The notes beneath the pieces were generated by a model. That model made no database searches and was not told the DNA's origin. It was given only the letters and a program-made list of their open reading frames with translations. This document shows, piece after piece, positions 1-49,850 of a stretch of 49,850 bases of DNA; position 1 is the stretch's first letter, and the number at the start of each line of letters is the position of its first letter. Position numbers and translations under genes: made by a program. Origin of the DNA: a virus; IMG/VR virus record IMGVR_UViG_3300010885_018384, positions 1 to 49,850 of that record. One strand, 5' to 3'.

Positions 1-74
1 CATTTGTGGCATTTGAAGATCAAAAAGAACTAACATACTTTATGTTAGCCTGTCCACATTTAAGGAGAAACTAA
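1..74 (+). CDS. C-terminal end of an upstream conserved phage protein (partial)
   Basis: Reading from base 3, an open frame of 23 codons (FVAFEDQKELTYF..., ending CPHLRRN) runs to a TAA at 72-74. That stop shares its last A with the ATG of the next gene (TAATG), a typical coupled junction in this phage, and the Shine-Dalgarno sequence AAGGAG of the next gene lies inside it. The other two frames close within 33 bases. The 5' part lies outside the window and the function cannot be told. Confidence 0.6.
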   Translation, partial: FVAFEDQKELTYFMLACPHLRRN

Positions 75-310
75 TGGACCAACAAGAAAGCAAAGTATCA
101 CCAGGCGCTCCAGTAGAGCCAACCTCAGCACCAGCTGCTGAACAATCAGCTGCACCTGATCTAAACATCAACGATCTTGCTGCTATTCGCAGTATCATCG
201 ATGTTGCAAGTTCACGCGGAGCATTCAAGGCTGCTGAAATGGAAGCTGTAGGCAAAGTATACAACAAGCTGTCGCTGTTTCTAGAATCAGTAACCGCTAA
301 AAAGGAATAA
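74..310 (+). CDS. Small conserved T4-like marine phage protein, unknown function
   Basis: A 78-residue protein. Residues 1-28 are a Pro/Ala/Ser/Glu-rich, probably disordered leader. Residues 30-73 look like a compact helical domain (NDLAAIRSIIDVASSRGAF, then EMEAVGKVYNKL) that I recognise as a conserved hypothetical protein of T4-like cyanophages. The start is supported by AAGGAG at 62-67 and by the TAATG overlap with the upstream gene. The next gene begins two bases after its stop, so the small plus-strand genes form one operon. No catalytic motif or membrane segment is visible. A small virion or regulatory factor is possible but unproven. Confidence 0.8.
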   Translation: MDQQESKVSPGAPVEPTSAPAAEQSAAPDLNINDLAAIRSIIDVASSRGAFKAAEMEAVGKVYNKLSLFLESVTAKKE

Positions 311-312
311 TT

Positions 313-960
313 ATGGCCAATCCAGTTAAACACATCGGAAGAATGAAAAATACCGGAGTTAAAGTAATTACGGTGTTTAGAACTCTTCCAGGTGAATCAG
401 ACTCAGCTTTAGTGATACAGGTTAATCAACTTAAAGATGAATACCACGATGCAATTATGCAAATGCTCGAAACTGATCAGGCACAAGAAGCATTTGAGTT
501 TGGAGAGATGTTGTTTATTCGTCATTTCCCAGACGGTCGTCCAATGCTATCGGCATTGCAACAAGACGGTAGACTACAAAAGGTACCTACTAGTAATGTG
601 TTGATGACTCCAACTGTTAATGCATCCGTTCCTTTAGATCAGTTAAATGTTCTAATTGCAGAACAAAGAAATTGTGCTGTTGATGAATTGTGCAACTTTG
701 TCAGTGGTGCTCAAGCTAATGCTCAGGCTAAGAAAACGCAAGAAACTAAGAAAAATGCTGTACCAAACAGTGAAGCAACTGCTGTTCCGGCAATGCCGCA
801 GGCTGCTGCTAACGAAGTTCTTACTGATTTTGATATTGCCAAGAGCTATCGCAGTCAGGCAGATGCTATGTATAAAGAAGCTGCTCGACTACGCAAAGAA
901 GCAGATGCATTAGATCCACCAAAGAAAAAAGTAACGGTAAAAGAAACCGAAGGTGCCTAA
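313..960 (+). CDS. Conserved T4-like marine phage protein with C-terminal helical tail, unknown function
   Basis: A 215-residue protein. Residues 1-130 form a folded-looking domain (motifs LVIQVNQLKDEYHDAIM, FEFGEMLFIRHFPDGR and MTPTVNASVPLDQLN). Residues 134-168 are an Ala/Lys/Gln-rich linker. Residues 170-200 form a likely amphipathic helix or coiled coil (AKSYRSQADAMYKEAARLRK), followed by a Lys-rich end. An AAGGA motif at 301-305 precedes the ATG. The next gene overlaps its stop by 8 bp. I recognise the N-terminal part as a conserved hypothetical in T4-like cyanophages, but no function is known to me. The charged tail suggests a protein-protein or nucleic-acid contact (inference). Confidence 0.8.
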   Translation: MANPVKHIGRMKNTGVKVITVFRTLPGESDSALVIQVNQLKDEYHDAIMQMLETDQAQEAFEFGEMLFIRHFPDGRPMLSALQQDGRLQKVPTSNVLMTPTVNASVPLDQLNVLIAEQRNCAVDELCNFVSGAQANAQAKKTQETKKNAVPNSEATAVPAMPQAAANEVLTDFDIAKSYRSQADAMYKEAARLRKEADALDPPKKKVTVKETEGA

Positions 961-1258
961 ACCGTTGTTTAAACCGCCAAGGCATTTGGTTAGTGAGTGG
1001 CCCGAGATCTTTGAAGATCTCTACATGAATACCATGCCTGTGGCCTATCTGAATCAATTGCGGTTGGAATTTGCCGACGGTCGAATATGGGAAATAAATA
1101 TACAAGAGCAGTTGGCTAATTCAACATCTAACGAAGTTGCTGACAAACTGTTAAATATTTTTCAAGAATATCGTAACGATATTAAAAAGATGGATTTTCA
1201 AATGGATATCGAAAGATTAAAAACTGATATTCAAGAAAGTTCTAAGAACATTTTTTAA
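953..1258 (+). CDS. Conserved small T4-like marine phage protein, unknown function
   Basis: A 101-residue protein beginning at a GTG at 953, overlapping the previous stop by 8 bp. The GTG is preferred over the internal ATG at 1025 because the conserved segment starts immediately (PLFKPPRHLVSEWPEIFEDL, then YMNTMPVAYLNQLRLEF). Residues 75-101 are a charged helix. I recognise the N-terminal half as a widespread conserved hypothetical of T4-like cyanophages. It is the last plus-strand gene, and its final 17 bp overlap the end of the convergent minus-strand gene, so no intergenic terminator can exist here. Function unknown. Confidence 0.75.
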   Translation: MPKPLFKPPRHLVSEWPEIFEDLYMNTMPVAYLNQLRLEFADGRIWEINIQEQLANSTSNEVADKLLNIFQEYRNDIKKMDFQMDIERLKTDIQESSKNIF

Positions 1259-2441
1259 AATACTGCTCCGTACTCAAGATAACATTATCAAACATAGTTT
1301 TCTTAAAATTTAATTTTTTATAATTTTGAAAATTGTGTTGGATAATGTTATCCCACTTGTAAATTGCAGTTCTTCGAATTTCTGCATCTAGCAAGTACCA
1401 AGTTCTTAATGATTGATGAAACTGAGTAAATCGTTCACCGTCATCTGCAACATCATCGTAACTTTGATCAATACCATCAAAGTCAGTTTGAAATCCCCAA
1501 CTTCTTAGTTTTTTTAGAGTGTCTTTTTGTCCTAATATCATAAAGGGATGACCTACTAACAACGGCCTAAATGTTTTCTCAGTGATAAACAATCCGCCAG
1601 TTTGATCAAAATGACTTTCAGTTACCACTGTCAGTTGACTATTTTCATATATTTCAAGATTGTTAATTAAGTTTGGTACTTGATTTACTAGGTCCTTTAC
1701 ATCCACAGTCTTGGGATAGTTAGCTGTTAATACAGACTTGTAATGATTGTAATCTACAGTTTGGTATATTGGTGTATCTATAGTGTGTGTAGAAAACCAG
1801 GAGCCGCCACTAACTAATCCAGTTAACTTATTTTCAGCAAGAAAATATAAATGTTCTGTTCTGTGATTTCTATGAGCACGATTTAAACTATTAAAAGGTA
1901 AACTGTAATCTTTTATAACTACAGGCGTCTTGGGGGGATGTGATGTCTTACCATCCCATTCTATACCTTCTAAAAACTCTATTAATTCTTGCTTGTTGTT
2001 CTTAATACACCACTGAGTGTATTGTTGACTGGCATTAAGATTTCCAGAAATAATACAGACACTGTGTAACGGTAATCCCAAAAGTGTTACAGTATTGTGT
2101 AGATGTGCAAATCCATCAAAATCTATTGATGTAAAGTTGTCGCCCTCGATTATCGATATAATCAGTATACGAATTTTTTTCTGCTTGACTGCTTTGATTA
2201 CTCTGTTGGGGATATTCAATAAAATATTATTGCTGTCTGCGTGAGTTTTAGCGCACCAGAGACTAGGTATCTTGCTAACTTCTATAGGGTATACGCCAAT
2301 TTGATTGTATTCTTTTGATGTAACATAGGTTACACTAGAGGCGGACAATCTAGTTTTTAATTCTGCAAGAGATCTAACATTTTTAATTTGATCTATGTAA
2401 CTCAAATTAACTTCAGTGTCACTGTCAAAATAGCAGAGCAT
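1242..2441 (-). CDS. Glycosyltransferase-like protein of the 'ITEKT' family (GT10-like)
   Basis: A 399-residue protein, last gene of the modification island. Its C-terminal half holds the signature ITEKTFRP (residues 286-293), followed by GHPFMILGQ, WGFQT and a SYDD segment. An upstream element NSLNRAHRNHR (184-194) matches the FNRRYNDHR element of the 430-residue protein at 5820-7112. The T-E-K-x-x-x-x-x-x-x-G-x-P-x-x-x-G pattern resembles the nucleotide-sugar binding region of GT10 fucosyltransferases; that family link is inference. The N-terminal 180 residues are not recognisable. Its ATG overlaps the stop of the methyltransferase-like gene by one base (TAATG), with a weak AGAAGAG upstream. 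Substrate unknown. Confidence 0.65.
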   Translation of the reverse strand: MLCYFDSDTEVNLSYIDQIKNVRSLAELKTRLSASSVTYVTSKEYNQIGVYPIEVSKIPSLWCAKTHADSNNILLNIPNRVIKAVKQKKIRILIISIIEGDNFTSIDFDGFAHLHNTVTLLGLPLHSVCIISGNLNASQQYTQWCIKNNKQELIEFLEGIEWDGKTSHPPKTPVVIKDYSLPFNSLNRAHRNHRTEHLYFLAENKLTGLVSGGSWFSTHTIDTPIYQTVDYNHYKSVLTANYPKTVDVKDLVNQVPNLINNLEIYENSQLTVVTESHFDQTGGLFITEKTFRPLLVGHPFMILGQKDTLKKLRSWGFQTDFDGIDQSYDDVADDGERFTQFHQSLRTWYLLDAEIRRTAIYKWDNIIQHNFQNYKKLNFKKTMFDNVILSTEQYFKKCS

Positions 2442-3028
2442 TATACTCTTCTTGCTAGAATAACTCCGTTATTGCCTGAATACACTATAGTGTAGTTACT
2501 AGCCAGCAATAAAGGAACTACAGCTCCACACTTGCCGGTATATGTACCAGAATGTTCAACTAAGGGAGTATCATCGCAGACTACTAGAGATTGCTCGGCC
2601 ATATAAGGTAGACAATTAATCATTTGATCAAGGTGTTCTGTTTGACTGCTTATATTAGACCAAATAACATTTCGTTCTGCATATCTAGATTTAATTGTGT
2701 CTGCAAACGGTCCGGGATTGCACCAATCGTAATTGTCAAGATATAATACTTTGATTTGTTTGTTCAGAGTAGGCAACACAGTTTTGGCCCATTTAGATCC
2801 ACTGTCTGCTATTTGCCAAACGATCTCTTCTAGATGTGCAAATTTATGTTGTCCTACATCCACTACATCCACAGTATAGAAAGGAATTTCGTGATTACAG
2901 GCCAGTGCATTAAAGAACGCAGTTGATCCTTCATCTTGATCGCTGCCTATTTCTAATATCATATCAGTGTCTTGATTATAAGACAACTGAACTAGATAGG
3001 GTTGACTGTTAAGATGAAAGTTTGCCAT
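2441..3028 (-). CDS. Class I SAM-dependent methyltransferase-like protein
   Basis: A 195-residue protein. Residues 24-36 (ILEIGSDQDEGST) look like the glycine-containing SAM-binding loop of class I methyltransferases, with a following acidic residue at the end of strand 2 (FYTVDVVD, 50-57). VVCDDT (149-154), the GKCGAV segment and the C-terminal YSGNNGVILAR resemble the small sugar- or metabolite-type methyltransferases with a GNNG hairpin. It sits between the oxygenase and an ITEKT-family protein with one-base start/stop overlaps on both sides, so it is translationally coupled to both. Likely to O-methylate a sugar or residue made by the island (inference). The glycine loop is not the most canonical form, hence moderate confidence. 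Confidence 0.6.
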   Translation of the reverse strand: MANFHLNSQPYLVQLSYNQDTDMILEIGSDQDEGSTAFFNALACNHEIPFYTVDVVDVGQHKFAHLEEIVWQIADSGSKWAKTVLPTLNKQIKVLYLDNYDWCNPGPFADTIKSRYAERNVIWSNISSQTEHLDQMINCLPYMAEQSLVVCDDTPLVEHSGTYTGKCGAVVPLLLASNYTIVYSGNNGVILARRV

Positions 3029-3732
3029 TAGACGAATTGACTGCGGTGAGGTACTGTTTCGTGGGTAGCGTTACTGCTGTAATAGAACTGTATAAAATTT
3101 TGTCTTGCCACAGAGTCGGGGCAGGTCAATGGATATGGTTGTCCATGTATCAGTCGTTCGTTGTAATTCCATACGGCCAGTCTGTTGGGCTTAGGTGCAA
3201 TTTTAACTAAGCATTCTGTTTTGTCAAAGTCCCAGAACTCTAAATCACCGCCCCAACTGTCTTCCCAAACAGGGTTCATGTACAATATTACATTGGCACG
3301 ACGAGTAAGTCTAATCTGTTCATTCCAATTGAAGTCATTGTGCAGACCTAGGCTGTTTCCTCTACTCATACGGGTTATGCCGCCGCCTCGGTAGTGAGGA
3401 TCACCTACTAGTTTTTCCATCCCTGTTAGCTGTTCTATCCAGTTGAGAAATACACTGCCCTGAAAGCTGTAGGCCATTGACTGTATTCTAGGAGTGCTAG
3501 TAAAATTCCTGCACTCTTTTCTATAACTTGTGCCGTTGCTGAACACAGTCCAATCGCTTTCCTGCAGGAAATCAACTTCAAAACTTAAGGTGTTGAACAG
3601 TTCTTCTGGTAGAAAATTGTCTATGATTGTGTAAGGAACTGGAGAACTCGCGGCATGACTCACTGCTAATTCGGCAGGATTGTAATGCTGATTCAATTCA
3701 TTAAAGAATTTGTATATTTGACTGTGGCTCAA
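3028..3732 (-). CDS. 2-oxoglutarate/Fe(II)-dependent oxygenase (prolyl-4-hydroxylase-like)
   Basis: A 234-residue protein with the double-stranded beta-helix metal triad: H131 and D133 (GLHNDFN), distal H196 (LIHGQPYP) and R210 for 2-oxoglutarate (RQNFIQFYY). GGDLEFWD (161-168) is the usual strand after the HxD motif. An N-terminal YTIIDNFLPEELF segment is typical of phage P4H-like enzymes. It would hydroxylate a protein side chain or a sugar using O2 and 2-oxoglutarate. The start is a TTG at 3732, chosen because a perfect AAGGAG lies 5 nt upstream (3738-3743, inside the previous gene) and there is no in-frame ATG near it. The gene overlaps the upstream epimerase fusion by 32 bp. Confidence 0.85.
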   Translation of the reverse strand: MSHSQIYKFFNELNQHYNPAELAVSHAASSPVPYTIIDNFLPEELFNTLSFEVDFLQESDWTVFSNGTSYRKECRNFTSTPRIQSMAYSFQGSVFLNWIEQLTGMEKLVGDPHYRGGGITRMSRGNSLGLHNDFNWNEQIRLTRRANVILYMNPVWEDSWGGDLEFWDFDKTECLVKIAPKPNRLAVWNYNERLIHGQPYPLTCPDSVARQNFIQFYYSSNATHETVPHRSQFV

Positions 3733-5818
3733 AATGACTCCTTAAAAATTCAAACGATGCATTGTATGATTTATTGTCTTTCTTAGAAAGCAATATTTCA
3801 CGGTTTTTAGCTGCAATTAAACGACAATTAAACACCAGCTCGTCATATTGATCTTTTGATAATTCCGCAATTCTTTTTATTTCTGCAACTATCATAGACA
3901 ATCTTTTGTGATTGTTTTCTTCAAGATCATATAATTCGTTTATGTATGGACTAAATGTTTTGAATCCTAGACTGCGAAAGTCTTCTAAGAAGTGTGCTGT
4001 AGAAAACGCAATAAAGGGTTTGCCGCAGGCAATAGGCTTATTGGTTTTTTCTGTTATACTGCTTGGCGCTAGATCTCTCAAATTGCCCTTGCTGGTATCT
4101 ACATAATAAGATACATCGTAATGTGTTTCTACCAGTATGTGAAAATCTGCATTTAATATTGCATCATAGGTTACATCACCCCATTTGTTTAAGACATTGT
4201 CATTGACATCTAGTGTATACGGAACACGGTCTAGCCAGGCGTCTACTGCGGAATCTATTTTAAAGTTCAATGCTGTTAGATCGTTGACCATTGTGCTTTT
4301 GTCAAAATGTCTTACCTCACCGTAGGGAAATATGTTGTAAAAACTATATCTAAAATCTTTCAATAGATCTTGCTGTGCTAGTTCAGCATATAGATGTAAT
4401 CTCCACGGGCGATAGTTCCTACTCAGCATACTGAACTTGTGCTCAGTATTTTGATTGTCGTGTACTTGCGTCTTTGCCAGTAGATCGTTAAACACACCGA
4501 TATTAACTCCGTAGACTGCTAATTCAATTAGTCTATCAGTTAGGAATTTTCTATGCACTTCATCCATGACAATTATGTAAAACTTTGCCGGATGGATGTC
4601 TTTTTCAACAATTGCCTGTTTGATGTTGTGTGCTAGTTTATATGTGAATGTTTCGTTGCAATTTTCGTAGACAAATTTAGCAGTTGGATCTGTTCGTAGA
4701 TGATCCCAATGTTTATCTTCCATGCAGTTCAATAGATCAACACCTTGGTGTAGATCGTAATAATAATGGAAATAATAAACGGTGTTGGGCGAACAGTCAC
4801 ACTCGGTTAAAGGAGCCACAATATTTTTGTTTACTTTTAAATCATAAACTTTGCCAGTTTTGCTAAAAATCTTCTTTTGGCTTTTGATCCAAGCATAGGT
4901 TTTTTCTAGTCCGTACTCTAGTGTATCAGCCGGAGCCCATCCTAATACACCTTTGATATAATTATTGTGGCTGTTGCGACCCATTACTCCTTGCGGGCCT
5001 GCAATGTTTTTAATAGTAACGGCTTTGCCTGCAATCTTAGCTATCAATGTTACAAGATCATTAATACTGATCATGCGCTCACTGCCAAGGTTAATTGGGC
5101 CTTGTGTTTCACCGTTGACTATTTTGTGTATGCCTTCGATGCATTCTTCAATGTACATAAAACTACGAGTTTGATTGCCGGGTCCCCAAACTTCTACTTG
5201 GCCGGTGCTTTCAATTACTTTGCGGCATAGTGCTGCTGGTGCTTTTTCTCTGCCATCACACCATGAACCCAGCGGTCCAAATACATTGTGCAGTCTAGCA
5301 ATACGAACTGTAAAATGATAGTTTCTAGCATAACTTAGATATAAACGTTCGCTGAATAGTTTTTCCCAACCATACTCGCTGTCTGGTTCTGCGGGGTAAG
5401 CACTTTCTTCGCTGCACAGAGGATTGTCTGGGTCTAATTGATTGTACTCAGGATACACACAGGCGCTGCTGGTATAAAAAACTTTAAACACTTTTTTCTT
5501 AACCATTTCATTTAGAATGTTAAGATTAATTGTAGCAGAATTATGCATGATGTCAGCATCGTTGTCGCCTGTGCTGATAAAGCCTGCGCCACCCATGTCA
5601 GCAGCAAGTTGGTAGATACACCAAAGTCCTTCTGTTACAACCCCAGCAACATGATCTTGATTTCTAAGATCAACAATGTGAAACTCGTCAGCATCTGTTT
5701 TACTAAACGATGGATATTTTAAGTCTGCGCCTATAACATAATACCCTTGCTGCTTAAGGCTGGTTACTAGATGTGTGCCAATAAATCCGCCGGCACCGCA
5801 TACCAAAACTTTTTTCAT
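3701..5818 (-). CDS. GDP-mannose 3,5-epimerase-like SDR fused to an ITEKT glycosyltransferase-like domain
   Basis: A 705-residue two-domain protein. Residues 1-315 are an extended short-chain dehydrogenase: NAD-binding GAGGFIG (8-14), SSACVYP with C120, Y149 and K153 of the YxxxK motif, and REKAPAALCRK with K192. The spacings C-29-Y-4-K-39-K equal those of C145, Y174, K178 and K217 in plant GDP-mannose 3,5-epimerase, and the surrounding text (MGGAGF, HNVFGP, WGPGNQTRSF, GRNSHNN, LGWAP) also matches that family, so GDP-mannose to GDP-L-galactose/gulose conversion is the best guess. Residues 340-700 form a second domain ending with ITEKTNKP (588-595) and GFKTF, related to the proteins at 1242-2441 and 5820-7112. 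Sugar-donor synthesis and transfer may be joined in one chain. The start lies one base after the previous stop. Confidence 0.85.
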   Translation of the reverse strand: MKKVLVCGAGGFIGTHLVTSLKQQGYYVIGADLKYPSFSKTDADEFHIVDLRNQDHVAGVVTEGLWCIYQLAADMGGAGFISTGDNDADIMHNSATINLNILNEMVKKKVFKVFYTSSACVYPEYNQLDPDNPLCSEESAYPAEPDSEYGWEKLFSERLYLSYARNYHFTVRIARLHNVFGPLGSWCDGREKAPAALCRKVIESTGQVEVWGPGNQTRSFMYIEECIEGIHKIVNGETQGPINLGSERMISINDLVTLIAKIAGKAVTIKNIAGPQGVMGRNSHNNYIKGVLGWAPADTLEYGLEKTYAWIKSQKKIFSKTGKVYDLKVNKNIVAPLTECDCSPNTVYYFHYYYDLHQGVDLLNCMEDKHWDHLRTDPTAKFVYENCNETFTYKLAHNIKQAIVEKDIHPAKFYIIVMDEVHRKFLTDRLIELAVYGVNIGVFNDLLAKTQVHDNQNTEHKFSMLSRNYRPWRLHLYAELAQQDLLKDFRYSFYNIFPYGEVRHFDKSTMVNDLTALNFKIDSAVDAWLDRVPYTLDVNDNVLNKWGDVTYDAILNADFHILVETHYDVSYYVDTSKGNLRDLAPSSITEKTNKPIACGKPFIAFSTAHFLEDFRSLGFKTFSPYINELYDLEENNHKRLSMIVAEIKRIAELSKDQYDELVFNCRLIAAKNREILLSKKDNKSYNASFEFLRSHFEPQSNIQIL

Positions 5819-5819
5819 A

Positions 5820-7112
5820 TTAAACCCCGTATTTTTCCACTAAATTATCTATTTCAATGTCTTGTATTGTATTTAAATGATTGACATTGTAGTCAACGAT
5901 ATCCTTAACTTTAACAGTAAACTCTATTTGTCGTTGTTCTGTCCAAGTGGCAATAGATTCTATTACCTTCATTATCTTATTAAAACGCTGCTTGTCATCT
6001 AACTCTAAATCGTAGGTTTCGTCCCAAAATTCACCAAATGTTTTAAATCCCATATCCTTGACATGTCGTAGACTCCCGGCGGCACCTAACAATATAAAGG
6101 GCTGCATAAATGCAATAGGCTTGTAGGTCTTTTCAGTTATGTGAATGATGTTATTAAAAAAGTATGTTTCGGTAACAATATTAACTAGAGAATTGTCATA
6201 TAGATGTTTAACTGGATCAACACTATGTTCCATAGGATATCTACTAAAATTAGGATTGTCTAATACCAAAGGCAACAATTTATCCGCAGCTAACACATCT
6301 GTACTGTCTAATTCCATATCAGAGAATCTACTTAACAAATATTTGCAGTTTTCAACAAAGGATCTATTGGCTTCTGGCTGAGTTTTATCCATGCTGTAAT
6401 AACACTGATCAATCAATCCACATTGTACAATCGCCAAATACAACATCAATCTATGATCATTGTATCGTCTATTAAAACATAGGAATGTTTTTTTGCGGGG
6501 TCCTGGTTGGTATGTTGATTTTAAAGACTCCGCAATTGCCTGTTTAACATTACAACGATCAATCCTAAACACAGGAAAATATTCCATTTGCATTTCAGGT
6601 AACTTGTGATTACGCTTACAATAATCTTCATACACAGCTTGACCGTTATAACAATTGGTCATATAAATTACCTGTGTTAGTGGTAGGCCCTTAGATGTAA
6701 AGTAATCCGATAAGTGATTTAAAAACTCATCATGCATATATCCTTCATAGAACAGAGTCACTAGAAAATAAGCTGTCTTGTTTCTTACCCTGTTTAGCAC
6801 TTCACTATCAATTTGATTGTCATCAAATAATCCATCTGAACTGTGAAAGTTGTGTAGATTATCTCTATAATGAAAGTTAGTCCAATTTAATTCATACAAG
6901 AATGTTTCTTGAGGAAGTTTATAAGTTGGCACAATACAAGAATCCACTATCCTAGAATGAAAATGCGGTTTCTGAAATAGGTCGCCTTTTATTTGCGGAA
7001 AGTGATAGTCCACTGATGCGGTCATAAGATCAGTAATAGTAGGCATTCTATTATTTGTCAATGGACCGTTAGGGCCAATCCATTCGTAAGCTAAATTAAT
7101 CTTCTTACTCAT
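5820..7112 (-). CDS. Glycosyltransferase-like protein of the 'ITEKT' family (GT10-like)
   Basis: A 430-residue protein. Element 1 is FLCFNRRYNDHR (210-221). Element 2 is IVTETYF followed by ITEKTYKP (325-332), MQPFILLG, GFKTFGEFWDETYD. The order and spacing match the C-terminal domain of the epimerase fusion and the protein at 1242-2441. Element 2 resembles the donor-binding region of GT10 fucosyltransferases, so transfer of a GDP-sugar is a reasonable guess (inference), which would fit a neighbour predicted to produce GDP-L-galactose. Residues 1-200 are not recognisable. The ATG overlaps the stop of the radical SAM gene by 8 bp and has only a weak ribosome-binding site, suggesting coupled translation. 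Confidence 0.7.
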   Translation of the reverse strand: MSKKINLAYEWIGPNGPLTNNRMPTITDLMTASVDYHFPQIKGDLFQKPHFHSRIVDSCIVPTYKLPQETFLYELNWTNFHYRDNLHNFHSSDGLFDDNQIDSEVLNRVRNKTAYFLVTLFYEGYMHDEFLNHLSDYFTSKGLPLTQVIYMTNCYNGQAVYEDYCKRNHKLPEMQMEYFPVFRIDRCNVKQAIAESLKSTYQPGPRKKTFLCFNRRYNDHRLMLYLAIVQCGLIDQCYYSMDKTQPEANRSFVENCKYLLSRFSDMELDSTDVLAADKLLPLVLDNPNFSRYPMEHSVDPVKHLYDNSLVNIVTETYFFNNIIHITEKTYKPIAFMQPFILLGAAGSLRHVKDMGFKTFGEFWDETYDLELDDKQRFNKIMKVIESIATWTEQRQIEFTVKVKDIVDYNVNHLNTIQDIEIDNLVEKYGV

Positions 7113-8472
7113 CTTTACAATAGTTATAAAAGGCAGCTAGACTAGGAAATGTAATAGAAAAATTTGTACCGCGGCGGCGATCATATTCAGTGAACCAATT
7201 ATAAAAATCTTTGCGGCCTTCTTTTAATTTTTCTTCAGAATATACAGTTGTTTCCATATAGTCAACAACTCTCCTAAACTTCTCATATTCTAAATTTGTA
7301 AACTTATCTTTACTTAAATCGTCAATGTTTTCTTTTATATATTTGAGATGATTATACATATGCGGCATGAATCTTGCCTTTGGCAGTATATTCATATCGT
7401 ACTGCAAAGGTTCTTTTAGGTAAGGAGTATCAAAGCGTATTCTGTGCCCGTTAATGCCTTCGGCGAATTGATACTTTGTTCTCAATTTTAATATCTTCAT
7501 TAACAGGCTTTTGAAGTTTGTAACTGTTAATACATTAAAAGTAACCATAAATGTTATCGGTAATGAGGTCTTTGTTAAAAATGCATCTAGATTATTTTCC
7601 CATACTTCGAGGTCTAGGCCTGTTCTAATATACTCAGCTGCTGAACCCCAGGTATCTATACTGGTAAACAGTTTAAAATTTTTAATTTTTTTGTTTTCAA
7701 CAAGGTTGTTGATCTTTTCTACTAATCTTTCTATAAGCACCGGCTTGACTCCTAGATTACTATTGATGTTTAGTTCTAAATTAGGAAGAGGATTCTCGGC
7801 AAGGTCGTCTAATAACTTCCAGGTGCTTTTTTGTAGTAAAGGTTCGCCGCCTGTGATTCTCAATATGTTTAGAGTCTTACTAACTTCTGGCCACCAGCGC
7901 CACCATGCTTCTACATAGGGATTGGTATCTTCTTCGTAGACTTTAAACCAGTTGATATCGTTGCGATGATTCTTGACCATATCATACGGCCCAAAGTCTT
8001 TGATCTCTTTGTGATAGGCGCTGCTGTGTTTGGGATGGCAGTAGCCGCATTTAAAATTACATTCATTACCAAAACTAACTTCAATATATTCTGGATTAAT
8101 ATTTTGATCCCATGGTCCTGTTTTAATCTCTTCAAATCTTTCCGGAGTGTATATTGTGCTGTTACGTTCTTTACGATCGCTAACATAATCACTGCCCATT
8201 TCTTCAATGTTCCAACAATACTGGCAACCACTGGGCTTACCGCCGTTCAGCATTTCCAATCTTTCTAACTTTTTTTGACTGGTATTGTGTAGTGCGCTAG
8301 CATCAATAGCTAATTCTTCTAAAGGAATTTTGTGAGGGCGGGGATGATAGCAACTGTGAGTTTCTCCAGTCTGCAAATATATAGTGGTGTGATGCCACTT
8401 GGCCATGCAGAATGTAGGCGAAATTTCATTCATTATGGGAATAAATTTGTTAATTCTGTTTACAGTGTTCAT
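7105..8472 (-). CDS. Radical SAM protein, twitch-domain type
   Basis: A 455-residue protein with the 4Fe-4S/SAM motif C138-x3-C142-x2-C145 (ECNFKCGYC) and the SAM-binding TGGEPLL. A second cysteine set lies before it: C22 and C41 (FCMAKWHH, then SCYHPRP), plus C83 and C86 (GCQYCW). This layout, with auxiliary cysteines N-terminal to the core, is that of the 'twitch domain-containing radical SAM protein' group common in marine phages; the substrate of that group is not known to me. AAGGA 8 nt before the ATG at 8472 supports this start over the internal ATG at 8433. It overlaps the upstream gene by 23 bp. It could modify a sugar or a peptide side chain. No precursor-peptide gene is visible nearby. 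Confidence 0.85.
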   Translation of the reverse strand: MNTVNRINKFIPIMNEISPTFCMAKWHHTTIYLQTGETHSCYHPRPHKIPLEELAIDASALHNTSQKKLERLEMLNGGKPSGCQYCWNIEEMGSDYVSDRKERNSTIYTPERFEEIKTGPWDQNINPEYIEVSFGNECNFKCGYCHPKHSSAYHKEIKDFGPYDMVKNHRNDINWFKVYEEDTNPYVEAWWRWWPEVSKTLNILRITGGEPLLQKSTWKLLDDLAENPLPNLELNINSNLGVKPVLIERLVEKINNLVENKKIKNFKLFTSIDTWGSAAEYIRTGLDLEVWENNLDAFLTKTSLPITFMVTFNVLTVTNFKSLLMKILKLRTKYQFAEGINGHRIRFDTPYLKEPLQYDMNILPKARFMPHMYNHLKYIKENIDDLSKDKFTNLEYEKFRRVVDYMETTVYSEEKLKEGRKDFYNWFTEYDRRRGTNFSITFPSLAAFYNYCKDE

Positions 8473-9526
8473 GGAATTTTTCCTTTAGCCATTCGAAATC
8501 ATTTATTTTTATTAATTCTATTAGATTGCCTACATTTTTGCTGCCAAATTCTTTTCCAGCTTTGGCGCCGGCAATAGCATATTCACCAAATGGTTTATTC
8601 CTTCCTGTGGAACACCAAACCATTAATCGCATTTCTGTATCTTCATCGTAGGTGTTATCAATAACTCTACTGGCTAGCTTAACACATTCTCTAAAAGCAC
8701 TGCGCCAGGTGCTAAACTCATCTGTATTAAATACTGTAACATTGCTGATCCTGCTTACCGCTTTAAATTTACTGCTGATACTGGTTGTCATATCGGCTGT
8801 AGTAGTATCCATTTCTAGAGTAAGCGTTGTTGGTAATAACTTAACACCACCGTAACCGTAGATCAATCCATTAACAGGATTTTTACTTCTCCATACCCAA
8901 ACAGTTGTGTGTTTTTCTAAAAGATTACCGGCATCATAATGTGGAAAATATATTGTCTCAAAGTTAAAATTTTCTACTAATTCTGCATCCGCATCTACCA
9001 CCCAAAACATGTCTGTTCTAGCTAATTTTGCTGCGGCAATGTGGGCATTGTGTATACCTTTTACACCGTGTACTCTTTTAGCATCTGGTCTTTTTAATTT
9101 TAACTTTTTGTAATTAGCATCTGCATTAGGTTCGTCGTAACTGATAAACACAACATCATAGGGTTTAGGATTGCTTGCTACAATATCTAATTCTTTTTTA
9201 TTAAAATAAAATCTATGATCAAATTCTTTCTGTATGATGGTTGCTGATTTAGGAAACAGACAAATTCCGTCTCTAACAGATTGATTTAAAAATACATGAA
9301 TATATTCTTCATCCCATTTTTCTACACGATAATCAAATACAAAATCTTCTGCTACAATTAAATCATCCCACACCAGCCAAAAGAATTTTGTAAATGATTT
9401 TTTCTTAATATCATCTATGGTTTTTACATTTTCAATTTTTTGTGCGCGAGGAAATTGTTGACGAAACTGCTGCCAATCTTGTTCATCAATTTGTTGTTTG
9501 CTTACATAAAAAATATCGTAGATCAT
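8450..9526 (-). CDS. Glycosyltransferase-like protein with SYDEPNAD and DXD motifs (tandem paralogue B)
   Basis: A 358-residue protein. Residues 122-345 are clearly paralogous to the gene just upstream: SYDEPNAD (129-136), RVHGVKG (151-157), VVDAD with a DXD motif (178-180), NPVNGLIYGYGG, TWRSAFRECVKL and FGEYAIAGAKAG. The DXD motif after a hydrophobic strand is what GT-A fold enzymes use to bind metal and nucleotide sugar. The extra N-terminal 120 residues contain a degenerate-looking LVWDDL/FVFDY segment absent from paralogue A. The start ATG forms an ATGA overlap with the stop of paralogue A, so the two are coupled. Acceptor and donor unknown. I recognise the family from marine phages but without a defined substrate. 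Confidence 0.75.
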   Translation of the reverse strand: MIYDIFYVSKQQIDEQDWQQFRQQFPRAQKIENVKTIDDIKKKSFTKFFWLVWDDLIVAEDFVFDYRVEKWDEEYIHVFLNQSVRDGICLFPKSATIIQKEFDHRFYFNKKELDIVASNPKPYDVVFISYDEPNADANYKKLKLKRPDAKRVHGVKGIHNAHIAAAKLARTDMFWVVDADAELVENFNFETIYFPHYDAGNLLEKHTTVWVWRSKNPVNGLIYGYGGVKLLPTTLTLEMDTTTADMTTSISSKFKAVSRISNVTVFNTDEFSTWRSAFRECVKLASRVIDNTYDEDTEMRLMVWCSTGRNKPFGEYAIAGAKAGKEFGSKNVGNLIELIKINDFEWLKEKFHEHCKQN

Positions 9527-10419
9527 CTTAAGTATGTGTTAGTGAGTTTAATTGTTTCTTCATAAAGATCTAGTGTATATTTGCTTTGAGCTGAGTCTAG
9601 ATAAGGATAATCAAATCCCATTCCCCGTTTAATTTGTTCCCCTAGAGATTTAATTTCGTCTACTAGACCAATACCCTTGTCGTCTTCGTAGGGCTTACCA
9701 TATTGAAAATACATGTCTTTTAACATTTCAAAATCTCGCACATCAACATAGTTCCATTGGGTACAATTAGTCATCCACTGCCCGAGTCTTGCACCATATA
9801 CAGCATATAGTCCATTTTCTTCGTGTGCGCCAACTGTGCTCCATACTTTTAGTCTATGAAGATTATGCCACCACACTCGTTCTTTTATCTCGTCAGCGGG
9901 AATACGCACACCGTCAAGCAGAGTCATCTTAACACCTTCACGAAATCCTGCTCTCCACGCCTGAAATGGCGATCCTGTAATAACTGTTTCGCTGTAACAT
10001 TCAGCAAACTGTTTGTATCCTGCTTCCCAACAAAAGTCTACCTGCGCACGATCACTATCACTGGCTTCGTGACTCCGCATGTTAAGGATAAAATCTTTAC
10101 GCCATATTTTTAGGCCGCCATTGCCGTACAATAATCCATTGATACGATTTCTAGCTAACCAACTGTAGACCTGTATGTCATTGTTGTCAGGATCAAATCC
10201 TAGATTAAAAAATCTATTGTCAACAATATTGTCTGCATCAACAGTAATAACCCAATCCGTTTCGCTAAGTTCTGCTGCGGCTTTGTGTGCGGCATCACTG
10301 CCTTTTACACCGTGAATACGCTTGGCCCAGGGCACCTTGTTGCATAGGTCAGCATAGTGCTGATCAGCGTTGGGCTCATCATAACTTAAAAAAACAATAT
10401 CAAGCTCTAGTGTCTTCAT
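9523..10419 (-). CDS. Glycosyltransferase-like protein with SYDEPNAD and DXD motifs (tandem paralogue A)
   Basis: A 298-residue protein. Its key motifs are LSYDEPNAD (11-19), RIHGVKG (34-40), ITVDADN with the DXD at 61-63, RINGLLYGNGGLKIW, AWRAGFREGVKM and LYAVYGARLG. The protein resembles a GT-A type glycosyltransferase and is followed by a longer paralogue. I place the start at the ATG at 10419; a TTG at 10434 in the same frame would add five residues, but neither has a good ribosome-binding site. The gene starts within the last 20 bp of the 200-residue gene. A DAD motif in a paralogue pair suggests sequential transfer steps to one glycan (inference). Confidence 0.75.
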   Translation of the reverse strand: MKTLELDIVFLSYDEPNADQHYADLCNKVPWAKRIHGVKGSDAAHKAAAELSETDWVITVDADNIVDNRFFNLGFDPDNNDIQVYSWLARNRINGLLYGNGGLKIWRKDFILNMRSHEASDSDRAQVDFCWEAGYKQFAECYSETVITGSPFQAWRAGFREGVKMTLLDGVRIPADEIKERVWWHNLHRLKVWSTVGAHEENGLYAVYGARLGQWMTNCTQWNYVDVRDFEMLKDMYFQYGKPYEDDKGIGLVDEIKSLGEQIKRGMGFDYPYLDSAQSKYTLDLYEETIKLTNTYLR

Positions 10420-11002
10420 AGGTGTACTTGTCAAAAATTCGTCGTGTGTAAATGCTAAACTTTTCTGGCAATGCCAGCGTAAATCTCTGTGGATACTTTA
10501 CCAGTTCGTTGACATTAAAACTGATCATTTCTTGTAGCACATTGGGATCATTGTATTCTGTTATTAAAAATACCATGTCCTGATCGCCTTGCCATTCTAT
10601 GGTTTTCAGCAAAGGATTGATCTTGAATGTCAACAGAGTGTCCGTTCTATCGTATTCTATGCTAACATCAGGTTTGGAAATCTTACTCCATTTCTTATCA
10701 ACGACTCTGTGTAACACATCGTCTATTTTAGTAAGACCTGTTATTGAAGCAAGATTTACTTTTATAACTCTACCGGAGATCACGTCTACTTTGTAATGCC
10801 GTAGCGTTTCTCCGCGCTCATATATGCCTAATGCAACATCGAGATCAACCTGTATTTTGTTTTTGTTATGATCAACAACTGGACCTGGATGCAATGCTAT
10901 GACATTTCCGTCAAGGTCAAATTCAAAGAAATAAGTTTCTTCCAAAACTTCTAGTGTTTTTATCCACTCGTCAAAAGGAGCAAGGTCTAGTTTTTCTTCC
11001 AT
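10400..11002 (-). CDS. Uncharacterised protein of the modification island
   Basis: A 200-residue protein I do not recognise. It is predicted from its alternating pattern to be mostly beta strand in the middle (FFEFDLDGNVIALH, HYKVDVISGRVIKVNL, MVFLITEYND). It has no signal peptide, membrane helix or cysteine cluster. A strong AGGAG lies 5 nt before the ATG at 11002. The gene overlaps the preceding glycosyltransferase by 16 bp and the following one by about 20 bp. Its fixed place between two pairs of glycosyltransferases suggests an accessory or acceptor protein of the same pathway, but this is only context. Confidence 0.7.
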   Translation of the reverse strand: MEEKLDLAPFDEWIKTLEVLEETYFFEFDLDGNVIALHPGPVVDHNKNKIQVDLDVALGIYERGETLRHYKVDVISGRVIKVNLASITGLTKIDDVLHRVVDKKWSKISKPDVSIEYDRTDTLLTFKINPLLKTIEWQGDQDMVFLITEYNDPNVLQEMISFNVNELVKYPQRFTLALPEKFSIYTRRIFDKYTYEDTRA

Positions 11003-11823
11003 GCTATCTCCTCTAACATACTAACAAGTTCGTCTGTGATTATGTCTTTTTCAACATAATGAACAATGTCAGTCTGTTGATAATTTCCAATCTTTAAGCT
11101 GCCGTCACCTTTGAGATAAAATCCCACTTGGTCAGTCACACGATCAGCATCCCAGGGCCAATTTTGTACCTGGGGTTTGAGGTGTACTACTCTAGGAAAA
11201 TCCAAAGGGTAAGCCATTTCGCTGTCAATGTCCAGCAGCTTTGCCGCTAGAGCAAACGCTTCATCTGTGCCTATGACTTTGGGAACATGATTACTTAGGT
11301 ACAGGTTTTTAAATTCTTGTGGGTTGATAAAGATCTGACGGGCAAGTTCAAAGAATTCTTTACCACTGTCTTTTTTGAAGAATGTCCACATTGAATACAG
11401 ATTAGGCAAATCGTTTTTGGTAAATGCCTTGCGGTAAACATCACTAGTGACAACTTCACCTCTAAATGTAAACACACGGTTGGCCACATATAGGTCTGTG
11501 TTTTCCACAAAGTAATCAATCCAGTGACTGTAATCTCTAAGGAACAACATGTCTGCATCTAGGCAAACTGTGTGTTCCCAGGGTGTTACAGCATCCATCC
11601 ACGAACGGCCATCCCAAAATTTCTGTTCAGGCCATTCTATAACCTTGTCGAATACCCACGGACTAGTTAAACTATCAACTGATGTTTTGTCATTGATCAC
11701 TAATGCTACTCGATCATAGCCTAATTTTTGTGTATTTTTAATGCTTAGAGCTAGAGCGTAGGCCAACTTGAGATAGTCTATGTCGGGATGGGCCGCTACA
11801 AATATTAGGTATCCAAAGTTCAT
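10987..11823 (-). CDS. Glycosyltransferase with DXD motif (GT8-like), PDIDY paralogue 2
   Basis: A 278-residue protein. It opens with a Rossmann-like strand (MNFGYLIFVAAHPDIDY) and has CLDADMLFL with a DXD at 89-91, the metal/nucleotide-sugar site of GT-A enzymes. A late DFPRVVHLKPQ segment is consistent with the His that closes GT8-type active sites (inference). An in-frame start six codons upstream (11841) exists, but the ATG at 11823 is chosen because it has GGAG five bases upstream and makes an ATGA overlap with the previous stop. It shares PDIDY and overall layout with the preceding gene, so the two are probably ancient paralogues. Donor and acceptor unknown. Confidence 0.8.
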   Translation of the reverse strand: MNFGYLIFVAAHPDIDYLKLAYALALSIKNTQKLGYDRVALVINDKTSVDSLTSPWVFDKVIEWPEQKFWDGRSWMDAVTPWEHTVCLDADMLFLRDYSHWIDYFVENTDLYVANRVFTFRGEVVTSDVYRKAFTKNDLPNLYSMWTFFKKDSGKEFFELARQIFINPQEFKNLYLSNHVPKVIGTDEAFALAAKLLDIDSEMAYPLDFPRVVHLKPQVQNWPWDADRVTDQVGFYLKGDGSLKIGNYQQTDIVHYVEKDIITDELVSMLEEIAWKKN

Positions 11824-12680
11824 ATTAACTCCAGAAGACAATGGGCGTTTCTGATTATGCTTTGTTTATTCATAATATGAACATCAGTACCCTTGGTTGT
11901 AGCAGCCCAAAAACTTGCAACATCATTGGGTTGGCTGACTAGGAATGTCAGCCTATCGTTGTCAATACTGTGTAAAATGTCTTTGTCAAACACAGTAAGG
12001 ATAGGTGGTAATGTATAGGCAAACTCAGTTTCAAATCCATTCATGATGTGTTTAGCAACACTGAAGGCAATGTCATTTCTAAACTGCTTGGGATTAAAAC
12101 GAAACAGATCTGCATAGTAAATATAATTGTCTTTGACAAAGTCTACCAGTTTAAAAAAGAATTCACTTTCTGCACTCTTGTCAAACATCACTGTTGTTGC
12201 CCAGAACATGTGTACTCCTGTTTCGCTTACCCGGCTGTCTAGAATACTGCCACGCTCTCCGGTAAGGTCTGTCATGCTATGTCCCATCATCACAGGGGCA
12301 TCTACTGACCAATACTCATTTAACTTATTAGAAAAAATTAGGTAGTCGCTGTCTATTAATAGAGTTTGATCGTAGGGGCTAAGTTCCCACACGCTGTATC
12401 TATTTGAATTTATAAATGGAATAATCTTGCTTTCAAATCCATCGTGTAAATTTCTTACATTCTTAGTGTACGGTCGAGCCACTTCTATAATTTGATCAAA
12501 CACTTCCTGTGCCTTGACCAATATGCCTGACTCTCTCAGCCAATCCAGTGTTCCAAGATCTGTTGCCAAACTTACAGGAACGCCAAGATTCTTTTTGGCA
12601 AGTCCACCTGCAATTGTGGCCATTAAGCCATAATCAATGTCAGGGCTATTGTGGGCGAATATCAGTACGCCCCGAGTCAT
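11820..12680 (-). CDS. Glycosyltransferase-like protein with DSD motif, PDIDY paralogue 1
   Basis: A 286-residue protein. It begins with GVLIFAHNSPDIDY, then ELSPYDQTLLIDSDYLIF, where D110-S-D112 is a DXD-type metal site after a hydrophobic strand. The general plan (N-terminal Rossmann strand, DXD near residue 110, central W-containing segment) is that of GT-A fold enzymes. It is the first gene of the modification island, and its ATG overlaps the stop of the conserved 116-residue gene (ATGA), so it is tied to the end of the tail-fibre operon. Family number cannot be fixed from motifs alone. Confidence 0.75.
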   Translation of the reverse strand: MTRGVLIFAHNSPDIDYGLMATIAGGLAKKNLGVPVSLATDLGTLDWLRESGILVKAQEVFDQIIEVARPYTKNVRNLHDGFESKIIPFINSNRYSVWELSPYDQTLLIDSDYLIFSNKLNEYWSVDAPVMMGHSMTDLTGERGSILDSRVSETGVHMFWATTVMFDKSAESEFFFKLVDFVKDNYIYYADLFRFNPKQFRNDIAFSVAKHIMNGFETEFAYTLPPILTVFDKDILHSIDNDRLTFLVSQPNDVASFWAATTKGTDVHIMNKQSIIRNAHCLLELI

Positions 12681-13027
12681 AGATCCAATAACTTTTCAAC
12701 TGTTCTACTAGATTTGATCTTTTGGTAATCTTCATAGTATTCATAGGTAGCAGTAAAGTACCTGTCTATGATTTCATCTTTGAACATCTGTAGGTCAGCT
12801 ACGAGTACTGGATTTCCATTTTCATCAATAAAGGGTACATTTTCCGTACGGCCTTGATCAATCAGCATCTGCACAAATACAATGAGCTCACGATTAATTT
12901 TGAACAGACCTCCGGCATGGCCGTAGGTTAGCTTTGCAGCAATTTTTTCTTTAAGGGTTTTTCTCTGGATAGCTAGAGTCTGTCGATAATTGGCAAACTC
13001 AAGAGCCTTAGATAATCTGTCGTCCAT
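12677..13027 (-). CDS. Conserved T4-like marine phage protein, unknown function
   Basis: A 116-residue, highly charged, mainly helical protein (DDRLSKALEFANYRQTL, then INRELIVFVQMLIDQG, ENGNPVLVADLQMFKDEI). I recognise it as a conserved small protein of T4-like cyanophages with no known role. Two good translation signals are seen: GGAG 6 nt before the ATG, and a 57-bp leader, the longest gap of the minus-strand block, containing a hairpin and a late-promoter-like motif. It links the fibre genes to the glycosyltransferases. Either a virion assembly factor or a regulator is possible. Confidence 0.75.
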   Translation of the reverse strand: MDDRLSKALEFANYRQTLAIQRKTLKEKIAAKLTYGHAGGLFKINRELIVFVQMLIDQGRTENVPFIDENGNPVLVADLQMFKDEIIDRYFTATYEYYEDYQKIKSSRTVEKLLDL

Positions 13028-13037
13028 TTGATCTCCG

Positions 13038-13057
13038 AATAAACATAGCTGTTTATT
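13038..13057 (-). promoter_or_regulatory. Perfect 7-bp inverted repeat in the leader of the 116-residue gene
   Basis: AATAAAC-ATAGCT-GTTTATT (plus strand) forms a 7-bp stem with a 6-nt loop, lying between the stop of the 297-residue fibre gene and the ribosome-binding site at about 13033-13036. There is no run of U after it on the minus-strand transcript, so it is not a standard terminator. It could be a processing site or mRNA stabiliser. Confidence 0.3.
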
Positions 13058-13061
13058 TACC
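13054..13061 (-). promoter_or_regulatory. Late-promoter-like motif GGTAAATA
   Basis: GGTAAATA on the minus strand, 26 nt before the ATG at 13027, differs by one base from the T4-like late consensus NATAAATA. The same eight bases occur upstream of the gp6 gene (43786-43793). Confidence 0.35.
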
Positions 13062-13084
13062 AGCTAGTCTAAGAGGCCAAAATA

Positions 13085-13978
13085 TTATCCGCCTGTTATT
13101 GCGCCTGCTGAAACACTAGAATAAGTATAACTGGTCCAAGTACCGCTAGGAGTAAGAGCGTGGCCGCCTGTAGGGAAAGTAATTTCAACTGAATAATCTA
13201 ATGTGCCGTCTACAATGTCTTCCGGTGCAGGGGGTTCGCCGGGAGATGGGTCAACATAGGGGTCAACCCAAGTTAATGTAAAATAAAATATGCTGGCTGC
13301 TCCTGCAGAATTATTTACATTAGTTTTAGCTTTGATATTGTAGGTATTAGATGCATACGGAGCACTTGAAAATATAGAATACAGACTTGAATCAGTAGTA
13401 GTCCATCCATAAACACTGCTACCACCAAATTCTTGAGTGCCTGCAGACGATAATAAACTACTCCAAGAAGCATTTTGTGCTGAAGCTGCGCCGCCCGTTC
13501 TTGAGCTAGCAAATCGTATTTTCCCGCCACCGTTCCAAAAATATCTTGCTTGGTCTGCACTTGAAAAATTAAGAGTGTATATAGCAGATACAGAACTAAC
13601 CCACGAACTTGCTCTAGAATTGCCGCCAGCAGACGCTGTAGATTTTCTAGAACTGTGACAATTAAACCTATCACTGTCAACTGTGGCTGCATATGGAATA
13701 AATGCATTAGGGTCTGTAGAATTAATTATGTCACCTGCAACATTGCCAGCTAGACTAAGTGCAGCAGCCGAACCGTTCTGATGAGCACTAGCATTTAAAA
13801 GATCGTAACGAATGTTGTTAAAATCGTTGGCTGTGATAGTATCACCTACATTTTTTGTAGAGCCAAATGTAGTTTGTCCATATCCTCGGGTGGCTGAGCC
13901 TGTACCCATGACATTAAATCCAGTGCCATAGGGAGTGCTAACATCTGTTGCAAGTGCGGTGGTTCCTGATCCTGCCAT
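13085..13978 (-). CDS. Minor tail fibre / virion structural protein with ARYFWN motif
   Basis: A 297-residue Gly/Ser/Thr/Ala-rich protein. GDTITANDFNNIRYDLLNA (45-63) followed by HQNG, and ADQARYFWNGGGKI (141-154), are signatures I recognise from a family of marine myovirus tail fibre proteins. The C-terminal third (FYFTLTWVDPYV..., then a Pro-rich PSPGEPPAPED linker and a final beta-rich segment) looks like an add-on beta domain. AAGGA six bases before the ATG supports the start. It is the last fibre gene of the array and lacks the shared N-terminal domain of its neighbours, so it may attach differently. Confidence 0.75.
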   Translation of the reverse strand: MAGSGTTALATDVSTPYGTGFNVMGTGSATRGYGQTTFGSTKNVGDTITANDFNNIRYDLLNASAHQNGSAAALSLAGNVAGDIINSTDPNAFIPYAATVDSDRFNCHSSRKSTASAGGNSRASSWVSSVSAIYTLNFSSADQARYFWNGGGKIRFASSRTGGAASAQNASWSSLLSSAGTQEFGGSSVYGWTTTDSSLYSIFSSAPYASNTYNIKAKTNVNNSAGAASIFYFTLTWVDPYVDPSPGEPPAPEDIVDGTLDYSVEITFPTGGHALTPSGTWTSYTYSSVSAGAITGG

Positions 13979-13987
13979 TTCTTATCC

Positions 13988-15790
13988 TTATAATACTATT
14001 GCTTCAACAATCTTAACTTCTGTATTTAAGCTAGATTCTAAAGCTATTGCAAAAGTGTTAGCATTAGAATCTTCACTGGCCATTGCACATCCATCTGGCG
14101 CAGCAACCAATCTGTCACCTTTGCGAACCTGTCCGATAATTTTAACTGGTACACGACCCTTAAGGGCAATGTAAGTACCGCCTTCGAGATCTTGATTCAT
14201 TATTAGACCAGGAGCACCGCTTACTACGCCAACTGCTCTTTGACCTACCCAAACACTGGCAGTAACTTCTCGTTCACCGCCTACAATTACCACTGTTCCA
14301 ACATCATACTCTTTATCTGCTAGATATTTTTCAGCAAGGTCAGCACCTTGGACTGCTGTGGCTGTGCCGTTAAACACATTGGCACTTAAATTTCCGCTAC
14401 TGTCTCTAGCAGCAATGGTATTAGCTGTTTTAGTTGTTTTTGCTGTTTTGTATGCAGAAGCAGGATTGTCAGCAGCATCGTTATCAATCTTAATACGATC
14501 TGCCCTATCAGCAACACCAATAAACTGATTAGCTACTAAATTGCCACTAGCGGTTCTTGAAGCAATAGTAGATACCGTTGCAGTATCGCTGGCTTCAACG
14601 TTGTTTAATCTACTGGCATTAGTAGCACTGGTTGCATTTCCTGTTAGGTTACCTACAACATTACCTGTTAAGTTACCTACTATAGTTGCTCCACTATACC
14701 CAATTTGTTTTGAAGTTCCGTTAATCAAAACTGTGGTATCAATAGCTTTTACATTACCGGAAATATTTCCTACAACATCACCAACAAGGTTGCCAGCAAT
14801 ATTGTCTGCAAATATTTGATACCAACGAATTTCGTTGCTGCCTAGATTGTAGGTGCTATCTATTCCTGGTAATATTGCCTCCGTAGTAATGTTGGCTAAC
14901 GTTCTAGTTTCACTGGACGAAATTCTAATTTTAAATTTAATGTTATTTGCTGATTGATTCTGTATAACAATATCGCTAGCATCTTCTAAAAACATTGATG
15001 CTTTAACCGCGGCACTTGCTGTAAATGTGAATCCGCTGGTGCTGAAATCTACTAGGCTAGGAAATACTGGTTGAGCTTTTAATACAATATCATCACTAGT
15101 GTAAAATATTGAGTTATCGGAAGCATCAACTAGTTTATTAGCAGACGAAGCAGTACCCCAAATAATTGCACCCGATGCTGTAGTTGTTGTACCATCATTG
15201 TTATCTGTACTAACTAGTGTAATACCTTTTTTAATTCTTCCAAAATTAGGTAGCGTTGTTTTGTCAGCATCACTTAAATTAAATGTATCTTTGCTAACAA
15301 TAGCAATATCAACTCCGCCTGCTTTCAATCGAGCAATGGTTCTATTTTCATTGCCGTCATCTTTAACAGTTAATGATGTAACACTAGTTTCGCCTAATGT
15401 GCTTGGGCTTTCTGGACCAATTAGTGTGTATTCACTGCCGGTCCAACAATACAATTGTTGTGCAAGACTATCAAACCAAAATTCACCAGCACTTAATCCC
15501 AAAGGAGCAGTGGCTGTTGCGTTGGCGCCGCCGACTGGTCTAAATCGTGTACCATCATAGACTTTAATTTTTCTATCTGTGCTGTCATACCACAATTGTC
15601 CTGCTAGCGGTTTACTAGGTTGCACAGCTCCGGCAAAATGTTCTAGAAGGTGTAAGAAGTTTTCATTCTGAACTTGGCCGTAACCGGCGTAGTTTTTACC
15701 AACAAATCTAATGTTAGTAGTTGAATCAATTGTGCCGTCGGCAACTGAAACTAAAAATGAACCGTTGTATCGGTTAACTTGATAGGCCAT
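13988..15790 (-). CDS. Tail fibre protein, shared N-terminal domain, GNVTGN repeats, DLAE C-terminal domain
   Basis: A 600-residue protein. Residues 1-125 are the N-terminal attachment-like domain shared by five fibre genes here (GYGQVQNENFLHLLEHFA, GQLWYD, GEFWFD, LIGPE). Residues 330-400 hold GN-V-x-GN-x-TGN repeats typical of beta-helical fibre shafts. Residues 482-600 form a C-terminal domain (DLAEKYLADKEYDVGTVV, GGERE, GVVS, ALKGRVPVKIIGQVRKGD) that is also found at the end of the 1066-residue fibre. That end domain may act as a trimerisation or folding chaperone tip (inference). ATG with AAGG upstream; one base after the stop of the S74 gene. Confidence 0.8.
   Translation of the reverse strand: MAYQVNRYNGSFLVSVADGTIDSTTNIRFVGKNYAGYGQVQNENFLHLLEHFAGAVQPSKPLAGQLWYDSTDRKIKVYDGTRFRPVGGANATATAPLGLSAGEFWFDSLAQQLYCWTGSEYTLIGPESPSTLGETSVTSLTVKDDGNENRTIARLKAGGVDIAIVSKDTFNLSDADKTTLPNFGRIKKGITLVSTDNNDGTTTTASGAIIWGTASSANKLVDASDNSIFYTSDDIVLKAQPVFPSLVDFSTSGFTFTASAAVKASMFLEDASDIVIQNQSANNIKFKIRISSSETRTLANITTEAILPGIDSTYNLGSNEIRWYQIFADNIAGNLVGDVVGNISGNVKAIDTTVLINGTSKQIGYSGATIVGNLTGNVVGNLTGNATSATNASRLNNVEASDTATVSTIASRTASGNLVANQFIGVADRADRIKIDNDAADNPASAYKTAKTTKTANTIAARDSSGNLSANVFNGTATAVQGADLAEKYLADKEYDVGTVVIVGGEREVTASVWVGQRAVGVVSGAPGLIMNQDLEGGTYIALKGRVPVKIIGQVRKGDRLVAAPDGCAMASEDSNANTFAIALESSLNTEVKIVEAIVL
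14640..14800 (-). repeat. Short imperfect repeats coding GN(V/L)xGNxTGN
   Basis: Several copies of a roughly 15-base unit resembling ttacctgttaCATTACC (plus strand) encode glycine/asparagine-rich turns of a beta-helix. Two clusters (about 14640-14680 and 14755-14800). Similar units occur in the 1066-residue fibre gene at about 19120-19210 and 19620-19670, giving nucleotide identity between two fibre genes that could support recombination. Confidence 0.6.
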
Positions 15791-15791
15791 T

Positions 15792-16364
15792 TTATACCTT
15801 TTTCTTTAATTCTTCAATTTGGTGTTGCTGGTCCTTGACTGCTTCGATCAAATAAGCAACCAACTTAGTATATTGAATTCCATAAGGATTGCCGTTATCA
15901 TCTTTGGTTACTAGATTAGGCAATATTTTATTAACTTCTTCAGCAATCAATCCGGGCTCATTTATTGATGTTTTATCTTTTCTATCGTAAATAACTCCAG
16001 TCAATTGCATAATGCTATTCAATGCATCTAGTATAGGATTTACATTTTCTTTTACTGTAATCGTTGATGTTTCAACAAAATTACTTGCGGTTACTCTTCC
16101 ACCTACTCCTAGCCCGCCTGCAACTACAATTGCACCGGTAGATGTTGATGTACTCGGTGTTGTATTAGTTGCTAATATTTGACCAACAAACGTGGTAGTT
16201 CCAGATACTGCATCCAATCTAGTTGCAGGAAATCCGCCAGGAGTAACACCATCATGCACTACTACAGTTTTTTTGGTAGTATCTATGGTTAATTCGCCAG
16301 GAGCTCCAACAAAAACCGCATGTTCTGTTGTAGTTCCTCGCCTAAATTGTATTCTTTTTGCCAT
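15792..16364 (-). CDS. Short fibre protein with C-terminal S74 intramolecular chaperone domain
   Basis: A 190-residue protein. Residues 1-50 are a phage fibre repeat (FRRGTTTEHAVFVGAPGE, TVVVHDGVTPGG). Residues 71-90 contain the STSTGAIVVAGG element shared with two neighbouring fibres. Residues 98-190 form a peptidase S74 (endosialidase-type chaperone) domain: ALNSIMQLTGVIYDRKD, GLIAEEVNKILPNLV and a helical coiled-coil end (AVKDQQHQIEELKKK). S100 and K105 (STITVK) keep the Ser-x4-Lys spacing of the autocleavage dyad of the family, although the usual Asp and Arg between them are replaced by Thr. It may trimerise and release itself, or cap neighbouring fibres. Start ATG follows GGGAG. Confidence 0.8.
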   Translation of the reverse strand: MAKRIQFRRGTTTEHAVFVGAPGELTIDTTKKTVVVHDGVTPGGFPATRLDAVSGTTTFVGQILATNTTPSTSTSTGAIVVAGGLGVGGRVTASNFVETSTITVKENVNPILDALNSIMQLTGVIYDRKDKTSINEPGLIAEEVNKILPNLVTKDDNGNPYGIQYTKLVAYLIEAVKDQQHQIEELKKKV

Positions 16365-16382
16365 TCCTAAATGCTCCCGGTA

Positions 16383-17954
16383 TTATGTTAAGCTGCCGTA
16401 ATCTACAAACACATCAGATGCCGCGGTAATTGATCCGTAGTCTTCATCGGCATCGCCGCCAATAAATCTCCATTCTATTCCGTCATAGCCTTCCCATTCA
16501 CCATCTGTAGTATTAAATCTAATCATGCCTTGTTGAGGGGCTGTTGGTCGAGCGCCGGTTGTACCACTAGGTACTTTTATTGCACCAGTTCCTGCAAATA
16601 TTCCGTTACCTTGTACATATATAGTGCTGCCGATGCTTGCACCACCTGCTACAACTAATGCGCCGGTACCAACTCCTGTACTTGTTGCAGTATTTGTAAA
16701 AGTTACTGTGCCGCTAGATGCCAGTGTTGTAAATGCTGCTGTTCCAGGATTACTTCCGCCAATGTTAAAATTATTTAAAGAACCCACTGTTCCAGACGAC
16801 AAATTTACAGTACTAGTGCTGCCTGCAAGATTAACATTAAAATTTGATGCGCTACCACTGCTAGCTGACATGCTAAGGTCACCACTAACTGTAATACTTT
16901 GTATTGCCAACGGCGGAACTACTCCTCCTGGACCTGCAGCCGTTTCAACTGTTCCGACTAATTTTCCGTAAAAAGTTGTTGCCTTTACCTCATTGGCATT
17001 AACGGTTTTCCATTTAGCAGCTATTGACCCTAGATCGTAGACTCCATTAGATCCAGGCTCAATCCCTGTGGTCCTGATCACTGCAACATCTTTAATATCG
17101 CCGCCACCGTTTGATATTCTAAATATAAAAGGATTGTTTAGTGTACTTTCTAATGTTGGAGTGGTTCCGTTTAATATTGTTAAACGAAAATCATTTTGAT
17201 CTCCAACAGTAATTCCGTTGTCTTTAAAACTTACTTGAGATTCAAAACTAATATTACCTGCTCTTAAAAAATCAGCAGCAGTAAATCCACCTAATTTATC
17301 TGCATTAGAGGCGGTTCCCCAGAATCTATGATTTGATGATGTTATTCCATTTGTTGTTGTTGTTCCCGAGGAATTAATAAAATTAATTCCAGGCTCAAGA
17401 TGAAAAAATCCTGTTATAGGATTAATAACTTGATTTAAATCAAAGGCTGTATTAGAAACAATTGCTATTACTTCGCCATTAACTTGAAATTTAATAATCT
17501 GACGATCGGAACCTGATTGATCTTTTACCACTGCCGGAGCTGTAGAAGTGGCTCCGTATATAGGTGATTTCTCGGGTCCGACTAATATAAACTCTGTGCC
17601 ATTCCATACTTTAATTTGTTCGTTTTGATTGTCCCACCAAAAATCGCCAGTAGTTAATCCTGCTGGTGCTGTAGCACTAGATTCCGCGCCAGTGGTCACT
17701 TTAAACTTATTGCCGTCATAGATCTTTAATTTCTTAGTGCTAGTATCAAACCATGTTTGTCCAGAAATAGCTCTAGGAGGCGCTGAACTGTTGGCAAAAT
17801 TTTCCAGCAAATGCAAGAAGTTTTCATTTTCAATTTCACCGTAGCCACTGTAATTGCGACCAACAAAACGCAGATCCGTAGCGGTACTGTTGAGTGTTTG
17901 ATCATCAACCGAGACTAAAAAAGTACCGTTAAATCTGTCTATTTGGTAAGCCAC
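16383..17954 (-). CDS. Tail fibre protein with shared N-terminal domain
   Basis: A 523-residue protein. Residues 1-130 are the shared domain (GYGEIENENFLHLLENFA, GQTWFD, GDFWWD, LVGPE). The middle is a Ser/Thr/Gly/Asn-rich beta region. Near residue 430 lies STGVGTGALVVAGGASIG, an element also present in the S74 and 1066-residue fibres, followed by a GTTGARPTAPQQGMIRFNT segment and an aromatic WEGYDGIEWRFIGG near the end, a common fibre-tip module. Starts at GTG 17954 with AAGGAA upstream and a late-promoter-like CATAAATA 18 nt before the start codon. The last 15 residues repeat the phrase DYGSIT/DYGSLT. Confidence 0.75.
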   Translation of the reverse strand: MAYQIDRFNGTFLVSVDDQTLNSTATDLRFVGRNYSGYGEIENENFLHLLENFANSSAPPRAISGQTWFDTSTKKLKIYDGNKFKVTTGAESSATAPAGLTTGDFWWDNQNEQIKVWNGTEFILVGPEKSPIYGATSTAPAVVKDQSGSDRQIIKFQVNGEVIAIVSNTAFDLNQVINPITGFFHLEPGINFINSSGTTTTNGITSSNHRFWGTASNADKLGGFTAADFLRAGNISFESQVSFKDNGITVGDQNDFRLTILNGTTPTLESTLNNPFIFRISNGGGDIKDVAVIRTTGIEPGSNGVYDLGSIAAKWKTVNANEVKATTFYGKLVGTVETAAGPGGVVPPLAIQSITVSGDLSMSASSGSASNFNVNLAGSTSTVNLSSGTVGSLNNFNIGGSNPGTAAFTTLASSGTVTFTNTATSTGVGTGALVVAGGASIGSTIYVQGNGIFAGTGAIKVPSGTTGARPTAPQQGMIRFNTTDGEWEGYDGIEWRFIGGDADEDYGSITAASDVFVDYGSLT

Positions 17955-17971
17955 TTAAAATTCCTTTTTTA

Positions 17972-17979
17972 TATTTATG
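17972..17979 (-). promoter_or_regulatory. Late-promoter-like motif CATAAATA
   Basis: CATAAATA on the minus strand fits the NATAAATA late consensus described for T4-like cyanophages and lies 18 nt upstream of the GTG at 17954, inside a 35-bp gap between two fibre genes. Confidence 0.5.
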
Positions 17980-17989
17980 TGTTTTTGAC

Positions 17990-20900
17990 TTATGCTCTGT
18001 TCAGTGAAATCTCAACTATACCTTCACCGCTGGTTTCTTTATCGTGTAGTGCTTTTCCTACAAATGCTCCCGGAATAAATTCTATCATTTTTGTAGCATA
18101 TCCGGGTATTGAAGAAGTTGTTAGCATATCTCCCTTCTTGACCTGTCCTATTATTTTGCACGGTATCCTTCCCACAAGTGCTATAGCACTAACTGTACCT
18201 GTTAAGTTTGAATTTAATAAGTGGGCTGGATTGGTTGAAACTACTCCTGCTAGCCTAGCATCTCCATATATTGTTGTTGTGGTGGTCTCAGCATCTCCTC
18301 CAAAAATCAATACTGTACCAGCTTCATAAGATTCGTCAGAAGTGTATAACTCTGCCAAGTCAGCATAGGTAGCCTGTAATCTACTACCTGACGATAAAGT
18401 CCAATTTCCAGTTACGGTTCCTGCTGCACCTACAGATCCAGTGGTTAACAGATTACCAATAAAACCATCATCGGCTGTTACTGACCCTCCAACTGTTACA
18501 TCTAGGCCAAAACCTGCTCCACCTGCTACAACTAATGCGCCTGTTGAAGTTGAAGTTGAAGTAATCGGACCAGAAATTGTAGCACTAACGCCTACAATCC
18601 CTGTCGCTGCAAGTCCGGTATCTGACGGAACATAACCTAATGCAGTAACAATTTGAGCACTAGTGATGCTGTCAACTATGTTTGCAACAGAGGCTCTAAC
18701 AGCGGTATTAGCACTTCCATTAATACTAATACTATATTCACCTGTAAGTCTATCTCTAGGAACAGTTCCAGTTGTTAAATTGCCGGCATTGAGTGTCAAG
18801 GCTGTGCCAGTTCCGCTGAATGTACCTGTGGTGGTGCCATTGATTGTGGCATTACCAAATACTGTAAGAACAGCGTTACCTGAGCTGTTTGGCACAAGGC
18901 GCATTGATTCAAATGTGCTACCGCCGGCATGTGTCCAACTGAAATATTCGTTACCGTTATCGGTGGTTTGAAACTCTAATCTGCTGGCAGCATCGCCATC
19001 GCTTGTATTGTAAAAACGGATACTTGCACCATCGGTGTTCATTCCCCAGGTTAAACCACGACCTGTTGTTGACCAGTTTAAATCTCCGCTTAATGTATCG
19101 CCTGCTTTTAGTATATTTAAACTAGCTGAACCGGTAACATTTCCAATAACACTACCTGTTACTACGCCTTGCAGATTACCTGTAACATTACCTGCAACAT
19201 TACCTGCAATGTTTATATTGTATGTTCCAGTTAATCTAGCAGATGGTATTGTGCCGGTTCCAAGATTTGCCGCATTTATATTTGTTATCTGATTACCGTC
19301 ACCTTTAAGGGTGCCTGTTACTGTTCCAGTAATATTAATACTACCAGTTACACTAAGATCTGCTGTGCCAAAACTATTTGGCGTTAAACGCATCGACTCG
19401 TAAGTTGATGCTCCTACAGTATGAGTCCATCTAAAAAATTCATTGGTGTTATCGCTGGTATTAAATTCTAATCTATTATCTGTTGCACCATCGCTGGTAT
19501 TGTAATAACGAATGCTGGCGCCGTCACTGTTCATTGACCATGATAACCCTCGACCAGAACTAGTCCAGCTGATATCTCCAGATAATGTATCTCCAGATTT
19601 TAACATGTTTAGGCTAGCAGCACCTGTTACATTACCTGTTACATTACCGGTTACATTACCAAACAATGAACCGTAAATTCCGTTGTTAACAATCAACTTA
19701 TTAGACACTGTAACTTCGTCGGCTGCTGTTCTACCACTTAGTGTGGTAGCTTTTAACACATCTAGTGTGGCGGCGGCTGAGTAAATATCTTTCCATCTGT
19801 AACTAGGTAAGCCTAATACTGGTCTTTGATTAGCAGGAGTACTTAGTGTATAGTCTGGAACAAATGCTGGAGATAGTATTCCGTCGGCACTGGCTGAATT
19901 TGCTGAAATAAATGTAATTGTTGTTGGTGCAACTGTTACTGATCCAGTTAATAATTTTAATTTTATTGCATTTGAAACATCAGATTCTAATGTAGGCGTA
20001 AATCCTTCTATCTTAATATTGAGATTATTACCATCTCCAACAACAATGCCGGGAGCTTCTACTTCTAATGCAACTAATTTTCCTAGACTTGTTAGCAGAG
20101 AATCAACAACATTGGGTGCTAGAGTTGTTCCTGTAAGAGACTCGGCCGGAACAGGCAATGTAATATTTTCAGTTCCGTTAAACGGTACTGTGTTAATAAG
20201 TCGAGGAGTTTCTAATCGTGTTGCACGAGCAGCAACGCCAGAAAATGTTTCGCCAATGATATTGTTAACTACAATTTCATTAAATATGCTGGTACCGGTA
20301 ACGGAAGTAACATTACCCTGCACGTTACCAAATAAATCAGAATTGATAGTAGTAGCTGAAAAACCTCCCACAGAGTTTCTTGCTACTACCGTTCCAATTG
20401 TGTTTTCTGAAGTAGCATTGATATCCCATGTGGTCTCAAATGATCCATCAAACTCAGAACCAATAATAAAATCGCCTGCTTTTAACGGTTGGTTAGTTGC
20501 TGCGGTAACTGTAATATCACTAGAACCGTTAAAATCAACTGTGTTAATTTTTCTTGCTGTTTCTAACTTAGTAGCAGAGTCTGCATTACCTTTCAGTGCT
20601 CCTGAAAAATAATTTGAAGATTTTAAATTGATACCACGAGTTAATTGACTAAATCCCAGAATTTCAGTTGCGGCATTTATAACAAAATCTTCATTGACAA
20701 TAATTGCTGTAGTTTCGCCGTTGATTTGTGACAATATTGCTGGTTTGTTTGCTCCAATGCTGTCTTTGATAATAGTGCTAGTCATCTTAGTGACTGCAAA
20801 TCCTTCAGCAGATTCTGGACCAACTTGGCGCCACACGGTGCCATCACTAACATACAATTGTTGTGTGGTTGTTTTTAACCACAGTCCACCGTTGCTATGG

Positions 20901-21190
20901 GCAGGTTCAGTTTCTGCTACAGTGGCATTACCAATACTTAACCAGGTTGTACCATTATAAACTTTTAGAGCTTTTGCACCTTTATCATACCATGCTTGTC
21001 CACTTAGTGCTCTAGCTGGCGGGCTTGTATTGGCAAAGTTTTCAAGTAGAAAAATAAAGTTTTCGTTTTGAATTTCACCATAGCCGGTATAATTTCTACC
21101 AAGTAGGCCTACGGGAGTGCTAGTATCTAAGATACCATCATCAACTATAGCAAGTTGTGTTCCATCGAATCTATTAATTATGTAGGCCAT
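17990..21190 (-). CDS. Large tail fibre protein with tandem repeat and DLAE C-terminal domain
   Basis: A 1066-residue protein. Residues 1-135 are the shared domain (GYGEIQNENFIFLLENFA, GQAWYD, GGLWL, VGPE). Residues about 500-830 consist of two tandem copies of a 164-residue unit (GDTLSGD, GASIRYYNTSDG, EFFRWTH or EYFSWTH, ESMRL, TGTIPSARLTG or TGTVPRDRLTG). STSTGALVVAGG then appears, followed by the C-terminal domain (DLAELYTSDESYEAGTVL, GGDAE, GVVS, ALVGRIPCKIIGQVKKGD) shared with the 600-residue fibre. GGAG six bases before the ATG. It is probably the longest fibre of the array, and its ends match the 600-residue fibre while the middle differs. Confidence 0.8.
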   Translation of the reverse strand: MAYIINRFDGTQLAIVDDGILDTSTPVGLLGRNYTGYGEIQNENFIFLLENFANTSPPARALSGQAWYDKGAKALKVYNGTTWLSIGNATVAETEPAHSNGGLWLKTTTQQLYVSDGTVWRQVGPESAEGFAVTKMTSTIIKDSIGANKPAILSQINGETTAIIVNEDFVINAATEILGFSQLTRGINLKSSNYFSGALKGNADSATKLETARKINTVDFNGSSDITVTAATNQPLKAGDFIIGSEFDGSFETTWDINATSENTIGTVVARNSVGGFSATTINSDLFGNVQGNVTSVTGTSIFNEIVVNNIIGETFSGVAARATRLETPRLINTVPFNGTENITLPVPAESLTGTTLAPNVVDSLLTSLGKLVALEVEAPGIVVGDGNNLNIKIEGFTPTLESDVSNAIKLKLLTGSVTVAPTTITFISANSASADGILSPAFVPDYTLSTPANQRPVLGLPSYRWKDIYSAAATLDVLKATTLSGRTAADEVTVSNKLIVNNGIYGSLFGNVTGNVTGNVTGAASLNMLKSGDTLSGDISWTSSGRGLSWSMNSDGASIRYYNTSDGATDNRLEFNTSDNTNEFFRWTHTVGASTYESMRLTPNSFGTADLSVTGSINITGTVTGTLKGDGNQITNINAANLGTGTIPSARLTGTYNINIAGNVAGNVTGNLQGVVTGSVIGNVTGSASLNILKAGDTLSGDLNWSTTGRGLTWGMNTDGASIRFYNTSDGDAASRLEFQTTDNGNEYFSWTHAGGSTFESMRLVPNSSGNAVLTVFGNATINGTTTGTFSGTGTALTLNAGNLTTGTVPRDRLTGEYSISINGSANTAVRASVANIVDSITSAQIVTALGYVPSDTGLAATGIVGVSATISGPITSTSTSTGALVVAGGAGFGLDVTVGGSVTADDGFIGNLLTTGSVGAAGTVTGNWTLSSGSRLQATYADLAELYTSDESYEAGTVLIFGGDAETTTTTIYGDARLAGVVSTNPAHLLNSNLTGTVSAIALVGRIPCKIIGQVKKGDMLTTSSIPGYATKMIEFIPGAFVGKALHDKETSGEGIVEISLNRA
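18710..19200 (-). repeat. Tandem repeat copy 2 in fibre gene (about 492 bp)
   Basis: Second copy of a direct repeat coding GDTLSGDLNW, GRGLTWGMN, GASIRFYNTSDG and GTVPRDRLTG. Matching bases such as the AATGTAT words at 19092 and 19584 and the CATT(C/G) words at 19040 and 19532 are exactly 492 bp apart. Boundaries are approximate. Confidence 0.7.
19200..19691 (-). repeat. Tandem repeat copy 1 in fibre gene (about 492 bp)
   Basis: First copy of the 492-bp unit, coding GDTLSGDISW, GRGLSWSMN, GASIRYYNTSDG and GTIPSARLTG. The unit has diverged at many positions, so the duplication is old or under diversifying selection. Confidence 0.7.
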
Positions 21191-21208
21191 TTATCGCTCC
21201 GTATTTCA

Positions 21209-23008
21209 TTATGACACAAATGTCCACGCATTTGCAATTACTTGATATGTTTTTACAATTCTACTGATGTTATATGCAGGTGTAGGAATATCAACATCAC
21301 TAAACGAAACATCAGTAAGTGCAGATCCTGTGCCCGATGGGGTGTTAAATGTTGCTGTTGATTCATTTAGATAAGAATTTAGGTTAAGCGTTGGTCGAAC
21401 TTCTGAAACAATTGTACATAAAATTCTAGCAACTGTTCCGTTGTCGTACTCTGCCACCGGAGCAATGGATTCTAGATCGCCGGCAATTTGTTCATTGGTT
21501 CTGCCATCGCTAATATCCATTGACAATGCTAATGACTTTGCTTTAATCTGCACATCAACATAATTTTTAGTAGTAGCGTCTGATATTCCTACAGGTTCTC
21601 CTATTTCAGTAATTCTAGCGGAACCGTTTAATACAACATTACCTGTTCCGTTAGGATACACTTCGATGTCACCGTTGGCATTAACTGAAGAAATTCTATT
21701 GTTATTAACAAATATGTTATCAATGGTAAATTCTGCCTGGACTCCAAATATATTGATACCGGTTGCTCGAGTTACTGCATTTGTCAGTTCGTATGTTGCT
21801 TCGCCTTCGTTGTACTTTAATATTTCAACTCCACTAATCCTAAATGATTTACCAGTCTCTAAATCAACATTTTGATTAAAAACCCACGCATCTCTATCAA
21901 GACTATAAAAAATTTCTTTATGGCCGCCAGCACCTGACGATCTTAATATAATACCACCGCCGTCTGCTTGTGCGTTAGTTAATATAGAACTATCTGAACT
22001 TGTTCCTAATTCAATTAGTTTATTTTCTACTCTTAATGTAGAAACATTAACAGATACCGTATCTCCTAAAACCGTTAAGTTTCCGTTAACTGTTAAGTTA
22101 CCACCTACTGTAGTTTGACTACTTAAAAATCCGTCATAGATTTTTACAGTTTGAGAACTTGGCTCAATAACTATTGCATCATCTTGTACTGCACCCCTAC
22201 GAGCACTAAATCTAATAAATTTATTCTGTGCAACGTTTTGTAACAGCAGGTCTCCATTAGTTTCTAATAGCTTAACTTGTTGCGCATTGCCAATTTCAAC
22301 TCCTAGCGTAACTCCTAACTTTCCGTCAATTACTCCGCTGGTGTCGTTTCTAACATAGGTAGTGTCTAATCTTCCACCTAATTTTTCAGAATTAGTTGCT
22401 GTTACATTAAATTTAAGACCAGCAATAGTACTGGCATTGAAACCAGGAATAATAGTTCCACTGAATCCTGAGATCGGAATCTTTGGAGTAAACACTGTTT
22501 CACTACTTGAAAAAATACCGATCAATGTTCCGTTATTATATAGACTGGTGATAACCTTGCTTTGGTTTAAAGAATCTAGAATTGTAGTTACACGAATTCC
22601 GCTGATACCTTGACTCAGACCGTAACTTGGTCCTAGCAACAAAGTATTCTCGCCGTCATAAAAATACAACTGTTTGTTTGTGTCGTCAAACCATAGATCA
22701 CCCGGAGTTAACGATGTTGGTTGTGTGGCGGCAATAGTGGCAGAACTAACTGGTTGGAATGCGGTTCCGTTGTAAACTTTTAATTTTAATTCAGTAACAT
22801 CAAACCAAATCTGTCCTCGAATAGGACGACTAGGTCTTGCTGTGCTGGCAAAATTCTCTAATAGTTTAATTAAATTTTCATTAAATGCTTCACCGAACCC
22901 ACTGTAATTTTTACCTATAAGAGTAAGATCAGTTGATAAATCATCAATTTGACCATCCGATATTGTGGTTAATGTTGTTCCGTCTGATTTGGTAATTAAA
23001 TATGCCAT
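21209..23008 (-). CDS. Tail fibre protein with shared N-terminal domain
   Basis: A 599-residue protein. Residues 1-130 are the shared domain (GFGEAFNENLIKLLENFA, GQIWFD, GDLWFD, LLGPS). A central section reads GGNLTVNGNLTVLGDTVSVN, STLRVENKLIELGT, ADGGGIILRSSG, a series I recognise from cyanophage tail-fibre-like proteins. The C-terminus (NLNSYLNESTATFN, TPAYNISRIVKTYQVI, NAWTFVS) is a unique beta-rich tip. The start ATG is preceded by GAGAT. It sits second in the fibre array, downstream of the collar-domain fibre. Host-contact role inferred from position and composition. Confidence 0.75.
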   Translation of the reverse strand: MAYLITKSDGTTLTTISDGQIDDLSTDLTLIGKNYSGFGEAFNENLIKLLENFASTARPSRPIRGQIWFDVTELKLKVYNGTAFQPVSSATIAATQPTSLTPGDLWFDDTNKQLYFYDGENTLLLGPSYGLSQGISGIRVTTILDSLNQSKVITSLYNNGTLIGIFSSSETVFTPKIPISGFSGTIIPGFNASTIAGLKFNVTATNSEKLGGRLDTTYVRNDTSGVIDGKLGVTLGVEIGNAQQVKLLETNGDLLLQNVAQNKFIRFSARRGAVQDDAIVIEPSSQTVKIYDGFLSSQTTVGGNLTVNGNLTVLGDTVSVNVSTLRVENKLIELGTSSDSSILTNAQADGGGIILRSSGAGGHKEIFYSLDRDAWVFNQNVDLETGKSFRISGVEILKYNEGEATYELTNAVTRATGINIFGVQAEFTIDNIFVNNNRISSVNANGDIEVYPNGTGNVVLNGSARITEIGEPVGISDATTKNYVDVQIKAKSLALSMDISDGRTNEQIAGDLESIAPVAEYDNGTVARILCTIVSEVRPTLNLNSYLNESTATFNTPSGTGSALTDVSFSDVDIPTPAYNISRIVKTYQVIANAWTFVS

Positions 23009-23018
23009 ATTTTATCTC

Positions 23019-25289
23019 TTAGAATACTGGTGGTCCTGAACGGATAATATAGTTCAATGTTAGATAGGGATTCATAATTGAAAAACTCTGTCCCAACTGT
23101 GTTGTTGTATAACCTAATACTCCTCCGCTGCTTGGAAGATATTGCATTTGTCCAGGTGTTGTAGGACCTCGACCTAAGAAGGCTCCTTCTCCTGGCTCGA
23201 TACCCGGAGGACTTGCTGTGTCTAATCGAGTTGCATGATATTGATTACTGCCTTTAGTGCCGGCGTCATTGAGTGCTTTAAAATCGTGTTCATGTTGCGG
23301 AATATTAGTTGCGGTTAAAGTGTTTCTATAATCGCCGCTTGCGCCGCCTAGCGTTTGTGCCTGTATATCATCGACTCTAGGAACTAATGTTGCAGATCCT
23401 GTACCGCTGCCTACTCCTGTTGCAGTAAATGTAGTGCCTATTGTTGAAGAACTGGCTCCGATACTTGGCCAATTAGTTGATCCAACACTTGAAATTGTGT
23501 ATCGGCGACCAACAACAAAATTTCCTGCAGGAATGGCTTCGCTACCTGGAAGGCCGCCGCCTGCATCTATAAATCCGCCACCCAAAGGAACAGTGTTATT
23601 ATTATTCATGTCGTGTTTGCCGAGTGAGAAACGACCTCGCATATCGGGCAACACAAAGGTTAGACCTGCTTGACCCCTAAACGGTGTGCCATAAATTGTT
23701 CCTATAACATTGTACAATGTTAGATACTTGGCAATTTCTTGCTCACTGCCGTCACATAATAAATAACCATAAGGGGCTGCGGATCCGGCAAACGGCAAAA
23801 TTGTGCCAACAGGTACCCCGAGATCTCCAACAAATACATCTCTAGTTTCTTTTAATAGTCCTTCGCCTGCCCTAAAAACCAGCACAAAATCATCAGCTTT
23901 TGATACATTAGGGCTAGGTTGAACTTTACTGGAAATAATACCAGAAGTAATAACTGTATCAAAAGTTTTTGTGGTTCCGCCAACTTGTCCATCAAATGTA
24001 ATATTTGCAGAGGTTACATCTCCCTGCATCTTAAAAGTTGTTGGAAAGCGCAAGTTAGTTGCTGTAGTAGCATTACCAATAATGTTACCTTCGAGTGCTC
24101 CGACTAAAGTATCTGCAATAAGAGTTTTAGTTCTAACAGTATTCCATCTTCTTGTTAAACTTCCACTATCATATTTTTCAGTTTCTCTTGGTTCAATTGA
24201 TGTTATAATAGTTTGACCGTAGACATCGATATTTTTTCCAATCAATGCATTTTTAGTTACAGCAATACCTCCGGCTGTTCTAAAACTACCGTTACTAAAA
24301 TTAGTGCTTTCAGTAATATTGGTAAGAATTAAACTTCCGTCGGTTTTAATATTTCCGCTAACAACCAGTGCTTCGTCGGGTGCAACTACATTAATACCAA
24401 CCGTATTGTTAACAATTTTTAAAACAGTATCAGGAACACCGTTTCTGTTAGTTTGTAAATCAATACTGGCGCCGGCCGTAGCATTGTATATTTTTGCGGC
24501 AGTTGACGATGCCGTTAAACTAAATGTTCCATCAACTCCAATAGTAAGACCAGAATTATTTCTAATATTAAAATTTTGTTCTGTTGTATTAGTTGTATCA
24601 GATCTTAAAAATTTTGCGGCGGCAACCGCAGTGCCGGCAACATTTAAAGCATCTGCCGCTATTGCTGTTCCGTAGAACTTTGGAAGAAAACCGCCATCAC
24701 CAACATCCAAACTGGTAATATTAATACCTGTCTTAATTGCTGCAAATCCGTTGATAGAATTTTTAGGAGTAAAGCTATCCTTGCTGATAATAATAATTGG
24801 TTTATCTTCTACATAAAAAGTTACAATAACTCTATCAAAGTTATCACTATCAATAATAGACTCTACAACAGGCCCAGATTGTAAACCTGTAGAAAAGTTA
24901 GGTCCAACTAGAATCCAACTTGATCCAGAGAATACGTATAGCTGTTGATTAGTAGTGTCTACCCACAGTTCACCAACTTTAGCAGATTCTACTGAAGGTT
25001 CACTAGTGCTTTTTTGAATATTACTGGCTGCTTTCCATTGGGTGTTGTCCCAAATTTGTAAAATACCTTCAAGTGAGTTATACCATAGTTGTCCCTCAAT
25101 TGGGTTGGTTGGGGCTGAGCCGCCGGCAAAATTTTCTAACAATGCTAAAAAGTTTTCGGCAATAATTTGTCCGTAGCCGGTGACATTGCGACCCGGAAAA
25201 TCTAAACTTGTGTCTGCATTAGAAGTATTATCATAGACTGTGATAGGAGTCTTGTTTTCTCTGTCGGTAAAATTTACAATATATGGCAT
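23019..25289 (-). CDS. Tail fibre protein with phage tail collar domain
   Basis: A 756-residue protein. The N-terminal 135 residues are the shared fibre domain (GYGQIIAENFLALLENFA, GQLWYN, GELWVD, LVGPN). A tail collar domain spans about 491-565 (VPVGTILPFAG, PYGYLLCDG, LPDMRGRFSLGKH). About residues 585-635 hold a separate module (VGRRYTISSVGSTNW, GTTFTATGVGSGTG) that I know as a recurrent insertion in marine phage structural proteins. The end is QHEHDFKAL followed by NPYLTLNYIIRSG, the usual finish of collar proteins such as T4 gp12-type short fibres. A sensible role is receptor binding or irreversible attachment. AGAGG precedes the ATG. Confidence 0.85.
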   Translation of the reverse strand: MPYIVNFTDRENKTPITVYDNTSNADTSLDFPGRNVTGYGQIIAENFLALLENFAGGSAPTNPIEGQLWYNSLEGILQIWDNTQWKAASNIQKSTSEPSVESAKVGELWVDTTNQQLYVFSGSSWILVGPNFSTGLQSGPVVESIIDSDNFDRVIVTFYVEDKPIIIISKDSFTPKNSINGFAAIKTGINITSLDVGDGGFLPKFYGTAIAADALNVAGTAVAAAKFLRSDTTNTTEQNFNIRNNSGLTIGVDGTFSLTASSTAAKIYNATAGASIDLQTNRNGVPDTVLKIVNNTVGINVVAPDEALVVSGNIKTDGSLILTNITESTNFSNGSFRTAGGIAVTKNALIGKNIDVYGQTIITSIEPRETEKYDSGSLTRRWNTVRTKTLIADTLVGALEGNIIGNATTATNLRFPTTFKMQGDVTSANITFDGQVGGTTKTFDTVITSGIISSKVQPSPNVSKADDFVLVFRAGEGLLKETRDVFVGDLGVPVGTILPFAGSAAPYGYLLCDGSEQEIAKYLTLYNVIGTIYGTPFRGQAGLTFVLPDMRGRFSLGKHDMNNNNTVPLGGGFIDAGGGLPGSEAIPAGNFVVGRRYTISSVGSTNWPSIGASSSTIGTTFTATGVGSGTGSATLVPRVDDIQAQTLGGASGDYRNTLTATNIPQHEHDFKALNDAGTKGSNQYHATRLDTASPPGIEPGEGAFLGRGPTTPGQMQYLPSSGGVLGYTTTQLGQSFSIMNPYLTLNYIIRSGPPVF

Positions 25290-25292
25290 TTA

Positions 25293-25958
25293 TTATACCT
25301 CTGTGAAGCCAGTTAAGCTCTGTACGCGAATTGTATAATCTACCTGAAGTAATCTATTCAATGATTTTTGTACAGGATGGAATACTACATGAGTGAGCAA
25401 TTTACCTTCTCCATTTGGATTATAACTCTTGAGGCCTAATTCGTCAAACACATAGCTACCGCTCATATCAACACTGTTGTCAAAGGCTTGTTGTCCCACA
25501 GGCTCGCCATAATCTAGTAAGCAGCTAATAACAATATCGCTATAAGTTGCTCCGCTGATATGGCGGATTTCCATCTTGTTTCTCGTAGGGTCTACATTTT
25601 CTGTGGCATTTTGATCAACAATTTTAGCATAGGTTTGGTTATATAATCCAGTATTTACACCCACAGTATTCGGTGTTAAGTAGGTAATTAATCCAGTAGG
25701 ATCAACTGTTGTTCCACCACTGCCAAATGCCATTTGATAAATCCAGCCTTGTCCTTGATTGCTTAGGCTATTGACCATAGCAACACTCATATTTTCATAG
25801 TGAATAGCATTGCGCTTGTCTTGAAATACTTCACCGGTTTCTGGGTCAAAAATCTTAATGTGGCCTTCAAAATGCCAGCCCGCGGTCTCGTTGGGTTGAG
25901 AATTTTCCTTTGGTTTTTCGTTTTTCATAGTTGATTCACTTGTGTTTTTCTGTTCCAT
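25293..25958 (-). CDS. Conserved marine myovirus structural protein, unknown role
   Basis: A 221-residue protein. A charged N-terminal 25 residues leads into GHIKIFDPETGEVF, KRNAIHYENMS (48-58), FGSGGTTVDPTGLITYLTP and DPTRNKMEI, a pattern I recognise from conserved virion-associated proteins of marine T4-like phages. The last third has KLLTHVVFHPVQKSLNR. The start is uncertain: the ATG at 25958 has no ribosome-binding site and follows AATAAATA by only four bases, while an in-frame ATG at 25928 is also possible. It links the giant protein to the fibre genes, so a fibre-attachment or baseplate-edge role is likely (inference). Confidence 0.7.
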   Translation of the reverse strand: MEQKNTSESTMKNEKPKENSQPNETAGWHFEGHIKIFDPETGEVFQDKRNAIHYENMSVAMVNSLSNQGQGWIYQMAFGSGGTTVDPTGLITYLTPNTVGVNTGLYNQTYAKIVDQNATENVDPTRNKMEIRHISGATYSDIVISCLLDYGEPVGQQAFDNSVDMSGSYVFDELGLKSYNPNGEGKLLTHVVFHPVQKSLNRLLQVDYTIRVQSLTGFTEV

Positions 25959-25962
25959 AGTA

Positions 25963-25970
25963 TATTTATT
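25963..25970 (-). promoter_or_regulatory. Late-promoter-like motif AATAAATA
   Basis: AATAAATA on the minus strand overlaps the TAA stop of the giant gene and ends four bases before the ATG at 25958. It fits NATAAATA, but a transcript would start at or after that ATG, favouring the ATG at 25928 or downstream use; or the match is fortuitous. Confidence 0.35.
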
Positions 25971-28900
25971 CAGGCAGTTCGGTGCTCTTTTGTTTTAAAA
26001 ATTCAGAAATAGAGCTTGAGTTTTTCAACAATGTAACACCCGAAGAAGCTGTTGTTTCGCCTCGATCATACCAAGTTTTACCAATTCGTCTAATAACAGT
26101 GATACGGGTTCCTGCAGGAATTGTAGATGTTAATCGAATGTAATCGTTTACTCCGTCAACGCTGAACTCAGCTTCTAGCACAATATCAGCTTGCGGACTA
26201 GTGATGTTGACTGTTTGATCATAGACTGTTACAGGATCTTTTCTTAGACGCTTGCCTCCTGCAAAAACTTCTATTTGATCACAAGGCTCGTATCCTGTTG
26301 GGATTGTTGTTCTTGTCCATGTTGATCGTACAGCAGCTTTGGGAACATAATTTAACGGGCCAATCAACAAACTGCTGCCGTCGCTGACAAAGTCTAATCT
26401 TTCTTGACTTTCATTGTACGGAAGATTTTCAACTCGACCAACATCAACTACACTACTACCCAATGAGTGTATTTCCTTGATTGCTGTTCCATTGATTCCT
26501 CTTCTCAGTTGTGACAATGTTGTTGTTGTTTTCTCAAAATAGTCAATGCGTTCTCCATTGATATACACAGTACCTGGAATATTTCTAGATTTGATCGGTT
26601 CAAATAAATTAGTTGTGTCTGTAACACGAATTATTTGATCATAATAATTTAAATCTTGAGATAAAGTTACTGCTTTGTCAATGCTAAAACGATTGAAATG
26701 ATATATGTTTAACATATCCTTAAACACTTCATATGCTAATGGAGCACGCCTTATGTAATTGCCAAACTGTACTATTTTAATTTCATCGGTAATCAATGTT
26801 GTTGTTTTTAAATAAACAACATTTCTCGGAATAGACACTGCATAATCTTGTTCCTGTGTTAGTCTTCGGCCGTTTTTATATATCCAGATATAGCTGGCGC
26901 TGACTGGTTCTCTTGCCAATTGATATTGAACTTTTCCTCCGGTATACTGATCAGAAATAATATTCATGCTTGGATATTCGCTGAACCAGGTAACAATAAT
27001 TTGATCGCCTTCTTGCAGTGTAGTTGTACTATCGTTTTCTACAAAACTAGTTCCGTTAAAAACAATGTTATTTCCTGTAAAGGTGTATTGACTTCTAATA
27101 TCTATAATAATTTTAATTTCATCATTAATTGCTAGTACTTCAGTGTCAACTGTTACAGTATTCTCGTTTCCATCATAAACATAATCAAGAATGTTCCTCT
27201 TTAATTCGCCATTAATATAAACTTGGATGTTAGATTGTGTGGCAGTATTAGGTGCTTCTAACGGATCTTTGCCAATTGAGATAACATTATTGGTTCCATT
27301 GTAGACTATAAATTCAGTATCAACACCTTTTAATTGTACTCCGTTAACTTCAACTAGGATTGCTCCGGATGCACTAGCCCTTGTTAAGTTTACAAACTGA
27401 TCTAGATCATAACTTAATGTACTGCCGTCAAATGTTAAAGTTTGTTGATTAACTCTTACTACAGAACTTCCTGTTGAATCAACATCAGCATTGGCTCCTA
27501 GGCAAACAATTTTTACAATCTGTCGTCGTTCTGGTTTGTTGGCAAACTGTATTAATGTTTTGTTTGTAATATCTAATACTTCAGAACTATTGATAGGCAA
27601 TGCGTCAACATCAACGCCATCAACGGTTACAACCACTGATGCAGTATCAGCAAAATTTGCTCTAGTTAAGAAAAATAATGTATCGCCATCTGCTTCAAAT
27701 TCTTGATAATCAAGCAGCGCAGCACCACCAATTCCAATAGAAATAATTTCAATCACTGAATCTCTAATTGGAGCATTAGTAAATACAACTTCATTGGTGT
27801 TGTAATCTATGATATATTCTATACTACTATCTGCATTAATTTCATATTTTACTTTATCGACATAGACCATTACAGATGCGCTGTCAAGCACAGTTAGCCC
27901 AATAGCAAAACGCTTATCTCTTCCATTGCTCTTTAATATACGAGATTGCAATGGTGTTGCACCAGTCTGAACCGTATGGAATACCTTAATTGAAACACTG
28001 TCAATAACCTGTCCGGGAATATTTTCTTCAGGAGCAGGCACTTGATCAGGGCTAATAAATTTACTACCATCAACTACAATATCTTCTGCTGCTGTACCTG
28101 TAGCAGTAATATAGGCTCCGCTAACTGCACTCAATGATCCGCCTGTTATATTTGTATCAATAATATTAATATCAGTGATATTAACTGTGCCATCACTGTC
28201 CATAGGACGGAATATTAAAGTGTCGCCATTTTCAATTTGAACATATTGTTGTATATCAATACTGTTAGTTGAACCATCTCCTATCACTGTAGGCATTATT
28301 GCAGAAAGATTAGTAACTCCTGCTCCGCCAAAGTTTACATCATCGATACGAATTGTACGAGATTCTTCTATGCCTTGATCGTAGACTACAACTGGTGCTC
28401 CAGCTGAATCTAGTGTGTCAATACTTCTTGGAGATCCCAATCCACTACGCTTTAGATATACCGATAACTGTTGTCCTATTGCCGGGGTAAATGGTAATAA
28501 AATTGTTAATTCTTCCCATACATTTGGAAACTCAACTGGGGGTTTGTCAATATTATCGATTACTGCTCTATAGTGTTTATTTCCAAGCTGGACCACTGAG
28601 CCTAATTTCCAAATCAGTGCTCGGCTGTCAAATCCTGTTGCTGTGTACTCTTGACTATCAACTACATAATAAAAATCTGCGTTTGGTTCTACAGAATCCC
28701 AAGTGTCGGTAAACCACGGAAGTGCATCCCAACCACCCGAAACATCAAATGTAGTGCCTTGAATTTGAACTCCACCGAAGTCAATTCCGGTCATTAGTTG
28801 ATTAATTTCTTTACCTATCATTCCTCTAGTTGGACTGTAATATTTGTTAATTCTATCAACTGCTTCTAAAATATCATCAGCTTTTTCATAGTCAATTACA

Positions 28901-31900
28901 ATAACTGCACCAGCAATTGGCAATGCGGTTAATTTTAATTTGCCTCTTAGCAGACTATATTCATCAGTGCTAGATTTATAAAATGTAATTTCATAATCAC
29001 TGTCTAAAATAATCTCGTCATTGACAATTACAGAAATTTTTGTTTTATCTCTTGTTGGAGGATAATTTAATTCAAAAATAGCAGTGAATCCGTCAGCAAC
29101 GAATTCTTGACTGTAGGTATATTCTGCATAGGTTCCCTCTTTGGTAATTCTATCAAATTTAACTGTAAGATCAAAAGTTCTTGTTTTGCTGTCACCAATG
29201 ATGGCCACAGCTTTTGCAATACTAGTAGATGTGCCGTTACCACCAACAATACTAACTGATGCTGAGGTATATCCTGTGCCAGCAGTTAACATTTTAATTC
29301 CAGAAACAGATCCGTTGGCAATATATGCTTGGGCACTGGCTCCCGAGCCGTCTCCTGTGATTACAACACGAGGAGCTGCTTTATAATCTGCACCTGCATT
29401 GGAAATAACAATTTCAGTGATAGAATATGTATGATTGTCTTTCCACCATTTGTAAGGATAAATGTCAATAATACTAGAATTTTCTAGTACAGGAAGTATT
29501 TGTCCTTCTTTGACATCGTATGCAGGCGGTACATCAAAGTCTGTTATTGCTGCTCCTTGACGATCAATATCGGTGTATCTACTGGTGTATTCTCTAATGG
29601 TTGTTCTAAAAGGTTTTACTTCTTCTAGATAATTTTGGAAACTGGCTAAGTTATCATTCTTATAATTAGTCTTTTGTTCTAGATCTCCAATATTATGTAT
29701 TGCATTTAAGAAGCTGGTTTTAAAGGCCCAATCAACATATAACTGCTCTGAGAATATATAACGAATGCTGGCAAAGAATAATTTATTCCATTCTGCTCGT
29801 AGATCGTCAATAAAGATATTTTCCTTTAAAGCAGCAAATATAAATCTTAATTCTTGTGTTGGTTGATTATCGTAGGTAACTTCGTCGTAGGATCCTTGGA
29901 AATCATAGACCTTAACATTATAAATTTCTTCGTTAATTTTAATTGTGCCGTTTTCTCGACCAATTAGAATATAATTACCAAGGATATCGCCGTTGCCGTC
30001 TGTAACTCTTTCAAGTAATGCCCAACCGCCGTTTGCATATTCTTTAATCTTAACAATGTCGCCAACGGTTATTTTAATTGTAGGTTCAAGATATAAATCT
30101 AATATTTCTTTTACGATACGAGTCACAGAACTGTAACCAGTAGCATACCAATCAATGTAGGTCCAATATTTGGTCGTGTCGTAAGATTGTACTGTGCTCT
30201 TGAAGAATCCTTCTCTAACGCTGTCCCAGAAATAGATAGCCCAGTAATTGTTATAGGTTATGTCATTTTTAACTAACACAGAAAAGTTTCTTACTGATAC
30301 ATCAGCAGTGGTATATTTTCTACCTTTCTGTACAATTGTAACTGAGGTAATTCTACCTTGAAGATCAAGCGTGACTGTAGCTTTGGCTCCTAATCCGTCA
30401 CCGACTATTTTAACCGGAGGTGCTGTACGATATCCAAATCCTGCATCAATAATGTTAATTGTATCAATTTCACCATCAACAATATTTGCACTTAACACTG
30501 CTGGGCTAATTCTAACAATGCCCACTTCTGCTAATTCAACAGAGGTATCCACTGTTATATCATAAAGATTTAGTGCTGCATTAGGAATCTCTTCAATTTG
30601 ATTTAGATTTTCAAAATCGATTAAATCAGCAAAAGGTCTAGTTGAAAGAATATCATTACTTCTATCGATTGCAATTTTTAATGCTGTTCCACGATCAACA
30701 AACAGTGTTTGTATAGGTCTAAAGGCTAGACCGTAACGCTGTTTGGGTAACAATGTAGGATCAGGAACTGGATTACCTGCTTGATTGAATCCAACAAGAC
30801 TGTCAATCCATTTTTGCTCTAGCGCATTGCTAGGCAAACTATCTGCAATTCCTTCAGTCAACAACTGATACTCAGTGTGCGTAGCATTAGGTCTGCGTTC
30901 TGAATTGTAGTATTCAATGTTTATTAACGCAGAGTCGCCTGTGATAACTGAACTTAGATTGTAGGTTAAAAACTTGTCAGTGTCAATGATAGCAAGGATC
31001 GGGGTACCGTCGCTGGCAGGATTTTCAATTAAAGACGCAATACTAGAGGCTGAGATATTTCTTCCCGTTACACCTGTAGGAATGATTGTTTTATTCTTAA
31101 CCCAGAAATAATATTTTGTTCCAAAAGACAGACCTGTATTAGGATTTGTAAATCTCTTAATAGAGTAGGCTGCATTACTATAGAGAGGTTGTCCAGAAAT
31201 ACCTGCTGACAATCCATCTGTGGTGTCTGCCATCTTAGACCAATCAGTTGGGCTCATTGAGCTTTCAACCCACTCGTAAATGTCAATACTAGCACCTGGC
31301 GCAAGTTGATTCCAGTTACCAGCTCTATAGGCAAGATCCCCTTGCTCATAATGTGCCCATTTGGCTGCGCTGATGTTCCACCAAATTACCCCAACATTCT
31401 TTTCAAACCAGGCTTGGTCAGCATCAACTTCAACTTCAGTAGTACCGTTGGTATAGGTTGCTGGATCGTATAGAGTTTTGAATTTGATTTCTTGTTCTGC
31501 ACGACCAAGAATTTTTAATTTGTTTACATCAATAATATCTAGGTCTGCAATCTTTAGATATTTTTCATCGTCATAAACTGCTACACTCTTTAGAAGATCG
31601 ATATTCACCATAGGTGATTCTTCTGCAAGAATTGTAAAGCTGTCTTTGGTAACATCTTTTCTAAATATTCTAGTCATACCAACTTTTGTACCAGTTGGGG
31701 CATAACTTGGTGAGCCTGTTACAATCACAGATGCTGTGCTGTCTAACGAATATCCAAATCCTTCGTTGTCTAATAGATCAGCTTCTAGTTTTTCAGATAG
31801 GAAGTAGGTTTGATCTTTAAGTTCAAACACATAGACCTGACCAGGATAGCCTTGGTCTTCTGAGAATGTTGTGCGGCCGCCATCAAATCGTGTTCTGGCA

Positions 31901-34900
31901 GATAGGTCAAAGCGTGTTGACAGTTTGTAAGGAGTATTCTTTGCTCCAACTACTACACGCTCACCACGCTCACTTATGGAAACACTAAAACCAAATAGTT
32001 CATTGTTGTAAATTTCATAACTTTGAAGTTTTTGTTTTAGTCTATATTCTGGAATTGTCGAATCGGTGTCATATCTAAAGATGTAGACACTACCTTGATT
32101 TTGTAAATTAATATCTGCCTGCGGACTAGAGATAGCAATGGTATTGCCGGAGTTATCGATATCAATTGCAAATCCAAATAAGTCTCCAGAATTAATTATT
32201 TCATCTGGAGCCAAATCACTAACATCAGGCAAACTACCTGCGTTAATTGTCTGCATTAGACTATAGAAACCATAGGCATTCATCTTATAAATGTATACTT
32301 TACCAGATGTTGCATCTGATACAGCTTCAACTAATCCCCATGGAGATCCCGATACAGGATTTGCTCCTGTTGAAGATGCAGAAGCTAATCTATAATAATT
32401 GCCGGTCCATTTAACTACATCTCCAGCTACATATGTTTGATAGCTATTCCAGATGCCTCTATAATTAGTAAAATATTGTCCGTCGCTGATTGGAGATCCC
32501 ACTACTAATGTCATACCGTCTCGGCTCATAGTCATACTGGTTCCAAATCTGTCACCGTCTTTAACTAGTTCAGCAACTTGGTCAGCAATCAAGGAACCGG
32601 CCGTTGGATCTGTACTATCATCTTCAAGTGCAATATTTGTAGGCAATGAGCTTTGGGTTGATATAGGATCTAATCGTGTCCACTGATTTGAATTGATAGA
32701 AATGGTACTACCGTCACCTGTTTGATCTTCTAGAGATTGCCATAGTGCGTTGTTGTACCATACTATAGCGCCAGCTTCGTAAAATCTAGCTCCGGTGTTA
32801 TCATAGACTCCTTTGAAGTTTTGATTTTCAATTAGTTGCCATTCTTTAGCAATGTTAGGATATTTTCTAATTATGGAATTACCCATGTTTAGAGTTGCCG
32901 ATGAGTAATAATAAAGTATACTAGAAGTATTTTCTGTTACTGTAATTTGAACTTTTCTAGTTGTAGCGGTAGTAAATCCTGCAATATACTGTGCCTGGGT
33001 AACTGTACGATTGTCTAAAAGGTAAGTAACTCCTGTGGTGTATAATGTGCCGCCGCCTAGAACTCCGCTGATATTATCATTGCTGAAATTTAACGGATGT
33101 TTATTAGTTACTGTGCCATCGACTGGGTTAGGATAATAAACATTGCTGAGATCTGTTTGATCAAATATGTAGGTATTGCCGACCAGCAACGATAGATTAG
33201 GTCTGTATTGTTCATTGATGTAATATTTAGAACCTGAGTCCATTCCCTGAGGAGGGGCGACTGTTACTTTATAGATTATAGTTTCTGAAGTATCAGCAAT
33301 TAATGGAGCATATTTGTAAAGATATATTCGGCCTTTGTTATTTTCTGCACCCGGTGCAGAAATAGCCATATAGTAATTACCAGAGTCAACACCTATAGTT
33401 ATTTTAGAACCAAACTGTTCGTTGGCATTTTGTCTTGGGCTTACAAAGCTGTATCGTTCAACCCAATTCTGCCCGCCCCATTCGTATAAAGATACTGCGC
33501 CCTGTTCTAGGTAGCCAGTATTAGAACCTTGTTGATTTGCTGTGATAATCAGGGCTGGTTCCCAATCTTCCATTGTGGCATCGATTCTAGCAAAGGTACT
33601 ATCAACTCCAACTCGAGTACTATCGACTCCTGTATAATCTTGTGCATAGATATCAACTTTGGCTCTCCATAATTTTCCTTTGTGTAAAACTATGTCGCCT
33701 TGGAAATAATCTAAATCACTATTATAAATTTCTTGATAATCTGATTTAATTCCAGTAGCCCTTGGACTACCAATAGCCAACCATTTACCGTCTGGACTTA
33801 CTGCAAGACTTTCTCCAAATACTCCGTTGGCGGCTGCGCTGATGCTGTTGGGTCTTTCAAAAGTTTGTAAAGGTTTTAATCCATCTACTCTTTCTAAATA
33901 AGAAACTACAATATTACTTGCTGGCATCGCTGAGACAATCTGAGTTAAGATGTCAATATACAACACAGAACTACCATTACCTAAAGGTGTAGTTGTTCCA
34001 TATTCTGAAATTTCAGTAGATGCAAATAGTTTTTGTTTTTCAGAAACTTCCCAATTACCATTTATGTTATTGTCTATCCAAAACTTAGCACCGCTAGTTA
34101 ATGTTGCGGCTATGGCAAGATCAACTGATTGATAATCAGTAAATCTAGCGGAACTAAACAATTCTAAATTAATAACAGTGCTTGTTTCCCATTTTGGTTC
34201 TTTAGCATCTTTACTAATTTGAATCACTATGGTTTTTCTATCAGGAACTTCTGTAATCTTATAAAAGCCTTCTAGATTTTCAATATTTCTAATACCAAAG
34301 ATATCTCCTACTGCTAGACCATGTGTTCTACCTAGTACAATTTCAACTCGTGTTTTAACTACATTAACATCAGTAACTAACAACAGTCTAGAAATATTGT
34401 ATCGCAGTACAGTCCAAGAATTGTTATAAAAAGTAATCCATACATGAGAATTTTCTTCAAAATCTGCAATGTTTAATGCTAAGATGTCATCATAGTTTTT
34501 AACAGCAAAATCAACATCAAAAGAATTTACATATCCTGCTGTTCGAGGAGTTAATTTATATTTCTTAACAGGATTGATATTAGCTGTAAAAGGTATTGGG
34601 GCAATTGTAAAATTCTTTTCAGGTACTCGCATGTACAAATCTAGTACATCTGTGCTGGAATCTGTAGGTGCAATAATCACTGGCTGTGGATTAATTTTAA
34701 AATCATTCTTTAAGATTCTAAATTCAGTTTCATTAAACTGATCAGTGCCGCCTAGTCGACCAACACGGAATGCCCATTCTTCATTGAGTTCGATACTGCC
34801 AGTATTGGTTCTGCTTAGTTTGTCAAATACTTTAGTGATAGCATTTGCTGTGCCTTTTTCACGGATAAATCCTTGGTACAACTTAAACTGGCTAACGGCA

Positions 34901-37900
34901 TCTTCGGCCATGTTCTGCAAATATTCTCGTGTTTGATATCCAATAACATGGCGACTTAGGTCTCGTTGACTGCTACCTAGTCCGTCAGCATCAACATCAT
35001 AGTAATCTTCAAATTGATTAATTCTATAATCAAAGTTTGCAACCAGTCCTTTAGTAGGAGTGGAATCTAATTTTTCCCAGATTGTTGTATCAAATAACTC
35101 AGCGCCTTGAACATTTTGTTTACTAACCCAGTTGTAGGATTTGTAGGAAACAATGTCGCCTAATCTGTAATCAGTATAAGGACTCCATTGTTGAATGTTT
35201 ACATTGTCAAACAAGAATCCAGGACTGGTATAATCGCCGTCCCAATCTACTGTACGGAATCCACGACTCTTGATACGCTCTTGACGATACCCTGTAGTCT
35301 TGTCATAGATAACATCATTGAAAACTGTGCGGTCATCAAATACTGTGATGTGTTCTTTAAGAACAAAATAAATTTTGATAAAATAGATGCCTTCGTTGGT
35401 GTTAACTGTACTGACTGTTACTGCTTGGAAGTCTCGGTTAACATTTAAGAATATCGGTAACAGTGGTGCTCCGTCGCTTTTAAAAATTTGATAGTCATAG
35501 AAACTGTCAAAGAGACTGTCGGCAACTCCCAACGGAATTTTCATATCGACTTGGCTGGCGCTTGGGCTTAGTGTTAATAGAGATCCCACTGCCCAGTTAT
35601 GCTTGGTCCAGAATAGGAATTCTTTACAACTGGTTCCCCAGTTATAGGCTACTTGATTTTCTGCATCATATCGATCAAAGCTGAATCCTTGTGTTTTTAG
35701 ATAGGCTTGATAACCTAGCAAGAAATCTACCACGCCTTGGATCTTGGTAATAACAGTTCCGTAGTAGAGTTGTATCGGTTTTAGTTGATTGAATGTTTTT
35801 CTAAAGTAAGCTTCAACTCCGCCAGCCACTGGTAACTTGGGTAAAATTTTCCAAAGACTCTTATCAAATATTTCAGTACTAGTATGAGACTTTAATGCAC
35901 GATAAAATGTATTTTGAGTTCTTACAACATCACCGTTGCTGTAAACTTTGTCTGCGGCCCAGTCTAAGAAAGATACGCTAGTGCCTCCTACCGATGTCAA
36001 CGGATCGCTGCTGCTGGCAATAGGTTTAAAATAATTAAAGTAAGGTTGTTGATTATCGTAGCCTTTGATTTTCCAGCCTTCGGCTAATTTTTCAATCAAC
36101 ACTCCACTATAGGCAATACCTATCATTGGAACACCTACATTAAAAATTACATCGTAATTTTCATTTGGCACATAGACACTGCTGGATGTTGCACTTGGAT
36201 TTTTACTATCTAACAAATATTTCTGTTCTGTTTGATCAACAAATCCGGACATTCTTGTAGAAATTTTAATATCTAGATTATTTAATCTTGTTAAGAATAC
36301 TTGCGGGTCTAGATTTTTACTACGAACATAACTAGAAACAAAAGTTACCAATCCTGAAAGTTGTGTGCCGCCTACCACAGGAACTAACAAATTTGAAATC
36401 TTTGAAAATACACCAGATTCAGCTGATACTGTTTGTCCAAGTTGATTCACTGACATTCTAGATCGATCAAAACTATCTGTAATAAATTCGAATGGTTTTA
36501 ACAGGCATAGTGCTGAAATTACAGAAAAAGGCCATTCGCTGCTAGATCTCCACGCAGCTTCTACTGGGCTAACATCGCCTGGTCTATAATCACCTTGATT
36601 ATTAATTAAAGTAAAGTCGTTAGCAACTCCGGAATCTAAAGGACTCAATAGTCTCCCGTCGCCGTCTGTAGGAATATGATTTAAAATACTAGGTCTTGCA
36701 TAACGATCATGTGTGCCGGCACGAGCACCTTGACGAATAACACCGTCACGGATATCTTCCCAAAGAATTAAGTTGCCTCTAGTGTAAGGTGCAGGTCCAT
36801 ATTCACTTTCCCACCATGTTGGCTTTTCACTGAATCCTAAAATTTCCCAAGGGCATGTATGTGGGCGATCAGTGTCATAGAACCATTGGTATACTCCTCT
36901 CCAGTATCCTGGTAAACTTTGCTGTCTAGTAGGATCTGTCATGTTACTGTAAGTATAGGTAAAACTATTCTGAGTGTCAAGGTACTGATCGTTATTTGTG
37001 TAATCAATATCGGTATTAGATACCCAGCGTAAGAAATCCTGCAGGATAATAGCATCTAATTCTGGTTTTGTGTATAATGCATTTCCATAGTATCCGCCAA
37101 ATACTGTGTCAATGTCAAAGATATTTTCGTTATATTCTTGTTTAATGTTGTTGTAAATTCTTAATTCTAATTCTAAAATTGCATCATCTCTGTAATCATC
37201 ATAGGCAGCGGTAATACTACCATCATGTCCTTGTATTACTAAGCGAGGAGTTACAAATGTGTCATCAAGATAAATTCTTGGCAAGTACTTTTTGTACAGG
37301 CCTAGCTTGGTAGGAGTTGACGGAATATAGTTAAACGCTGTTGACGAATATTCTCTAATTACAATTTGATCGCCTTCGGTGAGTGTTAATGAAAGTCTAA
37401 CAAATCCAAATGTAGCGTCAAATACATAGTCTGTTCCGTGAATTAATTGTTCGCCATTACGGTAAACATAGACTGCACGACGACTGAGTTCTGTAAGATT
37501 AAAAGTTTGACTTAGTGCAAATACTTTTATTCCTTCGTCTTCGACTAGATATATAATGTCAGCGTGAGCACCATTTCCAACCATATCGCTATCTGCAAAC
37601 GGGTCCGACGAGTCTTTTGTTATGGTCATTGCCGCAATGACTTCGTCAACGAAATCAACCACATTATCTAACGGCATGGCTTCGGCGATTCTTTTTAAAA
37701 ATTCATTTTTAAAATTGCTGTAAGATCGTAAAGAATGTTGAATAGACTTTATGATGTTAATATTTTTATCGCAGAGCAAAGACACTGCCATTGGTGCAAT
37801 GCCGGAATGCTTTAAGAAACGCATACAACGATGTTGATAACCGTCAATATTTCTTAGATTGCTATTGCCAGGGTAAACGCCTGAAAATTCTGTTTCAATT

Positions 37901-40344
37901 TCAATTGCTGACGACAAATGATCAATTGCTTGCCCTAGAGTAAACGCTGTTAGATTGTCATTTAACGGATTCTTTTCTAGGCCGTGTGGTATTTGATAGT
38001 ATCCCTGATCTGGATCAAGGTCAATGTAGATCTTGATAGATACTACATCATTTACTGCAAATGCCTTAATAAAAGTAAATGTTCCATTTTCTCTAGTGTA
38101 ACTATCTAAATGTCTTTGTCCGTTTAGATAAAAGATAACTGTAGACGGAAGAATACTAAACGCTGCCCAGTCAACTGTTGACAGTGTGACTTGATTTGTT
38201 ACTTCAGTAACAACTACGCTATCTAAAATTGGCTGCTGATAATCGTTGTCTGATTTAACCCATCCATTGGCAAATTCATCAAGCGGATTAAATCTATAAA
38301 ATCCGGTGTTTAAATTTTTTGTTAAAGTCTCTTGGTTAACAGAATAAGAAAAACTGTCAAGATCAAGATTGTATGTGAATAAAATATCCCCAACATTGTC
38401 AATGTTTAAGTAGTCTAGGCTGAATCCTAATTCACTGTCAGCAATGCTATTACCTATTTTATAACTTAGTATCGGTGATCCAATAAATGTTGACGACGGA
38501 TATGTTGTTGTATCCGAAAAACTAATACCGTTGTTGTCAAATAGATCAAATAAAGGCATTTGATTAGCTTTGGTCTTTTCTTGACTAGCTGTCCAATTAA
38601 CGCCGTTAAAATGATACATTAGGCCTTTATTAACATTTCCGCCTCTTACCAACACTCCTTCTCCTAAAATAGGATCAGAATCAACCGTTGTCTTTAATGT
38701 AATTTGTCTAACATTGTTATGTGTTATAAAATTAACCTGATAAATTTTGTTATTAGCAAGGCTGTCTGTGTCGGCAACAAATAAAACTCTGGCACCCTGA
38801 TACAAGAATTCACCGTCGATACTGTATCCTTGACTACCTTCAATAGTAGAAAAAATATCAGTTGTAAAAGTGTCAATAAAATCTACAGAAGTTTTTGCAA
38901 TACTACCGTGATTAAATAATTGTAGATTTGATCGAAACTCAATAATAGGGCGCTTGGCTCTAAAGCTGTCTCCCGCTGCAAAGTCGGTGCCGTTTAATTT
39001 ATGCGCCTGCTCAAGAGTTGATTTATGAAACCAACGATTGTAACGACTCCACGGATTTGCATCGATACTAGATCTACAAATTGCAATATAATCTTTTTCT
39101 CCAGGATAAGAAGTAGCATCATCAAATGGTTCTGTATCAAATCCTGTATTGTCAAAAATTACTTCAGGGATCTGGCTGGTAATAATCGGTACTGTTAAAT
39201 CCGAAAATTTAATTAGAGTTATTTCTCGGCCAACTTTTTCCACTAACCAATTATCCTTAGCGTACTTTGTAGGAGTAACTTTTCCGGCAAATCGTACAAT
39301 TAGGCCGTTGGTAAATTCGACACCGTTGCTGCTGGTATAGGTTTGTTTGCCAAGAATTTCTTTATCAATATTAATGCTAGTATTTTCTTCAATATCTTGG
39401 ATTAGAAATCGACCGAACCTATCGGGATTAATTGCACTTTGATAGTAAAGAATATCTGGTGCATCTAATGGAACTTCAAAGGTAACAGTACCGTTGGTTG
39501 CGCCATTATTAGTTACTCCGTTAAAATAATCAAACTTTGATGTTTGTACATTTTCATCTACAAGTTCCCACTCTGGGCCTTCAACAATTGTGCCATCGAT
39601 GCTGGCGGTAACAAAGGTCAATGCTCTCCACAATTTGCCATCATATACTGCAAGTTGATTAGGAATATAAGGAAGGAAAGGATTGTATTTTAAACTGCCT
39701 GTATCAAAAGCTGTTCTAATGTAAAAACCTTCTCTAGGACTATTAACTGCAAAATTGTATGTTTGTCCTCTATACAAGGTCAGTGTAGGATTATTTGTTG
39801 CACCGTCTGGATAAAATATCCATGTCGATGTTGTACCCTGACGAACTCGATAGGTACTGGTGATTGCATCTCCTTGTCCAAGAACTTTAACACTTGGAGG
39901 GCCGCTTGGAACCCAATAGTACTCACGGAAGTTTACAAACTTATCCCACTCAATAGGAGGATTCCAGCTGTAATGATCTTGACTGGTAATTAAATCGTCA
40001 CGCTCGTTAAAATTGTTGAAAAATCTAAGTTGATTTTTAAAGTCGATGTAGTCGTAGAAATTTTCAATATTACCTCGATCATCCGATAGCACTACTCCCG
40101 GTTCTAGTTGATATCTACTGCGTAGTGTATTGTCACTGTCAAGATAAATGTCAGATCCTTTGTAGGTCTTGCCATATCTACGACCAACATATCCTACAGT
40201 TTTTTGTAGAACACCCGGCTGGACCAAGGGGTCAATGACTCCGGCCATAAATTTACTGTTTGTTTCAGTTTTAAAAACCTGAGGAAGTAAATCTACTGTT
40301 CTTCGAATCGGTAGTCCGCTTTCTGGGAAAATTTCATTTGCCAT
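25966..40344 (-). CDS. Giant virion structural protein (4792 residues) with beta-propeller, CBM-like and beta-sandwich repeats
   Basis: An uninterrupted 14.4-kb gene right after gp6. The N-terminus (SGLPIRRTVDLLPQVFKTET, KTVGYVGRRYGKTYKGSDIY) matches very large structural proteins I recall from T4-like cyanophages and occupies the gp7 position; homology to gp7 is not shown. Six FG-GAP-like repeats lie at about residues 2172, 2310, 2597, 2720, 2780 and 2859. At least seven carbohydrate-binding-like modules (WxxxxxYxxGDxVxxxxxxY...W) lie near 221, 1460, 1718, 2203, 2518, 2630 and 3904. Eight or so VxVNGxxL...DxIxI beta units lie near 732, 957, 3766, 4154, 4234, 4327, 4372 and 4481. Two AGxxYxxxP repeats lie near 3272-3351 and 3649-3722. 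Few cysteines, no signal peptide. Probably a peripheral baseplate scaffold or adhesin. Confidence 0.8.
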   Translation of the reverse strand: MANEIFPESGLPIRRTVDLLPQVFKTETNSKFMAGVIDPLVQPGVLQKTVGYVGRRYGKTYKGSDIYLDSDNTLRSRYQLEPGVVLSDDRGNIENFYDYIDFKNQLRFFNNFNERDDLITSQDHYSWNPPIEWDKFVNFREYYWVPSGPPSVKVLGQGDAITSTYRVRQGTTSTWIFYPDGATNNPTLTLYRGQTYNFAVNSPREGFYIRTAFDTGSLKYNPFLPYIPNQLAVYDGKLWRALTFVTASIDGTIVEGPEWELVDENVQTSKFDYFNGVTNNGATNGTVTFEVPLDAPDILYYQSAINPDRFGRFLIQDIEENTSINIDKEILGKQTYTSSNGVEFTNGLIVRFAGKVTPTKYAKDNWLVEKVGREITLIKFSDLTVPIITSQIPEVIFDNTGFDTEPFDDATSYPGEKDYIAICRSSIDANPWSRYNRWFHKSTLEQAHKLNGTDFAAGDSFRAKRPIIEFRSNLQLFNHGSIAKTSVDFIDTFTTDIFSTIEGSQGYSIDGEFLYQGARVLFVADTDSLANNKIYQVNFITHNNVRQITLKTTVDSDPILGEGVLVRGGNVNKGLMYHFNGVNWTASQEKTKANQMPLFDLFDNNGISFSDTTTYPSSTFIGSPILSYKIGNSIADSELGFSLDYLNIDNVGDILFTYNLDLDSFSYSVNQETLTKNLNTGFYRFNPLDEFANGWVKSDNDYQQPILDSVVVTEVTNQVTLSTVDWAAFSILPSTVIFYLNGQRHLDSYTRENGTFTFIKAFAVNDVVSIKIYIDLDPDQGYYQIPHGLEKNPLNDNLTAFTLGQAIDHLSSAIEIETEFSGVYPGNSNLRNIDGYQHRCMRFLKHSGIAPMAVSLLCDKNINIIKSIQHSLRSYSNFKNEFLKRIAEAMPLDNVVDFVDEVIAAMTITKDSSDPFADSDMVGNGAHADIIYLVEDEGIKVFALSQTFNLTELSRRAVYVYRNGEQLIHGTDYVFDATFGFVRLSLTLTEGDQIVIREYSSTAFNYIPSTPTKLGLYKKYLPRIYLDDTFVTPRLVIQGHDGSITAAYDDYRDDAILELELRIYNNIKQEYNENIFDIDTVFGGYYGNALYTKPELDAIILQDFLRWVSNTDIDYTNNDQYLDTQNSFTYTYSNMTDPTRQQSLPGYWRGVYQWFYDTDRPHTCPWEILGFSEKPTWWESEYGPAPYTRGNLILWEDIRDGVIRQGARAGTHDRYARPSILNHIPTDGDGRLLSPLDSGVANDFTLINNQGDYRPGDVSPVEAAWRSSSEWPFSVISALCLLKPFEFITDSFDRSRMSVNQLGQTVSAESGVFSKISNLLVPVVGGTQLSGLVTFVSSYVRSKNLDPQVFLTRLNNLDIKISTRMSGFVDQTEQKYLLDSKNPSATSSSVYVPNENYDVIFNVGVPMIGIAYSGVLIEKLAEGWKIKGYDNQQPYFNYFKPIASSSDPLTSVGGTSVSFLDWAADKVYSNGDVVRTQNTFYRALKSHTSTEIFDKSLWKILPKLPVAGGVEAYFRKTFNQLKPIQLYYGTVITKIQGVVDFLLGYQAYLKTQGFSFDRYDAENQVAYNWGTSCKEFLFWTKHNWAVGSLLTLSPSASQVDMKIPLGVADSLFDSFYDYQIFKSDGAPLLPIFLNVNRDFQAVTVSTVNTNEGIYFIKIYFVLKEHITVFDDRTVFNDVIYDKTTGYRQERIKSRGFRTVDWDGDYTSPGFLFDNVNIQQWSPYTDYRLGDIVSYKSYNWVSKQNVQGAELFDTTIWEKLDSTPTKGLVANFDYRINQFEDYYDVDADGLGSSQRDLSRHVIGYQTREYLQNMAEDAVSQFKLYQGFIREKGTANAITKVFDKLSRTNTGSIELNEEWAFRVGRLGGTDQFNETEFRILKNDFKINPQPVIIAPTDSSTDVLDLYMRVPEKNFTIAPIPFTANINPVKKYKLTPRTAGYVNSFDVDFAVKNYDDILALNIADFEENSHVWITFYNNSWTVLRYNISRLLLVTDVNVVKTRVEIVLGRTHGLAVGDIFGIRNIENLEGFYKITEVPDRKTIVIQISKDAKEPKWETSTVINLELFSSARFTDYQSVDLAIAATLTSGAKFWIDNNINGNWEVSEKQKLFASTEISEYGTTTPLGNGSSVLYIDILTQIVSAMPASNIVVSYLERVDGLKPLQTFERPNSISAAANGVFGESLAVSPDGKWLAIGSPRATGIKSDYQEIYNSDLDYFQGDIVLHKGKLWRAKVDIYAQDYTGVDSTRVGVDSTFARIDATMEDWEPALIITANQQGSNTGYLEQGAVSLYEWGGQNWVERYSFVSPRQNANEQFGSKITIGVDSGNYYMAISAPGAENNKGRIYLYKYAPLIADTSETIIYKVTVAPPQGMDSGSKYYINEQYRPNLSLLVGNTYIFDQTDLSNVYYPNPVDGTVTNKHPLNFSNDNISGVLGGGTLYTTGVTYLLDNRTVTQAQYIAGFTTATTRKVQITVTENTSSILYYYSSATLNMGNSIIRKYPNIAKEWQLIENQNFKGVYDNTGARFYEAGAIVWYNNALWQSLEDQTGDGSTISINSNQWTRLDPISTQSSLPTNIALEDDSTDPTAGSLIADQVAELVKDGDRFGTSMTMSRDGMTLVVGSPISDGQYFTNYRGIWNSYQTYVAGDVVKWTGNYYRLASASSTGANPVSGSPWGLVEAVSDATSGKVYIYKMNAYGFYSLMQTINAGSLPDVSDLAPDEIINSGDLFGFAIDIDNSGNTIAISSPQADINLQNQGSVYIFRYDTDSTIPEYRLKQKLQSYEIYNNELFGFSVSISERGERVVVGAKNTPYKLSTRFDLSARTRFDGGRTTFSEDQGYPGQVYVFELKDQTYFLSEKLEADLLDNEGFGYSLDSTASVIVTGSPSYAPTGTKVGMTRIFRKDVTKDSFTILAEESPMVNIDLLKSVAVYDDEKYLKIADLDIIDVNKLKILGRAEQEIKFKTLYDPATYTNGTTEVEVDADQAWFEKNVGVIWWNISAAKWAHYEQGDLAYRAGNWNQLAPGASIDIYEWVESSMSPTDWSKMADTTDGLSAGISGQPLYSNAAYSIKRFTNPNTGLSFGTKYYFWVKNKTIIPTGVTGRNISASSIASLIENPASDGTPILAIIDTDKFLTYNLSSVITGDSALINIEYYNSERRPNATHTEYQLLTEGIADSLPSNALEQKWIDSLVGFNQAGNPVPDPTLLPKQRYGLAFRPIQTLFVDRGTALKIAIDRSNDILSTRPFADLIDFENLNQIEEIPNAALNLYDITVDTSVELAEVGIVRISPAVLSANIVDGEIDTINIIDAGFGYRTAPPVKIVGDGLGAKATVTLDLQGRITSVTIVQKGRKYTTADVSVRNFSVLVKNDITYNNYWAIYFWDSVREGFFKSTVQSYDTTKYWTYIDWYATGYSSVTRIVKEILDLYLEPTIKITVGDIVKIKEYANGGWALLERVTDGNGDILGNYILIGRENGTIKINEEIYNVKVYDFQGSYDEVTYDNQPTQELRFIFAALKENIFIDDLRAEWNKLFFASIRYIFSEQLYVDWAFKTSFLNAIHNIGDLEQKTNYKNDNLASFQNYLEEVKPFRTTIREYTSRYTDIDRQGAAITDFDVPPAYDVKEGQILPVLENSSIIDIYPYKWWKDNHTYSITEIVISNAGADYKAAPRVVITGDGSGASAQAYIANGSVSGIKMLTAGTGYTSASVSIVGGNGTSTSIAKAVAIIGDSKTRTFDLTVKFDRITKEGTYAEYTYSQEFVADGFTAIFELNYPPTRDKTKISVIVNDEIILDSDYEITFYKSSTDEYSLLRGKLKLTALPIAGAVIVIDYEKADDILEAVDRINKYYSPTRGMIGKEINQLMTGIDFGGVQIQGTTFDVSGGWDALPWFTDTWDSVEPNADFYYVVDSQEYTATGFDSRALIWKLGSVVQLGNKHYRAVIDNIDKPPVEFPNVWEELTILLPFTPAIGQQLSVYLKRSGLGSPRSIDTLDSAGAPVVVYDQGIEESRTIRIDDVNFGGAGVTNLSAIMPTVIGDGSTNSIDIQQYVQIENGDTLIFRPMDSDGTVNITDINIIDTNITGGSLSAVSGAYITATGTAAEDIVVDGSKFISPDQVPAPEENIPGQVIDSVSIKVFHTVQTGATPLQSRILKSNGRDKRFAIGLTVLDSASVMVYVDKVKYEINADSSIEYIIDYNTNEVVFTNAPIRDSVIEIISIGIGGAALLDYQEFEADGDTLFFLTRANFADTASVVVTVDGVDVDALPINSSEVLDITNKTLIQFANKPERRQIVKIVCLGANADVDSTGSSVVRVNQQTLTFDGSTLSYDLDQFVNLTRASASGAILVEVNGVQLKGVDTEFIVYNGTNNVISIGKDPLEAPNTATQSNIQVYINGELKRNILDYVYDGNENTVTVDTEVLAINDEIKIIIDIRSQYTFTGNNIVFNGTSFVENDSTTTLQEGDQIIVTWFSEYPSMNIISDQYTGGKVQYQLAREPVSASYIWIYKNGRRLTQEQDYAVSIPRNVVYLKTTTLITDEIKIVQFGNYIRRAPLAYEVFKDMLNIYHFNRFSIDKAVTLSQDLNYYDQIIRVTDTTNLFEPIKSRNIPGTVYINGERIDYFEKTTTTLSQLRRGINGTAIKEIHSLGSSVVDVGRVENLPYNESQERLDFVSDGSSLLIGPLNYVPKAAVRSTWTRTTIPTGYEPCDQIEVFAGGKRLRKDPVTVYDQTVNITSPQADIVLEAEFSVDGVNDYIRLTSTIPAGTRITVIRRIGKTWYDRGETTASSGVTLLKNSSSISEFLKQKSTELPE

Positions 40345-40353
40345 ATTCTACAA

Positions 40354-43300
40354 TTACCCTAAATTTGTTGATGATATAACTGCCGTAGCATCTACACGAA
40401 TTTCACTAGCGGTGATTGCTGTTACAATAACAATATCATCTACAGTTGCACCGCTGACAAAAATTTCATCGTTGGCACTTTGAATTTCAAACAGACTACC
40501 AAAACTCTGTGTTGGTTGTCTAGGAACAATTACCAAGTTACTTAGATCTGGAGTGACTGCATTTGTGATGTATGTAATCAATTCGCCAAGATAAAATCTA
40601 TCACCGAAGTCCCAGTTAGCTACATCAAAGAAATCGTTAATTGCTGAAATGATTCTAACTTTAAGATCGTTGTCATTGATTGTTTTATTTGGATTTTTAA
40701 CAATCTTAAATTGTGCTTGCAGAGCATAATCTGCTGTTGAACCAAAAAGCACTTTATAGTTCACTGGATGGTATATTACTTCATCGCTAATTGATTTAAT
40801 CTCGCCTAGTGATGATCCAAAACTAATACGCAAACTGTCGCTGTTAGGAGACTCTGGTCTTGTCGCTAGGCCGCCGCTCAAAAACTTTCTAAATTCAGTA
40901 TCATAACTTCTTGTTAATAAGTAAACATCAATAATATTACTAACACTAGGATCAATTCTGCGATCAACATTAGCATTGTGAATATATTGAAATTTTAGTC
41001 CAGAACGACCGATATTTGCTCTATAGCCAGATTCTAGTATTAGACTATTTGATGCCAAATCTACTCGTTTAACACGATCTTCTGCACTGTCATAGAAATA
41101 AATTAATTGCCCGTCATCAAACTCGTTAACATTAATTTGATTTTCATTCTGTCTTACAAGTATTAAATCAGTGCTGTTATCAAAATAAGTATAGACGATG
41201 TTGCCAAAGCTGTCTACTACTTCTGTAAAAAATAGATAATTTAGGGCTTGGTCAGCACCTACTATCTGTTCAAATGCATCAGCGTTGTCAATAACACCAT
41301 CATCGTCGCTGTCGCTGAATGCAACCTTAATTTCTTCTGAGCTTTGATATCCGTCTTCAAACTTAATAGAGTCGTCAACTTCAAATACAAGATCTTGCTT
41401 CAATGCTGAAGCATTATTAGGCATTGTGTTAATGCCCAATACTCGAACTTGATCTTTGATGGTCTTGCCTGTCTTTCCGTCGTAGATTTTTTGATTAACA
41501 TCGAAGTAAAACCTATTCTGTTCGAGACTACCGAAGATATAATTTAAGGTCCTAACACGGATTTGATACTCATCAGATTCTTTAGTGAAAGCAATAATCC
41601 AACTGGTGTCTAGATTATTATTTGTTGTGTCTCCTGCTTTACCTAGTGCAAATGCATTAATTAAATCAATGTTTGGGGCAGTAATAATTTTCCAACTTGC
41701 GGCAGCAACATCAAATCGAAGACCAAAGTTTTTGTTTTCTGCACACAAATTTACCATCTGTGTTTCTAATGCATCCGGCAAATTGTTTACAAATTTAGGA
41801 ATAATTCTGCTGGCGATTGCTCCGGTAGGCACAGTATCATTGAATATAATTGGACCTTTGCCGGTACTAAGTGTGCCGCGGCCTGCATTGGTTCCATCAC
41901 CTACTACTCGAATAACCTTGGTCCATAGTCTGTCTGTTTGATCTAAATCATTTGCGTCGGTGATAACTAATTCACCTCGTTTAAAACTCTTGCCTGCAGG
42001 TGGCACAAATTTAATCATAGCACCTGCGGCAACATACTTTAATGTGTTGGTTGTATAAGAACTTACTTTTTGTAAAGTTAGGTCAACTGAATTGATAAAA
42101 TATCCAGTGCTTTCATTTACATCTGATGTAATTTGTGTCCATTTAGTATTTGTGTCAGTGAATAAAATTTTATCGTATTTGGTAAAATAGAAATTATAAA
42201 CACCTGTGTTGGTAAACAACGGTTCGACGCTTTGACGAATAAAGTTAACTGTGTCAATTCTACTGACTGTTTTAAATGCTAGACTTTTTTCACTTTCTGA
42301 TTTATAAATTAAGCCATCATCAGCAAATACATTCACACTGGAATATTTTCCGCTGGCGTCAATGATATCAAAATTGCGACTAACTCCACTAGATGTTCTA
42401 TTAATGGCTTTGACTTTTAAAATGTCTTGACTGCTGGATAATGGCGCAAGATTGTAGTCTTCAGCCGTGATCATTCTGTTTTGTGTGTAGTATTGGGCAG
42501 GAGCTTTTGTTCTAATACTTTCTACCGATTCTGCAGACACACTATTGCTTACTGTATATTTCAAGCTCATGCTTATCTTAAGGACATGACTCTGACCTGC
42601 TTTGTTTATATACGGAACTTCAATGTTAATGCCGCGCATTTCATTAGGAAGGATGCTGTATGAAAGACCGTTACTTACACGGTAGTAGGCTCGGAAAGGT
42701 CCTTGTGGTAAATTTCCGTATACACCGTCGGCAAAAATTAAGTCAATCTTATCCGAGTTCTTTGTAGATATAGAATATATATTTCTAATACTCTTTTCAA
42801 TACTATTGTAGGCAATATTATTGCCAACTAGATTAGAAACTTTTGTCCACTCATCTAACTGGGAGCCATTAGCTGCTAGCTGAAATAACCAAACATCGCT
42901 ATTATTGATATTTTCAGCATCGATTGCTACCTTTTCGTTGGTGGTTGGGACTGCAATTGAAAAATCTGCAAGCTCTAGGCTACCTTGCTTAAACATAAAA
43001 AAGAATCCAGTATCGGGACTTGCTGCACCCTTACCGTCATTCTTATAGATAAATCCCATCTGATTACCAGGAACTGGGGGTTCTTCGTAGATTTCTTCAG
43101 CACCTTTAAAAGAGGCGCTAACAATTTCGAAAGGCATAGATCTGGCAGCTACATTTTTACTAAACGAGAAAATTGGAACTTGCAAGGTACTAGTGTTGAA
43201 ACGATATTGTTCTGTAGGAGTACCTTGTATTGTGGCATTTCCTTGACTACGTCCAAATTCTGTATTTTGGCTCATGGCTGCATTCATTATTGTAATGAAC

Positions 43301-43764
43301 TGCTCTCTCCAGTTAGGATTAGTAGGATCATTCCATTGTATGACTTGTCTTGCTAGATTTTTTCCGTTGTTGTCTAGAATTGCTGCTGTGGTTGAAACTG
43401 TATCAACTTTTAAAAAACCTTTAGATGTTATATTCCTCTTGGCGTTATAACTCAACATACGAGCTATGCGAAGGACGCTTTCTCTACGAGAAGCTAATTC
43501 AATAAAGTTTTCTCTGCTGGCTAGATCAATACGGAATGCTAGGCTTTGTCCAAGGAATGCAACAGCGTCAATTAATGCTAGATATTCACTGGATTCAATG
43601 TAGTCGTTGAAATCTTCTGGATAGTTTTCACGCAAATAGGTAATAATGACGCGGCGAAGATTTTCAAAGTCATAGCTTTTGAAATCAGCATTTTTGAATG
43701 TCTGATAGATTGTGGTCCAATCTTGATTCAGTATTAAATTTGTTTGTCTTAGCGTGGTTGTCAT
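40354..43764 (-). CDS. 6: Baseplate wedge protein gp6 (baseplate J family), enlarged
   Basis: A 1136-residue protein. The N-terminal part (DFENLRRVIITYLRENYPED, ESSEYLALIDAVAFLGQSLA, ASRRESVLRIARMLSYNAKR) is the conserved gp6 start. Later TAEDYNLAPL and the C-terminal EIKSISDEVIYHPVNYKVLF, TAVTPDLSNLVIVP are also typical. T4 gp6 has 660 residues, so roughly 450 extra residues are inserted in the middle. Near residues 811-826 lies DSDDDGVIDNADAF, a thrombospondin-type-3-like calcium loop. It forms the inner baseplate wedge ring with gp25 and gp53. A GGTAAATA motif lies 22 nt before the ATG. Confidence 0.93.
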   Translation of the reverse strand: MTTTLRQTNLILNQDWTTIYQTFKNADFKSYDFENLRRVIITYLRENYPEDFNDYIESSEYLALIDAVAFLGQSLAFRIDLASRENFIELASRRESVLRIARMLSYNAKRNITSKGFLKVDTVSTTAAILDNNGKNLARQVIQWNDPTNPNWREQFITIMNAAMSQNTEFGRSQGNATIQGTPTEQYRFNTSTLQVPIFSFSKNVAARSMPFEIVSASFKGAEEIYEEPPVPGNQMGFIYKNDGKGAASPDTGFFFMFKQGSLELADFSIAVPTTNEKVAIDAENINNSDVWLFQLAANGSQLDEWTKVSNLVGNNIAYNSIEKSIRNIYSISTKNSDKIDLIFADGVYGNLPQGPFRAYYRVSNGLSYSILPNEMRGINIEVPYINKAGQSHVLKISMSLKYTVSNSVSAESVESIRTKAPAQYYTQNRMITAEDYNLAPLSSSQDILKVKAINRTSSGVSRNFDIIDASGKYSSVNVFADDGLIYKSESEKSLAFKTVSRIDTVNFIRQSVEPLFTNTGVYNFYFTKYDKILFTDTNTKWTQITSDVNESTGYFINSVDLTLQKVSSYTTNTLKYVAAGAMIKFVPPAGKSFKRGELVITDANDLDQTDRLWTKVIRVVGDGTNAGRGTLSTGKGPIIFNDTVPTGAIASRIIPKFVNNLPDALETQMVNLCAENKNFGLRFDVAAASWKIITAPNIDLINAFALGKAGDTTNNNLDTSWIIAFTKESDEYQIRVRTLNYIFGSLEQNRFYFDVNQKIYDGKTGKTIKDQVRVLGINTMPNNASALKQDLVFEVDDSIKFEDGYQSSEEIKVAFSDSDDDGVIDNADAFEQIVGADQALNYLFFTEVVDSFGNIVYTYFDNSTDLILVRQNENQINVNEFDDGQLIYFYDSAEDRVKRVDLASNSLILESGYRANIGRSGLKFQYIHNANVDRRIDPSVSNIIDVYLLTRSYDTEFRKFLSGGLATRPESPNSDSLRISFGSSLGEIKSISDEVIYHPVNYKVLFGSTADYALQAQFKIVKNPNKTINDNDLKVRIISAINDFFDVANWDFGDRFYLGELITYITNAVTPDLSNLVIVPRQPTQSFGSLFEIQSANDEIFVSGATVDDIVIVTAITASEIRVDATAVISSTNLG

Positions 43765-43785
43765 TGTCTGTTATACCTTATTACA

Positions 43786-43793
43786 TATTTACC
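43786..43793 (-). promoter_or_regulatory. Late-promoter-like motif GGTAAATA
   Basis: GGTAAATA on the minus strand, 22 nt upstream of the gp6 ATG in a 44-bp gap, identical to the motif at 13054-13061 and one base off NATAAATA. Confidence 0.35.
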
Positions 43794-43808
43794 CTAAAAA
43801 TTATCAGG

Positions 43809-44243
43809 TCAGTTTACTATGTTATTTTCTTTGTCAAAATCAAAGCTCATGCGTTCACTGATATTAAATTGCAAATAAACCACATCTGCTTGTATTCTAA
43901 TTCCCATGTCAGTGGTATCAATTGTTACAGAATTGATAGCAATACGAGGATCATAATTAATGATTTGTTCAACGTCTTTGATAATTAATTCTTTGATCTC
44001 TGGAGTAAAATTTTCAAATAATAGATCCCAAATAATAGTTCCAAAATTAGGATTTTCTAATTTTTCACCTTTGCGAATATAAAAATGATTTAAGATATCT
44101 CGCTTGACTAGTTCAATGTCATAGAGTTTAAAATTATTTTTTATTTCAGTAGAACTAAATCCCTTATATCTAAAGGTTTCACTAGTTTGTGTTGAAGTAG
44201 CGTTATTAGTTGCTACCACTTTTTGATTGTAAATTTTAGCCAT
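43809..44243 (-). CDS. 25: Baseplate wedge protein gp25 (GPW/gp25 family)
   Basis: A 144-residue protein, close to the T4 gp25 length of 132. Core text LENPNFGTIIWDLLFENFT and YDPRIAINSVTI; D98-P-R100 is the EPR-like motif of the family with Asp in place of Glu. It belongs to the gp6-gp25-gp53 wedge core that joins baseplate to sheath and shares ancestry with contractile-system gp25/TssE proteins. A strong GGAGG lies before the ATG. It lies between the spike gene and gp6, the usual order. Confidence 0.95.
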   Translation of the reverse strand: MAKIYNQKVVATNNATSTQTSETFRYKGFSSTEIKNNFKLYDIELVKRDILNHFYIRKGEKLENPNFGTIIWDLLFENFTPEIKELIIKDVEQIINYDPRIAINSVTIDTTDMGIRIQADVVYLQFNISERMSFDFDKENNIVN

Positions 44244-44246
44244 ATT

Positions 44247-45941
44247 TTATGCCTCCTCTGGTGGTGGGTCTTCACCGCCGCCTTCATCTCCGCCTGCCGG
44301 AGCACCGTCTTCGCCACCGCCTGCTTGTTCTCTATCTGTGAGTTCAGGCTTGCACGACAACGGATCCAAGTTTTCATGGCTAGGCCATGGCTCGTGCATG
44401 GGAATGCGAAACATTATGCTTTCTAACGGAGTTTCTGTGTTATATCTTGCACCCACCCACTCTGCCTCTGCTGGGTTGATTACTACATTGCCATTGACTC
44501 CTAGTGCCAGAGTTGGAGTGGCTGCTGTGGCTGCTGTGGCGTCCCCTGCAGTAGGGCCATTTAAATCTATAGTGCTGCCTGTTAGTGTCATTCCTATGCC
44601 GGATAGAATGTCCATGCTTGTTCCAGATTGAATATTAATACTGGTTCCAGCTTTCATGTGAGTGTCTAAGCTAGACTGAATATAGGTACTTAAAATACTT
44701 TTAAAGTTATTATTCATCACCGAAGTTATGTGATTGTCCATTAATGTAGCAATGTGTACTTCACCTTCTGTGGTAATTTTTGTATCGCCTTTGACAAAAA
44801 ATCTAGTGTTGGCTTCTGTATCTACACGGAAATTGCCGCCACCGTCTGGATGAACTCCTGCTGCTTTCATATTGATATTTCTACCTGCTTCAAGATTAAA
44901 ATCACGGTCAGCATAAAAATTAAAATCTTGTTTGGTATGGACGCTAACGCTGTCTTCAGCAAAAATATCTATCTTTCCATCACTTGACATTTCAATCCAG
45001 GTTGTTCCTTTAGCATTGCCGATGTAGATCAAATCTTCACTGTTGTGCATCAATATCTGATGACCTGTGCGAGTTCTAAATCTCAACAATTCATCTTTAG
45101 GAATTCTAGATTCGCCTTCTGGAGCTTCAAGGTATTCCGGGCCACCTTCAGATGCATTAGTAGCACGATTGTATCTTTGATCACCATCATCCATAACAAA
45201 CTGAGTACCGCCTAGTCGGCTTACAGGAACTGGAGATTCTGTTGGGCTATCCGATGCCCCTATATAATTTCTCTTACCTGCATAATCTAGTGGACCGGGT
45301 GTGCTGATGCCAAACACTTGACTAGGTACATTTCTTCTTGACGAAGCAGTTGTTGTTCCTCGTACATTATCTTCTAATAGGCCTTGCTCTAGAAATCTAT
45401 CAGCTATAGGATGCATTGCTCTTGGAATTTTTTCAATGGCTAGACTTTCTCCAAGGTCATTTGATCTACGATTAATTTCGGCAGACGGCAACGATCCAAC
45501 ATCATAAGTTTCTTCTTGTCCTGTTGGGGGTATTGTTACTTCAGAAGTAGCAATTCCAGGAACCATGTGGTTAATAAAACGACCAGGAACGCAACCAAAC
45601 CAATAGCCTTGATCAGTTCTGCCATCAATAAAAACTACTAATACTGTTACTCCTACATCGGGCGGAACAAACCACATGCCGTATGATTTTTGTGTATCGT
45701 CAAAATCTGCGGTATTGTATCCCATAAATTCAAATGCAGTATTCCCAAAGAAAGGACTGGCAAATTTTACGGGATAAGTTTGAGATGACTCTCCGATAAC
45801 GTTACCGTCATCTTTTAATAGGGTAACTTCGAGGCCTCCCATAAAGCTGGCATCTAGGTGGCTGATAATTTTGGCAAGATATATACCTGTGCCGATACCA
45901 CCCGATGTTGCTGATTCTGATTGTCTAGTTTCTACTGGCAT
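44247..45941 (-). CDS. 5: Baseplate hub/spike protein gp5 (OB-fold, VgrG-like), without lysozyme domain
   Basis: A 564-residue protein. Residues 17-125 form the gp5 OB-fold (YPVKFASPFFG, SYGMWFVPPDVGVTVLVVFI, GYWFGCVPG). Residues about 290-460 are short amphipathic strands (WIEMSSDGKIDIFAEDSVSV, FNLEAGRNINMKAAG) that fit the triple-stranded beta-helix of the membrane-piercing needle. The stretch 130-285 between them has no lysozyme motif, unlike T4 gp5, and the last 30 residues are an unusual Gly/Glu/Pro/Asp-rich acidic tail (EDPPPEEA). So it is a gp5 lacking muramidase; peptidoglycan digestion must come from another protein or not be needed. Confidence 0.88.
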   Translation of the reverse strand: MPVETRQSESATSGGIGTGIYLAKIISHLDASFMGGLEVTLLKDDGNVIGESSQTYPVKFASPFFGNTAFEFMGYNTADFDDTQKSYGMWFVPPDVGVTVLVVFIDGRTDQGYWFGCVPGRFINHMVPGIATSEVTIPPTGQEETYDVGSLPSAEINRRSNDLGESLAIEKIPRAMHPIADRFLEQGLLEDNVRGTTTASSRRNVPSQVFGISTPGPLDYAGKRNYIGASDSPTESPVPVSRLGGTQFVMDDGDQRYNRATNASEGGPEYLEAPEGESRIPKDELLRFRTRTGHQILMHNSEDLIYIGNAKGTTWIEMSSDGKIDIFAEDSVSVHTKQDFNFYADRDFNLEAGRNINMKAAGVHPDGGGNFRVDTEANTRFFVKGDTKITTEGEVHIATLMDNHITSVMNNNFKSILSTYIQSSLDTHMKAGTSINIQSGTSMDILSGIGMTLTGSTIDLNGPTAGDATAATAATPTLALGVNGNVVINPAEAEWVGARYNTETPLESIMFRIPMHEPWPSHENLDPLSCKPELTDREQAGGGEDGAPAGGDEGGGEDPPPEEA

Positions 45942-45955
45942 TAATTACTCTCTTT

Positions 45956-48319
45956 TTATCCATAGAAGTCGTCAAGACCGTTACTGTAGTCTATTTCTTC
46001 TTGTGTTCTTAATTCTATTCCTGTATTTGACGCAGACTCGGAAACGCTGTCTCTAACAGGAGCCTGTTTAGGCTGTGAAAATATAAACGGATTTCTACTT
46101 GGAGTATATCCGTCTGGAAAATCGTTTGGTTGCAATGGCATTCTGTTTGCTTCTATATTTTGTTTGAATACTCCATCACTGAATTTATTTGTTATTTTTA
46201 CAACTTTGTAAATTCCACTGAATGGACTTTCTCTGCCGCCGTCTGGGAAATTATAAAGACTGCCATTAGAACCAGTAATGCCTAAATTAGGCTCAACTGG
46301 TGTGCGAAATACAATATTGAAAAACGAATCAGTGCCTTGATAATTCATTGTTTGATCAGAAGTTATCTGCGACCTCGGATCATATGAACTTGCTTGCCCT
46401 AGATAGTTTGCCATGCCTTGATCTACCATGTAATAAGGATCGCCTAGTATTTCAAGATTTATTTTCATTAGGTCGCCGGCTGTGCTGCCTTTGTCTTTAA
46501 TGGCATTGTACATGTTTGTGGCAACAATTTGTGCAACATCTTTTGAGCCATAGCCACCTTTGGCAGCATCTTTACTTGCTGCTGGGTTAGCCTTGACAGG
46601 CCTTGCACCATTGGCAGCAAGTGCATTGGCATTGCCTGAACTTTCTGCATCTACATCTTCTGGATTTTCTTCCGACGGAGTATTTGTGTCTTGATTGACC
46701 ACATTATCGCTTTGACCTGGAGGGGTGATGGTTTTCATGTTGTGGAACAACGAATTGATGTTTATGTCAAATTTGATAATGTCATTGTTTTGTCCAGTGA
46801 ATATGTAATTGTATTCTTTGGCCAATACTTTTTTAAGTTCAGCATACCCCGGAGGAGCCGCAGTAGCATTAGAAAATACACTGTTATGAACTAGATAGGG
46901 CATAACTCTATAAATGTAAGTTCTTTGGCGCTGTCCTCGCCTGGCATCAAACTCTCCTATTTGAATTTGAACATCAAGTCTAAACCAATTGATCATTCCG
47001 GCGGCATCTAAATTCTCAGAATCAATTGCACGTTTAGCATATTCTGAACTCAATACCATTTGTGAAATAATCTGTGTTATCGGAGTTTGTGCTTCAAACG
47101 AAAATGTACGTTGTTTAGGATCTATAGTGAGAGAATCTCTTTTAATGGTTCCCGTAGTAGAATCAACAACATCGGCTGCTAGGCCAAAATTATAATTGCC
47201 GCCTGATGTAGATTCAAAACCCAATGATGCTTGACCAATAGCTCCATCCCCCGACTCTGTAGAACTAGTGGCGGGCGCTAGGTTAAGGGCGCTGACCCCG
47301 GCGCTTATAAAGGTCAATGCGCCACCATCATCAGAAGCTTCAGTAATTGCCAATCCGACAGTGTCTGTCCAATCTATTGGAAATACAATATTATAAACGT
47401 CGGCTAGATCTTGTTGCTTGGTATCTACTAGATTTTGTTGTATCTTGTTAAGAGCCGCACACAGACTGTTTGTACCTTTACTTAACAAATAGGCAAGTGT
47501 GTCTGATCCTTCTCCGGGATTGCCGTCAATTTTTATTGCTACTTCGTTGGGAAGAATATTTACTACGTTGCTATATCCTGCATGGTTGTAAGGGTGGCAT
47601 TTTATTTTATATGCGCTGCCTGATTCAGTCACATTAAAATCTACAGTGTTTAACTGCACAACAAAATATTTTGTTAATAATTCATTTGAACTTAAAATAG
47701 CGCCATCCTGAGTATAGCCTTTAAATTCTAATTTTAGAACAAAAGGACAATCGTTGTATGTAGGATATCCTGCATTGATTGCTGCAATTTGTGCGCTCTG
47801 TAAAAACAATCCCATGCTATAAGGTTCAAAAAGATCAAAACTGATTGTTTGAACGTTTGAATTTCCAACTGCTGGGCTTGCGCCGGCTGTTGTTAAGAAC
47901 TCAAAATTGTTTATATAATATTCAGGAGCACCGTATTTTGTTTGTACTCGTTGACCGTCAAATCTTCCTGCTGAAGAAAATACAATATTTGTTAGTGCTG
48001 CCGGTCTGCCTCTATACAGTCCTGGGTTGTTAAATTGATTAGGACTCAGTGCTGCCATTGTCCACAACGGAGCGTAAGATGCAAATTGCTCTAGTAGATT
48101 AACATACGGTGGACCACCAACTGGTTTTTCTAGACTGAATGTTTTTACAAGATTAGAAAAACCTCCTAGCGAATCTCCTAAAGAGCCTGCTGACAGATTA
48201 GTTATTGCCTGCGCCGAAGTAGTAAGATTGGTAATCTGTGTAGCAATACCTTGAGCAATATTAGTTGCCCCGGGCAATTGACTTAAAAAACTGCCATCGG
48301 GCTTGAATCCAAATGCCAT
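45956..48319 (-). CDS. VrlC-like baseplate hub protein, in the gp27-type position
   Basis: A 787-residue protein. SAGRFDGQRVQTKYGAPEYY, FDLFEPYSMGLFLQSAQ and YKIKCHPYNHAGY are the text I recall from proteins annotated VrlC-like in T4-like cyanophages. The Gly/Ser/Leu-rich first 70 residues resemble the start of the gp48 homologue. A low-complexity Asn/Ala/Pro stretch (DTNTPSEENPEDVDAES) splits it near residue 550. The gene sits directly before gp5, so a role as the hub ring that holds the spike (as T4 gp27 does) is likely but not proven by motifs. A strong AGGAG lies six bases before the ATG. Confidence 0.75.
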   Translation of the reverse strand: MAFGFKPDGSFLSQLPGATNIAQGIATQITNLTTSAQAITNLSAGSLGDSLGGFSNLVKTFSLEKPVGGPPYVNLLEQFASYAPLWTMAALSPNQFNNPGLYRGRPAALTNIVFSSAGRFDGQRVQTKYGAPEYYINNFEFLTTAGASPAVGNSNVQTISFDLFEPYSMGLFLQSAQIAAINAGYPTYNDCPFVLKLEFKGYTQDGAILSSNELLTKYFVVQLNTVDFNVTESGSAYKIKCHPYNHAGYSNVVNILPNEVAIKIDGNPGEGSDTLAYLLSKGTNSLCAALNKIQQNLVDTKQQDLADVYNIVFPIDWTDTVGLAITEASDDGGALTFISAGVSALNLAPATSSTESGDGAIGQASLGFESTSGGNYNFGLAADVVDSTTGTIKRDSLTIDPKQRTFSFEAQTPITQIISQMVLSSEYAKRAIDSENLDAAGMINWFRLDVQIQIGEFDARRGQRQRTYIYRVMPYLVHNSVFSNATAAPPGYAELKKVLAKEYNYIFTGQNNDIIKFDININSLFHNMKTITPPGQSDNVVNQDTNTPSEENPEDVDAESSGNANALAANGARPVKANPAASKDAAKGGYGSKDVAQIVATNMYNAIKDKGSTAGDLMKINLEILGDPYYMVDQGMANYLGQASSYDPRSQITSDQTMNYQGTDSFFNIVFRTPVEPNLGITGSNGSLYNFPDGGRESPFSGIYKVVKITNKFSDGVFKQNIEANRMPLQPNDFPDGYTPSRNPFIFSQPKQAPVRDSVSESASNTGIELRTQEEIDYSNGLDDFYG

Positions 48320-48320
48320 G

Positions 48321-48638
48321 TTATACTCCTAGATACTGTTGAAGATTGCTTTTCTTCGGCAAGTAGATTATTGTTCCTGGTTCAAAATCGTAGATAGGAT
48401 CTTTTAGAGTATCCATATTTCTCTGAATAAACACCCACCATAACTTTGGAGTTCCGTATAAATCATATGATAATAGGTCAGGACGATGTTTGTACTGATT
48501 TTCGATGGCATATTTAAAATCGTCATTTTCTGCAGGAATTGGTCTAATAGACATCAACTCCAAATAGAGATTATTCTGTTTAGTGTTTGCCCACGGACTT
48601 GAATTCTTGTACGTGACTGATTTTTTAAAAGTTGCCAT
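48321..48638 (-). CDS. 53: Baseplate wedge protein gp53 (LysM-like)
   Basis: A 105-residue protein, shorter than T4 gp53 (196). Residues 55-94 form the LysM-like fold: LLSYDLYGTPKLWWVFIQRN, then DPIYDFEPGTIIYLP. This is the baseplate clamp protein that binds gp6-gp25 heterodimers. Its N-terminal extension KSVTYKNSSPWANTKQ resembles marine phage homologues. It lies one base after the gp48 stop, and the next gene follows two bases after its own stop, so expression is coordinated. Confidence 0.93.
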   Translation of the reverse strand: MATFKKSVTYKNSSPWANTKQNNLYLELMSIRPIPAENDDFKYAIENQYKHRPDLLSYDLYGTPKLWWVFIQRNMDTLKDPIYDFEPGTIIYLPKKSNLQQYLGV

Positions 48639-48639
48639 A

Positions 48640-49686
48640 TTAGATGTATCCTACAGCATTGCCGCTTGCATAATCTTGTAAACTAAATTTGCGCAATAGT
48701 TGTCTGTTATAAATTGGCGTAACCGTTACAGAAATTGTGCTGAGAACTGGAACCCAGGTATCACTAGGAAACTGACTGCTACACTTAATGTAGTTTACGT
48801 CATCCGGTAGGTCAATGGTAAAACTTTTTATTATAACTGGGATGCTGTTAAACACTCCAGGACCGTAACCGCTGAGTTGGCAAACGACCGGAGGATTACC
48901 TGCATAATTACTTCCGCCAAAAAACATTTTGGTTGCCGTTTTAAAGAAGTGGGTGGCCTGTATCCAATAGTTACCATCCATTTCAGTTTCGCAACTAAAC
49001 TCGCCAGATATAGTAATGTCTTCTATCTGACTATTTTTATACCCGTTGAAAGGATAGTTATTATGCACCGGATCAACCATAGTGTAGTTTGCTTTGCTGG
49101 TAACACTGACCTTGGGAGTATAAGGCCATACTACGCCGTTGGTAGACTCTAGACGACCAAATGCGTCCCCAAACAGTCCAAAGTTACAATTGATTCTAAC
49201 TCGCCAGTCGTCGGCTGGGGAACTAGTCAATTGTACTGCTGCACTATCCGATTTAAATAACTCTCCTGCTGCTGGAATATTTTTTCCTCTAAAAATACTA
49301 AGTACATTATTAAGTTGCCCGGCTGCAGAGCTCACTGCTCCTGCAATACTGCCAAGACTCCCTAGTGCGCCACCTAGTCCTAATTTATTAATACTTTGGC
49401 CAATGTCGGATGCTGTATTTGATAATCCGCTTAATGATCCAAGTGCTGTTTGAATAGGATTCCCTATACCGTTAAATGCTGTTCCTAACTTTTCTAATCC
49501 AGCAGTTGCTCCGTTTAGAGAACTACCTATGCCACCGCCTAGATCATTGACTAGGCCAGCTAGCTTGGCTTTTTCTGCTCCAAAGCTGATACCAGACAGA
49601 CTGCCGCCCGTTGAGTTTGATGCAGAGCTGAATAAGCTGCTGGCATTTCCTAACACTTTGGTGAAAGGATTTATATTTAGACCCAT
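48640..49686 (-). CDS. 48: Baseplate tail-tube cap protein gp48-like
   Basis: A 348-residue protein (T4 gp48: 364). The first 130 residues are Gly/Ser/Ala/Leu-rich and helical (GGALGSLGSIAGAVSSAAGQ). The C-terminal 200 residues contain ITISGEFSCETEMDGNYWIQ, YGPGVFNSIPVIIKSFTIDL, WVPVLSTISVTVTPIYNRQL, which I recognise as the gp48/gp54 tube-initiator type beta domain of T4-like marine phages. It would sit on the hub and start tail-tube polymerisation. Start ATG has CGGAG seven bases upstream and the AATAAATA motif 19 bases upstream, and begins the minus-strand block. gp54 is the alternative identity. Confidence 0.8.
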   Translation of the reverse strand: MGLNINPFTKVLGNASSLFSSASNSTGGSLSGISFGAEKAKLAGLVNDLGGGIGSSLNGATAGLEKLGTAFNGIGNPIQTALGSLSGLSNTASDIGQSINKLGLGGALGSLGSIAGAVSSAAGQLNNVLSIFRGKNIPAAGELFKSDSAAVQLTSSPADDWRVRINCNFGLFGDAFGRLESTNGVVWPYTPKVSVTSKANYTMVDPVHNNYPFNGYKNSQIEDITISGEFSCETEMDGNYWIQATHFFKTATKMFFGGSNYAGNPPVVCQLSGYGPGVFNSIPVIIKSFTIDLPDDVNYIKCSSQFPSDTWVPVLSTISVTVTPIYNRQLLRKFSLQDYASGNAVGYI

Positions 49687-49704
49687 AAATATCTCCGTTT
49701 AGTC

Positions 49705-49712
49705 TATTTATT
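49705..49712 (-). promoter_or_regulatory. Late-promoter-like motif AATAAATA
   Basis: AATAAATA on the minus strand in the 54-bp divergent gap, 19 nt before the gp48-like ATG, fits NATAAATA. It would start transcription of the whole minus-strand tail block. Confidence 0.5.
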
Positions 49713-49713
49713 C

Positions 49714-49740
49714 TTGACAAAGTATGCTATTATATAAGTA
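49714..49740 (+). promoter_or_regulatory. Possible promoter elements for the divergent plus-strand gene
   Basis: TTGACA at 49714-49719 resembles a -35 box, but the best -10 candidate, TATAAG at 49733-49738, is only 13 nt away, too close for a normal sigma-70 promoter. TATAAGTA at 49733-49740 is alternatively one base off a TATAAATA late motif. Either reading is weak. Confidence 0.25.
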
Positions 49741-49850
49741 ATGGAGAACCCTATAACTATGACAATCAGTTCGCAACCACCTAAAATCAAGTACTTAACC
49801 AACAAAGATCTACTACGAGAAATACATCTAAGCAAAAATACCTACTGTAG
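49741..49850 (+). CDS. Start of a divergent phage gene (5' partial)
   Basis: An open frame from ATG 49741 runs to the window edge (36 codons: MENPITMTISSQPPKIKYLT, then NKDLLREIHLSKNTYC). The in-frame ATG at 49759 may be the true start, since the conserved-looking part begins there. Neither has a clear ribosome-binding site (GGAG at 49743-49746 is 12 nt from the second ATG). I recall the 'PPKIKYLTNKDLL' start from marine phage hypothetical proteins but know no function. Confidence 0.6.
   Translation, partial: MENPITMTISSQPPKIKYLTNKDLLREIHLSKNTYC

Follow-up and report, generated by a model that had tools for sequence, protein, structure and literature searches.

In beta-propellers built from four-stranded, up-and-down blades, the B-C and D-A loops share one face, and the opposite face bears the A-B and C-D loops. 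The integrin I domain is a whole domain inserted between blades 2 and 3 of such a propeller. An inserted I domain is found in nine of the 18 human integrin alpha propellers, and bacterial integrin-type propellers comprise seven FG-GAP repeats, with the motif and a calcium site in all seven blades (PMC3192720). Among phage tail proteins, T7 gp12 forms a seven-bladed propeller in a tail nozzle that has a separate fibre dock (PMC6702177). A search of open-licence papers yielded none on FG-GAP propellers in phage baseplates or on an arrangement of the type reported below. Homologues of the protein analysed here exist in isolated jumbo phages (PA5oct gp355, Atu_ph07 gp180, and the giants of Phosso, SCTP-2 and PBECO4), which are about 26-30% identical to it over the blocks corresponding to residues 1-1935 and 2911-3200 and occupy the same gene position; the slot between the two blocks spans 170-1487 aa in these isolates and gives no propeller match.

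The window, i.e. the whole 49,850-nucleotide stretch of viral DNA analysed (positions 1 to 49,850 of IMG/VR record IMGVR_UViG_3300010885_018384), carries the gene for a giant protein directly after a gp6-like gene, within a gp25-gp6 cluster, which corresponds to the place of gp7 in T4 (Table 1). No homology to T4 gp7 was detected when this protein was compared as a single sequence (hhalign probability 0.1%), and a match to PHROG 438 'baseplate wedge' at 3641-3730 was dropped as evidence for gp7, since it spans only a short repeat-like stretch. The giant protein matches PHROG 10938 'virion structural protein', with residues 765-1712 as the best stretch, and the record of its homologue in the Pseudomonas phage PA5oct bears an ESI-MS/MS annotation. 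Judged by locus and relatives, to which it owes the label used here, it is probably a tail baseplate protein of an uncultured jumbo myovirus. Two tail-fibre-like genes lie downstream (21209-23008 and 23019-25289), and the first 200-300 residues of their products are alike at about 30% in relatives. Two related loci (L074 and L075) have the giant reading frame open only from approximately the equivalent of window residue 2548, reflecting an upstream frameshift, a stop or an assembly fault.

Table 1. Features of the giant protein and its locus, in window coordinates; folds and blades are predicted.
Feature	Residues	Window position	Strand	Basis or remark
gp25-like gene		43809-44243		Upstream of giant gene
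gp6-like gene		40354-43764		Giant gene comes next
Giant baseplate-locus structural protein, 4792 aa		25966..40344	minus	Single open reading frame
Conserved N-terminal core	1-1935	34540..40344	minus	Common to isolated jumbo phages
Seven-bladed FG-GAP (integrin-alpha-like) beta-propeller with inserts	2119-2910	31615..33990	minus	AF2, Foldseek, Pfam
Blade 0, without FG motif	2127-2162	33859..33966	minus	Four predicted strands in both models
Blade 1, CBM5/12-like module 1 in B-C loop	2176-2301	33442..33819	minus	
CBM5/12-like module 1	2202-2268	33541..33741	minus	Pfam CBM_5_12 17.5 bits, E=0.0043
Blade 2, cupredoxin-like domain in C-D loop	2311-2505	32830..33414	minus	
Cupredoxin-like domain, blade 2 C-D loop	2350-2497	32854..33297	minus	PHROG 708 E=1.3e-19, ligand motif in relatives
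CBM5/12-like module 2, between blades 2 and 3	2508-2560	32665..32823	minus	Pfam 14.6 bits, E=0.035
Blade 3, CBM5/12-like module 3 in B-C loop	2600-2701	32242..32547	minus	
CBM5/12-like module 3	2622-2676	32317..32481	minus	Pfam 20.9 bits, E=3.7e-4
Blade 4	2723-2773	32026..32178	minus	Pfam FG-GAP_2 31.3 bits
Blade 5, 33-aa B-C loop	2784-2853	31786..31995	minus	
Blade 6	2863-2909	31618..31758	minus	
Conserved block behind propeller	2911-3200	30745..31614	minus	Conservation

Six FG-GAP motifs follow one another in this one reading frame, at residues 2176, 2311, 2600, 2723, 2784 and 2863 (window positions 33819 down to 31708, minus strand). Residues 2090-2960 match Pfam FG-GAP_2 with E=5e-19, as do all 28 aligned homologues, and the protein scores 55.8 and 68.6 bits against the FG-GAP family PF14312, for which the curated cut-off is 23; scored alone, blade 6 has no Pfam match. 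At every FG blade the motif is retained in 74-77 of 77 homologues. Structure predictions were built on alignments of 26-28 sequences. The AF2 model of window residues 2090-2960 reached a pTM of 0.69 and a mean pLDDT of 66.5, with parts of the inserts below pLDDT 50, and that of L062, a relative without the large insert encoded on a 353-kb contig, reached a pTM of 0.81 and a mean pLDDT of 76.8. The 28 propeller strands of the L062 model are arranged as seven four-stranded blades in one domain, and most of them are also predicted in the window model. Foldseek searches of the PDB with the L062 model returned mainly integrin alpha headpieces, with TM-scores up to 0.58 on the target and low values (up to 0.39) on the query, as expected from the large inserts. 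In the viral structure library BFVD, the best named matches were FG-GAP proteins from uncultured phages and from giant viruses.

The region is accordingly modelled as one seven-bladed propeller, predicted to consist of six FG-GAP blades and an N-terminal blade devoid of the motif; a six-bladed form was dropped, since the models show this additional four-stranded blade. Taken by itself, the structural part of the explanation put forward here is very probably correct. That FG motifs might occur by chance in a tail protein rich in beta structure but lacking a propeller is a reading which could draw on the missing Pfam match of blade 6 and the missing motif of blade 0, but the Pfam E-value and the L062 model rule it out to the point of being extremely improbable, and both the integrin alpha matches and the near-complete retention of the motif among homologues speak against it as well.

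With faces assigned from predicted strand order and the general rule for propeller loops, all three CBM5/12-like modules would share a face, opposite that of the cupredoxin-like domain. The ligand motif of CBM family 5/12 is a tandem aromatic pair (WW), and tandem Trp is typical of chitin binders. This tandem-Trp chitin motif is missing from all three modules of the window, and a loose WW-type pattern in the modules was found in 0, 1 and 24 of the 77 homologues. Each module alone scores below the Pfam PF02839 cut-off of 26.2 bits, the whole region reaching 31.1 bits. The conserved core of the giant protein contains two further CBM5/12-like stretches, near residues 1462 (window 35845-35961) and 1720 (35059-35187), the former exceeding the Pfam cut-off by itself (30.2 bits). 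A stretch weakly similar to the modules (profile E=0.022) is also present in Cis13, a tail-fibre-like protein of the Anabaena contractile injection system (PMC8894136).

The insert of blade 2 matches PHROG 708 and tail-fibre families and is of a kind that also occurs in tail and baseplate proteins of phages. It can be aligned with tail-protein domains containing a His and Cys-x2-His-x2-Met, the set of residues by which type-1 copper proteins ligate their metal. Searches of Pfam and PDB sequences with the domain gave no match, so its designation as cupredoxin-like follows from the ligand motif in relatives; in the window model the domain falls partly below pLDDT 50. The window copy keeps the invariant His and Met and has lost the Cys and the second His of C-x2-H-x2-M, both of which are retained in the L009 homologue and in tail proteins of L023 and L028. 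L009 (7684-8130) reads YYYCNSHLNMG, and the window (32854-33297) and other near relatives read YYYSSATLNMG, a pattern that would fit either repeated loss of the presumed copper ligands inside a tight clade or their regain in L009. The L022 homologue has about 150 extra residues nested within the cupredoxin-like domain, an insert in an insert. A different phage protein of 1990 aa (L023, 4645-10614; the same protein occurs in L024-L026) contains consecutive CBM5/12-like repeats and, after them, a cupredoxin-like domain with the motif intact.

The initial annotation of this DNA had listed six FG-GAP-like repeats in order, as the single reading frame, the Pfam match and the homologues bear out, and had proposed that modules interrupt a propeller on a baseplate protein. 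Such an interrupted propeller agrees with both structure predictions, which gather the blades into one propeller instead of separate folds, with the integrin alpha matches and with the relatives that lack single inserts, and the baseplate placement accords with a giant protein that follows gp25-like and gp6-like genes at a baseplate locus. Its details needed revision: the motif-less blade at 2127-2162 had been missed, one of the four modules assigned to CBM5/12 (~2350-2497) is the cupredoxin-like domain, and only module 2 lies between blades, modules 1 and 3 being placed inside blades 1 and 3.

Scans of viral contigs recovered relatives with identities between 100% and about 44%. A scan with the conserved core ahead of the slot was limited to the best 80 of 582 relatives, and 82 distinct slots were extracted from all loci. 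The propeller is present in all 77 environmental slots, which represent the closest relatives, some found via the propeller itself, rather than a survey of the whole family, and in none of the five isolates (PA5oct, Atu_ph07, Phosso, SCTP-2, PBECO4). The propeller block gave no tblastn match in 50,697 phage records, and no PHROGs family matches the propeller.

Across the 77 aligned slots, the length of the A-B and C-D loops hardly varies, the blade 2 C-D loop being the exception, and module-sized loops recur at the B-C and D-A positions of blades 1-3. The three CBM5/12-like modules are retained in nearly all homologues; the blade 1 B-C loop, which holds module 1, measures 72-117 aa in all 77, and module 2 is missing from L121, L108, L144, L163 and L125. 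L163 lacks both modules 2 and 3: its blades 2 and 3 are only 24 aa apart, and its blade 3, a bare canonical blade with a B-C loop of 13 aa, reads FGYSVAYSQDGSTLVVGSPGFEPEDSSKTNTGKVYIYKIDS. Most relatives are without the cupredoxin-like domain, and in seven of these (L058, L061, L071, L073, L079, L093, L095) blade 2 has 4 aa connecting strand C to strand D. Given this direct junction and the short loops of L163, the propeller loops carry true insertions. Three unrelated insert types occupy the blade 2 C-D slot across lineages, namely the cupredoxin-like domain and two others. L176 bears an extra CBM5/12-like module in the C-D loop of blade 1, on a face that has no such module in most relatives, and in L109, L110 and L124 the blade 6 B-C loop contains a GAGYT-type module roughly 100 aa long.

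A FastTree tree of the giant-protein core was rooted on the isolates. On this tree, the bare blade 2 C-D loop occupies the deepest branches, the cupredoxin-like domain maps as a single gain (support 100), and the distribution of module 2 takes three changes; the direction of these changes is tentative because of long branches near the root. Residues 1936-2700 show the lowest conservation in the giant protein, and the modules are 51-54% conserved against 55-70% for most blades, as would be expected for exposed parts.

The phage propeller resembles that of integrin alpha chains, its best PDB fold matches, in having seven predicted four-stranded blades, FG-GAP motifs and a whole domain in a loop. 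It differs from the integrin alpha propeller (PF01839) in belonging to a phage tail protein and in hosting several inserted modules of more than one kind, some of them within blades. Between strands A and B, the DxDxDG calcium loop occurs in none of the 77 homologues in five blades and in one of 77 in blade 4. With the motif in six of seven blades and essentially no DxDxDG loops, it is integrin-like but not a strict member by the features given in PMC3192720; bacterial integrin-type propellers are likewise prokaryotic and of seven repeats, but have the motif and calcium site in every blade. As in T7 gp12, a seven-bladed phage-tail propeller is combined with extra domains, one of which exits a blade-3 loop in gp12, whereas gp12 belongs to a short-tailed phage and forms a hexameric nozzle closing the DNA channel, and the part of its description considered here reports no such FG-GAP inserts (PMC6702177). 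The FG-GAP proteins that BFVD lists from giant viruses and from uncultured Caudovirales are also predicted viral propellers, but they are separate proteins of other viruses, whereas the present block has no sequence counterpart in phage records or PHROGs.

The explanation preferred here, with a probability of about 0.5 when host contact is included, is that a rigid seven-bladed FG-GAP propeller, set in a giant protein that occupies the baseplate-wedge position in jumbo myoviruses, would act as a mounting platform with fixed, slow-evolving blades, certain loops of which take up whole small domains. One face, formed by the B-C and D-A loops of blades 1-3, would present the three CBM5/12-like modules, and the other would offer one main slot, the blade 2 C-D loop, where cargo could be exchanged; in the window this cargo is a cupredoxin-like domain whose presumed copper ligands have been lost. 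The platform would be exposed on the baseplate, where the modules may touch the host surface weakly prior to sheath contraction. Several observations count against host contact: the propeller block is not hypervariable, unlike known receptor-binding tips, the CBM scores are weak, tandem Trp is missing, the three modules are near-universal, and like modules are found in the conserved core.

Most of these points would equally suit a structural docking hub, in which propeller and modules bind other virion proteins, such as tail fibres or neighbouring wedges, with no contact to the host surface. The weakly similar stretch in the tail-fibre-like Cis13 (PMC8894136) and T7 gp12, a propeller in a nozzle with a separate fibre dock (PMC6702177), lend further weight to this credible reading, which nevertheless falls short of even odds: about three lineages lack module 2 and one lacks module 3, the propeller block evolves fastest within the giant protein, and the cargo of the blade 2 C-D loop is unrelated among lineages. 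Compared with a purely structural hub, an exposed contact platform is slightly more likely. A specific glycan-receptor platform, with the modules as sugar-binding sites, is a narrower form of the contact explanation and overlaps with it. The initial annotation had favoured sugar-binding loops on a receptor platform, and the Pfam family name, the common predicted face of the three modules and their lower conservation relative to the blades would fit that proposal; it is nonetheless unlikely in view of sub-threshold CBM scores and the separate tail-fibre-like genes downstream (21209-25289), and sugar binding is not supported, since tandem Trp is missing and like modules occur in the conserved core, to which the weak likeness to Cis13 may be added. 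In terms of function, the propeller is most likely a platform exposed on the baseplate that would serve for contact or docking.

The picture that the models suggest is one of a tidy, variable mounting platform on the virus, and a grip on host sugars is not supported by the sequences. A bolder and more tentative view would see in the integrin-like baseplate propeller of this large environmental jumbo-phage clade a standing adhesion platform that arose convergently with the I-domain integrins, one face bearing a near-fixed set of CBM-like modules and the opposite face exchangeable cargo. No isolated member of the jumbo-phage clade carrying the propeller was found here. The 77 relatives, with single inserts present, absent or replaced, constitute a natural experiment in the uptake of whole domains by a propeller. 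If the module-bearing face is exposed, rules of domain insertion into propellers would become testable, and these phages would possess a baseplate-borne contact platform apart from their tail fibres.
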